Shown: in pieces, positions 1 through 46,853 of the stretch
Position numbering within the stretch: position 1 is the first letter of the stretch
Layout: each line of letters begins with the position of its first letter
NCBI GenBank assembly: GCA_947627515.1
Contig: CANQWI010000003.1
Coordinates: 1-46,853, forward strand
From: an uncultured Clostridia bacterium
GTDB lineage: Bacteria; Bacillota; Clostridia; Christensenellales; Borkfalkiaceae
Reading direction: 5' to 3'
DNA length: 46,853 bases
The notes under the pieces: generated by a model
The model's input: the letters and a program-made list of their open reading frames with translations, nothing else
Databases searched by the model: none
Told to the model about the DNA's origin: nothing
Program-made: the position numbers and the translations under genes

Positions 1-182
1 GGCTGAGGCTCAGTGGGCTGCTCCTCGGAGCCGCCTTGACCGCCTCCCTGCTCGGTATCCGTGCTGCCGCTCTCGCTGCCGTTGCCCTTTTCCTCGCCGC
101 CGCAGGACGCGACGCCGAGGCATAGACAGACAAGGGCGAGAATGGCCAAAAATACCACCCATACCTTGTGCTTCATTTTCAT
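1..182 (-). CDS. Lipoprotein of unknown function, N-terminal part only
   Basis: Only the first 60 or so codons lie in the window; the gene runs off the left edge. The product starts with a basic, hydrophobic signal peptide ending in a lipobox-like VASC, followed by a Gly/Ser/Glu/Gln-rich linker, the style of most surface lipoproteins in this window. The start at 182 has an AAGGAG box 4 bases upstream; a second in-frame ATG at 176 is also possible and has more usual spacing. It should be lipid-anchored on the outer face of the membrane. The functional domain is outside the window, so no role can be given. Confidence 0.75.
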   Translation of the reverse strand, partial: MKMKHKVWVVFLAILALVCLCLGVASCGGEEKGNGSESGSTDTEQGGGQGGSEEQPTEPQ

Positions 183-199
183 ATCTCTCCTTTTATGCA

Positions 200-230
200 A
201 GCTAAACCCCGCGATGAGGCGGGGCTTTGC
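200..230 (-). terminator. Probable terminator after ferritin
   Basis: On the minus strand a GCCCCGC/GCGGGG stem with a six-base loop follows the ferritin stop codon and is trailed by a weak T-rich stretch. It separates ferritin from the lipoprotein gene downstream. Confidence 0.5.
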
Positions 231-244
231 AAAATTTTCCTCTC

Positions 245-763
245 TTACATCGCGGGGCCCGTTGTCGAGGGGGCGTAAACGCGGGCGAGAAGCTCCTGAT
301 TCAGGGCATACAGACCCTTCGCGTCCGAGCCGAATAGCTTGTACTTCTTGATCATATCGTCGGCATTGGTCTCCTCTTCGCCCTGCTCCTTGATGAACCA
401 GTCCAAAAACTGCATCGTGCGGTAGTCCTTTTGCCCCGCCGCCTCATGATAAATGGCGGTGATGAGCGAGGTGACATACTGCTCATGCTCGTAGCCCGCC
501 GTCAGGGGGTCGAGATGGGAGCTGAAGGTCTTGTCGGGCTTAGCAATGGCCGTAAAGGTGACGCGGTGGCCGTTGTTGATGAGATAGCGACGGAGCATAA
601 AGGCATGGTCGCGCTCCTCCTGCGCCTGCACCTCGTACCAGTGCGCAAAGCCGTCCAGCCCCTCATCGGCATAATAATTGGCGAAATCGAGGTAGAGATA
701 GGCAGAATAGAGCTCCTTGTTGATCTGATCGTTCAGCATTTCCGCAATTTTGTTGTTTAACAT
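245..763 (-). CDS. ftnA: Ferritin (bacterial non-haem type)
   Basis: Iron-storage ferritin of 172 residues, the usual family length. It forms a cytoplasmic shell that oxidises Fe(II) and stores ferric mineral. The ferroxidase residues are visible and fall at the same positions as in E. coli FtnA: Glu17, Glu50 and His53 (the EERDH motif), Glu94 and Gln127. The start at 763 is chosen because AAGGAG lies 7 bases upstream; an upstream extension of 12 codons has no such support and lacks family sequence. The gene is a single unit with its own SigA-type promoter and a terminator. No PerR or Fur box was recognised upstream. Confidence 0.95.
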   Translation of the reverse strand: MLNNKIAEMLNDQINKELYSAYLYLDFANYYADEGLDGFAHWYEVQAQEERDHAFMLRRYLINNGHRVTFTAIAKPDKTFSSHLDPLTAGYEHEQYVTSLITAIYHEAAGQKDYRTMQFLDWFIKEQGEEETNADDMIKKYKLFGSDAKGLYALNQELLARVYAPSTTGPAM

Positions 764-800
764 ACGTTTCTCCTTGTGCCTTCCGTTGAAAGCACACATT

Positions 801-828
801 ATTGTAGCCTTTTTTGCAGAAATGTCAA
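801..828 (-). promoter_or_regulatory. SigA-type promoter of ferritin
   Basis: On the minus strand TTGACA (823-828) and TACAAT (801-806) are separated by 16 bases, about 40 bases upstream of the ferritin start. Confidence 0.75.
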
Positions 829-857
829 GTATTTTTTGAAGGTCGATGAGAAAGAGC

Positions 858-889
858 TGCCCCTGCCGCTCTGAGGAGCGGCAGGGGCA
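858..889. repeat. Perfect 14-bp hairpin
   Basis: An exact inverted repeat with 14-bp arms (TGCCCCTGCCGCTC) and a TGAG loop. It lies between the ferritin promoter and the end of the HEPN-like gene. No clear T-run follows on either strand, so it is not a standard intrinsic terminator. It could be a palindromic intergenic element or a transcript-end stabiliser for the gene at 1015. Confidence 0.6.
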
Positions 890-915
890 TACGATGAGAC
901 GGGTGCGGTGGCGGC

Positions 916-974
916 GTCATGCTGAGAACGCGGCCACAACGCAGTCCATGAATGTCCTACCGAAGCATCTCGCC
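916..974. repeat. Degenerate copy of a GTCAT-CTGAG intergenic repeat
   Basis: GTCATGCTGAG at 916-926 and CGAAGCATCTCGCC at 961-974 resemble the two ends of one arm of the palindromic element at 40942-41022 (GTCATCCTGAG and CGAAGGATCACC). Here they are separated by about 34 unrelated bases, as if the repeat had been interrupted. The match is short and the assignment tentative. Confidence 0.35.
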
Positions 975-1014
975 GCACACCGTCTGTTTCTGCGAGAGAT
1001 GGAAGCGCATTGCT

Positions 1015-1680
1015 TTATTTGATTTTGAATTTCAATCGGATGCTATGCCTTTTTATTTTTTTAACAGCCTCATCCACCCTTCGGATTGCATGATAACCGT
1101 CCTCGACCAGTGGACGCAGCTCCTCTGTGGCCGCAGCTGAATTTTTAGTAAACAGTGCATGGATGAGTTGATTGCGTTTGTTTATCCATTCCGGTGCCAA
1201 ATAGTTCAATGCCTCAAGAAGCTCCCTTGATTCCGCGAAGGGCAGCATGACCCTCACAAGCACCTTTTGATAGTCTGATAATGTCTCATGCTCACCCTTA
1301 CACCATGTCAACAGCTCTTTGATACGGACAAGCTTTCCACCAAGATTATTGAACTTATAATTGGTCGGTTTTTGACTCTCCAGGTTGTAAATCGCACGTA
1401 TATCCTTCTTGATCCTCCTGGACGGTGTCACCTTAGAACGTTCGTTCTCGCGCGTAAAGCCTATGTGATACAGAAAGGAGCAAGTCCTGTCCTCGATCAT
1501 CGCATAAAGGATCCAAAGGCATTCAAGATAGAACTCGGATGCGAATGCCTTGTTGTATCGATCGAAATATGCCTTGTAGGAAAGATATTTATCTTGATCG
1601 TTTTTTACCTTTTCAATTGTAAAATCCTGTGCTTTTTTATCGCAAGCATCGCTTGACCTTATCTCTTGTTCCCCACTCAT
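1015..1680 (-). CDS. Unknown protein with HEPN-like motif
   Basis: Family not recognised. The 221-residue product is soluble, mostly helical and strongly basic at its C-terminus. It carries an R-x4-H motif (Arg169, His174 in KRNQLIHAL), the usual signature of HEPN RNases, in a predicted helix about 50 residues from the end. The HEPN fold is an inference from this motif and the helical character, not established. The start has AGGAGG 8 bases upstream, formed by the last codons of the LRR gene, whose stop codon abuts this ATG; the two are therefore translationally coupled. The gene is visibly lower in GC than the flanking housekeeping genes, which suggests acquisition. Confidence 0.6.
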   Translation of the reverse strand: MSGEQEIRSSDACDKKAQDFTIEKVKNDQDKYLSYKAYFDRYNKAFASEFYLECLWILYAMIEDRTCSFLYHIGFTRENERSKVTPSRRIKKDIRAIYNLESQKPTNYKFNNLGGKLVRIKELLTWCKGEHETLSDYQKVLVRVMLPFAESRELLEALNYLAPEWINKRNQLIHALFTKNSAAATEELRPLVEDGYHAIRRVDEAVKKIKRHSIRLKFKIK

Positions 1681-2304
1681 CTACGCTTCCTCCTTTGTCC
1701 AAACGACGGGTTGATTTGTGACAGGGTCGTGGTGCCAATGCTCCCCGTCATAATTTTCTTCCACACTGTAGTAGTAGCGGGTTGCTTCTGTTAAATCCTG
1801 ATTATCGGAACCTATATCGATTCTTCCCCAGTCGCCCGATGTGCCCATATAGTACACGCTTTCAAGCTCGTCGCAATACTCGAACGCATATTCTCCAATC
1901 GAGGTCACACCGCTTCCTATCGTCACACTTTCAAGCCCGTCGCAACCATAGAACGCATACCTTCCGATCGAGGTCACGCTGTCGGGAATAGCAATGCTCG
2001 TCAATCCGCTGCAACCATAGAACGCAAAGTTTCCAATTGTAGTCACGCCGTTTCCGATTGTCACACCCTCAAGCCCACTGCATTTATAGAATGCAGAATC
2101 TCCGATCGAAGTCACTCCGCTTCCTATCGTCACACTTTCAAGTCCACTACATTCATAGAACGCCTGATATCCAATCGAAGTCACGCTGTTGGGAATGATG
2201 ATACTTTTCAGTCCGCTGCAGCTATAGAATGCCCTACCGGCAATCGTTTTTGTGTAATCGCGGATGGTATAGCTACCCTCAATCGTGTCTTTACACCTTG
2301 CCAA
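1681..2304 (-). CDS. BspA-type leucine-rich repeat protein
   Basis: The product has about six LRR_5/BspA-type repeats of 23 residues (pattern IP-SVTSIG--AFY-CSGL--V) from roughly residue 15 to 150, then a C-terminal cap ending in a Tyr/Trp-rich tail typical of clostridial BspA-like proteins. Such repeats bind proteins or surfaces; no catalytic domain is present. There is no signal peptide, so it may act in the cytoplasm or be a fragment of a larger surface protein. The start is uncertain: TTG at 2304 is the longest supported opening, lies about 40 bases downstream of a good promoter, and has no clear ribosome site. It is co-transcribed with the HEPN-like gene, its stop codon touching that start. 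Confidence 0.7.
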   Translation of the reverse strand: MARCKDTIEGSYTIRDYTKTIAGRAFYSCSGLKSIIIPNSVTSIGYQAFYECSGLESVTIGSGVTSIGDSAFYKCSGLEGVTIGNGVTTIGNFAFYGCSGLTSIAIPDSVTSIGRYAFYGCDGLESVTIGSGVTSIGEYAFEYCDELESVYYMGTSGDWGRIDIGSDNQDLTEATRYYYSVEENYDGEHWHHDPVTNQPVVWTKEEA

Positions 2305-2351
2305 AGTTGTAGCCGAATGTTGAAAGAAGTATTCAGTTGTGGCGCAACTTC

Positions 2352-2380
2352 AGTATACCACAGCGAAAAGAAATTTGCAA
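2352..2380 (-). promoter_or_regulatory. SigA-type promoter of the LRR/HEPN-like pair
   Basis: On the minus strand TTGCAA (2375-2380) and TATACT (2352-2357) are separated by 17 bases, about 45 bases upstream of the proposed LRR start. Confidence 0.6.
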
Positions 2381-2433
2381 CTCTTTGAGAAAAATTTTCC
2401 AATCGGAATTCTCTGCCCGTGAGGGGGTGCGGG

Positions 2434-2472
2434 AAAAAGAAAAGGGCGGCGCATCCGTCCGATGCACCGCCG
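2434..2472 (-). terminator. Intrinsic terminator after the DUF1858 gene
   Basis: On the minus strand a GC-rich stem of about 11 bp (GGCGGTGCATC against GATGCGCCGCC, one mismatch) is followed by TTTTCTTTTT. It closes the spoIIID-spoVAC-DUF1858 stretch. Confidence 0.8.
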
Positions 2473-2493
2473 TCTTACAGGTGGGATGAGAAG

Positions 2494-2691
2494 TTATTCA
2501 ACGCCCTCATTGAGCTTAGTGAGGAGCTCCTCGAGGTCGTTATCGTGAACGGCGACCGCCTCCGCGATCGTCTCGCCGTGTGCAAGGGCGCAGCCGAAGC
2601 AGTGCATCCCCGCCTGCATCAGGATCTCCGCTGCATTGGGATTGAGCTCAAGGCAATCGGCAATGAGGGTATCCGCAGTGATCTTTGCCAT
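2494..2691 (-). CDS. DUF1858 domain small protein
   Basis: A 65-residue protein that is essentially one DUF1858 domain, with the family's CxxC motif at Cys31 and Cys34 (HCFGC) preceded by the conserved pattern of an acidic helix and NPNAAEIL. DUF1858 proteins are common in anaerobic Firmicutes, alone or fused to redox proteins; the function is not established, and a redox or metal-binding role is inferred from the cysteines. The start at 2691 has AAGGAG 10 bases upstream; an upstream extension is rejected because it carries no family sequence. It lies 79 bases downstream of spoVAC and ends in a strong terminator. Confidence 0.88.
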   Translation of the reverse strand: MAKITADTLIADCLELNPNAAEILMQAGMHCFGCALAHGETIAEAVAVHDNDLEELLTKLNEGVE

Positions 2692-2770
2692 AGAATATGT
2701 TCTCCTTATCTGAATTTCTGCGACTATTATAGCACGCCTGAGGGCCGAATGCAACCATTTTTCAAGCGAA

Positions 2771-3226
2771 TTACAGTCCGACGAGCCAATAGATGAGTCC
2801 AACCGCGGCACCCGCGCTCACCCCGAAGACGATGATGGGGCCTGCGACGACGAACATTTTTGCCGCCATGCCATAGACATAGCCCTCGGTCTTGAATTCG
2901 ATGGCGGGCGAGGCAACGGAATTTGCAAACCCCGTGATGGGGACGATGGAGCCTGCGCCTGCGTTCTTGCCGATCCTGTCATAGACGCCGAGGCCTGTCA
3001 AAAAAGTGCCCAAAAAGATGAGAAGGACGGAGACTGTCCCCGCGAGCTCATCCCCCTGCAGGCCCGCGAATTCGAGCATATAGCGAAAAAACTGCCCGAT
3101 CGTGCAAATAAATCCGCCGACGAGGAAGGCCCGAAGACAGGTTTTAAAATGCTGTGTGGGCGGGTCAAAGGCATTGACGTAGTTGATGTAGTTGCGGTTG
3201 TAGTTCTCCCTCGAACGTCCCGTCAC
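2771..3226 (-). CDS. spoVAC: Stage V sporulation protein AC
   Basis: A multi-pass inner-membrane protein of about 151 residues, the usual SpoVAC length. SpoVA proteins move calcium dipicolinate into the developing spore and out during germination. The family core AFLVGGFICTIGQ is followed by hydrophobic segments and the IVPITGFANSVASPAIEFK region. The start is taken as GTG at 3226, which gives family length, has a GGGAGG box upstream and overlaps the stop of a 30-codon leader frame; a longer TTG start lacks support. Oddly, no spoVAD or spoVAE follows: the usual spoVAC-AD-AE cluster is absent and a DUF1858 gene comes next. Confidence 0.93.
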   Translation of the reverse strand: MTGRSRENYNRNYINYVNAFDPPTQHFKTCLRAFLVGGFICTIGQFFRYMLEFAGLQGDELAGTVSVLLIFLGTFLTGLGVYDRIGKNAGAGSIVPITGFANSVASPAIEFKTEGYVYGMAAKMFVVAGPIIVFGVSAGAAVGLIYWLVGL

Positions 3227-3315
3227 GGCCTGAGCACCTCCCCCTTTGCCTCGGGAAAGCAAGCCTCACGCTCCTCACGCGTCTTCCCGAGCGGGTTTGC
3301 CTTGATCTTCTTCAT
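3223..3315 (-). CDS. Possible 30-codon leader peptide before spoVAC
   Basis: A short frame opens with ATG at 3315 and encodes a Lys/Glu/Arg-rich peptide beginning MKKIKANPLGK. Its TGA overlaps the spoVAC GTG start (GTGA), an arrangement typical of translational coupling. The ATG has no ribosome site and sits only about 6 bases from a sporulation-type promoter candidate, so the message may be nearly leaderless. It could equally be untranslated 5' leader. Confidence 0.3.
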   Translation of the reverse strand: MKKIKANPLGKTREEREACFPEAKGEVLRP

Positions 3316-3320
3316 GCCTA

Positions 3321-3351
3321 TACTTTGGGAAAACGTCGGGATTTTTATACA
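3321..3351 (-). promoter_or_regulatory. Candidate SigF/SigG-type promoter before spoVAC
   Basis: On the minus strand TGTATA (3346-3351) and CAAAGTA (3321-3327) are 18 bases apart and partly match the forespore consensus (TGAATA and CATACTA). spoVA genes are SigG-dependent in Bacillus subtilis, which fits, but the match is imperfect. Confidence 0.35.
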
Positions 3352-3471
3352 TGAAGAGTCTGAGGGAGGGTCACGGACGGGGGGCCTCCTATGAAGCCCG
3401 CTAAGGCAAAAGCCGACCCGTGCAAAAGTGCGCAGTTCGGGCCTTTCCCCATAAAAGCTGCGACGAGACGG

Positions 3472-3744
3472 TCAGACGTCGTCTGTGCCGTGGAGGTGCT
3501 TCCCCGCGTACTTTTTGCGGGTGGATTCGCCGCCGCGGAGATGCCGCTCGGAGAGATTTTTTTCGAGGACCCCCTTGACCCTGAGGTAGAGCTCAAAATC
3601 GACCGCAGGCAGCCGCTCCGTGACGTCCTTGTGTACAGTAGATTTGCTGGAGCCGAGAGCGTCCGCACAGGCACGGACCGTGCAGCCTGTTTTGACGATA
3701 TATTCGCCGTTTTTTACGGTCCTCTCCTCAATTTCCTTCCACAC
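3472..3744 (-). CDS. spoIIID: Sporulation transcription factor SpoIIID
   Basis: A small DNA-binding regulator of 90 residues that acts in the mother cell, switching genes on and off between the SigE and SigK stages. It matches the B. subtilis protein throughout: an N-terminal ERT-K-GEYIV helix, a helix-turn-helix ending SSKSTVHKDVTERLP (about residues 31-46), and the RHLRGGE-TRKKY C-terminal basic helix that contacts DNA. The start is GTG at 3744 with an AAAGGGGG box upstream. A SigE-like promoter and an inverted repeat lie immediately upstream. It is the first gene after the 3' end of the defence operon. Confidence 0.96.
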   Translation of the reverse strand: MWKEIEERTVKNGEYIVKTGCTVRACADALGSSKSTVHKDVTERLPAVDFELYLRVKGVLEKNLSERHLRGGESTRKKYAGKHLHGTDDV

Positions 3745-3757
3745 AAAAACCGCCCCC

Positions 3758-3789
3758 TTTCGACAAGATATTCTATACCTATGTCGAAA
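3758..3789. repeat. 8-bp inverted repeat upstream of spoIIID
   Basis: TTTCGACA and TGTCGAAA arms (3758-3765 and 3782-3789) are 16 bases apart and overlap the candidate -10 region of spoIIID. The position suits an operator, but the binding protein is unknown. Confidence 0.45.
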
Positions 3790-3805
3790 ACAGACGGATT
3801 ATGAC
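3776..3805 (-). promoter_or_regulatory. Candidate SigE promoter of spoIIID
   Basis: On the minus strand GTCATAAT (3798-3805) and CATAGGTA (3776-3783) are 14 bases apart, close to the SigE pattern (GTCATATT, 13-15 bases, CATACAnT). B. subtilis spoIIID is SigE-dependent, which supports the call. Confidence 0.45.
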
Positions 3806-3846
3806 GCGGAGAAACGACCTTGCGTTTATCGCACACTGTCATGAGT

Positions 3847-5520
3847 TTAATCGTGGTGTATCCCTTGTATAATCTTCGTGCGAAGTTTTCCTGCCGTTTC
3901 CTTTTTTGAAATAATATAAAGCATGGCACGGGCGCGAGACAGCAAGGTGTATAACATGATATTTTTTTCGCTTTGAAAATAATTTTCCCCCACATCTACG
4001 GCTATAACAATTTTGGAATCAAGTCCTTTGAAGGACTGAACTGTCGCCATGCATAGATCGTTAGAGCCGCGCTCCCCCATGAATTTTACAATATTTGTTC
4101 TATATTTCCCTTGATACCGATCGAGGACAGACTTTTCGAATGTACACGGCGAAATAATCGTTATTTCGTCCATGCAGATGCCGGCTCGCAATAGGTTCCC
4201 GATCAAACCGTCAAAAGCTTCATCGAAAAATTCTTCCGAATATTCGACAATTTCAACTTGCTCTCCGTCGATCATTGCTTTCCCCGGTTCGATCCCCGAG
4301 CTGTATTTATTGAATCTCGCGATTTGTTCGGTATTTCGACAATTTTTGGTAAGTTTAAAGTATACAGGATGATATCTCTTCAACGCATCGAGTGCTTTTT
4401 GCAGTTTTCCCCCGCCGAATAAATTTTGATTCGCATCGTAAAAGAACATCCATTTTCCGTTATACAACCCTTTTTTGAGCAGTTTCTCAAAGATTTCGAA
4501 ATACGCCGTATTCAACAGGTCCTGCCCTTCGTCCAAAACCAAGACATCAAACGGGGCGATCCTGTTTGCGGAAAGAATTTGCAGGAATTTCTCGGGCAAC
4601 ACTTTTCCGAAATAATTCGGATCGCTCATCTTGGCGAAATCGAGCGCGACATACTGTGAGATCAACCCATGAAAATGGACAATTTCGATATTCTCATCCT
4701 GCGTCAAACCGGACAAATATTTTGCAAGCAGTTTATTATAAGTCAACAGCAGCACCCGCTTGCCCTGCGCGGCACAGCGACGCGCAAACTCCATGGCCAC
4801 GAGAGTCTTTCCGCTACCCGCGGGGCCGTTGATGAGAATTTTATCGTTCTCTTCAAGAGCGTTCAAGGCCGACGCCTGTTCTTCCGTCAAGCGCACGAGT
4901 TGCTTGTCAACGGAGTTTACGATGCAGCTCAAAGACGGTACGAAATGCAGGTCGTCTCGAATCGCCGTTTTTATCTGCTCGATTTCTTCATCCTTAAGGT
5001 AAGAAACACGCGCCCTGTTTTTGGAATCCCAATAGTTATGACACCCTTCCATATAATCGTCGAATCGAATAACGGAACTGTAGTCAAACATGGTTTCGGG
5101 CCTTACCGATACGCCTCGATATTCAAATGTGATATCGGTAAATACAACGCCGTTTGCAAAGGATACTTTATTTAGCCAAGGAATTTTATCCGAAAGAGAC
5201 TTCTTCAACGCATACATTGCGCCGACCGCCTGATCGAACGGCCCTTCGTTTTTATAATCGACTTTTCCATACCTATTTTCAAATCCCCACACGCCGTTCT
5301 CACAAAAGACCCTACCCCCTTTTACCTCAAGGCACAGGATCCCGTTTTTCGTCACAACGATGAAGTCCGACTCCGTATTCGATTTTTCTTCGTGTTCCGA
5401 TAAACCGACAGAGTGAAATGCGTAGCCATCCAAACTACTTTCTTTCAGCCACTGAAAAACTTTCTTTTCCGCGTTGCTCTTATACTCGGGGCCGATCGTC
5501 GCGGGGATCAATTTTAACAC
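3847..5520 (-). CDS. NERD nuclease-like domain fused to UvrD-type helicase
   Basis: Last gene of the DISARM-related operon. The N-terminal 160 residues form a NERD (nuclease-related) domain with PD-(D/E)xK-like residues: Glu18, Asp52 and the Glu65-Val-Lys67 triad in LEVKGG. A superfamily 1 helicase follows, with Walker A GPAGSGKT near residue 231, Walker B DEGQD near 330, a TKNCRNTEQ motif and a C-terminal LLSRARAML motif VI. Such proteins can couple DNA unwinding with cutting. The start is GTG at 5520, which has GGAGG 5 bases upstream and overlaps the DrmB stop by 7 bases; a TTG 12 bases further up is less likely. By position it may supply the nuclease that DrmC provides in classical DISARM (inference). 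Confidence 0.88.
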   Translation of the reverse strand: MLKLIPATIGPEYKSNAEKKVFQWLKESSLDGYAFHSVGLSEHEEKSNTESDFIVVTKNGILCLEVKGGRVFCENGVWGFENRYGKVDYKNEGPFDQAVGAMYALKKSLSDKIPWLNKVSFANGVVFTDITFEYRGVSVRPETMFDYSSVIRFDDYMEGCHNYWDSKNRARVSYLKDEEIEQIKTAIRDDLHFVPSLSCIVNSVDKQLVRLTEEQASALNALEENDKILINGPAGSGKTLVAMEFARRCAAQGKRVLLLTYNKLLAKYLSGLTQDENIEIVHFHGLISQYVALDFAKMSDPNYFGKVLPEKFLQILSANRIAPFDVLVLDEGQDLLNTAYFEIFEKLLKKGLYNGKWMFFYDANQNLFGGGKLQKALDALKRYHPVYFKLTKNCRNTEQIARFNKYSSGIEPGKAMIDGEQVEIVEYSEEFFDEAFDGLIGNLLRAGICMDEITIISPCTFEKSVLDRYQGKYRTNIVKFMGERGSNDLCMATVQSFKGLDSKIVIAVDVGENYFQSEKNIMLYTLLSRARAMLYIISKKETAGKLRTKIIQGIHHD

Positions 5521-7289
5521 AACGGCCTCCAATTCATCACGCCAAGCATTTCATCGTCCGGTCTGCCGACGACAGCGCAACGATCCAGCAATACATTCCG
5601 AAATTCACAGGAAGTCTCGGGCAACAGCGTACACGCAAAGCAGGCCGCATAATTCAGAGACATAGATCCCTGTTCCTTAGAGCAATAACATAAGGGATCG
5701 GAACTGCACCATCTGCTCCTCTCCAACATGGATTTCAAGATGTGATCGAAGTTTATAGATTTTGCCTGTGCGGTCAACCCTCCGAGGCTACCGTCGGAAT
5801 CCGATGTCGAGGTATATATCAAGATCCCGCACATTTGTTTCTCGGAATCCTGATAGGTCGAATAAACTCTTTCCTTGATGGAAGCCGAAGAATACCCGCA
5901 CATGTTCGACAATTCGCGGATAAAAAGATGTGAAAATGTGTGTAAGAATACATACTGAGGAGAAAATCTTTCGTTGGTAAAAAACGAATCGCGCAAACGC
6001 TTTTCCATTTCCGAGTAATATTTCCCGTATTCTCTTGACCACCGATCGAGGATCTCTTGATTGAACTTGATAAATACTCCCTCTCCCTTTTGCTCGATCC
6101 CGGGGAGCCAATCCTTTTTCGTTTTTGCAAGCGGTGCAAGGTTGGGATCGCCGATGCCGAAATTTGACGTCAGTCTTGAAAACCCGACCATGGCCGTAAT
6201 TTCCGTCAGTCTGTCAACGGCGATCACTCGCTCGATAATATGTGAATACTCATCGGGTACATTTTCGTCGTGCGTAACAAAATCATCCGACTCCATGCCG
6301 CCGCCATCGGATAAAATGGCACTGTACTCATCTTCCATGATGTCCTGCATGGACCCTGTATCCTTGTTGCCGTCAAGCAGCTTGTCCAATACGCTCCGTA
6401 TATCTGTTTCATTCATATGGGGAAATTTGGACCTTGCCAATTGTACGATGAGCCTTTTATTGCTCTCGTCCAAATTCATAACCCCGATATATTTTGAAAG
6501 TTCTTTGGCGACCTTTGAACTCCAAGGCGGGATCGTCAACGCGCTGACGGTACACGGAAAGTACACGCTGCTTTCATTGCGGATCCGCATCTGCATAAAT
6601 TTTTTGTCTTCGTATCCGCGGCATTCCACGCGATCGCCCAGCCACGGCCTTTGCCCCGTACATGGGTATTTTGAAAATGCCGTTTTGGAACTGATCCCCT
6701 TCATGGAACGGCGCACGCCGCAGGAGCCGCACTCGACGAACAGGCTGTCCATATCGGTTTTATTCCCCGCATAATACATACGAAAAGAAGGATCCTCGCA
6801 ATTGCAAGTTTTTCCCTGCGCCTCATGTACCCACCAGTGATAAGGAAAATCCTCTATGTGCCCGTTTGGACAGACAAGAACAAATCTGGAAGGCAGTAAA
6901 AGGGACCTTCCTTTGCATTTTTGACTATAGCATTTAAATTTGCCGTGATCGAAATTCTTCTTCGACGCCCTCTGCAGAGTTTGACAGCGGGGACAGTACA
7001 GCCATTTCGGGAATACTTCCGCAGGAATATCCGCTTTTTCCTTTTCCCACGCAAATTCTTTAAAAGATGTCTTCGGCTTTACAAAATATCTGACGCCGAG
7101 AAGGTTTTCCAAACTCGCATTATGAATAATGAATTTGTCGTCTCGCCACCAGTCCCAATCGTCGAGTCCGCGTATCATCACGGTATGATCGATAAAATCG
7201 ACCATGGAGCCGATGCCGAAGGTCGTGATTGCCTGACTCTGCCGTACTTTCCCCACGACGGTTTTTTCGCTCTTGCCACCAAGCTTCAT
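5514..7289 (-). CDS. drmB: DrmB-like protein with DUF1998 domain
   Basis: A 591-residue homologue of DrmB, the DUF1998 partner of the DrmA helicase in DISARM. DrmA-DrmB together bind and scan incoming phage DNA in characterised systems. Visible are several zinc-binding cysteine pairs (CPRC near residue 96, a CPNGH segment, CGSCG) and the C-terminal DUF1998 domain from about residue 445: LHTFSHLFIREL, the SDGSLGGL loop, and the closing cysteine cluster (CSSDPLC, ACFACTLLPETSC). The start at 7289 has GGAGATAG upstream. The gene is 9 bases downstream of drmA and overlaps the NERD-helicase gene, so the three are translated together. Confidence 0.9.
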   Translation of the reverse strand: MKLGGKSEKTVVGKVRQSQAITTFGIGSMVDFIDHTVMIRGLDDWDWWRDDKFIIHNASLENLLGVRYFVKPKTSFKEFAWEKEKADIPAEVFPKWLYCPRCQTLQRASKKNFDHGKFKCYSQKCKGRSLLLPSRFVLVCPNGHIEDFPYHWWVHEAQGKTCNCEDPSFRMYYAGNKTDMDSLFVECGSCGVRRSMKGISSKTAFSKYPCTGQRPWLGDRVECRGYEDKKFMQMRIRNESSVYFPCTVSALTIPPWSSKVAKELSKYIGVMNLDESNKRLIVQLARSKFPHMNETDIRSVLDKLLDGNKDTGSMQDIMEDEYSAILSDGGGMESDDFVTHDENVPDEYSHIIERVIAVDRLTEITAMVGFSRLTSNFGIGDPNLAPLAKTKKDWLPGIEQKGEGVFIKFNQEILDRWSREYGKYYSEMEKRLRDSFFTNERFSPQYVFLHTFSHLFIRELSNMCGYSSASIKERVYSTYQDSEKQMCGILIYTSTSDSDGSLGGLTAQAKSINFDHILKSMLERSRWCSSDPLCYCSKEQGSMSLNYAACFACTLLPETSCEFRNVLLDRCAVVGRPDDEMLGVMNWRPLC

Positions 7290-7298
7290 GGCTATCTC

Positions 7299-10200
7299 CT
7301 AAAAATCAATAAAAATGTTGGAGCTGTTCTCCACGTTTCTTACGGAATTCAATACGGGAAACTCCCCCGGGTCCTCTTCCGCCGAAACCAATAAGGATAT
7401 ATACTGTGCGGCAAACCTGCCTTTGAGCTTATTATTATATACGAGCTGTTGCTTTGCGTGGCCACTCCAAGTGCGAATGACTTCGTCCAAATATTCCTTG
7501 GCATCATCGAAGGCATCGGGCTGAATGGCCCTGATCCTCGCAAGGAGATAGCGATAGATCCCTTGCACCGTTTGATCGTTTTCCGAAAATTGACTTGCCC
7601 CGTCGTTGTGTTCCATCTCGGGGACCAGATGGCGAACAAGGGCGATAAATACGGAGTGCAGACCCTTCTCGATGCTTCTCCGAGAAAACGGCGTCACGCT
7701 TGTCGGTTCGACATATCGATAAAAACAACTATGATATTGGTTGAATCTTTCATAATAGGACCTGTCCCTCGAGCGGAAGGCATTGTACAGGCAGAACACC
7801 AACCCCGGGTTAGTACGCCCGACGCGTCCGGTCGCTTGGATATAATCGGAATTGCTTTTCGGCTGACCGTAAACGACCATCAATCCAAGGCGATCGATAT
7901 CCACCCCGACCGAAAACATATTCGAGGATAGGATGTATTTGTAGACCTGTGAATTGTCGCCATCCTTTTCATATCCCCTATTCAGTTCATCAAGAATATT
8001 CTTGACTTCCGTTGCATTCTTTCTGCTTGTCAATTCACCCGGGCGCATTCTGCATCCGTATCGGAATTTCTCCGTTTTCGGATCCTGTAGGTCCTCCTCG
8101 CCGTCGTCCTCATCGTCTCCGAATTTCCCTATGCCCAACTTTTGAGATTCCGCAATGAATTTTCCGTTTAATAATGAGGATATGTATGCACGCATTCTCT
8201 CTTTTACAATCGTTGACGCCGTGCCAAGATCCTTGATCGCATTGAAATACCCGATAATCGTATAATACTGGTCGACAACTTTTTCGTCATACTCGGGACA
8301 AGCGGATAAGAAATAGTCGGCAACGCTCAAGACCGAATACGTTCTTATCATCAAGTCTGTCATACTGCCGCCCTGCTCGGACAGCCCCACATAAAAACGA
8401 CTCGGCCTTTCCTCTTTTGAAGCCTGCACGGCAAAGAAGGAATCCGTACTATCCAATCCTGAAGGCGGGAATTGAAAATGCTTTCTTCCGTACAGCCCCG
8501 CGATCTGATGCGCGGCATTTTTTACCGTCGCAGTCGACGCGATGATCTTCGGTTTATTCCCGTTTTCATCCAAACAAAGTCTATCGATCGCCGATTCATA
8601 CAACCCCGTCAATGTCCCGAGCGGACCTGAGATCAAATGCAATTCATCTTGAATGATCAACTTCGGCTTATTCGTTTTCATGTTGCAGCCGAAGATCCTT
8701 CCCGTCCGTTCCTCCCAAACGATGCGCGCGAACTTGTCAATCGTGCTGATAATGAGCGTCGGGGCCCTATCGTATATATCTTCGTCAATGATATAGATAG
8801 GCAGCACACCGCAGTCGTCGCACACGATCTTCATTCCGTCGTTATCGATCCTGTAGTTGGCTGCCGAAAGAGTCTTTCCGCAATAAGGGCATTTCGTGAT
8901 TTGCACGGGAGTCGACAATTCATAGAGCTGCTCTCCGGCCATCAACTTCTCCAATGCTTTTTGCGCCTCGTCCCGACGGTTGGGCGCACTATTCCCCCCG
9001 ATCCACAGGCCGATAGAGATCTCGTTGCCGCCCAAATGCTCATCCCTGCGAATTTCCTCACATGCACAGATCAAAGCGGATGCTCTCTCGAATTGCTGAA
9101 CGGTCAACAGGCGCAACGTATAACGCATAATGATCGTCGTGCCGTAAAACGGTCTGCACTTTGACAACCTCTCGTAGAAAATGAGAAAGGCAGACACTGC
9201 CAAATACGCCTCCGTTTTCCCGCCGCCCGTGGGGAACCAAAGCAGATCCACAACATCCTTATATGCACTGTCGCGATCGACAAAATCGGGAACGATCATC
9301 AAAAGGTAAAAAAGCTGGAAAGGATACCATCTCGGATCCTCTGTCTTTTCCGCAAATTCTTTTTTCGACGCGATCCCGCCGCGCATCAACGCCATGCTTT
9401 CTCTTTGGCGATACATGGCCCGATTGCACAGTACAAAACTTTTCCAAGCGATATCGCTTGAGCGAAGACACGAAACGCCTGCTCGCAACCTTTCGACACA
9501 CTTTGAGATATTTTCGAGGCAACTGTTTACCGCTCTTTCGAATCTCTTAAATTCATTCTTCTTTCCGTATTCGGTTTGCGCTTTCAACCAACTTTCATAT
9601 TTGTCGATAAATTTCGAAAGCCTTGCAAGGATCTCCTCTCTACTACCTGTTGAAAGATACCGCAAGGAAAACAGCTTCCTCTCCTCCTGTTCCACTTCGA
9701 GAGGTTTCATCTGTCTGACTTCGCTCACGGGGATGAATTCGGACTGCACGGACCTGCATTTCCCGTCTTCGATCTTAAATTGCGTCGCACACCCGTGCCC
9801 CTGTGCATAATTGCGGACATTTCGGTATTGCATCGCTAAAATTTCGTCTTCGATATCATAAATAGTTGAAAATTCGGGGTCGAATGCTACAAACTCTCCG
9901 CTCGGCGTTTGAATATCGAATCGGCATTGGAAAAGTGCATTTTCGTTTTGGACGATATCCCGAGATTGTGCATATTTCTCATTGGAAACAGAAAATGTGA
10001 CCAATCTCTCCTGTCCCGATTTTCCGATCCGCTTGGTGGCATTGATCGAGACGCCGTACTCCTTTAATTCCTCAACTTTATCGGACGTATAAAAGACTTT
10101 CTCTGTCGAAAAGTCGAATCGCATCTTCACACAGTGCTGTTTGCGAGTATATAAATGGAACTTCCTCGTTTTACCTTCAATACCGTACTGACGGATCTCT

Positions 10201-10607
10201 TCGGAATGATGATATGTGCCGAATGAAAAAGTCGCCTCGACGACATTCGTATCGGCACCGAGCATGACGCTGATACCCATCGTGGAGGGCTTGCGCAAAG
10301 CCGATCGGGCAATGACGTCATCCCCCGCGGCGTCCAGATCCGGCTCGACGGGGACCGCGCTATCCGCATCATCCTCCTCACCGACGGCAGAACTGTCTAT
10401 CAAAACCTGATTGGTTTCAAAGTCTCGTTCATCATCCGACTTGCTGTCCGCAGAGTTCAACGGCCGCGCCCATAAAATCCCGCAAACATATGTATTTAAA
10501 GGGCTCGATTCAAGGACCTCTTGCTCTTCGACGGGACCAATCAATTCTGTCTTGACCAACCCGAGAATGTAGTCCTTTGCATCATAAAACTTTTCGTATT
10601 TCCCCAT
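7299..10607 (-). CDS. drmA: DrmA-like superfamily 2 helicase
   Basis: A 1102-residue helicase matching DrmA of DISARM (YprA-related group). A non-helicase N-terminal region of about 430 residues precedes the motor: Walker A PTGGGKTEAY near residue 461, a zinc-ribbon-like pair (CPYCG near 572, CDDCG near 594) inserted between motor motifs, a DELHLISGPLG motif II near 654, STATV motif III, and QATGRVGRTNPG motif VI near 927. In DISARM this protein with DrmB blocks phage DNA at an early step. Start ATG at 10607 has GGAGG upstream and shares one base with the preceding stop (TAATG). It is the operon's largest gene. Confidence 0.9.
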   Translation of the reverse strand: MGKYEKFYDAKDYILGLVKTELIGPVEEQEVLESSPLNTYVCGILWARPLNSADSKSDDERDFETNQVLIDSSAVGEEDDADSAVPVEPDLDAAGDDVIARSALRKPSTMGISVMLGADTNVVEATFSFGTYHHSEEIRQYGIEGKTRKFHLYTRKQHCVKMRFDFSTEKVFYTSDKVEELKEYGVSINATKRIGKSGQERLVTFSVSNEKYAQSRDIVQNENALFQCRFDIQTPSGEFVAFDPEFSTIYDIEDEILAMQYRNVRNYAQGHGCATQFKIEDGKCRSVQSEFIPVSEVRQMKPLEVEQEERKLFSLRYLSTGSREEILARLSKFIDKYESWLKAQTEYGKKNEFKRFERAVNSCLENISKCVERLRAGVSCLRSSDIAWKSFVLCNRAMYRQRESMALMRGGIASKKEFAEKTEDPRWYPFQLFYLLMIVPDFVDRDSAYKDVVDLLWFPTGGGKTEAYLAVSAFLIFYERLSKCRPFYGTTIIMRYTLRLLTVQQFERASALICACEEIRRDEHLGGNEISIGLWIGGNSAPNRRDEAQKALEKLMAGEQLYELSTPVQITKCPYCGKTLSAANYRIDNDGMKIVCDDCGVLPIYIIDEDIYDRAPTLIISTIDKFARIVWEERTGRIFGCNMKTNKPKLIIQDELHLISGPLGTLTGLYESAIDRLCLDENGNKPKIIASTATVKNAAHQIAGLYGRKHFQFPPSGLDSTDSFFAVQASKEERPSRFYVGLSEQGGSMTDLMIRTYSVLSVADYFLSACPEYDEKVVDQYYTIIGYFNAIKDLGTASTIVKERMRAYISSLLNGKFIAESQKLGIGKFGDDEDDGEEDLQDPKTEKFRYGCRMRPGELTSRKNATEVKNILDELNRGYEKDGDNSQVYKYILSSNMFSVGVDIDRLGLMVVYGQPKSNSDYIQATGRVGRTNPGLVFCLYNAFRSRDRSYYERFNQYHSCFYRYVEPTSVTPFSRRSIEKGLHSVFIALVRHLVPEMEHNDGASQFSENDQTVQGIYRYLLARIRAIQPDAFDDAKEYLDEVIRTWSGHAKQQLVYNNKLKGRFAAQYISLLVSAEEDPGEFPVLNSVRNVENSSNIFIDF

Positions 10608-13153
10608 TATTCCTCCAGCGGTCGCGCATAGCCGCAGAATTCTATCCCAAACCAGAATCCGCTCTTATCATAGGGTCCGGCGATATCCCGATCTATCATA
10701 TTGTTCACAACAGTAACAACATCACTAACGAATACCTCTGTGAAGTCGGTATACCCATCCAACTTGTAATATCTTCCGTTTCCGACAAATCCGTTGGGAA
10801 GCGCGTACTTATTCATTCGTCCGATATAATGTCCGTCGTGTACGATCAAATATTCATTCCGATACTTACTGATTTTGATCGCATCGCCGATTTTGATCTT
10901 ATCTCGAATGTAAAGCTGACGCGCGTGAACATCCATTCCGGGGAGACTTTCGGACACAAATCCGATCGGATCGATATCACCGTCGATCCCCAATTCGATC
11001 CTTTTCAGATTTCCGCCGTGAACTTCGATATATCTGCCACGGTCGACCCGCAGATCTCGTTTGCCGTAACGGCCACGGCCTCTTCTGACGACCAGATCCT
11101 TTTTCGCTCGCGTCAATGCGACATAATAAACTTTGATCCCGTCGCTGTCAATATCGCCGTTTTGCTTCAACAAAACGCGATCGAATTCCCGTCCCTTGGC
11201 CTTATGGATCGTGGATATCACGATATCCGCCTCGCTCTCGGACAACAACGCTTCATCCACGCGCTTTTCATATAGCAATGCCCGTCTGAAACTTTCTATC
11301 GGGATATAATCCTCATCGTCTTTATCGGTCGTGAAGAGGATCCCCGACCAGAGACGCTTTGCGGTTTCCCCGTCGATCCCCTGTTCGGCGGCGAGTCTCA
11401 GAAAAGTCCTGCGATCGATCGTAGTTTGAATATAGCCGCACAAAATCGCAGCCAACTCCCTCCTGAAATACAGCTTGTGTGCTCCCGTAAGCAATGTGTG
11501 CTTTACGCCTGAACCGTATAGATCCTGACTTTTTCTGTATGCATCGCCGTTTTGCCATGAAAGGATCGCTATTTTGCCTCCCCCGCTGCGGCGGCATATT
11601 GCATCTTCGTCAGAGGGCTTTGGATCCTCAAATCCGTCGAGAACTTTGGCAAGCTCCTCTTTTTGGATACTGAACGGCCGATAGAGCATAGAGGTTCGGA
11701 GCGGTGTAAGTTTTTCGCCAAGATCCGTCGTATGACGCCAATCCCGCGTCAGCTCATATTCTTCAAGATCGTCAAACGAATTTTCCAGCCACTCGTAAAG
11801 TTTTGCCGCATTTAATTCGTTTTCATCGGTGATCAGATAGTCATAAATCGCTTGACACTCGTCCCCGAGCAATAGGAAGCCGCAATCGACGTGTTTGAGC
11901 AAAGATCGGACCAATTCGGCACGGACCCCGACAAGATCTTGTACCTCATCTACGATCAAATAGGATAAGGCCTCATTCAGCATTCGGACGTCATGTTCAT
12001 ATTCGTCGATAAACATCCTGATCCTTTCGTCGTAGCTGTTACAAGAAAGATCCCGTCTCGGTTCGGTCTGCATCAAGTACCATGTCGCAAACGAATCGAA
12101 CGTCATTATGGTGAATCGCTTCGCATAGGGAGAGATCTCCCCCTTGTCGATCGCCTCGGTCAGCCTGTCTCGGATAACTTTTATCGCGCTTCTCGAAAAG
12201 CACAGTACGAGCACCGAATCGGGCACAACATCCTTCTCGTTGACGTCGATATACTTTAATCTTTCGATCACCGTATGCGTTTTGCCCGTTCCGGGCCCCG
12301 CGTTTACCAAAATTCTCGAAGCGATCGAACTCTTGATGATTTTTTCAGCCGAGTCGATATGTGCGATCTTCTTTAACTGATATGTATTGCTCTGCGCGAT
12401 CGCCGTTTCGGGGAACAGCCGTTGCTGCGCTCTGCGCTTGCTCTCTGCCAAGAAGTTATGGAACTTTTCAAGATCTTTACGATCCTTAAAATGATACTTT
12501 CGCGTTACGATTCTCGTGACGAATTGCTTGCTTTCGATCTCTTCTCTTTCATGATGCCTTTTATGCGGACGGACCCACGTTACCGTACCATTTTGCAAAC
12601 ACCTCCAAAATCCGCGAACTCCCCAACGCTTAAACTCATTTACATGGACATCGGTTTTGATCTCTTCGATCACTTCCCGCTTGCGGGTCTTTTTCAGCCG
12701 CATTTTCTGCGCTCTGCTCTCCCGCGGCGTCTTGGGCAAATCGATATCAAAATCGAAATCGTCGTCCGACTCGGCTTCCTGCGGCGCATTTTCCGCAGAG
12801 ATCTGCTGCGTTCTTACGATTTTTCTGTAATTTTCAGCGGCGGAACAACTCGCAAAATGACTGCACGCCTCATTTTCGCAAGTGTTGACAAAGATCGGCT
12901 TCCCGTTTTCTAAAATTACTCCATGCGTATAATCCCCTTTGCCGTACGCGCAAGGGGTGGAATTCTCGTATATTTCTCCATGTAACGGTATAGAAAACTT
13001 GACCCTTCCGTTCGCATCCTTTTGCATCAAACTTGCGATTTCCCTCACGGCCTCGGGATCGACGACTTGCGCAAGGAATTTTTTATCGGAAAGCTTGCTT
13101 GTTCCTTCCATCACATAGAGATTGCTTGCGAATAGTATATTGCTTTCGTTCAT
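10607..13153 (-). CDS. UvrD-like superfamily 1 helicase with Cys cluster
   Basis: An 848-residue helicase. An N-terminal region of about 270 residues carries a CxxxxC-x4-C cluster near residues 91-103 (possible zinc or Fe-S site) and a charged linker. The motor follows: Walker A NAGPGTGKTHT near 287, motif II LIVDEVQD near 402, LLGDECQAIYDY, STIHKAKGREFD near 650, and VYYVALTRAKKDL near 677. The last 150 residues look like small beta-barrel domains and have no recognised family. It probably unwinds or remodels DNA for the defence complex (inference). The ATG overlaps the Hsp70 stop by 4 bases and its own stop overlaps the drmA start, so it is firmly within the operon. Confidence 0.87.
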   Translation of the reverse strand: MNESNILFASNLYVMEGTSKLSDKKFLAQVVDPEAVREIASLMQKDANGRVKFSIPLHGEIYENSTPCAYGKGDYTHGVILENGKPIFVNTCENEACSHFASCSAAENYRKIVRTQQISAENAPQEAESDDDFDFDIDLPKTPRESRAQKMRLKKTRKREVIEEIKTDVHVNEFKRWGVRGFWRCLQNGTVTWVRPHKRHHEREEIESKQFVTRIVTRKYHFKDRKDLEKFHNFLAESKRRAQQRLFPETAIAQSNTYQLKKIAHIDSAEKIIKSSIASRILVNAGPGTGKTHTVIERLKYIDVNEKDVVPDSVLVLCFSRSAIKVIRDRLTEAIDKGEISPYAKRFTIMTFDSFATWYLMQTEPRRDLSCNSYDERIRMFIDEYEHDVRMLNEALSYLIVDEVQDLVGVRAELVRSLLKHVDCGFLLLGDECQAIYDYLITDENELNAAKLYEWLENSFDDLEEYELTRDWRHTTDLGEKLTPLRTSMLYRPFSIQKEELAKVLDGFEDPKPSDEDAICRRSGGGKIAILSWQNGDAYRKSQDLYGSGVKHTLLTGAHKLYFRRELAAILCGYIQTTIDRRTFLRLAAEQGIDGETAKRLWSGILFTTDKDDEDYIPIESFRRALLYEKRVDEALLSESEADIVISTIHKAKGREFDRVLLKQNGDIDSDGIKVYYVALTRAKKDLVVRRGRGRYGKRDLRVDRGRYIEVHGGNLKRIELGIDGDIDPIGFVSESLPGMDVHARQLYIRDKIKIGDAIKISKYRNEYLIVHDGHYIGRMNKYALPNGFVGNGRYYKLDGYTDFTEVFVSDVVTVVNNMIDRDIAGPYDKSGFWFGIEFCGYARPLEE

Positions 13154-14670
13154 TGTATGATTGAAAATTGATAGTTCTCTATTTCCGAGATGTCGCAGTA
13201 ATAGCTCAACCGATTGATGTCGACTGTCTGCGGTGCAACGTTGCTCATCGTCCCGCTTGCCCGAATCGTGATCCTTGCGGTGAGACTATTGTCTATTTTG
13301 CCGCATATTTCGAAATATTCGCCCAAGAAGCCTTTTGCGGGCAGAGTGAGTCGATCCAGCACATTCGCCTTATCGTCCACAATGATAAAGTTCGCACTTT
13401 TCGCATTGTCGATCGTACCGAATTTTACGGACGTTCCCTCGAATGGAATTTTGCTTCCCCGCTTGATGATGGGATAGAAGGATCCGTCGCTGAGCGCAAT
13501 GCCGATATCTTGATTCAACTCATATCTGCAATCGAGACAGTCGATGAGAGCCGCGCCCTCTGCTACGGACCATTGGGGCCTTTCGGGATATATGATTTTG
13601 ATTTTGCGCTTACCGAAAAACTCTCCCTCCATGATTTGGCGCAACGGCAATAAATTGCTGGTGCCACCCACCATAATGATAGCATTCAGGTCCTGCCATG
13701 TTTTGTCTGCTTTATCGAGGACGACACCAATTTGGCCTACGGCGTCGCTGATGATCTGTGAAATCAGAGCTTCGAAATCCTCATATTTTAATCTGTAAAA
13801 AACCTTCTCCTCTCCGCAATAATCCAAAATGGAAATATTGGCAGGATAGTCGATATCCTCCTCTTCGGCAAATTTTATTTTTGCATCCTCACATTGAACC
13901 AATAATTTGGTTTTATCTCGGTCGGAGAGTTCATCGTATGATTTTTTATTCTTGATTTGATCGGTGCTCAAAAATTTATTATGTACAAATTCGGCGATCG
14001 TCTCATCGATCTTATCGCCCGCCACTTTCCATCCGGTCGTCGCGATCTCGTATACCTTGCCCTTTTTTACCTCCAAAAGACTGATATCGAGCGTGCCGCC
14101 GCCCCAATCAAACACCACGACCCTCGAAAATTGCTTCACGGCGTCACGGTTGCGGATATAGGCAGCCACGGATTCGCTTACGATCTTCCTGACCTTGATC
14201 CCCGCTTTTTCAAAAGCTTTGCACAACTCCTCCCTCTGTTTGGTCGTAAAATCCACAGGAACGGCAACGGTGGCCTCATCGATCTTGACGGGTCTCTTTG
14301 GATTTTTCTCGAGATATTGTTTGATCGAGGAAATAAGAAAGGAAACCACCTTGGAGGGAGTCGTTCTCAGCGAGCCGATCTCGTATTTGATCTCTTCCCC
14401 CAATGCGGTTTTGATCGATTTGAAGACCTTGTATCCTTCATCTTGCATCGTCGCGATCTGCGTTTTGACTCTTCTGCCGAACCTGACCTTCGGTTTTCCT
14501 CCTACCTCATCCTTTACGGCCACAATGGAGGGGAAGGGAACGCCGTCCTCGCCGTACAGCACCCTGAATGCCTTTTGCGTATCATGATCCAATAAAAGCC
14601 CGCCGACGGCAATATTGGTCGTCCCGAAATCTATCCCGAAATGTTCGATCTGTGTTCCGTTTGTATTCAT
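13150..14670 (-). CDS. Hsp70/DnaK-like ATPase of the defence operon
   Basis: A 506-residue Hsp70-family protein, shorter than housekeeping DnaK (about 610-640). The nucleotide-binding domain has the phosphate-1 loop GIDFGTTN (residues 13-20), the phosphate-2 loop as FDWGGGTLDISL, and the adenosine motif IMVGGTSNLLPL. The remaining hundred or so residues form a short beta domain with no helical lid, so it is unlikely to be a general chaperone. DnaJ and GrpE genes are absent; the coiled-coil gene immediately upstream is the likely partner. A role in assembling or gating the helicase complex is inference. Ribosome site GGTGAAGT; 8 bases after the preceding gene. Confidence 0.88.
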   Translation of the reverse strand: MNTNGTQIEHFGIDFGTTNIAVGGLLLDHDTQKAFRVLYGEDGVPFPSIVAVKDEVGGKPKVRFGRRVKTQIATMQDEGYKVFKSIKTALGEEIKYEIGSLRTTPSKVVSFLISSIKQYLEKNPKRPVKIDEATVAVPVDFTTKQREELCKAFEKAGIKVRKIVSESVAAYIRNRDAVKQFSRVVVFDWGGGTLDISLLEVKKGKVYEIATTGWKVAGDKIDETIAEFVHNKFLSTDQIKNKKSYDELSDRDKTKLLVQCEDAKIKFAEEEDIDYPANISILDYCGEEKVFYRLKYEDFEALISQIISDAVGQIGVVLDKADKTWQDLNAIIMVGGTSNLLPLRQIMEGEFFGKRKIKIIYPERPQWSVAEGAALIDCLDCRYELNQDIGIALSDGSFYPIIKRGSKIPFEGTSVKFGTIDNAKSANFIIVDDKANVLDRLTLPAKGFLGEYFEICGKIDNSLTARITIRASGTMSNVAPQTVDINRLSYYCDISEIENYQFSIIQ

Positions 14671-14678
14671 ACTTCACC

Positions 14679-15809
14679 TTACAAAGCGATCCCGTTTTTC
14701 TTTAATACTCTGAAAACATCTTCCAAAATGCCCAACAAGATCTCATAGTATCCCAAATCGGGCTTTTTCTCTTTGATCTCCGTATATTTTTCGTATTCGG
14801 AACTCAGCCGCTTGCGAATGTTGCCTTTCAACGCATCGATCTCCGTTTGCCCTGCTTGTCCGAAGGCCGATTCGACATTGTTCAGCTTTGCTTGATTGTG
14901 CTCGAGCGCGTTTTGCACTTCTCTGAGTTCTCCTGTCAGCTTAGAGACCTTGCGCTCAAGGTCGCTCTCTTTTTCTATCAGATCGCCGTTTTGCGCTCTC
15001 AATTTTTCGACCTCGGAAATCAAATTCGCATTTGTGTTTTTTAAATCCGACTTTTCCGAATTCAAGCTGCGGATCTCTTCATTTTTGGATTTGTTCTCGG
15101 CCTGTATCGCCGTAACCTTGCTTTCAAGTAATTTTAATAATTCGCCTAAATCAAGCGCACGCGCGGCCTTTTCGCTCGGTTTTGCAACCTTGTGGCCCCC
15201 CTCATCGGTTTTTTGCACCTTTTTTTCAGCAGATCCTCCGCCGTTCCACACAAAATTTTTGCCGTTGTTGCGACAAAAGATTTCCGTCGCTTGCCCGAAT
15301 TCGCTATCGTTGAGATACCCCGCGCATGATACTAAAAATCTCGTGTAGAGATTGATCTCAAGGTCTCCCCAGTCCTCTAACTTCGCAAACAAATACGAAT
15401 CGCTTCCGTATTTCATCGCACGGTGAAACCCTTCATAAAGAGACTTATTTTCTAATTTTTTTGGCAGATTTGTTTGCACGAAACGCATCAATAAGGAGCT
15501 TGCCTGAGGACGGTTCCCCGCTTTTTCCAATGCAACCGCCGCGGCGGCAATATGTCCTGCTTTTACGGAATTCTCCACATCGATGGTCTTTACGATCCTT
15601 TCAAGCGTATCTTCCGCCGCAGCAACTCGACCGTCGGTAAAAAAAAGATAGACCACGTCGGAATCGAGCTTTAACAATACCGTATCCAGCCGAGCAATAT
15701 CGTCATCGGTAGAATACTGCCCGTTTGCAAGGATCTCAACGGCCTCTTTGACTCCCTTCTGAGATAATTTTTTTCTTTCGGTATATTGCGTCAAATCTTC
15801 CCAAATCAT
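14679..15809 (-). CDS. Coiled-coil protein, first gene of the DISARM-related operon
   Basis: Family not recognised. Residues 1-190 are helical, with alternating short helices reminiscent of TPR-like repeats. A charged linker leads to a long heptad coiled coil (about 218-320), then a compact C-terminal helical segment (325-376) with a Leu/Tyr pattern ending VLKKNGIAL. The layout resembles GrpE-style nucleotide-exchange factors (a coiled coil beside an Hsp70), so a co-chaperone or sensor role for the adjacent Hsp70 is proposed; this is inference from context. The start has a strong GAGGTGAT ribosome site and lies about 15 bases downstream of the predicted transcription start. It is the promoter-proximal gene and is expected to be the most expressed. 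Confidence 0.8.
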   Translation of the reverse strand: MIWEDLTQYTERKKLSQKGVKEAVEILANGQYSTDDDIARLDTVLLKLDSDVVYLFFTDGRVAAAEDTLERIVKTIDVENSVKAGHIAAAAVALEKAGNRPQASSLLMRFVQTNLPKKLENKSLYEGFHRAMKYGSDSYLFAKLEDWGDLEINLYTRFLVSCAGYLNDSEFGQATEIFCRNNGKNFVWNGGGSAEKKVQKTDEGGHKVAKPSEKAARALDLGELLKLLESKVTAIQAENKSKNEEIRSLNSEKSDLKNTNANLISEVEKLRAQNGDLIEKESDLERKVSKLTGELREVQNALEHNQAKLNNVESAFGQAGQTEIDALKGNIRKRLSSEYEKYTEIKEKKPDLGYYEILLGILEDVFRVLKKNGIAL

Positions 15810-15829
15810 ATAATCACCTCTTTAGCTGT

Positions 15830-15858
15830 ATTATAACAAAATCCCAAATAAAAAGCAA
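15830..15858 (-). promoter_or_regulatory. SigA-type promoter of the DISARM-related operon
   Basis: On the minus strand TTGCTT (15853-15858) and TATAAT (15830-15835) are separated by 17 bases, about 21 bases before the first start codon. It appears to be the only promoter for the six defence genes. Confidence 0.75.
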
Positions 15859-15891
15859 CCTCAACGGGAGAAATATATCAGAAATGTACGA

Positions 15892-15935
15892 CAAATAAAA
15901 ACCCGCGGAGGATAATTCGTCAAATCCTGCCGCGG
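15892..15935 (-). terminator. Intrinsic terminator upstream of the defence operon
   Basis: On the minus strand CCGCGGCAGGAT pairs with ATCCTCCGCGG around a short loop and is followed by GTTTTTATTT. It ends the DUF488 transcription unit and insulates the defence promoter. The stretch 15936-16063 between it and the DUF488 remnant holds nothing recognised. Confidence 0.8.
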
Positions 15936-16063
15936 AAATTGGTTTGGGTCGTGAAAGCAGACAATATTGTGCTTTAAACAAAAGATAAGCAAGACGGTGA
16001 GTCAGGGGAGGCGGACGGGAGAGGTGTTGGGAAAGACGGAGGAGGAGAAGAGGGCGGCGAGGC

Positions 16064-16182
16064 GGCGAGCCGGGATGAATTGTTCAGACGAATATCCAAA
16101 ACGACTTGACGCCGTGCTCTCTCAAAAGGGTAAAAATTCGCTCTGCGGACTTCTGTGTAAAGCCGATCGTGTACAGCCCCAT
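16064..16182 (-). pseudogene. Second DUF488 gene, frameshifted and truncated
   Basis: Directly after the stop of the intact DUF488 gene an ATG at 16182 with a perfect AGGAGG site opens a DUF488 N-terminus: MGLYTIGFTQKSAE, then LLREHGVK. The frame hits TGA about 33 codons in. One frame over, near 16104, the family sequence resumes as VLDIRLNNSSRLA, the usual motif of this family. A single-base loss therefore explains the break. Beyond 16064 the resemblance stops and only a Pro/Ser-rich frame runs on to 15974, so the 3' part is missing too. A sequencing error could explain the shift but not the missing C-terminus. Confidence 0.75.
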
Positions 16183-16779
16183 CTATTCCTCCTCGATATG
16201 GTAGCCGATCTCGGCGTTTCTCCTTCGATAGGCCTCCTCGAGATATTCCCGATCCGTGCGGGTGTCGAAGAGCGACAGCTGTGCGCGGTGCGGGAAATAA
16301 GTCTCGAGAAGCCGCTCCTCGATGTCCTCCTGCGTCTCGAGCCTGTCCCTTTCGAGATGCAGAACGCGGTAGCCGTGCTCCTTGAAGCTGCGGCCGAGGA
16401 GAATACAGCGGTGGCAATTGAAGGGGTCCTTTTCCGCGCACATGAGAGCAAAGCGGTACCCCATCGCATAGCCTGCGTCGACCTTGCGGATGCCGTCCGA
16501 AAAGACGGGCGTCGCGGCGAATTTTTCAAAATCAAGATAGCCGTTCGGATAGAGAGAAGCGTCCTCTTGTCTCGCGCCGAACTCCGTGCGGTAATTGCGA
16601 TAGAGAATACCGTTTTCCCCGAGCAGCGGCTTGATATTTTCTGCATTATAATCGGTATAATAGCCCGATTTCGGAGTGGAGCGGACGTCGATCACGCAGG
16701 AGATCCCATGCTCCTTCAGGACGCACAGCATTTCCTCGGGTGTAAAGGACGTATAGCCCACCGTAAAGATCTCGTTCAT
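16183..16779 (-). CDS. DUF488 family protein
   Basis: A 198-residue DUF488 protein, normal length. The family landmarks are present: N-terminal VGYTSFTPEEML, IDVRSTPKSGY (about residues 31-41), the FGARQ segment, and CAEKDPFNCHR with the closing HLE motif. DUF488 proteins are of unknown biochemistry and recur beside nucleic-acid-processing and conflict genes. The start overlaps the stop of the dual-OB gene by 4 bases, so the two are coupled, and a broken second DUF488 copy follows without a gap. The arrangement suggests the proteins work together, perhaps in RNA or DNA sensing (inference). Confidence 0.9.
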   Translation of the reverse strand: MNEIFTVGYTSFTPEEMLCVLKEHGISCVIDVRSTPKSGYYTDYNAENIKPLLGENGILYRNYRTEFGARQEDASLYPNGYLDFEKFAATPVFSDGIRKVDAGYAMGYRFALMCAEKDPFNCHRCILLGRSFKEHGYRVLHLERDRLETQEDIEERLLETYFPHRAQLSLFDTRTDREYLEEAYRRRNAEIGYHIEEE

Positions 16780-18296
16780 TCTCCCTCCAACAGGCCGAGC
16801 TTCATCAGCCTTGCGCGGATGCCGCCGACGCTCCGCTTGTGCCGCTCTGCGATTTTTTCAAGGGAGAGCCTACTCATAAACTCCCTCACGAGCCTCCCCT
16901 CCTCATCGGGCGTCCACGGCTTGCCTGCAAGCTCTCCCCTATAATTCGAGGCCCGCGTGACGGGCGGGATCCGAACGACGTCGGGACCAAGAGACGGGGC
17001 TGCGGGCTCGGACTCCGCGCTTTTCTCTCCCGCCTGCTCCGACGGGGGCTCTGCGCTCGTCGCTGCGGCAAGGGCGGCAGCGTACCTTTTTGCGGTCTCC
17101 TCGTCCAAAAGAGTTGCGATCGCCTCGATGTTGTCAAGCAAAAACGCCTGCGCCCGCTGACCGTACAGAACGATCGGGTAGGTGACGCCGTTTGGAGAAT
17201 GACGGATCTCATAGGAAATGTCATAGGTGGTGCCCAACTCGTCGGGAAGACGCTTTCCGCTCTCCCGTGAGAGAAGGCCGAAGCTCTCAAAGAGCTCGGC
17301 GATCATCAGCGAGGTGACCTTTTTCCCATACGGCTCCCTGACAGCGTTGATGCGCTCGGCAAGGGCTGAGGCCGTGAGCCTCTGCTGCGTCGTATTGATC
17401 TCCCCGACGCGGGAGCGGAGGATATAGACGGCGCGGGGGTCCACAGCCGACTCTGTGGGGCCGTAGAGGCGTCTTGCGCAGTAGCCGAACATGTCCGCAT
17501 ACGCCTCGGGCATGTCGAGCTCCTCCCCCGTCTCGGGGTGCTTTTTTTCGGCAAGCAGGGAGAGGAAGCGTCTTGCCTTGGGAAGGTCAATTTCCCTCTT
17601 GGGAGGAAGGACGAACGGTCGCCTCTCCGTACGGCCGCCGAGAGTCCTGTCCGCACGCGCGGAGTCCTCTGCCCTCAACGGTAAAAGCTTATCGATGAAT
17701 TTATAAAAATTCCCATTGGAATAGGGCAGCCCGGGGAGACTTACGACGAGAAGGGCGGCCTCAAGCTCTGTCTCGGCAAGCTCGTCCCTGCGATAGACGG
17801 GATCTGTCACGGAGATCTCCGAATACGTCCTTCCGCGGTAGGTGAAGGAGCTGCGGTAGTGCATCCTGTTCTCCTCGTCCCGATAATACCCAAGGCGCAG
17901 GTTCTCTGCCTTGATGAGGACAAGCGAGCCGCCGACCCTTGCGATCTCCTCCTCGTTGAGAAAGGAAAAGGGGTTGCCGAAAAGATATTTCTCCCTGCTC
18001 AGATACTCCCCCGAGAGGAGCTCGGAGAGGGCAAGACGGCCCCTTCTCACAGGCGGGACGGTAAGGTCCATGAGAAAATTCTCCCTCTGGCAACCGTACG
18101 GGACGGGACGGAGGACCTCGACCTCAAGTATCTCGAGATAGTCAAAGCCGTCAAAGAGGCTCTTTGGGAGCTCGCTCCTTGCGGGGTCCTCGGACGCGAC
18201 GAGCCGTATCCATTCCTTCGTCTCCGTGTCAAAGCCCGCGACGCAGTACCCGCCGTTCTTATAGGATTTTGTCATGAGTACAAAGCTTTTTTTCAT
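16776..18296 (-). CDS. Dual OB-fold-like protein with C-terminal Myb/SANT-like domain
   Basis: A 506-residue protein that I associate with the dual OB-domain (DuOB) family by its start, MKKSFVLMTKSYKNGGYCVAG, and beta-rich first 150 residues. The middle (about 220-400) is helical and unassigned. A low-complexity Ala/Glu/Pro/Ser linker (about 405-450) leads to a short helix-turn-helix-like module (KPWTPDEEGRLVREF, then RSVGGIRARLMKLGLL) of the kind that binds nucleic acid. DuOB proteins have been linked computationally to DUF488 in putative immunity loci; here the two genes overlap. It starts 24 bases after the nucleotidase-kinase gene and is probably in the same transcript. Confidence 0.75.
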   Translation of the reverse strand: MKKSFVLMTKSYKNGGYCVAGFDTETKEWIRLVASEDPARSELPKSLFDGFDYLEILEVEVLRPVPYGCQRENFLMDLTVPPVRRGRLALSELLSGEYLSREKYLFGNPFSFLNEEEIARVGGSLVLIKAENLRLGYYRDEENRMHYRSSFTYRGRTYSEISVTDPVYRRDELAETELEAALLVVSLPGLPYSNGNFYKFIDKLLPLRAEDSARADRTLGGRTERRPFVLPPKREIDLPKARRFLSLLAEKKHPETGEELDMPEAYADMFGYCARRLYGPTESAVDPRAVYILRSRVGEINTTQQRLTASALAERINAVREPYGKKVTSLMIAELFESFGLLSRESGKRLPDELGTTYDISYEIRHSPNGVTYPIVLYGQRAQAFLLDNIEAIATLLDEETAKRYAAALAAATSAEPPSEQAGEKSAESEPAAPSLGPDVVRIPPVTRASNYRGELAGKPWTPDEEGRLVREFMSRLSLEKIAERHKRSVGGIRARLMKLGLLEGE

Positions 18297-18320
18297 CCTT
18301 ATGCTCTCTTTTGCGGGAAA

Positions 18321-19427
18321 TTATTGCCGAACGAGCGCGAGGATCTCCCCGACGGCCGCGGAAATATCGTCCGAGACCTCCACCTCGGTGTCGCAGACCT
18401 CGCTGTTGCGGTATTCGAAGTCAAGGGACATAATGCGGCGGGTCTTGTCGTCGATGTCGATGTCGCGGCCGATGATGCTCTTGATGGCCGCCGCCCTGTC
18501 TCTCCGCGTGAAGACGAGCATGGCCCTTTCCCTGTACAGATTCTTGAGGGTGATGGCCCCGCAGATGTCGATGGGAATGACGGCGATGTGTCCCCTCTTC
18601 ACGATGCTCTCGATGTCCTTTTCGGAGGTGCCGAAGTGGTACCCGCTGTAGACGGTGGTCTCAAAGTAATTGCCTGCCCGCATCTCCTCGAGGAACTGCT
18701 TTTCGCCGATAAAGCGGTAGGCCGACGCGTCCTCCGTTCTTCTGCGGGGACGGGTCGTAGAGGTAAGGGGCTTTTCGAAGCCGTCGAGTTTTGTGAGCTC
18801 CCCCGCGATCTCCGTCTTGGAGGAGCCGGACGGCCCGACGAGGCACAGGACGCCCCCCTCGCTGAGATGGGGAGATTTTTCCGCAAAGGAATTCCGTACC
18901 ATCTCGCAGAAATGGAGAAAGTCGTCATAGCTGTTGACGGAGAGCAGGCCCGAGAGGCCCGCGTTCCAAGGCTTGCGGAAGAGGACGGGATAGGCGGCGC
19001 GGGAGCTCGAGATGTTGTGCGCCCCGTCGTCGAGCATGATATCGAGGGAAATGACGTCCTTCCGCGTCCCCATCATGATGTTCTGCGGGGGGATCTCGGG
19101 GAAATCCTTCAAGAGCCGCTCCGCTCTCGCGCTCATGACGCGCGCCGGAACGGCTGTGATAAAGAAGACGTCGGCGATCTCGGAGAGCTTTTTGACAAAC
19201 TCCTGTGCCCCCTCGCTGACGGGCTGGGTGCTGACGAATTCGGGGTCGGAATAGAGGGCGACCCGCTCCTCGCCGTGGCGTTCCGCACCGCCCCAGCTCC
19301 TGATGTCCTCGATGCGGATGGGCTCCTCATCGGGATGGCGGCGGTTTATGATATCCACCGCGTAGGAATTGCATTCATAGAGTGTGTCGTCGACGTCGAG
19401 TCCGACACGGATCCTGTATTTTCTCAT
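18321..19427 (-). CDS. 5'-nucleotidase (NT5C-type HAD) fused to guanylate kinase
   Basis: A 368-residue two-domain enzyme. Residues 5-185 are a HAD-fold deoxyribonucleotidase of the NT5C type: motif I DVDDTLY, motif II FITAVPA, and motif IV DIMLDDGAHN. Residues 195-368 are guanylate-kinase-like: P-loop GPSGSSKT, GMP-binding TSTTRPRRR, the ETTVYSGYHFGTS segment and a TRRDR lid. One half would remove 5'-phosphates from nucleoside monophosphates, the other would phosphorylate GMP or dGMP, seemingly opposite reactions in one chain. The start at 19427 has GGAGG 5 bases upstream and family sequence directly after it. The predicted leader is only about 10 bases. The kinase P-loop is a variant (SSKT rather than the usual VGKST). 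Confidence 0.87.
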   Translation of the reverse strand: MRKYRIRVGLDVDDTLYECNSYAVDIINRRHPDEEPIRIEDIRSWGGAERHGEERVALYSDPEFVSTQPVSEGAQEFVKKLSEIADVFFITAVPARVMSARAERLLKDFPEIPPQNIMMGTRKDVISLDIMLDDGAHNISSSRAAYPVLFRKPWNAGLSGLLSVNSYDDFLHFCEMVRNSFAEKSPHLSEGGVLCLVGPSGSSKTEIAGELTKLDGFEKPLTSTTRPRRRTEDASAYRFIGEKQFLEEMRAGNYFETTVYSGYHFGTSEKDIESIVKRGHIAVIPIDICGAITLKNLYRERAMLVFTRRDRAAAIKSIIGRDIDIDDKTRRIMSLDFEYRNSEVCDTEVEVSDDISAAVGEILALVRQ

Positions 19428-19443
19428 ATTGCCTCCGAATTCT

Positions 19444-19472
19444 ATTATAACGAATGCGGGGGCGTTTGTCAA
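19444..19472 (-). promoter_or_regulatory. Consensus SigA promoter, leftward
   Basis: On the minus strand exact TTGACA (19467-19472) and TATAAT (19444-19449) are separated by 17 bases. It drives the nucleotidase-kinase gene and probably the dual-OB/DUF488 genes after it. Confidence 0.88.
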
Positions 19473-19486
19473 GTGCCCCTGTAAGG

Positions 19487-19515
19487 TTGACAAATGTCCG
19501 CGTTTGTGGTATAAT
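19487..19515 (+). promoter_or_regulatory. Consensus SigA promoter, rightward
   Basis: Exact TTGACA (19487-19492) and TATAAT (19510-19515) are separated by 17 bases. It drives the nrnA-nrnA-surE operon and stands back to back with the leftward promoter, 14 bases between their -35 boxes. Confidence 0.88.
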
Positions 19516-19548
19516 ATTTTGCTTAAGAAAAAAATAAGGAGATCCTCT

Positions 19549-20487
19549 ATGTTTCAAGAAGCCCTGAACCTCATCAAAACATATGACCGCATCATCATCC
19601 ACCGCCATGCGCATCCCGACGGGGACGCCATGGGCAGCCAGATCGGGCTCTACTACCTCATCAGGGACAATTTCCCCGAGAAGGAGGTATACATGGTCGG
19701 CGACATTGCGACAAGACTCCCCTTCATCGATATCAAAATGGACGAGATCCCCGATGAAGCCTACCGCGGGGCACTCGCGATCGTGCTCGACTGCGGCTCC
19801 TCCCATCTCATCTGCGACGAGAGATACAAAACGGCCGACAAGTCCCTCCGCTTCGACCATCACATCTACTGCGAAAAAATCTGCGACCTCGATATCGTGG
19901 AGAGCTCCTGCGAGAGCGCGTGCGGGCTCGTTGCATGGTTTGCAAGGGAGACAGGGCTCAGGCTCTCCGTAGACTCTGCGACCTACCTCTACATGGGCAT
20001 GGTGACGGACAGCGGCAGGTTCGGGTTCGACTCCACCACCGCACGCACCTTTGAGCTTGCGGCCTTCCTCCTCTCCCAGCCCATCGATTTAAACGGCCTC
20101 TACTACAACCTCTATGCCGAGGATTTTTCCAAAATCATCGAGGACGCAGACAACATGCATAAGATCCGCTTCACGGAGAACAACGTCGCCTACATCTACA
20201 CGGCAAAGGAGGACCTGCCCGCAAACAGCGACGCCGCGCCCGTGGTCTCCTCGGGGATGGTCAGCCTCATGCGGGACATCAAGGGAGTGTTCATCTGGGT
20301 GAATTTCACGGAGGCAGACGACGGGGTGCATGCAGAGCTGCGCTCCAACCGCTTCAACATCAACCCCATCGCGGTCAAATACGGCGGCGGCGGGCACAAG
20401 AAGGCCAGCGGCTGCATCGTCCCCGATAGGGAGACGGCCATGCGGCTTTTGGAGGATCTGAATACCCTTGCGGGAGGTCAGGCATGA
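19549..20487 (+). CDS. nrnA: NrnA-like DHH/DHHA1 phosphodiesterase, copy 1
   Basis: A 312-residue DHH-family phosphodiesterase of the nanoRNase/pAp-phosphatase group, which degrades 2-5 base RNA fragments, and in some members 3'-phosphoadenosine 5'-phosphate or cyclic-dinucleotide products, to mononucleotides. Metal-binding residues are visible: HAHPDGDA (residues 20-27), Asp81, and DHH at 103-105. The DHHA1 substrate-binding domain ends with the GGGGHKKASG motif. The start has AAGGAG 7 bases upstream and a consensus promoter before it. The stop overlaps the start of a second family member, so this is the first gene of a three-gene operon. Confidence 0.93.
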   Translation: MFQEALNLIKTYDRIIIHRHAHPDGDAMGSQIGLYYLIRDNFPEKEVYMVGDIATRLPFIDIKMDEIPDEAYRGALAIVLDCGSSHLICDERYKTADKSLRFDHHIYCEKICDLDIVESSCESACGLVAWFARETGLRLSVDSATYLYMGMVTDSGRFGFDSTTARTFELAAFLLSQPIDLNGLYYNLYAEDFSKIIEDADNMHKIRFTENNVAYIYTAKEDLPANSDAAPVVSSGMVSLMRDIKGVFIWVNFTEADDGVHAELRSNRFNINPIAVKYGGGGHKKASGCIVPDRETAMRLLEDLNTLAGGQA

Positions 20488-21461
20488 ACGAACAGATCAA
20501 GCTGCAAATTTTAGAAAAAATCGAGGCGTATCAAACGATCGTCGTCTCCCGCCATATCCGTCCCGACGGGGATGCGGTGGGCTCGACAAAGGGCTTTACG
20601 CAGCTCCTCCGCGACACCTATCCCGACAAGCAGATCTATCTCGTGGACGACGATTTTTCGGAATACCTTTCCTTCTGCGGTGGGGAGGACAGTGCGCCCG
20701 AGGAAATTTACGAAAATGCCCTGCTCATCGTCATTGACACGGGCACCCGCAAGCGCATCTCCAACAAAAACTACGACAGGGCCAAGGAAATTATTAAGAT
20801 CGACCATCATATCGAGGCAGACCCCTACGGCGATCTCAATTGGGTGGAGGATTTCCGCTCGTCGGCGTGCGAGATGATCGCAGATTTCTGCGTGACCTTT
20901 CAAAATCGTCTCAAAATCTCCCCCACCGCGGCGACATTTATCTACATGGGCATGGTGACGGACAGCGGCAGGTTCCGCTTCGAGGGCGTCACGGGAGAAA
21001 CCATGCGGCTTGCGGGCGCGATGCTCGATTTCGGCGTCGACTATGAGACCCTGTTTGCCAATCTCTACACCGAGGACGTCAAACGCCTTCGGCTCAAATC
21101 CTATGTCTACGACCATCTCGGGATCACCGAGCACGGCGTTGCGTATATCTATATGGATAAGGCCGTACAGGCGCAATTCGGGCTCTCCTTGGAGGAGGCG
21201 AGCGACGTCGTCAGCGACCTCTCCAAGATCAAGGGGAGCCTCATCTGGGTGGCGTTTATCGACAATCCCGACGGCTCCATCCGCGTCAGGCTCCGCTCCC
21301 GATTTTTGGGCATCAATGACCTCGCCATCAAATACCACGGCGGCGGGCACAACATGGCCGCAGGCGCGACCGTCTATTCCGTGGAGGAGATGTGGGCGTG
21401 CATCCGTGACGCGGACGTCCTCCTCGGCGAATACAAATCCACACACGAGGGCTGGTTATGA
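20484..21461 (+). CDS. NrnA-like DHH/DHHA1 phosphodiesterase, copy 2
   Basis: A 325-residue paralogue of the preceding gene with the same architecture: HIRPDGDA (residues 24-31), IDTG, the DHH triad in KIDHHIE, and C-terminal HGGGHNMAAG. Both keep all catalytic residues, so both are probably active, perhaps on different oligonucleotide or dinucleotide substrates. The two share long motifs such as YMGMVTDSGRF, consistent with tandem duplication. It overlaps the upstream stop by 4 bases (ATGA) and surE downstream by 4 bases. Confidence 0.93.
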   Translation: MNEQIKLQILEKIEAYQTIVVSRHIRPDGDAVGSTKGFTQLLRDTYPDKQIYLVDDDFSEYLSFCGGEDSAPEEIYENALLIVIDTGTRKRISNKNYDRAKEIIKIDHHIEADPYGDLNWVEDFRSSACEMIADFCVTFQNRLKISPTAATFIYMGMVTDSGRFRFEGVTGETMRLAGAMLDFGVDYETLFANLYTEDVKRLRLKSYVYDHLGITEHGVAYIYMDKAVQAQFGLSLEEASDVVSDLSKIKGSLIWVAFIDNPDGSIRVRLRSRFLGINDLAIKYHGGGHNMAAGATVYSVEEMWACIRDADVLLGEYKSTHEGWL

Positions 21462-22180
21462 AGATCCTTTTGACAAATGACGACGGCATCGAGGCCGAGG
21501 GGCTGAAATATCTTGTGGAATGGGCCAAAACGCTCGGCGAGGTGACCGTCTTTGCCCCCAAGGTGCAGCAGAGCGCGAAGAGTCACTCCATCGAGATCCA
21601 TAAGCCCTATGAGGTGAAAAAAGTCGACTTATTCGACGGAATTGAGGCGTGGAGCGTCGATTCCACTCCCGCCGACTGCGTGCGCGTCGCCATTCTCGGC
21701 ATGAAAAAGCAGTTTGACCTTGTCCTCTCGGGCGTCAACAACGGCCCCAACCTCGGCGGCGACATCCACTACTCGGGCACCGTCGGCGCATGCTTTGAGG
21801 CCGCCATTTGCGGGGTGAGATCCATCGCTCTCTCCGCTGCCTTTTGCGCCTTCGAAAACGCCGTCAAAAACCTCGACAGGGTGTACCGCGAAATTATACG
21901 GCGCGGGCTCTTTGACCATGCGGAGATCGTCAATGTCAACTTTCCCGAAAAGGGCGAGGAGATCCTCTTTACCCGCATGGGCCCCGCGGTCTATACGGAT
22001 GAGTTCGACTTCCTGCCCGACGGGACCATCAGCCCCCGCCTCAAATGCCTCTACGCAGGCACCGCCGACCTCTCGCTCGACACCGACGCCACCCTCACGG
22101 GCCACATCTCCGTGACCCCCCTCCGCTACGACCTGACCGACCTCTCCGCTTTGGAGATGATCCAAAAGAAAGTTGGGTGA
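21458..22180 (+). CDS. surE: 5'/3'-nucleotidase SurE
   Basis: A 240-residue SurE nucleotidase, which removes phosphate from nucleoside 5'- or 3'-monophosphates in the cytoplasm. The metal site is clear: Asp8-Asp9 in TNDDG, Ser39 in QQSAKS, and Asn in SGVNNGPNLG, followed by the conserved HYSGTVGA loop. It is the last gene of the operon with the two NrnA-like enzymes. Together they would take short oligonucleotides to mononucleotides and then to nucleosides. Its stop codon is immediately followed by the hairpin-repeat field. Confidence 0.96.
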   Translation: MKILLTNDDGIEAEGLKYLVEWAKTLGEVTVFAPKVQQSAKSHSIEIHKPYEVKKVDLFDGIEAWSVDSTPADCVRVAILGMKKQFDLVLSGVNNGPNLGGDIHYSGTVGACFEAAICGVRSIALSAAFCAFENAVKNLDRVYREIIRRGLFDHAEIVNVNFPEKGEEILFTRMGPAVYTDEFDFLPDGTISPRLKCLYAGTADLSLDTDATLTGHISVTPLRYDLTDLSALEMIQKKVG

Positions 22181-22181
22181 C

Positions 22182-22343
22182 TTGCCCCCTCCCGAGGATG
22201 CATCCCTCATCTGCCCCCTCCCGAGGAGGGGGATTCAGGGGGTGGGCAACGTTTTCAATTTCCCCAACCTTATTTGCCCCCTCCCGAGGAGGGGGATTCA
22301 GGGGGTGGGCAACGTTTCTGAATCCCCAACCTTATTTGCCCCA
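22182..22343 (+). repeat. Left array of CCCCCTCC hairpin repeats
   Basis: Tandem units of 62-63 bases start at 22212 and 22275, with partial units at 22182 and 22337. Each full unit has an 8-bp hairpin (CCCCCTCC, CGA loop, GGAGGGGG), then ATTCAGGGGGTGGGCAACG, a variable segment, and CCCCAACCTTATT. The array lies between surE and the DUF559 gene and is inverted relative to the array on the other side. Confidence 0.9.
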
Positions 22344-22365
22344 AAAAAACAAAGGATGAGCTTTT

Positions 22366-22722
22366 ATGCCATACAACAGCAATTCCAAGTTGACAGCAAA
22401 TGCACGTGCGCTCCGTACCAATATGACGAAGGAAGAAAAAAAATTATGGTATGAGTGCTTGCGGCTTTTGCCTTATAAGGTTCATCGGCAATATGTGATT
22501 GGAGTCTATATTGTCGATTTTTATTGTGCCGCCGCTAAAATTGTAATTGAATTGGACGGCGCACAGCATTACGAAGAGGATGCGGAAAAATATGACGCCG
22601 AACGTGATGCATTTTTGCGCTCTCAGGGCTTGAACGTTTTACGTTATACAAATATTGAAGTGCATCAAAATTTTAAGGGTGTCTGCGAGGACATATGGAA
22701 TCGCTTGCCGCCCACTGAGTAA
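22366..22722 (+). CDS. DUF559 endonuclease-like protein
   Basis: A 118-residue single-domain DUF559 protein, related to very-short-patch-repair (Vsr) type nucleases. The family pattern is clear: ARALRTNMTKEEKKLWYECL at the start, then FRRQ-like VHRQYVIGVYIVDFYC, IELDGAQHYE with the catalytic-type Asp and Glu, and the closing GLNVLRYTN motif. It probably cuts DNA as a PD-(D/E)xK-like enzyme. The gene is framed by two inverted arrays of hairpin repeats and contains no other domain. Ribosome site AAAGGATGA; it could be read from the nrnA-surE promoter. A role in moving the flanking repeats is an inference. Confidence 0.88.
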   Translation: MPYNSNSKLTANARALRTNMTKEEKKLWYECLRLLPYKVHRQYVIGVYIVDFYCAAAKIVIELDGAQHYEEDAEKYDAERDAFLRSQGLNVLRYTNIEVHQNFKGVCEDIWNRLPPTE

Positions 22723-22740
22723 ATAAGGTGAGCGTAATTT

Positions 22741-22919
22741 AGAATTCGTTGCCCACCCCCCTACCCCCCTCCTCGGGAGGGGGCAAAAAGGATGAAAACG
22801 ATTTGAGAATTCGTTGCCCACCCCCCTACCCCCCTCCTCGGGAGGGGGCAAAAAGGATGAAAGCGATTTGAGAATTCGTTGCCCACCCCCCTACCCCCCT
22901 CCTCGGGAGGGGGCATAAA
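22741..22919 (-). repeat. Right array of CCCCCTCC hairpin repeats, inverted
   Basis: Three near-identical tandem units of 65 bases begin at 22741, 22806 and 22871. Each contains GAATTCGTTGCCCACCCCCC, then the hairpin CCCTCC-TCG-GGAGGG, then an A-rich GGATGAAA segment; the third is cut after the hairpin. Read on the minus strand, the hairpin-plus-GTGGGCAACG core matches the left array, so the two arrays are inverted about the DUF559 gene. Confidence 0.9.
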
Positions 22920-22920
22920 G

Positions 22921-23071
22921 GCCTACCCCCCATGGGGGGGGGTTCCGCCACAGGCGGTGGTGGGGGGGCTTGGCTCCGCCTTGGGGAGGAGCTGGCGAGC
23001 GTAGCGAGACTGAGGCGGGCCCCCCCTCTTCCGTCTGCCTCACGGCAGACACCTTCCCCCCAAGGGGAAGG
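22921..23071 (+). repeat. GC-rich multi-hairpin intergenic element
   Basis: A run of hairpins: CCCCCCATGGGGGG, CCGCC-ACA-GGCGG, GTCTGCC-TCAC-GGCAGAC and CCTTCCCC/GGGGAAGG, with GGAGCTGGCGAGCGTAGCG between them. The first 51 bases (22921-22971) match the element at 40870-40917 on the opposite strand. No coding frame is evident. Confidence 0.75.
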
Positions 23072-23084
23072 CATGAGCTCGACC

Positions 23085-23124
23085 AAACAAAAAACAGCCT
23101 TTTGAAAAGGCTGTTTTTTGTTTG
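23085..23124 (-). terminator. Strong terminator, likely bidirectional
   Basis: A near-perfect palindrome of AAACAAAAAACAGCC, TTTT/AAAA and GGCTGTTTTTTGTTT arms lies 16 bases after the stop of the giant lipoprotein gene. T-runs on both strands suggest termination in both directions. Confidence 0.9.
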
Positions 23125-23140
23125 GGTTGTGGTTTACGCT

Positions 23141-26100
23141 TTACTCGAAGTAAACAGTAAGACTAAAGACATAAGTATACTTCGTTGAGTTGAGACGAAC
23201 CGTAGTGCTTGCGGTTTCAAGAGTGAATGTTAAGTCTGTTGCGCTACCCGCCGTGGGCTGTTGTCCTGCTTTGCTTGAGGCATCCGCATCTGCATTCACA
23301 TTCACCCAGGAAATGTTTTTATCGTTCCATGCTTGGCAATTGATCACAACCTGTTTCACCTTCTTTGTAAAGACAAGCGTGACATCTCCTTTTTTGCTGC
23401 CGGAGCCACCAAGTTTTAAGCAACCGTTTCCTTGGAAGCCGCCACCACTTGTATTGCCGGGATAGATATAAGCAAATCCTTCTTGTACGGATGACAATTC
23501 AGCTGCTCCATTTACTCCCTTGAAGAAAGCCAGTGCAGCATCTGTATCCGCAAAAACATATGTGTCTGCTGCTACGCTACTCGATGAGAAGTTGTATACG
23601 ATAGAATCGCCAGTAGGAGTCTCGCTACCGCCACCACCAGGAGTTGTGCTACCACCCCCCCCCGTGGGCTCTTTGTAGAGGCCGAGCTTTGCAGGGTAGT
23701 TTGTTGAACTGCTTGCATAGCTGATTTTACTTGCGCTCATGGTGTCGAAAGTTTTCTTCTGACTGGAGTTGTAATAAGTTCCAATAAAATAGTCATTTCC
23801 GGCTACCGCCATGGTGAAAATGCTATATGTCTCATTCCATTTCCAAACATGGCCGGCTGTCTGAGCGTCACTGATAACAGCATTGAATTTCGTGGAGTCG
23901 CTCGCGCTTTGTACTATTTCAACAAATTGCGTGCCGAACTTGATGAGCCAGCCGCCTTCGGTTTGTTCGAGCGTGAGCTTTTGCGCACCTGAGATATCGG
24001 TCGTTGTTCCAAGATAGTACTTGTTCGCAACTTCACCCGTGAAATAATGCCAAGTATTATCAAACATCATTCCGAGATAGTACTCTGTTCCGGCAACGGG
24101 TGCAGTGATGGGATTGAAGCCGTCCTTGAGGTCCTCCTCTGCCTTGCTACCCTTGACGGTAACGGTGACTGTCTTGGTCTGCTTCTCTTGATTGAGGGTC
24201 CCCTGGACCTCGAAAACAATTACGAGATCATTTTCGGGACGCGTCGTGATCGTGAGCTTGTTGTCAGCGAACGTAATGCCCTCGGGCAACTCGGTGTCGG
24301 TGCTCCATGTAAGCGTGACGCCGTTGACCTTCGACTCGAAGGTCGTCGTAGCGGTGACCGTCATGGTCTCTTCCAAGGTCCCAAGCGCGGCCGTTACTCT
24401 GGTTTCATCGGTTTCGACAATGCCGCCCGTGTAAACGACTTTGATTGCTGAAATTCTGACCTGACCGTTTGTCTTTCCATTTGTGTTGGCCACGGTGAAG
24501 GTGAACTCAGAGGCTTTTACCAAAATAACTGAACCCGTCGCATACTGCTTATCCGTATCGCCGTATTTGGCCAGGATACCATCATTATTAGTCGTGTAGG
24601 TCACTATGATCGAGAAGATCTGAGCACCGTTCTTGGCAGTAAACGTGATCTGAGGAGAACCTGTTTGATAAATACGCCAGCCATCGGAATACAATTTACC
24701 GCTGTTGGAGTCGGTTGCCGTGATCGTCACCTCGATATTGTTGTCGACATCAAGCTGCTTCCATTGAGAGTTGCTATCCCAGTTATGGTCCTCGCCATAG
24801 GTCGACAAAGAAAGGTCCACCGTGACTGCGCCGTCGGGAGCCTTCGCGGCCGCGATAAGCGTAACGGTATCCTCCTTGTCGCCCTCGTCGCCGTAGGCTG
24901 CGGTGATCGTAATGAGGTAGGACGTTTCATCCTCGGTGTGGCTGATCGTGAGATGCCCGTCAGCGACTGTACCCGCATCGCACTTGTAGGAAAGCGTGAC
25001 GCCTGTGACCAAGGATTCAGGGAGCGGGACCTTGGTAACATCCTCATTGACAGTCACATTGAGCGTCTCCTTGGCGAGCTCGATCGCTGCTGTGAGCTTT
25101 TCGTCTACCGTCCTGTTGTCCTTGTATGCGGCTGCAGTGGCATTCGTCCCCGAATTGTAGGTAATTTGAATACCGTAGCTTCCGTTCTGAAGGAAGCCCT
25201 TGACCGTGATCTCTGCGCCCTTGGCAAGGTCGCCGCGAAGCTTCAGATACTCGCCGAGCTGGAGCCCGTATACCTGAATGGCATCCGCTGCCTCTTTGTT
25301 TGTTTGATCCTTATCGTCTGAGATATAGACATTGATAAAGTTGCTGTTTCTATCCGACCAAGCACCTGCGTCGATCACATAGCCTGTGACATGGATCTGA
25401 ACGGGCGAGCTGCCGCTTCCTGTGTAGTAGCCGCTCGCGGGCGCAAGCTCCTTCGCCTCTGCAACCGTGTAGGGATGCTCCGGTGTGCCGTCATGAGGGG
25501 CGGCAGAGATGGTCACGTGGACGGTCTTGCTTGCGGTTTCCTCGCGGAGGGTGATCTTGAGCTGAAGCTCGATCGTCGTCTCCTCGTCGGGAAGCTTGTC
25601 AACCTTGAGGACGGTGCCTGCGACGACATAGGGCTCGGTGCCGCCCGTCCATTCATAGGTCATGCCCTCCTCTGCCATATCTTCGGAGGGCTGAGGAAGG
25701 GTGTAGCCCCCATCAGCATCCACGACGAAATCCTCGACTGCCGCAAGCGCAGCGTCAACCAGGGGCTTGTCGGTGTTCGGGACCTCGCCCTCCGTATAGG
25801 TGACGGAGCCGAGGTAGATGGCCGCGTCAGAGCTGTTCTGAATGGTAATCGTTCTCTCGTTCCAAAGGATATTGGTGTATGTAACGGTGTACCTTGTGAG
25901 AGAACCGACCGCGGTGCCTTCGTCGGCCTTGCCCTCGATGGTGGTTGTTCCAACGGTGAGTGTGGGCAGCACGAGGGTCGAGGCGGTGTAGACCTCGAGG
26001 GTAAAGCTCGTGAACCTGCCGCTCACTTTAATAAATCCGTCGTTCTCTCTGAGCTGAATGAGGTCAGCGTATTCGCCTGACGCTTCCTTCACGCCCGAGG

Positions 26101-29100
26101 TCTCGACTCTGTACTCCCCTACCGTGTACTCGGCGTCATAGTCCGCGTAATCCTCGGAAAGAGCCTTCTTCACATACATTGTGTCTGTGGAGAGGAGGAG
26201 GGCGTCGGCGGGCTGGAGAGTGGCGGCCTTGATCGTGAGCGTGTAGCCCGCTCTCGAGGTGACGGTCGCGGTGGCTGCGCCGTTTTCAACGGTCTTTACC
26301 GTCGCGACAAGGGAAAGCTCCACGTCCCTGTCGGGCAGTGCGCTGAGGGTCAGGCTGTACACGCCCTGCGCGTCCTTCTGAAGCTCGTACCCGCCGTTAT
26401 TTCCCATAATGGACCATGTGACGGCGATCCCGTCGATGTCCGATGCGGGAAGCGCGTTGGTAATGGCCTTTTTCAGGGTAAGCGGCTCAGCGAAGATGGC
26501 GTCGAGGAGGTCCTGCGCCTTCTTCTGTGTGGCGCGGGTGTCCGTGTACTCGACGATGGTGATGGGATTGTCGCCCTTGTCGAGGACGACCTTGCCGTCT
26601 GCCGGCTTCAGATAGCCCGTGACGGTGATTTTAGCATCCTTGGCAAAGTTGCCGAGGAGGTAGCTGCCCGCAAACGAAAGCGGAAGCTTTGCGATCGCAA
26701 GCCCGCTCGCGGTGTTGTCGCCATAGGCATCGCCGAGGACGACGTTTGTCGCATTGTAGCCTGTAGAGGAGTCAAAGGCAAGGACGATGCCCTGAATATA
26801 GACCTCCTCAGAGGCGCCCTCGAGAGCTGCGCCCGCGGCGAGAGCCTCTGCAACCGTGTAGGGATGCGACTCGGTGCCGTGCGGGGGCGTGTTGATGATA
26901 AAGGTAAGCTCGAGCGAGTCGCTCGCCTCACCGCAGGAGATGGCTACAGTGAGGGAGACGGCTACGGAAGACTCTTCGGGAAGGCTTAAAACCTTAAATG
27001 TTGTAGAATCGGTAGTTTTTTCGAGAGCGACGAGGTTCTCATGGCCCGTCTTCAAAGTCCATGCAAGCGTCGCGCCGCTCTCAAGCAGTGGGAGGGCGGT
27101 GTCCTCAACCTTTGAGAATTCCTTGTTGTCCCAAGCCTCGAGAAGTGCAGCTTTCGCTGCCGCCACCTTTTGCGCGTCCGTATTGGTCTCGGAGGAGGAA
27201 GCAGCGTAGAACGTCATGCTCTTTACGGTGACATAGCTGTTCTGGCCGGTGGCAGTTGAGGTGGATGAGGTCGTGAGGTTAAAGACGAGCTGGTAGTAGC
27301 AATTCGTCCAATCCTCGTCCCCCGCCTCAGCCGTCACGGTGCCGTTCTCAGTGAACCGGAGCGACCTTGTGAAGGCGGGCTGAGCACCCGTTGCAGGGTC
27401 GGCCGTGTAGACATTGAGCGTAAGGGAATTTACGGTGATGAAGGGCTCGTTGTTGTCATTGGTCCCGCTTCTCCCCGCACCAAAGGCGATCACGATCTTG
27501 GCAACCTTGCCCGTGATCTGATCCTTGGAGGTGATCTTGCGGTCCTGATTGGAAAGCGCGGTATTCTTGCCGCCGCCAAGACGCCAGGGGTGCTGTGTGG
27601 AGTTGCCTTCGAGATTCCACGTCACGCCGTTGACATCGATATCGCAGTTGCCTGCATAGGTGTTGTTCGTGCCGTCTGATGCCTTGACAGTGTCGAGCGT
27701 GTAGAGCGCGTCCGAGGGACCGGGTTCGGGAGTTACAGAGCCGCCGCTGGCAGTACCCGTAAGAGTAATGGACTTGACATACAATGCGTGAGCGGCACCC
27801 TTGAAGGTGATGGTCTGTTCGCCCGACGTAGTAACATCATACTCAATCGTATACAATTTCCAGTCGTACGTTCCATCCGAGAAATTCGCATCTGCCTCGG
27901 AATGTGTGGTCTCTGTCAGCGTCGTAGAGCCGGCTGTGATGGTGAGTTTATCTGCCGAATCATACTTATGGGACGATGCGAGCACGACAACGATCTTTGT
28001 GAATGTACCTTTCAGCGTAAGAGAGCTCCCATTTTTCTTGAACTGCAAAACGGTGAAGCCGAAAGGTAAATTTGACGTGCCGTTATAATAATTATCGGTT
28101 CCCAATACGTTGCTGGTCGTCACTTCGGTGCCGCCAACGGTGTGCGCACCATCATGAGCGGCATAGCCGGTTCCGGTGACTCCCGCAAACACGCTCTCTC
28201 TCGTCAATTCAAGCGTCCCGCCAACAGGCGTGGTGCTCTTGGCATTGATGGTGATGGTGACGGTCTTTTTGTTGTCGGTGACGGACTCTGTTCCGCAGGT
28301 GGCCGTAACGGTTGCTTCGACCGTTGCGGGAGTATCGGGAAGCTCATTGACCGTGATCTTGGTCTGCGCGATGGGATAGGTCGTCTGCGAAGAGGTCCAC
28401 GTGAACGTGACGCCGTTTACCGTGGAAGCGGGAAGCGTTGTATCCCCTGCCTTGGTGACGGTGAAGGTGGAAGCGAGCGCGTTGAGCGCGGCAGTGACCT
28501 TCTCCTGTGCGCTACGGGTATCCTCGCCCTCCGTGAAGGTAAGGGAAGAGATATACATCGCGTAGCCGCTGGCATTGGTGACGGTGTATTCGCCTTCACC
28601 GGGAAGATCATAGGTGATGGTATAGACCTTGTTGCTTGCGTTTGAGGTATCTGTGACGCCCTTATCCTCACTGCCCCGGATCTCATTCGCGCCGCACTTG
28701 ACGGTGGGCTTGTTGAGATCATAGGACGCACCCGTCTTGACGACGATCACGAGCTTATTGAACAACCCGCTTACGGTGATCGTACCGTTCTTCGCCTGAA
28801 GCTGGAGCTCCTCGGGATAGGACGTGTTCTGGCTTGCCATGACCTGATTGGTCGTGACCTTATAGGTGCCGACATCGTGCTCAGCGTTAAAGCCGGAGTA
28901 GGAGGAGCTGTAGATCCCGGGGAACAGGCTGTCGAGGGTGAGGAGCAGGCCGTCCTGAGGCTGAACGACAGCCGCTTTGACGGTGACGTTGACGGTCTTC
29001 TCCGCCTCTTCGCCCTTGCAGGTCGCCTTCACTGTGAGGGTAAAGGTCTTATCCTGTGCGGGAAGCGAGCCGATGTTGAGCTTGCCGTCAGTCACGGTGT

Positions 29101-30151
29101 AGTCGGAATCGCTCGAGGTCCATGCAAAGGTAACGACGCTGGAGGCGGGCTTGGGAAGCTCGATCTGTCCTGCTGCATTGTACCTGTAGGAATCCTTGAC
29201 TGCTTCGAGAGCCTGCTCGGCCTGCTGCTTGGGAGTAAGCTGGTCTTTTTCAAGCTTGTTGCAGTAAACGGAGCTGTAGTTGTTGTCGCTTATCTTGAAG
29301 GAAGCGAGCTCCGCATAGGGCGCAGAATCGCTCTTGCCCTGATACCATTCGATATGGCCGTTGACGGTCATTTTGGCACCGAGCTTGAGATCGGAGAACG
29401 CTGTCAGGACATCATTATATTCGATCCTGAAGATACAGAGGGAGTTGGTATGGTCATACGTCTTGCCCTCCTCATACTTATCGGCGATATAGACCCAGCT
29501 GACTGCCCCTTGGGCGTATTCGCCATTGCCGCAATCCACGATATAGCCTGTGACCCAAACGCGGGTGGGGACCGCCTGTCCCTTATCGGCGTCGGCATAA
29601 TAGTATGCCCCGACCTCGCCGATGCCCTCCGCGATGTCCATGACGTTGGCGACGGAGTAGGGATCTGCCTCTGTGCCTGCGGCCTTTCTCGCCACTGCGG
29701 GGATCGTGTGCCTGAATTCGGTGGATTTGGTGACCTCACCGACGGTGACGGAGGCCTTCAGCATATACTCGATATCCTGCTCGCCCTGCGTAATACCGAT
29801 GGTGACCTGTTTGGTTGCCTCATCCATGGTGCCGATCTTGACGTAGGAGGTGATATCCGCGACGTCGGAGGTGACGGTCCATACGATGGGCGCGAAGTTG
29901 CCGTTGGAAAGGCGGGTCTGACCGAGGACAGTGTAGTCCTTGCGCGTCTCGACCTCCTTCTCAATGTACATCGTCCTGATGTTCTCGATCGCGGCAGAAG
30001 CGATCTGTTCATCGGTCGTGGACTGGTTGCCGCCGGGGGTTTCGCCGCCGTTCCCGCCACCGTTCCCTTCGCCGCCGCAAGCGACGAAGCCGAAGCACAT
30101 GGCGAGTGCCATTGCACCCGTCGCAAGACCAATCAGCCATTTTTTCTTCAT
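23141..30151 (-). CDS. Giant surface lipoprotein with Ig-like and OB-like domains
   Basis: A 2336-residue secreted protein with lipobox Cys25 and a Gly-rich linker. About eight atrophied bacterial Ig-like domains start near residues 45, 312, 545, 992, 1209, 1460, 1682 and 1915, each with a helix, a LP-S-V-WTS core and a closing V-ATV strand. Three OB-like (DUF6359-type) domains, marked by GT-HPYTVAEA and a GYIVD strand, start near 157, 1098 and 1552. Several beta-sandwich modules lie between them. Residues 2008-2145 match the C-terminal domain of the endonuclease I encoded at 39130, and a carbohydrate-binding-like sandwich ends the chain. No catalytic site was seen. It may tether nucleic acid or partner enzymes at the surface (inference). 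It is the last gene of the transporter-nuclease operon. Confidence 0.85.
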   Translation of the reverse strand: MKKKWLIGLATGAMALAMCFGFVACGGEGNGGGNGGETPGGNQSTTDEQIASAAIENIRTMYIEKEVETRKDYTVLGQTRLSNGNFAPIVWTVTSDVADITSYVKIGTMDEATKQVTIGITQGEQDIEYMLKASVTVGEVTKSTEFRHTIPAVARKAAGTEADPYSVANVMDIAEGIGEVGAYYYADADKGQAVPTRVWVTGYIVDCGNGEYAQGAVSWVYIADKYEEGKTYDHTNSLCIFRIEYNDVLTAFSDLKLGAKMTVNGHIEWYQGKSDSAPYAELASFKISDNNYSSVYCNKLEKDQLTPKQQAEQALEAVKDSYRYNAAGQIELPKPASSVVTFAWTSSDSDYTVTDGKLNIGSLPAQDKTFTLTVKATCKGEEAEKTVNVTVKAAVVQPQDGLLLTLDSLFPGIYSSSYSGFNAEHDVGTYKVTTNQVMASQNTSYPEELQLQAKNGTITVSGLFNKLVIVVKTGASYDLNKPTVKCGANEIRGSEDKGVTDTSNASNKVYTITYDLPGEGEYTVTNASGYAMYISSLTFTEGEDTRSAQEKVTAALNALASTFTVTKAGDTTLPASTVNGVTFTWTSSQTTYPIAQTKITVNELPDTPATVEATVTATCGTESVTDNKKTVTITINAKSTTPVGGTLELTRESVFAGVTGTGYAAHDGAHTVGGTEVTTSNVLGTDNYYNGTSNLPFGFTVLQFKKNGSSLTLKGTFTKIVVVLASSHKYDSADKLTITAGSTTLTETTHSEADANFSDGTYDWKLYTIEYDVTTSGEQTITFKGAAHALYVKSITLTGTASGGSVTPEPGPSDALYTLDTVKASDGTNNTYAGNCDIDVNGVTWNLEGNSTQHPWRLGGGKNTALSNQDRKITSKDQITGKVAKIVIAFGAGRSGTNDNNEPFITVNSLTLNVYTADPATGAQPAFTRSLRFTENGTVTAEAGDEDWTNCYYQLVFNLTTSSTSTATGQNSYVTVKSMTFYAASSSETNTDAQKVAAAKAALLEAWDNKEFSKVEDTALPLLESGATLAWTLKTGHENLVALEKTTDSTTFKVLSLPEESSVAVSLTVAISCGEASDSLELTFIINTPPHGTESHPYTVAEALAAGAALEGASEEVYIQGIVLAFDSSTGYNATNVVLGDAYGDNTASGLAIAKLPLSFAGSYLLGNFAKDAKITVTGYLKPADGKVVLDKGDNPITIVEYTDTRATQKKAQDLLDAIFAEPLTLKKAITNALPASDIDGIAVTWSIMGNNGGYELQKDAQGVYSLTLSALPDRDVELSLVATVKTVENGAATATVTSRAGYTLTIKAATLQPADALLLSTDTMYVKKALSEDYADYDAEYTVGEYRVETSGVKEASGEYADLIQLRENDGFIKVSGRFTSFTLEVYTASTLVLPTLTVGTTTIEGKADEGTAVGSLTRYTVTYTNILWNERTITIQNSSDAAIYLGSVTYTEGEVPNTDKPLVDAALAAVEDFVVDADGGYTLPQPSEDMAEEGMTYEWTGGTEPYVVAGTVLKVDKLPDEETTIELQLKITLREETASKTVHVTISAAPHDGTPEHPYTVAEAKELAPASGYYTGSGSSPVQIHVTGYVIDAGAWSDRNSNFINVYISDDKDQTNKEAADAIQVYGLQLGEYLKLRGDLAKGAEITVKGFLQNGSYGIQITYNSGTNATAAAYKDNRTVDEKLTAAIELAKETLNVTVNEDVTKVPLPESLVTGVTLSYKCDAGTVADGHLTISHTEDETSYLITITAAYGDEGDKEDTVTLIAAAKAPDGAVTVDLSLSTYGEDHNWDSNSQWKQLDVDNNIEVTITATDSNSGKLYSDGWRIYQTGSPQITFTAKNGAQIFSIIVTYTTNNDGILAKYGDTDKQYATGSVILVKASEFTFTVANTNGKTNGQVRISAIKVVYTGGIVETDETRVTAALGTLEETMTVTATTTFESKVNGVTLTWSTDTELPEGITFADNKLTITTRPENDLVIVFEVQGTLNQEKQTKTVTVTVKGSKAEEDLKDGFNPITAPVAGTEYYLGMMFDNTWHYFTGEVANKYYLGTTTDISGAQKLTLEQTEGGWLIKFGTQFVEIVQSASDSTKFNAVISDAQTAGHVWKWNETYSIFTMAVAGNDYFIGTYYNSSQKKTFDTMSASKISYASSSTNYPAKLGLYKEPTGGGGSTTPGGGGSETPTGDSIVYNFSSSSVAADTYVFADTDAALAFFKGVNGAAELSSVQEGFAYIYPGNTSGGGFQGNGCLKLGGSGSKKGDVTLVFTKKVKQVVINCQAWNDKNISWVNVNADADASSKAGQQPTAGSATDLTFTLETASTTVRLNSTKYTYVFSLTVYFE

Positions 30152-30213
30152 ACCTGTTCTCCTTGTTTGATTTTTTTATTTAAAAATTGCAACATTGAAA
30201 CGCAGCTTTACCG

Positions 30214-31743
30214 TCAGTCGAGGACCTCGATGCAGTCGAGTGCGGGGACCTTGATCTGATAAGGATAGGTATCCCAAGAGACCTTATCGGCATAATATGC
30301 CTCGATGAGTCCCTTGATGTTGACGGTCTTGTCGAGGAAGTCCTCCTTGCCGAGGAGACGCTCGGGATCGTCGGGATCATAGAAGGGTTCCGCCATGCGG
30401 ATGGAGATCTTTTTGCCGTTCGCGTCTGTGCAGTAGAGCGTGATCGTGTCCTTGCTGTCGCCCGACTTGGTGACATAGCCGTCCACGACGGTGAGATTTT
30501 CAAGACAAACGGTGGTACTGAGATATGCCTCGGCATAGACCATTTCGACGCTTTTGGTGATGTCCTCGCCGTCCTCGTCCGTCGTGCTGAAGGTGACGTT
30601 CACCTTGTTGGTCGAAAGAAGCCGGTCGATCGTGGTCGTCTTGTAGGCAGGGGTCTTCGAGACGCCCTCGGGCAGGTCGATCACGCGGCTGTTGCCCTCG
30701 TCATTGGGATAATAGGGGTCAGCCTTGACGCCCGAGATCTGATAGGTGCCCTTACCGTTCTTTTCGGGGTCGAAGAAGTTGACGCTGCCGCGCACGGAGA
30801 CATAGTTCCCGGGGGTGAGGACCCTCAGAATTTCGCCCGACTGGAAGCCGTAGTACACGGGGAAGCCGTAGGTGTTGCCCGTTTCCTTATCGAGGTACTC
30901 AAGATAGACGGATTCGCTGAATCTTGCCGTGATGAGGCCCTCGACGCGGACAGCCTTGTCGATGTACTCCTCAAGATTGGCGCGGAGATATTTGATATCC
31001 ATTTCGATCGCGCCGCCCTCGAAGAAGTTGGGGTCCTTCTTGCTGGCGGGGGCAAAGACGTAGAGCCTCTGCGCCTTGGCCTGATTGAGCGCGGCCATGG
31101 CGATATCCCCGTAGCGGTTGTTGGCGGTGTTGGACGCCGTGGCGAGGCCGTTCTGCAAAATTTCCACATTGAGGTTGCGGAAATTATCCACCGTGACCTC
31201 TTTGCCGTCCGGAACATACCAAATCCAAAGCGTGTATCTCTCGCCCGTGGAGTCGATGTTCCACTTCTCATCGTCGGACTCGACAATGATGGCTTCCGCG
31301 TCCCTGAGGTGCTCATAGGTGAAGTCGGAGGCCTTCTTCCCCCACTTCTCGATGTGGCCTGTGGACTCGGGCGTATTCACGGCGAGATATCTTGCCTTGA
31401 TGTAGCCGTCCGTCTTGGCGAAGTCGGAGGCGTTGTAGGTGGTGAATTTGGAAGTTTTGACGGGGTCGAAGTGGGTGGTATCGCCGTCGATGTAGAGACG
31501 GACTTTAACCTCCTGCTTCTTGGAATTGCTGGAAAGGTCGAGATGGAGCTCAGAGACATAGTCTACAGTCTCCTGATTCCCGCCCTGCTGGTTCCCGCCG
31601 GAAGTCTCGCCGCCCTGCTGGTTCCCGCCGGGAGTCTCATTTCCCTGAGACCCGCCGGAATTTTCCCCGCAGCCCGCGAGCACGGGAAGCACAAAGACAA
31701 CGGCGCACAGAAGTGCCAGAAGCGATTTGAATAATTTTTTCAT
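30214..31743 (-). CDS. Surface lipoprotein nuclease, staphylococcal nuclease domain
   Basis: A 509-residue lipoprotein (lipobox LAGC, Cys25) with a Gly/Gln/Asn-rich linker. An SNase (thermonuclease) domain spans about residues 65-230: DGDT with Asp88, RYLAVNTPE with Arg118 and Glu126, and catalytic-type Arg169 in GERYTLWIW. The calcium ligand Asp40 of the S. aureus enzyme is Asn123 here, which may change metal use. The remaining 270 residues form OB-like beta domains. It should cut extracellular DNA or RNA at the cell surface. The start lies 3 bases after the stop of the binding-protein gene, tying it to the ABC importer. Confidence 0.88.
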   Translation of the reverse strand: MKKLFKSLLALLCAVVFVLPVLAGCGENSGGSQGNETPGGNQQGGETSGGNQQGGNQETVDYVSELHLDLSSNSKKQEVKVRLYIDGDTTHFDPVKTSKFTTYNASDFAKTDGYIKARYLAVNTPESTGHIEKWGKKASDFTYEHLRDAEAIIVESDDEKWNIDSTGERYTLWIWYVPDGKEVTVDNFRNLNVEILQNGLATASNTANNRYGDIAMAALNQAKAQRLYVFAPASKKDPNFFEGGAIEMDIKYLRANLEEYIDKAVRVEGLITARFSESVYLEYLDKETGNTYGFPVYYGFQSGEILRVLTPGNYVSVRGSVNFFDPEKNGKGTYQISGVKADPYYPNDEGNSRVIDLPEGVSKTPAYKTTTIDRLLSTNKVNVTFSTTDEDGEDITKSVEMVYAEAYLSTTVCLENLTVVDGYVTKSGDSKDTITLYCTDANGKKISIRMAEPFYDPDDPERLLGKEDFLDKTVNIKGLIEAYYADKVSWDTYPYQIKVPALDCIEVLD

Positions 31744-31746
31744 CGT

Positions 31747-33348
31747 TTATTTCCCCGAGGGTGAGAAGTACTCACATTCGTCGATGGCATCCTTGAATGC
31801 CTGATCGAGCGTCTTACTGCCTGTCAGCACAGCCTGAAGAAGCTTCCCCACCTCATCGCGGGCTCTGGAGGAGCCGACAAATGCGGGAGAGGTGTAGTAT
31901 GCATTTTCCTGCTGCATGCAGACAAGTGCGGAGAGCGCAGTGATGTAGGAGTTGTCGTTTACGATTTCGGGATTGTCCTTGGTGGCGTTGTCAAGCGTCT
32001 CCTTGTAGGTGGCGTTGGTCTTCATCGTGTCGAGATTGAGGACGGGAACGTACCCTGACGCCGTAGAGAACTGTGCCTGAAAGGCGACGTTCGTGGTGAA
32101 GTATTTGGCAAACAGCCAGCTTGCGAGGACCTTCTGCGGGTCGTCATTCTTGAAGATACAGATGGACGGGCCCTGCGAAATGACCTTGGGATTATCCTTG
32201 TTGACCTGCGGGATGGACGTGATGCCTACCTTGAAGGGATAGGAGGTACCCGAGGCCGAGGGGGCCTGATTCTTTGCGCCTGCGGAGGAGCCGATGCACA
32301 TGTAGCATCTTCTGCCGTCCGTGGATTTGAAGAGGTAGGAGGTGTACTTCCCGTAGATGGCCTGCGTGGTGAAGTAGCCCTCGTCATGCATTTCGACGAG
32401 CTTCTGCACGAAGGCGCGGTTGGTCGGGTTGTCGAAGCGGTACTTGTTCCCCTCGGAGGAAGTGTATTCCGAGCCGTACTGCTCGCACATGGTGATGAAC
32501 CAGTTGGATTCGGAGTCATAGCCGAGAGGAATACAGTTGGGGTCCTTCTCCTTGATCGCATCGCAGACCCTCCACATCTCATCCCAAGTGGTGGGCGGAG
32601 TGAGGCCGTTTGCCTTGAAGAAGGTCTCGTCGTAGAAGAGGACCTCCGTCGACTTGGAGAAGGGCAGGGTGTACATCGTCGACTCGTCGCCGAACTTGTA
32701 GCCCTCCTGATAATAGCCCTGAATGAAGGAGTCCTTCTCGGCCTCAGTCATTGCAAGGGGCGCGTCCACGGTCTCCACGAGCGGGATGTCGTAGGAATTG
32801 TACACGATCTCGTCGTTCTCGTCGCGCTGATAGACGGGATCGCCGTTTTCGTCCAGCTTGCCCTGCTTGATCGTGGCATCCTTATATTTCCCGTCATAGA
32901 GGAAGTCGTTGAGCGGGAGCACGGCACTCGAATTGTTGAAGAGCGCGACGTGGTCGGGATAGCAGTACGCGATGTTGGGCTGGTTGCCTGTGTTGGAGCT
33001 GAGCTCGGTCACGATCTGGTCGCGGACGTCCTCATAGCTGCCCGTCTGCTGATGCTCGATCGTGATGTTGGGATAGAGCTTCTGGAACTCCTTGATGTGG
33101 CGGTCGAGCACGTCACGGAGATCAGCACCCATCGTGTGATAGAAGGAGATCGTCACCGGTTTGGTGAGATCGAAGCCTCCCTCGGGGAGCTCAAACTCCT
33201 TGTTCTGATTGTTGCCGCCGCCCGTGAGTCCGCCGAGGCTGCCGGAGCCGCCCCCGTTGCCGCCGTTGGATCCGTCACAGCCGACAAACGGGAGGACCAT
33301 CGCGGTGGCCAGAAGGCCGCTCAATAACAATGTGCCGATTTTCTTCAT
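31747..33348 (-). CDS. ABC importer substrate-binding lipoprotein (family 1)
   Basis: A 533-residue extracellular solute-binding protein of the large family 1 type, usual for sugars and glycerol-3-phosphate. The lipobox ends at Cys24, followed by a Gly/Asn linker. Typical segments are visible: VTISFYHTMGAD near residue 65, the DQIVTELSS helix, YTLPFSKSTEVLFYDE, and the P-TWDEMW segment. Some aromatic residues suitable for stacking a sugar or base are present, but ligand identity cannot be read. The next gene is a nuclease, which suggests capture of nucleic-acid breakdown products; the family more commonly binds carbohydrates. AAGGAGAT ribosome site. Confidence 0.9.
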   Translation of the reverse strand: MKKIGTLLLSGLLATAMVLPFVGCDGSNGGNGGGSGSLGGLTGGGNNQNKEFELPEGGFDLTKPVTISFYHTMGADLRDVLDRHIKEFQKLYPNITIEHQQTGSYEDVRDQIVTELSSNTGNQPNIAYCYPDHVALFNNSSAVLPLNDFLYDGKYKDATIKQGKLDENGDPVYQRDENDEIVYNSYDIPLVETVDAPLAMTEAEKDSFIQGYYQEGYKFGDESTMYTLPFSKSTEVLFYDETFFKANGLTPPTTWDEMWRVCDAIKEKDPNCIPLGYDSESNWFITMCEQYGSEYTSSEGNKYRFDNPTNRAFVQKLVEMHDEGYFTTQAIYGKYTSYLFKSTDGRRCYMCIGSSAGAKNQAPSASGTSYPFKVGITSIPQVNKDNPKVISQGPSICIFKNDDPQKVLASWLFAKYFTTNVAFQAQFSTASGYVPVLNLDTMKTNATYKETLDNATKDNPEIVNDNSYITALSALVCMQQENAYYTSPAFVGSSRARDEVGKLLQAVLTGSKTLDQAFKDAIDECEYFSPSGK

Positions 33349-33382
33349 TTTTATCTCCTTTTTAATTATTTTTGCTTTGGGA

Positions 33383-34483
33383 TCAGCCCTTAAGGCCGCT
33401 GTGGGACACGCCGCGCATGATGTATTTGCGGAAGAAGATGAATACGAGCAGGAGCGGGATCGTGACGATCAGGACGGCTGCCATCTGTGCGGGGTAGTTC
33501 GTCATTTCCGTGATCGGATCCGTAAATGTCGCGCCTCGCAGACCGACCGTGACGAGCGTGAAGGAGTTCTTTGCGACAAGCCTCGGCCAGATGTAGCTGT
33601 TCCATGCGCCCATCATCTTCAGGATCGTGATAGAGACGAGCGTGGGTGCGGACAGCGGGATCATCACCTTCCACAGATACTTCAGATCGCTTGTCCCGTC
33701 CACCTTGGCGGCGAGATACAGTTCGTTGGGGATCTGCATGAAGTTCTGCCGCAAAAGGTAGATATAGAACACGCTGACGAGGAAGGGTATCACGAGGGAC
33801 AGGAAGGCGTTGAATTTCTGCATGTCGCTCGGGTTCGTCGTATTCGAGATCCAGCCGAAATTCGAGACCGTCGTGTAATTGGTGACCGTAAAGAGCTCGC
33901 CGGGGATCATCATGGTCGCAAGCAGAAGCGCGAACAGGACGCCCTTTCCCTTGAAGTCAAGCCTTGCGAACGCATAGGCCGCAAGCACTGTAATGACGAG
34001 GGAGAGCAGGGTCGAGACGACGCCGACAAGAACTGTGTTCAAAAAGAGCTGACCGAGGTTGAGGCCTGCGTCCGCAAAGGCAGTGACCTGCTCGGCCGAC
34101 CCCGCGGCCGCCGTCAGGCCGCAGATGGGGCAGACCGTGGGCCTGCTCAGAGAGTAGAACTCATGCTTGCAGCTGCGGCAGGTGAACGTCATGAAGGCGC
34201 GGGTGTAGTTTGCCCAGACGAATTCGGAGGGCCAAAGCGTCGCGGAGTTGTTGTACTCGTCGACGGTCTTGACCGAGGAGATCAGCATCCAATAGAACGG
34301 GAAAATGACGATGATCGCCATGATCGTGAGGAAGAGGTACAGACCCACCTTGACGAGGATCCTTATGACCCTCTGCCGTTTGGCGACGGATTTGATGTCC
34401 TTTTCCTTCATTCCCTCGGGCGTCCCCTCTGTCTCGGGAGCGGGCGTCAGATTGTTTTCTTGTTCAATGATTTGGTCTTCCAT
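33383..34483 (-). CDS. ABC importer permease, MalG type, with zinc-ribbon insertion
   Basis: A 366-residue inner-membrane permease. A first membrane helix (about 43-65) is followed by an unusual loop, then the standard five-helix permease core with the EAA-type motif ELYLAAKVDGTSDLKYLWKV that contacts the ATPase. The loop between helix 1 and the core holds two CxxC pairs, Cys102/105 and Cys118/121, the pattern of a zinc ribbon. By topology it should face outside, where such a motif is unexpected. A disulphide-bonded or metal-binding outer lid is possible. It pairs with the MalF-type permease encoded 11 bases upstream. Confidence 0.9.
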   Translation of the reverse strand: MEDQIIEQENNLTPAPETEGTPEGMKEKDIKSVAKRQRVIRILVKVGLYLFLTIMAIIVIFPFYWMLISSVKTVDEYNNSATLWPSEFVWANYTRAFMTFTCRSCKHEFYSLSRPTVCPICGLTAAAGSAEQVTAFADAGLNLGQLFLNTVLVGVVSTLLSLVITVLAAYAFARLDFKGKGVLFALLLATMMIPGELFTVTNYTTVSNFGWISNTTNPSDMQKFNAFLSLVIPFLVSVFYIYLLRQNFMQIPNELYLAAKVDGTSDLKYLWKVMIPLSAPTLVSITILKMMGAWNSYIWPRLVAKNSFTLVTVGLRGATFTDPITEMTNYPAQMAAVLIVTIPLLLVFIFFRKYIMRGVSHSGLKG

Positions 34484-34494
34484 GCTCTCCTCCC

Positions 34495-35951
34495 TTAGTA
34501 GTGGACCTTCTTCTTGCTCACGTACATATTGATCATCGTGACAACAAATATGATCGCAAACAGGATGAGTGCCGCCGCGCTTGCGCGCCCTTGGTCATTG
34601 CCGCTGATACAGTCATAGATGAAGCCGACCATCGTGTTCAGCCGTCCCGCATCGCCGATGGGACCCATCGTGTCGCCGAAGATACCGACGATGCTCGAAT
34701 ATTCCTTAAAGCCGCCGATAAAGCCCGTAATGACGACATAGGCGATCATGGGCGAGAGAAGCGGCACGGTGATGCGCCAGAAGGTGCGGAGCCGCGAAGC
34801 CCCGTCCACCTTGGCGGCATCGTAATATTGCTTATTCACGCCCTGAAGCCCTCCGAGAAGCACGAGGATCTTGAAGGGCAATGCGTTCCATACGATATAA
34901 ATGATGAGGACGAACATGTTCGACCAGTAGCCCGACCCTGCGTTGACCCAGTTGATCCTCTTGCCGCCGAATGCGACGATCACCCTGTTGATGATGCCGA
35001 TCGAGGTGGGCTCGCCCACATCCGCGCCGACCATCTGGAACATGGCCATGAAGACCATACCGATCGCAATGGCGTTGGTGACGTAGGGAAGGAAGAAAAT
35101 TGTTTGGAAGAGCCGCCTCAGCGGTTTGATGGAATTGAGTGCGACCGCGACGAGGAGTGCGAGCATCGTGGAGAGCGGCACGGTAATGACGGTCAGAAGC
35201 ATCGTGTTGCCGAGGCAGGTCAAAAATCCGCGGTACCGCATGACCGACCGGAAATTTTCGATGCCGAACGTGAAGGTCTGCCCGCCGACCTCATCGAGGG
35301 ACTTATAGCCGTTGAGGAAGGCCATCCTGATCGTATTGAAGATGGGCCAGACGGTGAAGATTCCGAGGAGCACGAGCACGGGCAGCAAATACAGCCAGCC
35401 CTTGTAGTGATTGAACTCCGATTTCCAGAGTGCACGCGTCGCATTGTCTGCGACAAGTGCCATGTGGATGGCCATCTCTATCCCCGAGAGGAGCAGCGTC
35501 ACGCTGCCGAACACGATGCAGAGGATCGAGAAGGTCCCGGGGGCAAAGCTCATGGAATTCAGCCATATCGCCTGTCCTACACCCGTCGCGAGCAGGCCGA
35601 AGGAGACGGTGACCGCAAGAATTTCCCAACCGAGAGAGGTGCGATACTTCTTAAGGACCGCCGCCGTGACGCCTGCGGGAAGGCAGACACAGGCAAGGAT
35701 GAGCGTGACTATGACGGGCGTCTTGAGGCCCGACAGCCAATCCCCCTGAAAGACGCCGTAGCCCGTCAGCCTTGCATCCGATGCCACGACGACATTTGCA
35801 ATGGGAAACAGGAACAGCACGACCCCGAGCAGACAGAGAACGACGATCGGGATCCAGCAGAGGACGGGCGCATACTGACGGGCGCGTGCCCTCAGCGAAT
35901 TGGTCTCCTGCGGCTGTGTATCCTGAATGATGTTACCGTTGATTTCTTCCG

Positions 35952-35955
<4 letters not shown>
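34495..35955 (-). CDS. ABC importer permease, MalF type, with extra N-terminal helices
   Basis: A 486-residue permease. The canonical core starts near residue 185 (YKGWLYLLPVLVLLGIF) and carries the EAA-type motif YYDAAKVDGASRLRTFWRI before the last helices. Before it are about four additional membrane helices (roughly 30-57, 78-100, 109-132, 140-165) that most family members of about 300 residues lack; E. coli MalF also has an N-terminal extension, but with fewer helices. It forms the importer channel with the MalG-type subunit. Its start overlaps the ATPase stop by 4 bases (ATGA). Confidence 0.9.
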
Positions 35956-37340
<1,385 letters not shown>

Positions 37341-37386
37341 ACCTTTTCCTTTTCCGTTCGTATTTTTATCGTAGAACAAATCGGAC

Positions 37387-38379
37387 TCAAATATTTTTTT
37401 CCCTCTGCACTGCCTCCCTCTGAAGCTCGGCCTTCATTTGGTTGAGCTCCTCCTCGGAGGCGAAGATCATCTGCTCCTTCATATCCGCGGCCACCGTGTA
37501 AGCGAAGATGTCGTGGATGGGCGTATGATTCTTTGTTGCAAAGTAGAGGATGATGTTGAGAATGGTGATCGCGGCGAAGAGGATGATGGCCAGCATGCCG
37601 AGATTCCCCGAGAGAAGCATAAAGATGAGAAGGACTGGGAACATCGTCTCGACGGCATATTTGCCGAGGAAGGTCCGTGCAAACAGCGAGAGCGTCGTGA
37701 TCCTGACGCAGTCGGGCCGCACGAGACAGATCGAGAACACCTTTTTCCCCACCGTCTGACCGTTTTTGAAGATGATGGGAAGAATAAATTCGAGAATGAG
37801 ATAGGAAAGCAACAGGCCGACGGAGATCATCATGATGAGCATGGAATTGACGAGGTCCCGCTGTCTGTTTACAGTGCCGAGGGGCGTGAGCGCGGCATAG
37901 CGGAGGTACATCTCCGACATTGCGGGTCGCTCCCCCTCCTCAAGCTCCTGCAGTGCGTCCGCAAGCGCGGTGAGGCTTGAGGGCGATCCGTCGGGCGCAG
38001 TGAGGGTATAGCCCCCCTCCTCGAGCTGTGTAAACGTGAAATCGCAGGCATCGGCCATGTCCCTGACGAGCTCGGGCAGAATGTCCTCGATCCCGCACGC
38101 CACGCCGTCCTTGGTGACGGAGGATTCGGTAATGACACCCCCCTCGTCGTAGGTCACGGTGTAATCAAAGCCGTAATGCTCCGCGACGGTGGGGATGCAG
38201 TCCTTCTGATAGTCGTACCACTCCGTCATGTACCGCTCGGAGAGTGCGGACTGCTCCTGAAAATTACAGATGAGAGAGATGATCCACATGAAGCCCGTCG
38301 TGAGGACTGCAAGCAGGATCGCGTCCAAAAGGAGCGCGGACGCCCTCTTTATGAACCCGATTTTTCTCAGCTCAAACAT
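37387..38379 (-). CDS. RDD-family membrane protein
   Basis: A 330-residue membrane protein with an RDD-type domain: helix 1 with RASALLLD (about residues 12-19), a long extracellular insert (about 45-165), then a helical block with NGQTVGKKVFSI and a closing HDIFAY segment. RDD proteins are mostly uncharacterised; some act in ion or substrate transport. It is the first gene after the promoter at 38410-38438 and heads the importer-nuclease operon, so it may support that uptake system (inference). The start at 38379 is preferred because GGAGG lies 6 bases upstream; the ATG at 38385 would touch the ribosome site. Confidence 0.8.
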   Translation of the reverse strand: MFELRKIGFIKRASALLLDAILLAVLTTGFMWIISLICNFQEQSALSERYMTEWYDYQKDCIPTVAEHYGFDYTVTYDEGGVITESSVTKDGVACGIEDILPELVRDMADACDFTFTQLEEGGYTLTAPDGSPSSLTALADALQELEEGERPAMSEMYLRYAALTPLGTVNRQRDLVNSMLIMMISVGLLLSYLILEFILPIIFKNGQTVGKKVFSICLVRPDCVRITTLSLFARTFLGKYAVETMFPVLLIFMLLSGNLGMLAIILFAAITILNIILYFATKNHTPIHDIFAYTVAADMKEQMIFASEEELNQMKAELQREAVQREKNI

Positions 38380-38409
38380 TCGCATCCTCCGAGGGCCTTA
38401 CCCTGATAC

Positions 38410-38438
38410 ATTATATCACAGGTCGGGGGAGAAAGCAA
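38410..38438 (-). promoter_or_regulatory. SigA-type promoter of the importer-nuclease operon
   Basis: On the minus strand TTGCTT (38433-38438) and TATAAT (38410-38415) are 17 bases apart, about 30 bases before the RDD gene. It has the same -35 and -10 boxes and spacing as the defence-operon promoter. No operator was recognised. Confidence 0.75.
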
Positions 38439-38509
38439 TCGGTTGGACGCAAATTCTTTTGCGAAAAGACAATGTTTTTCTTCCCCGTCTGCGACGGGCA
38501 GGGCCTGAG

Positions 38510-39118
38510 TCAATACTTGAAGGTGTATTCTATCAGCACCTCGTTCCCGAGCGGGGAGGTGCAGGAGATCTCGATGTCGTAAAAGGTCTCGAGGAAGGTC
38601 GCATTCACGCGCATGTCCTTGTATCCCTTTCTGCCGAAGAAGGCGTCGGGGTCCTTGACCTCAGAGATGAGATAGATGCCCGTGAAATCGGGGTTGGAAA
38701 AATATTCCTCCTTGAACCGAAGACCACCCTCGAAGTCCGCGGCGGTGAGGCCGATGTCGTCGCCGTTCAGAAGGGTCACGCCGCCCTCCGCAAAGAGCAC
38801 CTCACCCGTGAGGCTCTGCTTTTCGGAGGAGGGACTGCCCTCGAGGGAAAGCTCCGTAAACCGCTCGACGGCATAGGCGACCTGCACGGCATTCTCCGCA
38901 AAGGTGACATTGTAGACGGAGGTGAGCACGCCCTCGTCAAAGGTATCGGTGACGGTGACGTTGATGCCCGCATAGTCTGCCTCAAGCATCGTATTGAGAG
39001 CGTCAAAGGGGTCGTCCCCTCCTCCGTTCGTTCCCCCCTCCACGGGATCGCAGGCGGCAAGACAGACGCTTCCCGCAAGGCATGCTGTTATTAAAAATGA
39101 AATGATCGTCTTTTTCAT
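38510..39118 (-). CDS. Small lipoprotein of unknown function
   Basis: Family not recognised. The 202-residue product has a signal peptide with lipobox LAAC and a short Gly/Asp linker, then a beta-rich domain with repeated T-T and V-V strands and no visible catalytic motif. The start at 39118 (MKKTIISF) is preferred for its standard signal peptide and an upstream GAGGT; an ATG at 39133 that overlaps the endonuclease stop is also possible and would add five residues. It directly follows the endonuclease I gene and probably shares its transcript, which suggests a surface partner or inhibitor of that enzyme (inference). Confidence 0.75.
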   Translation of the reverse strand: MKKTIISFLITACLAGSVCLAACDPVEGGTNGGGDDPFDALNTMLEADYAGINVTVTDTFDEGVLTSVYNVTFAENAVQVAYAVERFTELSLEGSPSSEKQSLTGEVLFAEGGVTLLNGDDIGLTAADFEGGLRFKEEYFSNPDFTGIYLISEVKDPDAFFGRKGYKDMRVNATFLETFYDIEISCTSPLGNEVLIEYTFKY

Positions 39119-39129
39119 GGCCGTGTACC

Positions 39130-40818
39130 TCATGCGACGCCCGCGAGAGCTCCGCTCCCCGCTTTCCCCGCATCCTCATTGTAGGACGCGACAAGTGCGT
39201 TGTATTCCCCGATCGCCGCCGCAAGCGTCTCATACTCGTCCTGCACAAGCTGCTTGTCGGCATCCGAAAGGGCGTTGTAGGCAACGATCGCCCTGCGGAG
39301 CGAGGTATAGCGCAGTGCAAGCGAGCCCTCCGTTTTGATCGCGGCGACCGCGCTTTGGAATGCGGCGACCGTGCCCTGCTCGCCGCCCGGCTCCTCACCA
39401 CCGGGCTCCTCGCCGCCGGGTCCTTCACCGCCCGACTCACCCGGCTCCCCATAGGTGCCGAGGTAGGCGAAATAGTCACCTTCCTTATAGTTATCCATGG
39501 ATTGGCCCGCAACGCTGTCGGTATGCTCTCCGAAATTGCCGAGATAATAGAGATCGTCCCAAATAAAGATCCCGAGCTCCTCGTCCCAATTCCAGACGCC
39601 CGTGCTCGATGTGCCGAAGACAGCGTTGACATGCGTCCCGTTCAGTGCGATCTGCAAAAAGCTTGAGCCCGTCTTTATGACCCAGCCGTTTCCCTGTGCG
39701 GTGAGAGTGAACTCGGCCGCCTGCGAGATGTCTGTCGTGGCCTCGAGATAATAGGTGTTGACCATCTTTCCCGTCACATACTGATAGGTGCCGTTCACGT
39801 CCATGGCGAGATAGTAGGACGTGCCTGCGACGGGCTTGGTGAGAGGCGTAAAGACCTCGCCCGACTCGCCGCCCTGCTGACCGCCGCCGCCCGGCTCCTC
39901 GCCGCCGCCGATATCGGGATCGGGCGTGTAGGTCCCGTCTCCCCAGATGGCCGAGGCAAACTCGGGATGGTCGATAAACGGATTGCGGTTGCCTTGTTCA
40001 TCGAATGCCACGTTATTGCGCGTTCTTTCGATGTCATCGACTTCATCCAATTCATTCCACTCGAGAAGAAGATCGATCGCAGCCGCTTCATTGCTTGCAG
40101 ACATGATTTGCGTGAACGTCAATTTTCCGAAATAGGAGCTACTTCCTGAACCGTTTGTCGAAGCATAACTTCCGAAAACGCTGCTATTGGAATAGGTATT
40201 GTAATGTGTATAGACGTACATGACAATGCGCGCGACATCGCCCTTGACATTGTCATTGGGCTCGAATACGCCGCCGGTATGATAGCCGGCGAGATGACCC
40301 GCCTTTGAATTGACTGCTGTACCGCCCGTCACTTCGCCGTACTTGTCATTGTTGCGCAAGTTGTTCGTGGTGTATTCCGTGGGTCTGATATGAAGCAGAT
40401 CCGCACCGGCGCCACTTGTTTCCCACAAATTATTACCGTTACTCTGTTTTGACAAACTTTTCGGCCAAACATGTTCTTTGTTACCGACACCCGGTGCACT
40501 TCCAAAGCCGGTAGTGATTGTCTCATGGGTATAGAATTCCACAAAACCTTTCCCGTCAAGCCCGGGGTCGGATTTCGGGAAAATAGAATTTAAACCTTTA
40601 TAGGACGTATACGTCTTGTGCGTTCTGGTGATGAGGTCGTGAAGCTGGCCTAAGAGAGCTGTATCCTCAGTTGCAGTGATGCCGCTGTAGTAGCTATCGG
40701 CAGTGGTAGCCGCGTCGGCTGTGACGGTCGGCTGAGGCAGCGGGTTCGAAGTGATGAACCCGAAGAGCATCGCGATCGAAAGACCAAATGTCAAAAATCG
40801 GTTGAAAACTTTTTTCAT
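39130..40818 (-). CDS. Secreted endonuclease I
   Basis: A 562-residue secreted protein. The signal peptide ends near residue 36 without a lipobox. Residues 40-310 are an endonuclease I (EndA/NucM-type) domain with a His-Me finger: NKEHVWPKSL with His116, ADLLHIRP with His143, and the metal-side NNLRNND segment near 152-158. It should cut double-stranded DNA outside the cell. A Gly/Glu linker leads to a beta domain (about 335-465) that is similar to residues 2008-2145 of the giant lipoprotein, then Gly/Glu-rich repeats and a C-terminal helical segment. No promoter was found in the 230 bases upstream; it may be read through from the thymidine kinase gene. Confidence 0.9.
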   Translation of the reverse strand: MKKVFNRFLTFGLSIAMLFGFITSNPLPQPTVTADAATTADSYYSGITATEDTALLGQLHDLITRTHKTYTSYKGLNSIFPKSDPGLDGKGFVEFYTHETITTGFGSAPGVGNKEHVWPKSLSKQSNGNNLWETSGAGADLLHIRPTEYTTNNLRNNDKYGEVTGGTAVNSKAGHLAGYHTGGVFEPNDNVKGDVARIVMYVYTHYNTYSNSSVFGSYASTNGSGSSSYFGKLTFTQIMSASNEAAAIDLLLEWNELDEVDDIERTRNNVAFDEQGNRNPFIDHPEFASAIWGDGTYTPDPDIGGGEEPGGGGQQGGESGEVFTPLTKPVAGTSYYLAMDVNGTYQYVTGKMVNTYYLEATTDISQAAEFTLTAQGNGWVIKTGSSFLQIALNGTHVNAVFGTSSTGVWNWDEELGIFIWDDLYYLGNFGEHTDSVAGQSMDNYKEGDYFAYLGTYGEPGESGGEGPGGEEPGGEEPGGEQGTVAAFQSAVAAIKTEGSLALRYTSLRRAIVAYNALSDADKQLVQDEYETLAAAIGEYNALVASYNEDAGKAGSGALAGVA

Positions 40819-40869
40819 ATCTCTTTCGCTCCTAATGATTTTTGCTTATTTTTTGTGATTTTGAGGGGT

Positions 40870-40917
40870 AACCCCCACCACCGCCTACGGCGGAGCCTCC
40901 CCCAAAAGGGGGTAGAC
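40870..40917 (-). repeat. Second copy of the GC-rich multi-hairpin element
   Basis: On the minus strand this reads CTACCCCC-TTTT-GGGGG, then CCGCC-GTA-GGCGG, then TGGTGGGGG, matching 22921-22971 with the same stems and different loops. It lies in the intergenic stretch 40819-41048, which otherwise holds only the palindrome at 40942. Confidence 0.75.
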
Positions 40918-40941
40918 TTGGGCTTCCACGAAAGCGTTCTG

Positions 40942-41022
40942 ATTACGTCATCCTGAGCGCAGTCGAAGGATCACCTTATTTTTGCTGCGGTGATGGTTCG
41001 ACGGAGCTCACCATGACGTGAT
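40942..41022. repeat. 81-base near-perfect palindrome
   Basis: The left arm (ATTACGTCATCCTGAGC at 40942-40958, continuing GTCGAAGGATCACC) pairs with the right arm (GGTGATGGTTCGAC, then GCTCACCATGACGTGAT at 41006-41022) with few mismatches around a T-rich loop. The GTCATCCTGAGC-CGAAGGATC core is a widespread bacterial intergenic repeat. In RNA it would form a long hairpin between the thymidine kinase and endonuclease genes. Confidence 0.85.
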
Positions 41023-41048
41023 TGGAATGCCGAAGTAGCGAATCCCCC

Positions 41049-41624
41049 TCACAGTTTCCCGCACTTTTTGAGCCAGCAGCGGCGGCACATCGGGACATAT
41101 CTGTCGTTCCCGCCGAGGAGGACCTGCGAGCCCTCCGTCACGATGTTCCCCTCGTCGTCGAGCCGCGCGTTCACCGTGGCCTTTGCCCCGCAGGTGCATA
41201 CCGACTTGATCTCGCTGATGGATTCCGCGATCTCAAAGAGCCGCTTGCTCCCCGGGAAGAGGTGGGTGGTGAAGTCGGTTGCGAGGCCGAAACAGAGCAC
41301 GGGAATGTTTTTATCAATGACAAGATCGGAGAGATTGTCGACCTGCTCAGGCGTGAGAAATTGGCACTCATCGACGATAATGACGTCGCAGTCGGAATAT
41401 TTCTCGGTATACAGCCTATAGAGGTCCTCGTCCGCGGGAACGGCGACGGCGTCCTGCATGAGGCCGATGCGGGACCTCAGAACGGCGGCGCCGTCGCGGG
41501 TATCGATGGCGGGCTTTAAGAGGAGCACTTTCATATTCCGCTCCTCGTAATTGAACTTGGTGATGAGAGCCTGCGCCGTCTTGGAGCACCCCATCGCGCC
41601 GAATTTAAAGTATAACTTTGCCAT
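41049..41624 (-). CDS. tdk: Thymidine kinase (TK1 type)
   Basis: A 191-residue thymidine kinase that phosphorylates thymidine and deoxyuridine for DNA synthesis. The P-loop region is FGAMGCSKTA (residues 8-17), a variant with Cys-Ser where most members have Ser-Gly. Walker B is VIIVDECQFL. The C-terminal structural zinc site is VCTCGA plus MCRRCW. The start at 41624 follows the family start MAKLYF; an upstream ATG at 41642 is possible. It is the last gene of the nucleoside operon and ends 230 bases before the endonuclease I gene. Confidence 0.93.
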   Translation of the reverse strand: MAKLYFKFGAMGCSKTAQALITKFNYEERNMKVLLLKPAIDTRDGAAVLRSRIGLMQDAVAVPADEDLYRLYTEKYSDCDVIIVDECQFLTPEQVDNLSDLVIDKNIPVLCFGLATDFTTHLFPGSKRLFEIAESISEIKSVCTCGAKATVNARLDDEGNIVTEGSQVLLGGNDRYVPMCRRCWLKKCGKL

Positions 41625-41642
41625 AGTCTTTGCTGTTCTCAT

Positions 41643-41673
41643 GGAGGGACCGCTTCATGCCCTCCCTTTTTTT
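41643..41673. other. Hairpin between pyrimidine nucleoside phosphorylase and tdk
   Basis: A GGAGGG/CCCTCC stem with an 11-base loop overlaps the phosphorylase stop codon. On the plus strand it is followed by seven T, as in an intrinsic terminator, though no plus-strand gene is near. On the minus strand it lies in the tdk leader and would hide a GGGAGGG ribosome-site-like sequence. Confidence 0.45.
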
Positions 41674-42970
41674 ACGTCACGATGTCGTAGACGAGGGGCT
41701 CCTCGGCGGGCTTTTCGGAGGAAAATACCGTTGCGGCGCGGAGTCTCTCGGCCGCGGGGCCGAAGAGCGCACGGTCATTTGCAAACAGGGTGGCAAGCTC
41801 CTCGCCCTTATGCACGAGCTCGCCCGTCTTCCTCCTGAGAAGGATGCCCGCAGAATAGTCGATGCTGTCCTCTGCGGTGTTGCGGCCCGCGCCGAGGAGA
41901 AGGCTTGCGATGCCGTAGCTCTCGGTGTCCACATGGGAGATATAGCCATCCCGATCCGCTGTGACGGAGCAGGAATATTTTGCCCTCTGAAAGGTCTCGG
42001 GGTGCAGGATCCGCTCGGGATCTCCGCCCTGCGCTCTGACCGTCTCAACAAGCTTCGAAAGCGCGGAGCCGTCCGCGATCGCCTCCTCCGCAAGCCGCCT
42101 GCACTCCTCCACGGTGCCCTTCCCTGCGAGGGAGAGCATGTGAGAGGCAAGGGCGAGGCAAACCTCGGTGAGATCCGCGGGGCCGCGGCCGTTGAGCGTC
42201 TCGACGGCCTCTATGACCTCGAGAGAATTGCCGATCGCATAGCCTAAAGGGCGGTCCATGTCGGTGATGAGGGCGACTGTTCTCTTGCCCGCATTTTTGC
42301 CGATGTCCACCATGAGGCGGGCGAGCTCCCTGCTCTTTTCCGCCGTCTTCATAAAGGAGCCGCTGCCCGTCTTGACGTCGAGCACGATGCAGTCGTCGTC
42401 GGCGGCGAGCTTTTTGCCCATGATGCTTGCGGCGATGAGCGGCATGCTGTCGACGGTCGCCGTAACGTCGCGGAGGGCGTACAGCTTTTTGTCGGCGGGG
42501 GCAAACTGCCTGCTCTGACCGACGATGGCAAGGCCGATCGAATTGACCTGCGAGACAAATTCCTCATCCGAGAGGGTGGTGCGGAAGCCGTCGATGGCCT
42601 CGAGCTTATCGACGGTGCCGCCCGTGTGACCGAGGCCGCGGCCGCTCATCTTGGCGACCTTCACCCCGTACGAGGCGACGATGGGCGCGACGACGAGACT
42701 GGTCTTGTCCCCCACGCCGCCCGTCGAGTGCTTGTCGACGCGGACGCCGTCAAAGGAGAAGGATAGCCTTTCGCCCGAGTCACGCACGGCATACGTCAAA
42801 TCGCAGGTCTCCCGCACCGTCATGCCTCTGAAGTAGACGGCCATGCAGAACGCGGAGATCTGATAGTCGGGAATGCTCCCGTCCGTGACGCCGCGGATGA
42901 AGAAGTTGATCTCCTCAGTGGAGAGCTCTTCTCCGTCCCGCTTCCTCTTGATAATATCGTACATTCGCAT
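41672..42970 (-). CDS. pdp: Pyrimidine-nucleoside phosphorylase
   Basis: A 432-residue enzyme that splits uridine, thymidine or deoxyuridine with phosphate into base and (deoxy)ribose 1-phosphate. The family signature DKHSTGGVGDKTSL is intact, with the SGRGLGHTGGTVDKLEA active-site segment and the C-terminal alpha/beta domain. Length and sequence fit the Gram-positive Pdp group; deoA is the close alternative name. Start ATG at 42970 has GGAGG 7 bases upstream, 12 bases after the 5'-nucleotidase gene. Its products feed phosphopentomutase in the same operon. Confidence 0.96.
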   Translation of the reverse strand: MRMYDIIKRKRDGEELSTEEINFFIRGVTDGSIPDYQISAFCMAVYFRGMTVRETCDLTYAVRDSGERLSFSFDGVRVDKHSTGGVGDKTSLVVAPIVASYGVKVAKMSGRGLGHTGGTVDKLEAIDGFRTTLSDEEFVSQVNSIGLAIVGQSRQFAPADKKLYALRDVTATVDSMPLIAASIMGKKLAADDDCIVLDVKTGSGSFMKTAEKSRELARLMVDIGKNAGKRTVALITDMDRPLGYAIGNSLEVIEAVETLNGRGPADLTEVCLALASHMLSLAGKGTVEECRRLAEEAIADGSALSKLVETVRAQGGDPERILHPETFQRAKYSCSVTADRDGYISHVDTESYGIASLLLGAGRNTAEDSIDYSAGILLRRKTGELVHKGEELATLFANDRALFGPAAERLRAATVFSSEKPAEEPLVYDIVT

Positions 42971-42982
42971 AAGCGAGCCTCC

Positions 42983-44761
42983 CTATGATTCCCAGCCGCC
43001 GCCCTTGATGAACTCCGCAAGCAGATCGCGGGCGTAGATGTCACCGAGACGGGCGATCTCCTTGATGTTATTGGAGCGGTAATAGGATGTATAGGTATCC
43101 ACGATGATGTAGTATTTTGCGTTATCCGAGATTGCGCTGTTTTCGATCGTCGTATAGATTGTGTACTTGTTATAATTGCTGTATCTGCGTTCAAGGAAGC
43201 TCTTGAGCGCGGAGCCCGTCACCTCCCCGAGGATGATGTGATTGTCAAAGGGAAGCACGGAATAGAGCTGGGAATAGGTGATGTTGCCCGCATTGATATT
43301 GTAGGGACTGCGGGCGTTGAGATAGCCGCCGCCTGCGACAAGCTTACTCCCGTATTCGCTCCCCCATTCCTCGACGCCCTTTTCGTAATACAGCCGTGCG
43401 ACCGTCGAGAGAATGGTCGAGGAGTTCCTTTGCATGGAATTTCTGCCGAGGATGTCGTGATAGGGATCGCTGTCGGGGAAATATTTCTCGTACAGCTCTT
43501 CCACGATGGGGTCGTCCTTGATGGAGCTCTTCGCATAGATGGAGCTCCCGACGAGTTTCGGCTCCACGGTGTAGTCCCCCGTGGCGACGTTGAAGGTGAC
43601 CTCCGCACAGCTGACGGCCTTGTTTTCGCCGCCGCCCTGCATATGGTAGACGCCGTATTCGTCCTTTAAAATATACTGCTGATGGGAATGGCCCTCAAAG
43701 ACGAGGTCGACATACCCGTCGGAAAGGGAGCTGTCGTACCAGGCCATGTCGGAATTTTTGACGGAGTTGATGCCCGCGGAGAAATCCTCGCCGCCGTCGT
43801 GGATGGAATAGACGATAAAGTCGCAGTCCTCCTCATTCCTGAGGCGATTGGCCTCATTCTTGACGAGAGTCGTGAGGCGGCTCCCCGTTGCAAAGGAGAG
43901 CCCCGTCTGGAATTCGCCCGAAATGGAGGAGAGGCAGTCGCCGATCGCGCCGATGATGCCGATCCTCACCCCGCTCCTTTCGACAACGGTAGATGCACTG
44001 CAATAGGAGGGCATGCTGCCGTTGTAGGTAACGTTGATGCCGAGGAAGGGGAATTCCGCAGTCTCGCTGTTGGGCGTGAGGGCGTCGTTTCCCCAATCGT
44101 ACTCATGGTTGCCGAGGGTCATGGAGACAAAGCCGACGTCGTTCATCCACTCCGTCATGAGCTGCCCCTTGTTGGAGGAGGATTCGACGGTCCCCTGCCA
44201 CATGTCGCCCGAGGACAAAAGCACCTCCTCGCGGGCAGGGTCGGTGTATAAATCTTTCATATATGTCGTGAATTCGTCGACGCCGGGCTGGTTGGACGCA
44301 TCCATGAACTTGCCGTGCAGATCGTTGACGGCATAGAAGGTGAGCGGGACGATATCCCCCTGCCGATAGGTCTTGGGCTCGGAGAAATCGCTGTCCGCGC
44401 GGTCGTCCGAATTGCTCACGGCCTTGACTGTGACGGACTGCCCCTCTTCAAGCTGAAGAAAGAGCTCCGTGATGGGCGTCTCATTGCCGCCGTCAATTTT
44501 ATAGAGGTAATAGAGCGCGCCGCCGACGGCCTCCCATGAGGCAACGCCGTCCTCGGAGATCGTGACCTCGGGGGTGGGAAGCTTCTGCTTCTGCTCGCCC
44601 TGATTTCCCTGATTACCTTGGCTGCCTTGATTGCCCTGCTCGCCCTGATTTCCCTGACCGCCGCCCGAGGAGCCGAGATTGAGGTCGCAGCCCGCGAGCG
44701 TCGCGCCGAAAAAGAGCGCGGAGAGAAGGAGTGCGGATACTTTTAAAAATTTCTTTTTCAT
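42983..44761 (-). CDS. Surface 5'-nucleotidase lipoprotein
   Basis: A 592-residue lipid-anchored nucleotidase (lipobox LAGC, Cys25). A Gly/Asn/Gln repeat linker (about 30-58) is followed by a short fibronectin/Ig-like domain (60-130) and the two-metal phosphatase domain: NDLHGKF with Asp147 and His149, SSGDMWQG with Asp186, GNHEYDWG with Asn218 and His219, and FEGHSH. The C-terminal substrate domain has GGGYLNARSPYN and YSVLPFDNHI. It removes phosphate from nucleoside 5'-monophosphates outside the cell, the step between nuclease cutting and uptake. The gene lies inside an operon of cytoplasmic nucleoside enzymes, which fixes its metabolic role. Confidence 0.93.
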   Translation of the reverse strand: MKKKFLKVSALLLSALFFGATLAGCDLNLGSSGGGQGNQGEQGNQGSQGNQGNQGEQKQKLPTPEVTISEDGVASWEAVGGALYYLYKIDGGNETPITELFLQLEEGQSVTVKAVSNSDDRADSDFSEPKTYRQGDIVPLTFYAVNDLHGKFMDASNQPGVDEFTTYMKDLYTDPAREEVLLSSGDMWQGTVESSSNKGQLMTEWMNDVGFVSMTLGNHEYDWGNDALTPNSETAEFPFLGINVTYNGSMPSYCSASTVVERSGVRIGIIGAIGDCLSSISGEFQTGLSFATGSRLTTLVKNEANRLRNEEDCDFIVYSIHDGGEDFSAGINSVKNSDMAWYDSSLSDGYVDLVFEGHSHQQYILKDEYGVYHMQGGGENKAVSCAEVTFNVATGDYTVEPKLVGSSIYAKSSIKDDPIVEELYEKYFPDSDPYHDILGRNSMQRNSSTILSTVARLYYEKGVEEWGSEYGSKLVAGGGYLNARSPYNINAGNITYSQLYSVLPFDNHIILGEVTGSALKSFLERRYSNYNKYTIYTTIENSAISDNAKYYIIVDTYTSYYRSNNIKEIARLGDIYARDLLAEFIKGGGWES

Positions 44762-44774
44762 ACGGTTTTAAGGG

Positions 44775-45176
44775 TCAAAGATCCTTCGCGCCGAAGGAAA
44801 GAGGAAGTAACGATTTCAGCGTATAAGTGTAATATTTTTGGGGATCGCCGAGGAGAATTTTAAAATCCTCGGGGCAAAACTCGGAGAGCACCTGACGGCA
44901 GACGCCGCAGGGGGCGGTGAGGGGCGCGGTCTCCCCTCTTCTCCCGCCGACGATCGCGATGGCCTCGAACTCCCGTTCTCCCTCGCTCACCGCCTTGAAG
45001 ATCGCCGTCCGCTCGGCACAGTTGGTCGCCGAATACCCCGCGTTCTCGATATTGCAGCCAAGGTAGACCCTGCCGCTTTTTGTGAGAAGTGCCGCGCCCA
45101 CGCAGAACCCCGAATAGGGGGAATAGGAATGCTCCCTTGCCCGCTGGGCAAGCATCATAAGCTCGCCGTCTGTCAT
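44775..45176 (-). CDS. cdd: Cytidine deaminase
   Basis: A 133-residue cytidine/deoxycytidine deaminase of the homotetrameric type; it yields uridine or deoxyuridine, the substrates of the phosphorylase in the same operon. Zinc ligands are Cys53 in NCAERTA (with catalytic Glu55), and Cys90 and Cys93 in PCGVC. The N-terminal SPYSGFCVGAAL substrate strand is intact. The start overlaps the deoB stop by 4 bases (ATGA). Confidence 0.96.
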   Translation of the reverse strand: MTDGELMMLAQRAREHSYSPYSGFCVGAALLTKSGRVYLGCNIENAGYSATNCAERTAIFKAVSEGEREFEAIAIVGGRRGETAPLTAPCGVCRQVLSEFCPEDFKILLGDPQKYYTYTLKSLLPLSFGAKDL

Positions 45177-46336
45177 GCCTTCACCTCATTCCAAAAGCTT
45201 GTGCCGCGCGTCTCCCTCTGCGGGACGCCGAAGTAGTCGAGCACGGTCGCCGAGATATCCGCAAAGGTGGGACGGGTCCCGAGGTCCACCCCTGCCTTGA
45301 CCCCCTTCCCGTAGATGAGCATGGGGGTGTATTCGCGGGAATGGTCGGTCGAGGGGGTCGCGGGGTCGCAGCCGTGGTCGGCCGTGATGAGAAGGACGTC
45401 CTCCTCCCGCATCCCCTTGAGAAAGTCTGTAAGAAATCTGTCGAACTCCGTCGCAGCGGCGGCATAGCCCGCGATGTCGTTGCGGTGGCCGTACTTCATG
45501 TCGAAATCGACAAGATTGACAAAGCAAAGCCCCTCGAAGTCGCGCTCCTGCATTTGTTTTGTGACCTGCATGCCGTGCGCGTTCGAGGTCGTGCGGTTGC
45601 TCTCCGAAACGCCCGAGCCCGCGAAGATATCGTTGATCTTCCCCACGGAAATCGTCGCATATCCTGCATTTTTCAACAAATTTAACATCGTATCCGCAGG
45701 GGGGAGCAGGGAATAGTCGTGCCTGTTGGAGGTACGGGTAAAGGGATATTCTCCCGTGAAGGGACGGGCAATGACGCGCCCCACATTGTGCGGTGGGACG
45801 AGCATCTCCCGTGCGATCTGACAGTATTGATAGAGCTCTTCGACGGGCACAAGGTCCTCATGCGCCGCGATCTGAAAGACGCTGTCCGCGGAAGTGTAGA
45901 CGATGAGGGCACCCGTTTTTAAATGCTCCTCGCCGTAGTCCTTGATGACCTCTGTCCCCGAATAGGGCTTGTTGCAGATGACCCTGCGGCCCGTTCTTCT
46001 TTCAAACTCCTCAATGACCTCCTTGGGAAAGCCGTCGGGATAGGTCGGGAGCGGATCGGGCGAGATGATGCCCGCGATCTCCCAATGGCCGATCGTGGTA
46101 TCCTTGCCCATGGACTTTTCGCGCATCCTCGCATAGCTTGCCGCGGGATGAGCAATGCCGCCGCCCACGCCCTCGATGTTGAAGAGCCCGAGCTTGGTCA
46201 GATTGGGACAGTCGAAATTGGGGTGATTCCTGATCGCACCCAATGTATTGCTGCCCTCGTCGTGCCAGAGATAGGCGTCGGGCTCCTCGCCCACGCCGAA
46301 GCTGTCGAGCACGATCAGAAAAAATCTCTTTGCCAT
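45173..46336 (-). CDS. deoB: Phosphopentomutase
   Basis: A 387-residue phosphopentomutase that converts (deoxy)ribose 1-phosphate to the 5-phosphate, joining nucleoside breakdown to the pentose pathway. Alkaline-phosphatase-fold metal residues are visible: Asp11 in LDSFGVG, the GKDTTIGHWE segment with the phosphorylated Thr, and DHGCDPATPSTDHSRE near the C-terminus. Start ATG has an AGGAGAGA site, 10 bases after the deoD stop. Confidence 0.97.
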   Translation of the reverse strand: MAKRFFLIVLDSFGVGEEPDAYLWHDEGSNTLGAIRNHPNFDCPNLTKLGLFNIEGVGGGIAHPAASYARMREKSMGKDTTIGHWEIAGIISPDPLPTYPDGFPKEVIEEFERRTGRRVICNKPYSGTEVIKDYGEEHLKTGALIVYTSADSVFQIAAHEDLVPVEELYQYCQIAREMLVPPHNVGRVIARPFTGEYPFTRTSNRHDYSLLPPADTMLNLLKNAGYATISVGKINDIFAGSGVSESNRTTSNAHGMQVTKQMQERDFEGLCFVNLVDFDMKYGHRNDIAGYAAAATEFDRFLTDFLKGMREEDVLLITADHGCDPATPSTDHSREYTPMLIYGKGVKAGVDLGTRPTFADISATVLDYFGVPQRETRGTSFWNEVKA

Positions 46337-46346
46337 TCTCTCTCCT

Positions 46347-46853
46347 TTATGCGAGCTCCAGCGCGATCTTCATCATGGCGGTGAAGGAATTCTGCCGCTC
46401 CTCTGCCGTCGTGTTCTCCTCGGGGTGCAAAAAGCTGTCCGAGACGGTGCAGATGCAGAGGGCTTTTTTGCCCGCCCGCGCCGCGTTGCAGTAGAGGGCC
46501 GCGGATTCCATCTCGACGCCCAAAACGCCCATTTTGGCCCACTGCATGCCGCTCTGTGCGTCGTCGTAGAACATGTCGGAGGAGAAAATATTCCCCACCT
46601 TATAGTGCACGCCCGCCTGCTCGCAGAGGTCTGCCGCCCTTCTCAGAAGCCCGAAGTCGGCGATGGGACAGAAGGTGCCCGGGAGATTGTACTGCTTTGC
46701 GTAATTCCCGTTGGTGCAGGCGCCCTGCGCGAGAATGATGTCCCTGACGTGCAGGTCCTTGTCAAAACTGCCACAGGAGCCGACGCGGATGATCTTCTCC
46801 ACGCCGTAGAAATTGAAAAGCTCATAGGAATAGATGCCGATCGCGGGCTGGCC
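46347..46853 (-). CDS. deoD: Purine-nucleoside phosphorylase, 3' part (N-terminus outside window)
   Basis: The C-terminal 168 residues of a hexameric-type purine nucleoside phosphorylase, which releases purine bases and (deoxy)ribose 1-phosphate. IGIYSYELFNFYGV, then RVGSCGSF, matches the DeoD pattern; GVEMESAALY carries the substrate-ribose glutamate and TVSDSFL the base-binding aspartate. The gene continues past the right edge. It is the first visible gene of the nucleoside operon deoD-deoB-cdd-5'-nucleotidase-pdp-tdk; the promoter is not in the window. Confidence 0.95.
   Translation of the reverse strand, partial: GQPAIGIYSYELFNFYGVEKIIRVGSCGSFDKDLHVRDIILAQGACTNGNYAKQYNLPGTFCPIADFGLLRRAADLCEQAGVHYKVGNIFSSDMFYDDAQSGMQWAKMGVLGVEMESAALYCNAARAGKKALCICTVSDSFLHPEENTTAEERQNSFTAMMKIALELA

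Follow-up and report, generated by a model that had tools for sequence, protein, structure and literature searches.

A probable new class of DISARM-like defence operon pairs DrmA and DrmB with an Hsp70 and a UvrD-like helicase

DISARM systems of classes 1 and 2 combine drmA, drmB and drmC with a methylase and with drmD or drmE. The window analysed here (46,853 nucleotides of contig CANQWI010000003.1, from an uncultured Clostridia bacterium) holds DrmA-like and DrmB-like genes in other company. Six intact open reading frames run on the minus strand from 15809 to 3847, in the following transcription order.

14679..15809, minus strand, CC (coiled-coil) protein: 376 aa; open reading frame with weak coiled-coil profile matches
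13150..14670, minus strand, Hsp70-like ATPase: 506 aa; HSP70 profile 1.6e-36
10607..13153, minus strand, UvrD-like SF1 helicase: 848 aa; PF00580 UvrD-helicase 1.9e-22
7299..10607, minus strand, DrmA helicase: 1102 aa; NF038325 891.1 bits
5514..7289, minus strand, DrmB, DUF1998/MZB protein: 591 aa; NF038324 486 bits; MZB PF09369 3.2e-8
3847..5532, minus strand, NERD nuclease domain and SF1 helicase (NERD-helicase): 561 aa; TTG start; PF08378 3.1e-12

A sequence-only reading had described these genes as overlapping or less than 10 bases apart, and the junctions agree, ranging from a 19-base overlap to a 9-base gap (CC/Hsp70, 8 bp gap; Hsp70/UvrD, 4 bp overlap; UvrD/DrmA, 1 bp overlap; DrmA/DrmB, 9 bp gap; DrmB/NERD-helicase, 19 bp overlap). 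The same reading extended the operon to 15858 and placed it behind one promoter. The genes reach only to 15809, and the single promoter is not confirmed: the sole minus-strand promoter-like site in 15750-16250 lies within the first gene (15794-15767). Promoter-like sites on both strands of 3250-16200 number 24, versus 16.2 (sd 3.6) in shuffles. The GC content is 45-49% in the operon, 56-59% in the right flank and 49-52% in the left flank.

The kinship to DISARM, proposed from the sequence alone, is borne out by the model scores, by the split DrmA/DrmB pair and by matches to solved structures of both proteins. DrmB passes the curated DrmB_fam model (NF038324, 486 bits against a cut-off of 240) and matches 7s9v_B over residues 8-574 (267.9 bits). 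DrmA falls below its curated cut-off (NF038325, 891.1 versus 950 bits); it matches the PADLOC DrmA model (2e-206) and 7s9v_A, with 430.8 bits in phmmer and 771.3 bits with a four-sequence profile. It also carries the motifs GGGKTEA at 461 and DELH at 654, and an acidic stretch (51-106) where the DrmA trigger loop sits. Helicase and DUF1998 protein are encoded by separate adjacent genes, the arrangement by which PMC12458937 delimits the DISARM-like branch and which it describes as consistent only there. The sequence-only reading took the lack of a methylase to mean that self/non-self discrimination must differ from classical DISARM; it may do so, but classical DrmAB already selects by DNA structure (ssDNA, 5′ overhang), and methylation has been proposed as a repressor (PMC9142583).

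DrmC, DrmD, DrmE and a methylase had not been recognised from the sequence alone, and among the Pfam, PADLOC and NCBIfam matches listed for the six proteins none of them was found. This covers the DrmC phospholipase-D nuclease as well as DrmD and DrmE in PADLOC, where 25 of 43 families were listed for the UvrD protein. As a control, proteins beside DrmB in two other loci (L054 and L040) do match DrmC. A methylase was likewise not found by Pfam alone in ten other proteins of the window. We also scanned 53 neighbour proteins from ten loci of the Hsp70 type, several short or contig-edge ORFs being left out, and the families listed include three C5 methylases, two Vsr and one HpaII nuclease. Placed by motif, one C5 methylase lies directly downstream of the L139 operon on the same strand, and two lie beside the L068 operon on the opposite strand. 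Other defence-type neighbours are a LlaJI nuclease at L070 and AbiEii at L139. As the neighbour tallies list 25 of the 81 Pfam families and 25 of the 175 from PADLOC, DrmC or another nuclease may adjoin single loci.

We then asked whether the gene order recurs. The search found 586 DrmA relatives, of which 80 were kept. Of 117 entries, 13 show Hsp70, UvrD and DrmA one after the other in this order; they are 12 distinct loci with the window included (L043 and L066 are the same contig and were counted once). DrmB follows DrmA in all of them except L060, whose contig ends after DrmA. The order is found in the cultured isolates Anaerosalibacter bizertensis (L064) and Eubacterium coprostanoligenes ATCC 51222 (L068), in MAGs of Synergistota (L060) and Gastranaerophilales (L067), and in a viral contig (L139). 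Because it recurs across genera at 34-44% identity in DrmA and only 14-20% in CC, the order is unlikely to be due to chance. CC at other loci was assigned by position and alignment, as automatic family building gave fewer than two rows at its first step and a family search found only L061 (31 bits); an ORF does stand at the CC position in Hsp70-type loci, at the identity just given. The gene order, whose recurrence the sequence-only reading had made its test, does recur: CC-Hsp70-UvrD-DrmA-DrmB is shared by the 12 loci (L060 as far as its contig reaches), and the 3′ NERD gene is present in 7 of 11 resolved loci. Since NERD is optional, the conserved unit is one of five genes, with catalytic motifs intact at the sequence level.

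The Hsp70 type is uncommon, being absent from all seven DrmB neighbourhoods taken from a class sample and present in 2 of 18 from a phylum sample, the window aside. Close relatives (82-100% identity) occur in 2 of 101 genomes, its own included. The operon is also absent beside NT5C in all nine same-genus stretches read, out of 15 strong same-genus places.

In a DrmA tree of 111 rows, which left out L066 and DrmA frames below 950 aa (a second tree used 35 of the 111 rows), 11 Hsp70-type loci fall into one clade of 14 rows with support 100/99. The remaining members are L053, of the same genus as the window, whose contig ends in UvrD; L063, whose contig begins in DrmA; and L086, which groups with L067 and L068 (100/100). 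L086, a single locus in one MAG, has ZorA-like, OmpA/MotB-like and EH-signature genes in the CC-Hsp70 slot, and the slot thus behaves as an exchangeable front module. The UvrD-like helicase of the window (Walker A at 286, DEVQD at 402) bears an N-terminal cluster of four cysteines, C68, C92, C97 and C103. All 12 UvrDs from Hsp70-type rows of the clade have this cluster (Hsp70 was seen in 11 of these rows, and L053 is cut before it), and none of five others does, among them L086, where it is gone. Cluster and Hsp70 module go together in 15 of the 16 UvrDs whose Hsp70 status was seen. The link is not strict, because L052, which does not belong to the clade and sits on a long branch, has CC, Hsp70, UvrD, DrmA and DrmB and a UvrD without the cluster. 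The iterated UvrD profile also gathered generic SF1 helicases, and locus grouping therefore relied only on "UvrD" labels above 300 bits.

The Hsp70 consists of a nucleotide-binding domain and a beta substrate-binding domain (SBD-beta), which places it in the Hsp70 family; its ATPase residues are invariant and its predicted model has no helical lid. The CC protein is predicted to have a helical TPR-like N-terminus (1-182), a linker, a 126-residue helix (221-346) and a short C-terminal helix (352-371). The model, from AF2 on 12 family members, has a mean pLDDT of 72.5 and is weaker in its N-terminal part. The top Foldseek matches are TPR proteins; none reaches an E value of 0.001, and among the best 50 of 1113, which start at 0.015, TPR and other repeat proteins predominate. 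The best 60 of 144 matches in a PDB profile search map to the coiled-coil part or close to it. Compared with 19 GrpEs by hhalign, the C-terminal part gives a weak match (probability 28.8%, E 6e-4) against 0-0.2% in five column shuffles and 0.8% in a column reversal, and the full-length protein gives 9.7%. GrpE combines coiled coil, helix bundle and beta wing, and the CC model has no beta strands; the likeness is a hint only. In the NERD-helicase, which matches PADLOC RTasNERD-Hel (1.7e-41), residues E54, D56, E69, K71, K242, D334 and E335 are invariant in 8 of 8 sequences.

On this evidence we favour the view that the operon is a new class of DISARM-like defence against phages or mobile DNA, an activity that we infer from its genes. 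Where DISARM usually has genes that mark and cut DNA, this operon has a second motor, a probable DNA-cutting helicase and a chaperone, and clusters of this kind in other bacteria suggest that the chaperone is part of an immune machine. Judging from the families, DrmA and DrmB would form a complex as in DISARM, would be held off by the acidic trigger loop and would load onto invading DNA at its single-stranded 5′ tails; the UvrD-like helicase may act on the same DNA as a second motor, and the NERD domain may cut in place of DrmC. Least certain is the front module, in which the lidless Hsp70 and its TPR-like/coiled-coil partner might dock on the four-cysteine N-terminal domain of UvrD and, driven by ATP, keep the motor-nuclease complex off or license its assembly, with release once a phage-made or misfolded protein occupies Hsp70. 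We propose only tentatively that Hsp70 and a TPR-like/CC co-chaperone sense such proteins and switch on DrmAB-UvrD-NERD, as one of several interchangeable trigger modules on a UvrD-DrmA-DrmB core. The others might be the Zorya-like motor of L086 and, in Actinobacteria, a GHKL (Hsp90-like fold) and helicase protein, the group name "GHKL-UvrD" being based on unlabelled ORF length alone, with the ORF downstream in a few rows (L082, L084).

It is possible, though we would not presume it, that the defence is of DISARM type and that Hsp70 and CC are dedicated to folding or assembling the large helicases, with no sensing or gating. The substrate-binding beta domain would fit such a role, as would the junctions at which CC/Hsp70 genes abut or overlap helicase genes and the presence among the top structural matches of Ssz1, an Hsp70 of the ribosome-associated Hsp70/Hsp40 complex. 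However, 104 of the 117 entries showed no Hsp70 in their DrmA operon (some of these contigs are cut), and the Zorya-like set in the Hsp70 place is hard to square with a pure folding helper. That CC-Hsp70 is a separate unit beside an independent UvrD-DrmA-DrmB(-NERD) system seems very improbable. UvrD-DrmA-DrmB does occur without Hsp70 in other DrmA clades, and L052 pairs a divergent CC-Hsp70 with a UvrD lacking the cysteine cluster; yet the gene order is constant across Hsp70-type loci, cluster and Hsp70 so rarely part, and the 14 Hsp70 matches all fall within DrmA operons except L107.

We also give little credence to a DNA-repair or recombination operon of the MrfA/YprA-like housekeeping kind. 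Some YprA/MrfA members are repair helicases, as PMC12458937 notes, but the split helicase and DUF1998 genes point to the DISARM branch described there, and the patchy occurrence with absence beside NT5C, the copy on a viral contig and the restriction-modification and Abi neighbours all argue against housekeeping. So does a related UvrD-DrmA-DrmB-NERD set near an integrase on a conjugative Rhizobium plasmid. DrmA relatives occur in 85 plasmid records and one phage record, each below 60% identity, and no Hsp70 annotation was found in the three plasmid regions read of 30 listed. As the annotation names the Rhizobium set only generically, loci of this type may escape present scans.

If the defence reading is right, the DISARM superfamily gains a distinct class in which an Hsp70 that looks active occupies the place expected for methylase and PLD nuclease genes. 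Two questions would then be open to experiment: how self DNA is spared by DrmAB systems that lack their own methylase, and whether bacteria can use a chaperone of protein quality control to sense infection. L086, with its Zorya-like set in the Hsp70 place, would offer a natural swap.

The literature searched holds no published system with the identical six families, in line with the initial reading; one preprint mentions uncharacterised DISARM-like classes. The operon resembles DISARM in its adjacent, separate DrmA and DrmB genes, in the match to the solved Serratia DrmAB (7s9v) and in the acidic stretch at the trigger-loop position, but has UvrD, Hsp70, CC and NERD where DISARM has DrmC, a methylase and DrmD or DrmE. 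ARMADA, BRIGADE and TALON (PMC12458937) are likewise defences with a YprA-type helicase, and TALON shares the NERD nuclease; however, the operon has no match to their BrxHII-like helicase or PglX-like methylase, nor to the TBP or TPR-CSD of TALON, and Hsp70 does not occur in the main text of that paper. PADLOC models of the DRT-associated NERD-helicase, Nhi and AbiO match the sixth gene, whereas the operon is otherwise composed and has no reverse transcriptase match. Zorya is approached through L086 of the same DrmA clade, although the window itself lacks the ZorA-like, OmpA/MotB-like and EH-signature genes. CoCoNuT type III (PMC11090510) also joins an Hsp70-like protein and coiled coils within a defence operon; the six proteins have no McrB or McrC among the matches listed, and Hsp70 is partnered here by DrmAB and UvrD. 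According to PMC11090510, the Hsp70-like proteins of CoCoNuT are at best poor ATPases, whereas the Hsp70 of the window type keeps the invariant ATPase residues.

The operon lies on the minus strand from 15809 to 3847 and consists of six uninterrupted ORFs; neighbouring ORFs overlap by as much as 19 bp or are separated by up to 9 bp. By profile searches, their products were assigned, in transcription order, to a coiled-coil protein (CC), HSP70, a UvrD-like helicase, DrmA, DrmB and a NERD protein with an SF1 helicase; the one promoter that the sequence-only reading had placed before them was not borne out. DrmB scores 486 bits against NF038324, above the cut-off of 240, and DrmA scores 891 bits against NF038325, under the cut-off of 950. 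The two proteins also match the solved Serratia chains 7s9v_A (DrmA, 430.8 bits) and 7s9v_B (DrmB, 267.9 bits), and a four-sequence DrmA profile matches 7s9v_A with 771 bits, covering residues 137 to 1305. The GC content of the operon is 45-49% (2 kb windows), compared with 56-59% in the right flank and 49-52% in the left flank.

Related loci were collected from genome contigs by a profile search with DrmA alignment A1 (best 80 of 586 relatives used), from viral contigs by a scan (16 loci), and from a further 20 stretches. Eighteen of these stretches came from a DrmB survey of the phylum (match in 21 of 398 genomes) and the other two from a survey in which DrmA was sought in 101 relatives; five of these matched, the window's own genome and genome G448 among them at 82-100%. 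Hsp70, UvrD and DrmA stand in this order in 13 of the 117 entries (window included), representing 12 distinct loci:

Hsp70-UvrD-DrmA loci: the window, L043 (the same contig as L066), L052, L059, L060, L061, L062, L064, L067, L068, L070, L139

DrmB comes next after DrmA in all of them except L060, where the contig ends, and an ORF of 352-452 aa aligning with CC (376 aa in the window) is found directly 5′ of Hsp70 in each. L053, from the same genus, carries UvrD-DrmA-DrmB-NERD at 76-84%, followed by the contig end. NERD follows DrmB in 7 of the 11 resolved cases (the window, L053, L043, L067, L068, L070 and L139) and is missing there from L059, L062, L064 and L052; L060 and L061 are cut and stand outside this count. 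In a sample of the class, DrmB was found in 8 of 391 genomes, and none of seven DrmB neighbourhoods from these genomes matched the window's Hsp70, UvrD or CC. These counts show that the Hsp70-type class is real but uncommon.

In both DrmA trees (quick, 111 rows; careful, 35 rows), an identical set of 14 rows groups as a single clade (SH-aLRT 100 in the quick tree; 100/99 in the careful tree). The clade holds eleven Hsp70-UvrD-DrmA loci, L053, L063 (whose contig begins within DrmA) and L086, which clusters with the Gastranaerophilales locus L067 and the Eubacterium coprostanoligenes locus L068 (100/100, careful tree); L052 sits on a long branch outside it in both trees. A cluster of four cysteines in the UvrD-like protein (C68, C92, C97 and C103) is conserved in 12 UvrDs, namely eleven with Hsp70 seen and that of L053, which is cut before Hsp70, and in none of the five others aligned (L086, L134, L118, L125 and L052). 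L052, with Hsp70 and no cluster, is the exception to this link. That L086 has lost the cluster and CC-Hsp70 together suggests that the cluster may be a docking domain for the CC-Hsp70 module.

In L086, genes collinear with UvrD precede it at spacings of a few bases. Their products are a MotA/ExbB protein with matches to ZorA models (best 5.7e-25), an OmpA/MotB-like protein, and an EH-signature protein whose Pfam match (E 5e-5) is below the family cut-off. A long ORF (1542-1855 aa) is found immediately 5′ of UvrD in 23 entries (22 Actinobacterial). The two tested (L072 and L069) show a weak sacsin match (GHKL, Hsp90-like fold) near the start and an SF2 helicase end, and that of L072 additionally matches PADLOC TmtA models. 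Two loci, L134 and the viral contig L150, have UvrD-DrmA-DrmB oriented divergently from a gene for an SNF2/ResIII helicase and from a large gene lacking a Pfam match. By annotation, plasmid locus L234 is laid out in the same way; the plasmid is a conjugative one from Rhizobium, and an integrase gene lies close by. NERD follows DrmB in L134 and L234.

L072:3244-8082, long ORF before UvrD
L069:2051-7558, long ORF before UvrD (similar ORFs in 21 further entries)
L134:1523-7533, divergent-helicase locus
L150:2262-7621, divergent-helicase locus
L234, divergent-helicase locus on a plasmid

Since different gene sets precede UvrD-DrmA-DrmB in these loci, the front slot, held by CC-Hsp70 in the window, is exchangeable around this core. 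The DrmA of L086 falls within the Hsp70-type clade, and its ZorA-like, OmpA/MotB-like and EH-signature genes, lined up with UvrD, DrmA and DrmB, make L086:3099-14875 read as a hybrid of Zorya and DISARM. Directly before CC, L064:2877-4799 (Anaerosalibacter bizertensis) and L066:1825-4875 encode large proteins without a Pfam match. Visual comparison shows a YHYYDD-type stretch in both, and they could be an additional component that some loci of the class have. The Hsp70 of L067 (1830-4175, 781 aa) is extended at its N-terminus by sequence that looks like TPR repeats.

The 53 neighbour proteins of the Hsp70-type loci include three C5 methylases (L068 has two, on the opposite strand, and viral contig L139 has one directly downstream), two Vsr and one HpaII nuclease; a LlaJI nuclease adjoins L070 and AbiEii adjoins L139. 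NT5C adjoins DHH genes in all nine same-genus stretches, and none of the nine shows a match to the operon, DUF488 or DuOB beside NT5C; two of them, L225 and L218, run out at contig ends, the latter at about 2.8 kb. Other genes were seen nearby or in related loci:

16183-18296, DUF488 and dual-OB (DuOB) genes with a 4 bp overlap, between operon and NT5C
30214-31743 and 39130-40818, long minus-strand ORFs encoding SNase-like and Endonuclease I family proteins
L107:17820-19631, another gene of the Hsp70 family, at a separate DrmA locus, opposite strand, outside the DrmA operon

According to PMC9142583, a trigger loop keeps DISARM DrmAB autoinhibited, and the complex binds ssDNA as well as DNA carrying 5′ overhangs and requires its ATPase; repression by methylation is a proposal there, and DrmC is apparently non-essential. 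The window DrmA has an acidic stretch (51-106, 30% D/E) in the same place as the trigger loop (176-232 in Serratia DrmA), directly N-terminal of a PS-x-x-G segment common to both proteins. In a putative defence complex, DrmAB would load on invading DNA bearing 5′ single strands, which UvrD and the NERD helicase-nuclease would then process, and CC-Hsp70 may act as a gate or licence for the complex.

The operon is not DISARM in the strict sense, because DrmC, a methylase, DrmD and DrmE were not found within it and its DrmA falls under the curated cut-off. A literature search covering few subscription papers, and including PMC11090510, PMC9142583 and PMC10952713, yielded no description of Hsp70 with DrmAB; one preprint mentions DISARM-like classes yet to be characterised. 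We read the operon as a new class of DISARM-like system, which most likely works as DISARM does, with a chaperone module placed in front.
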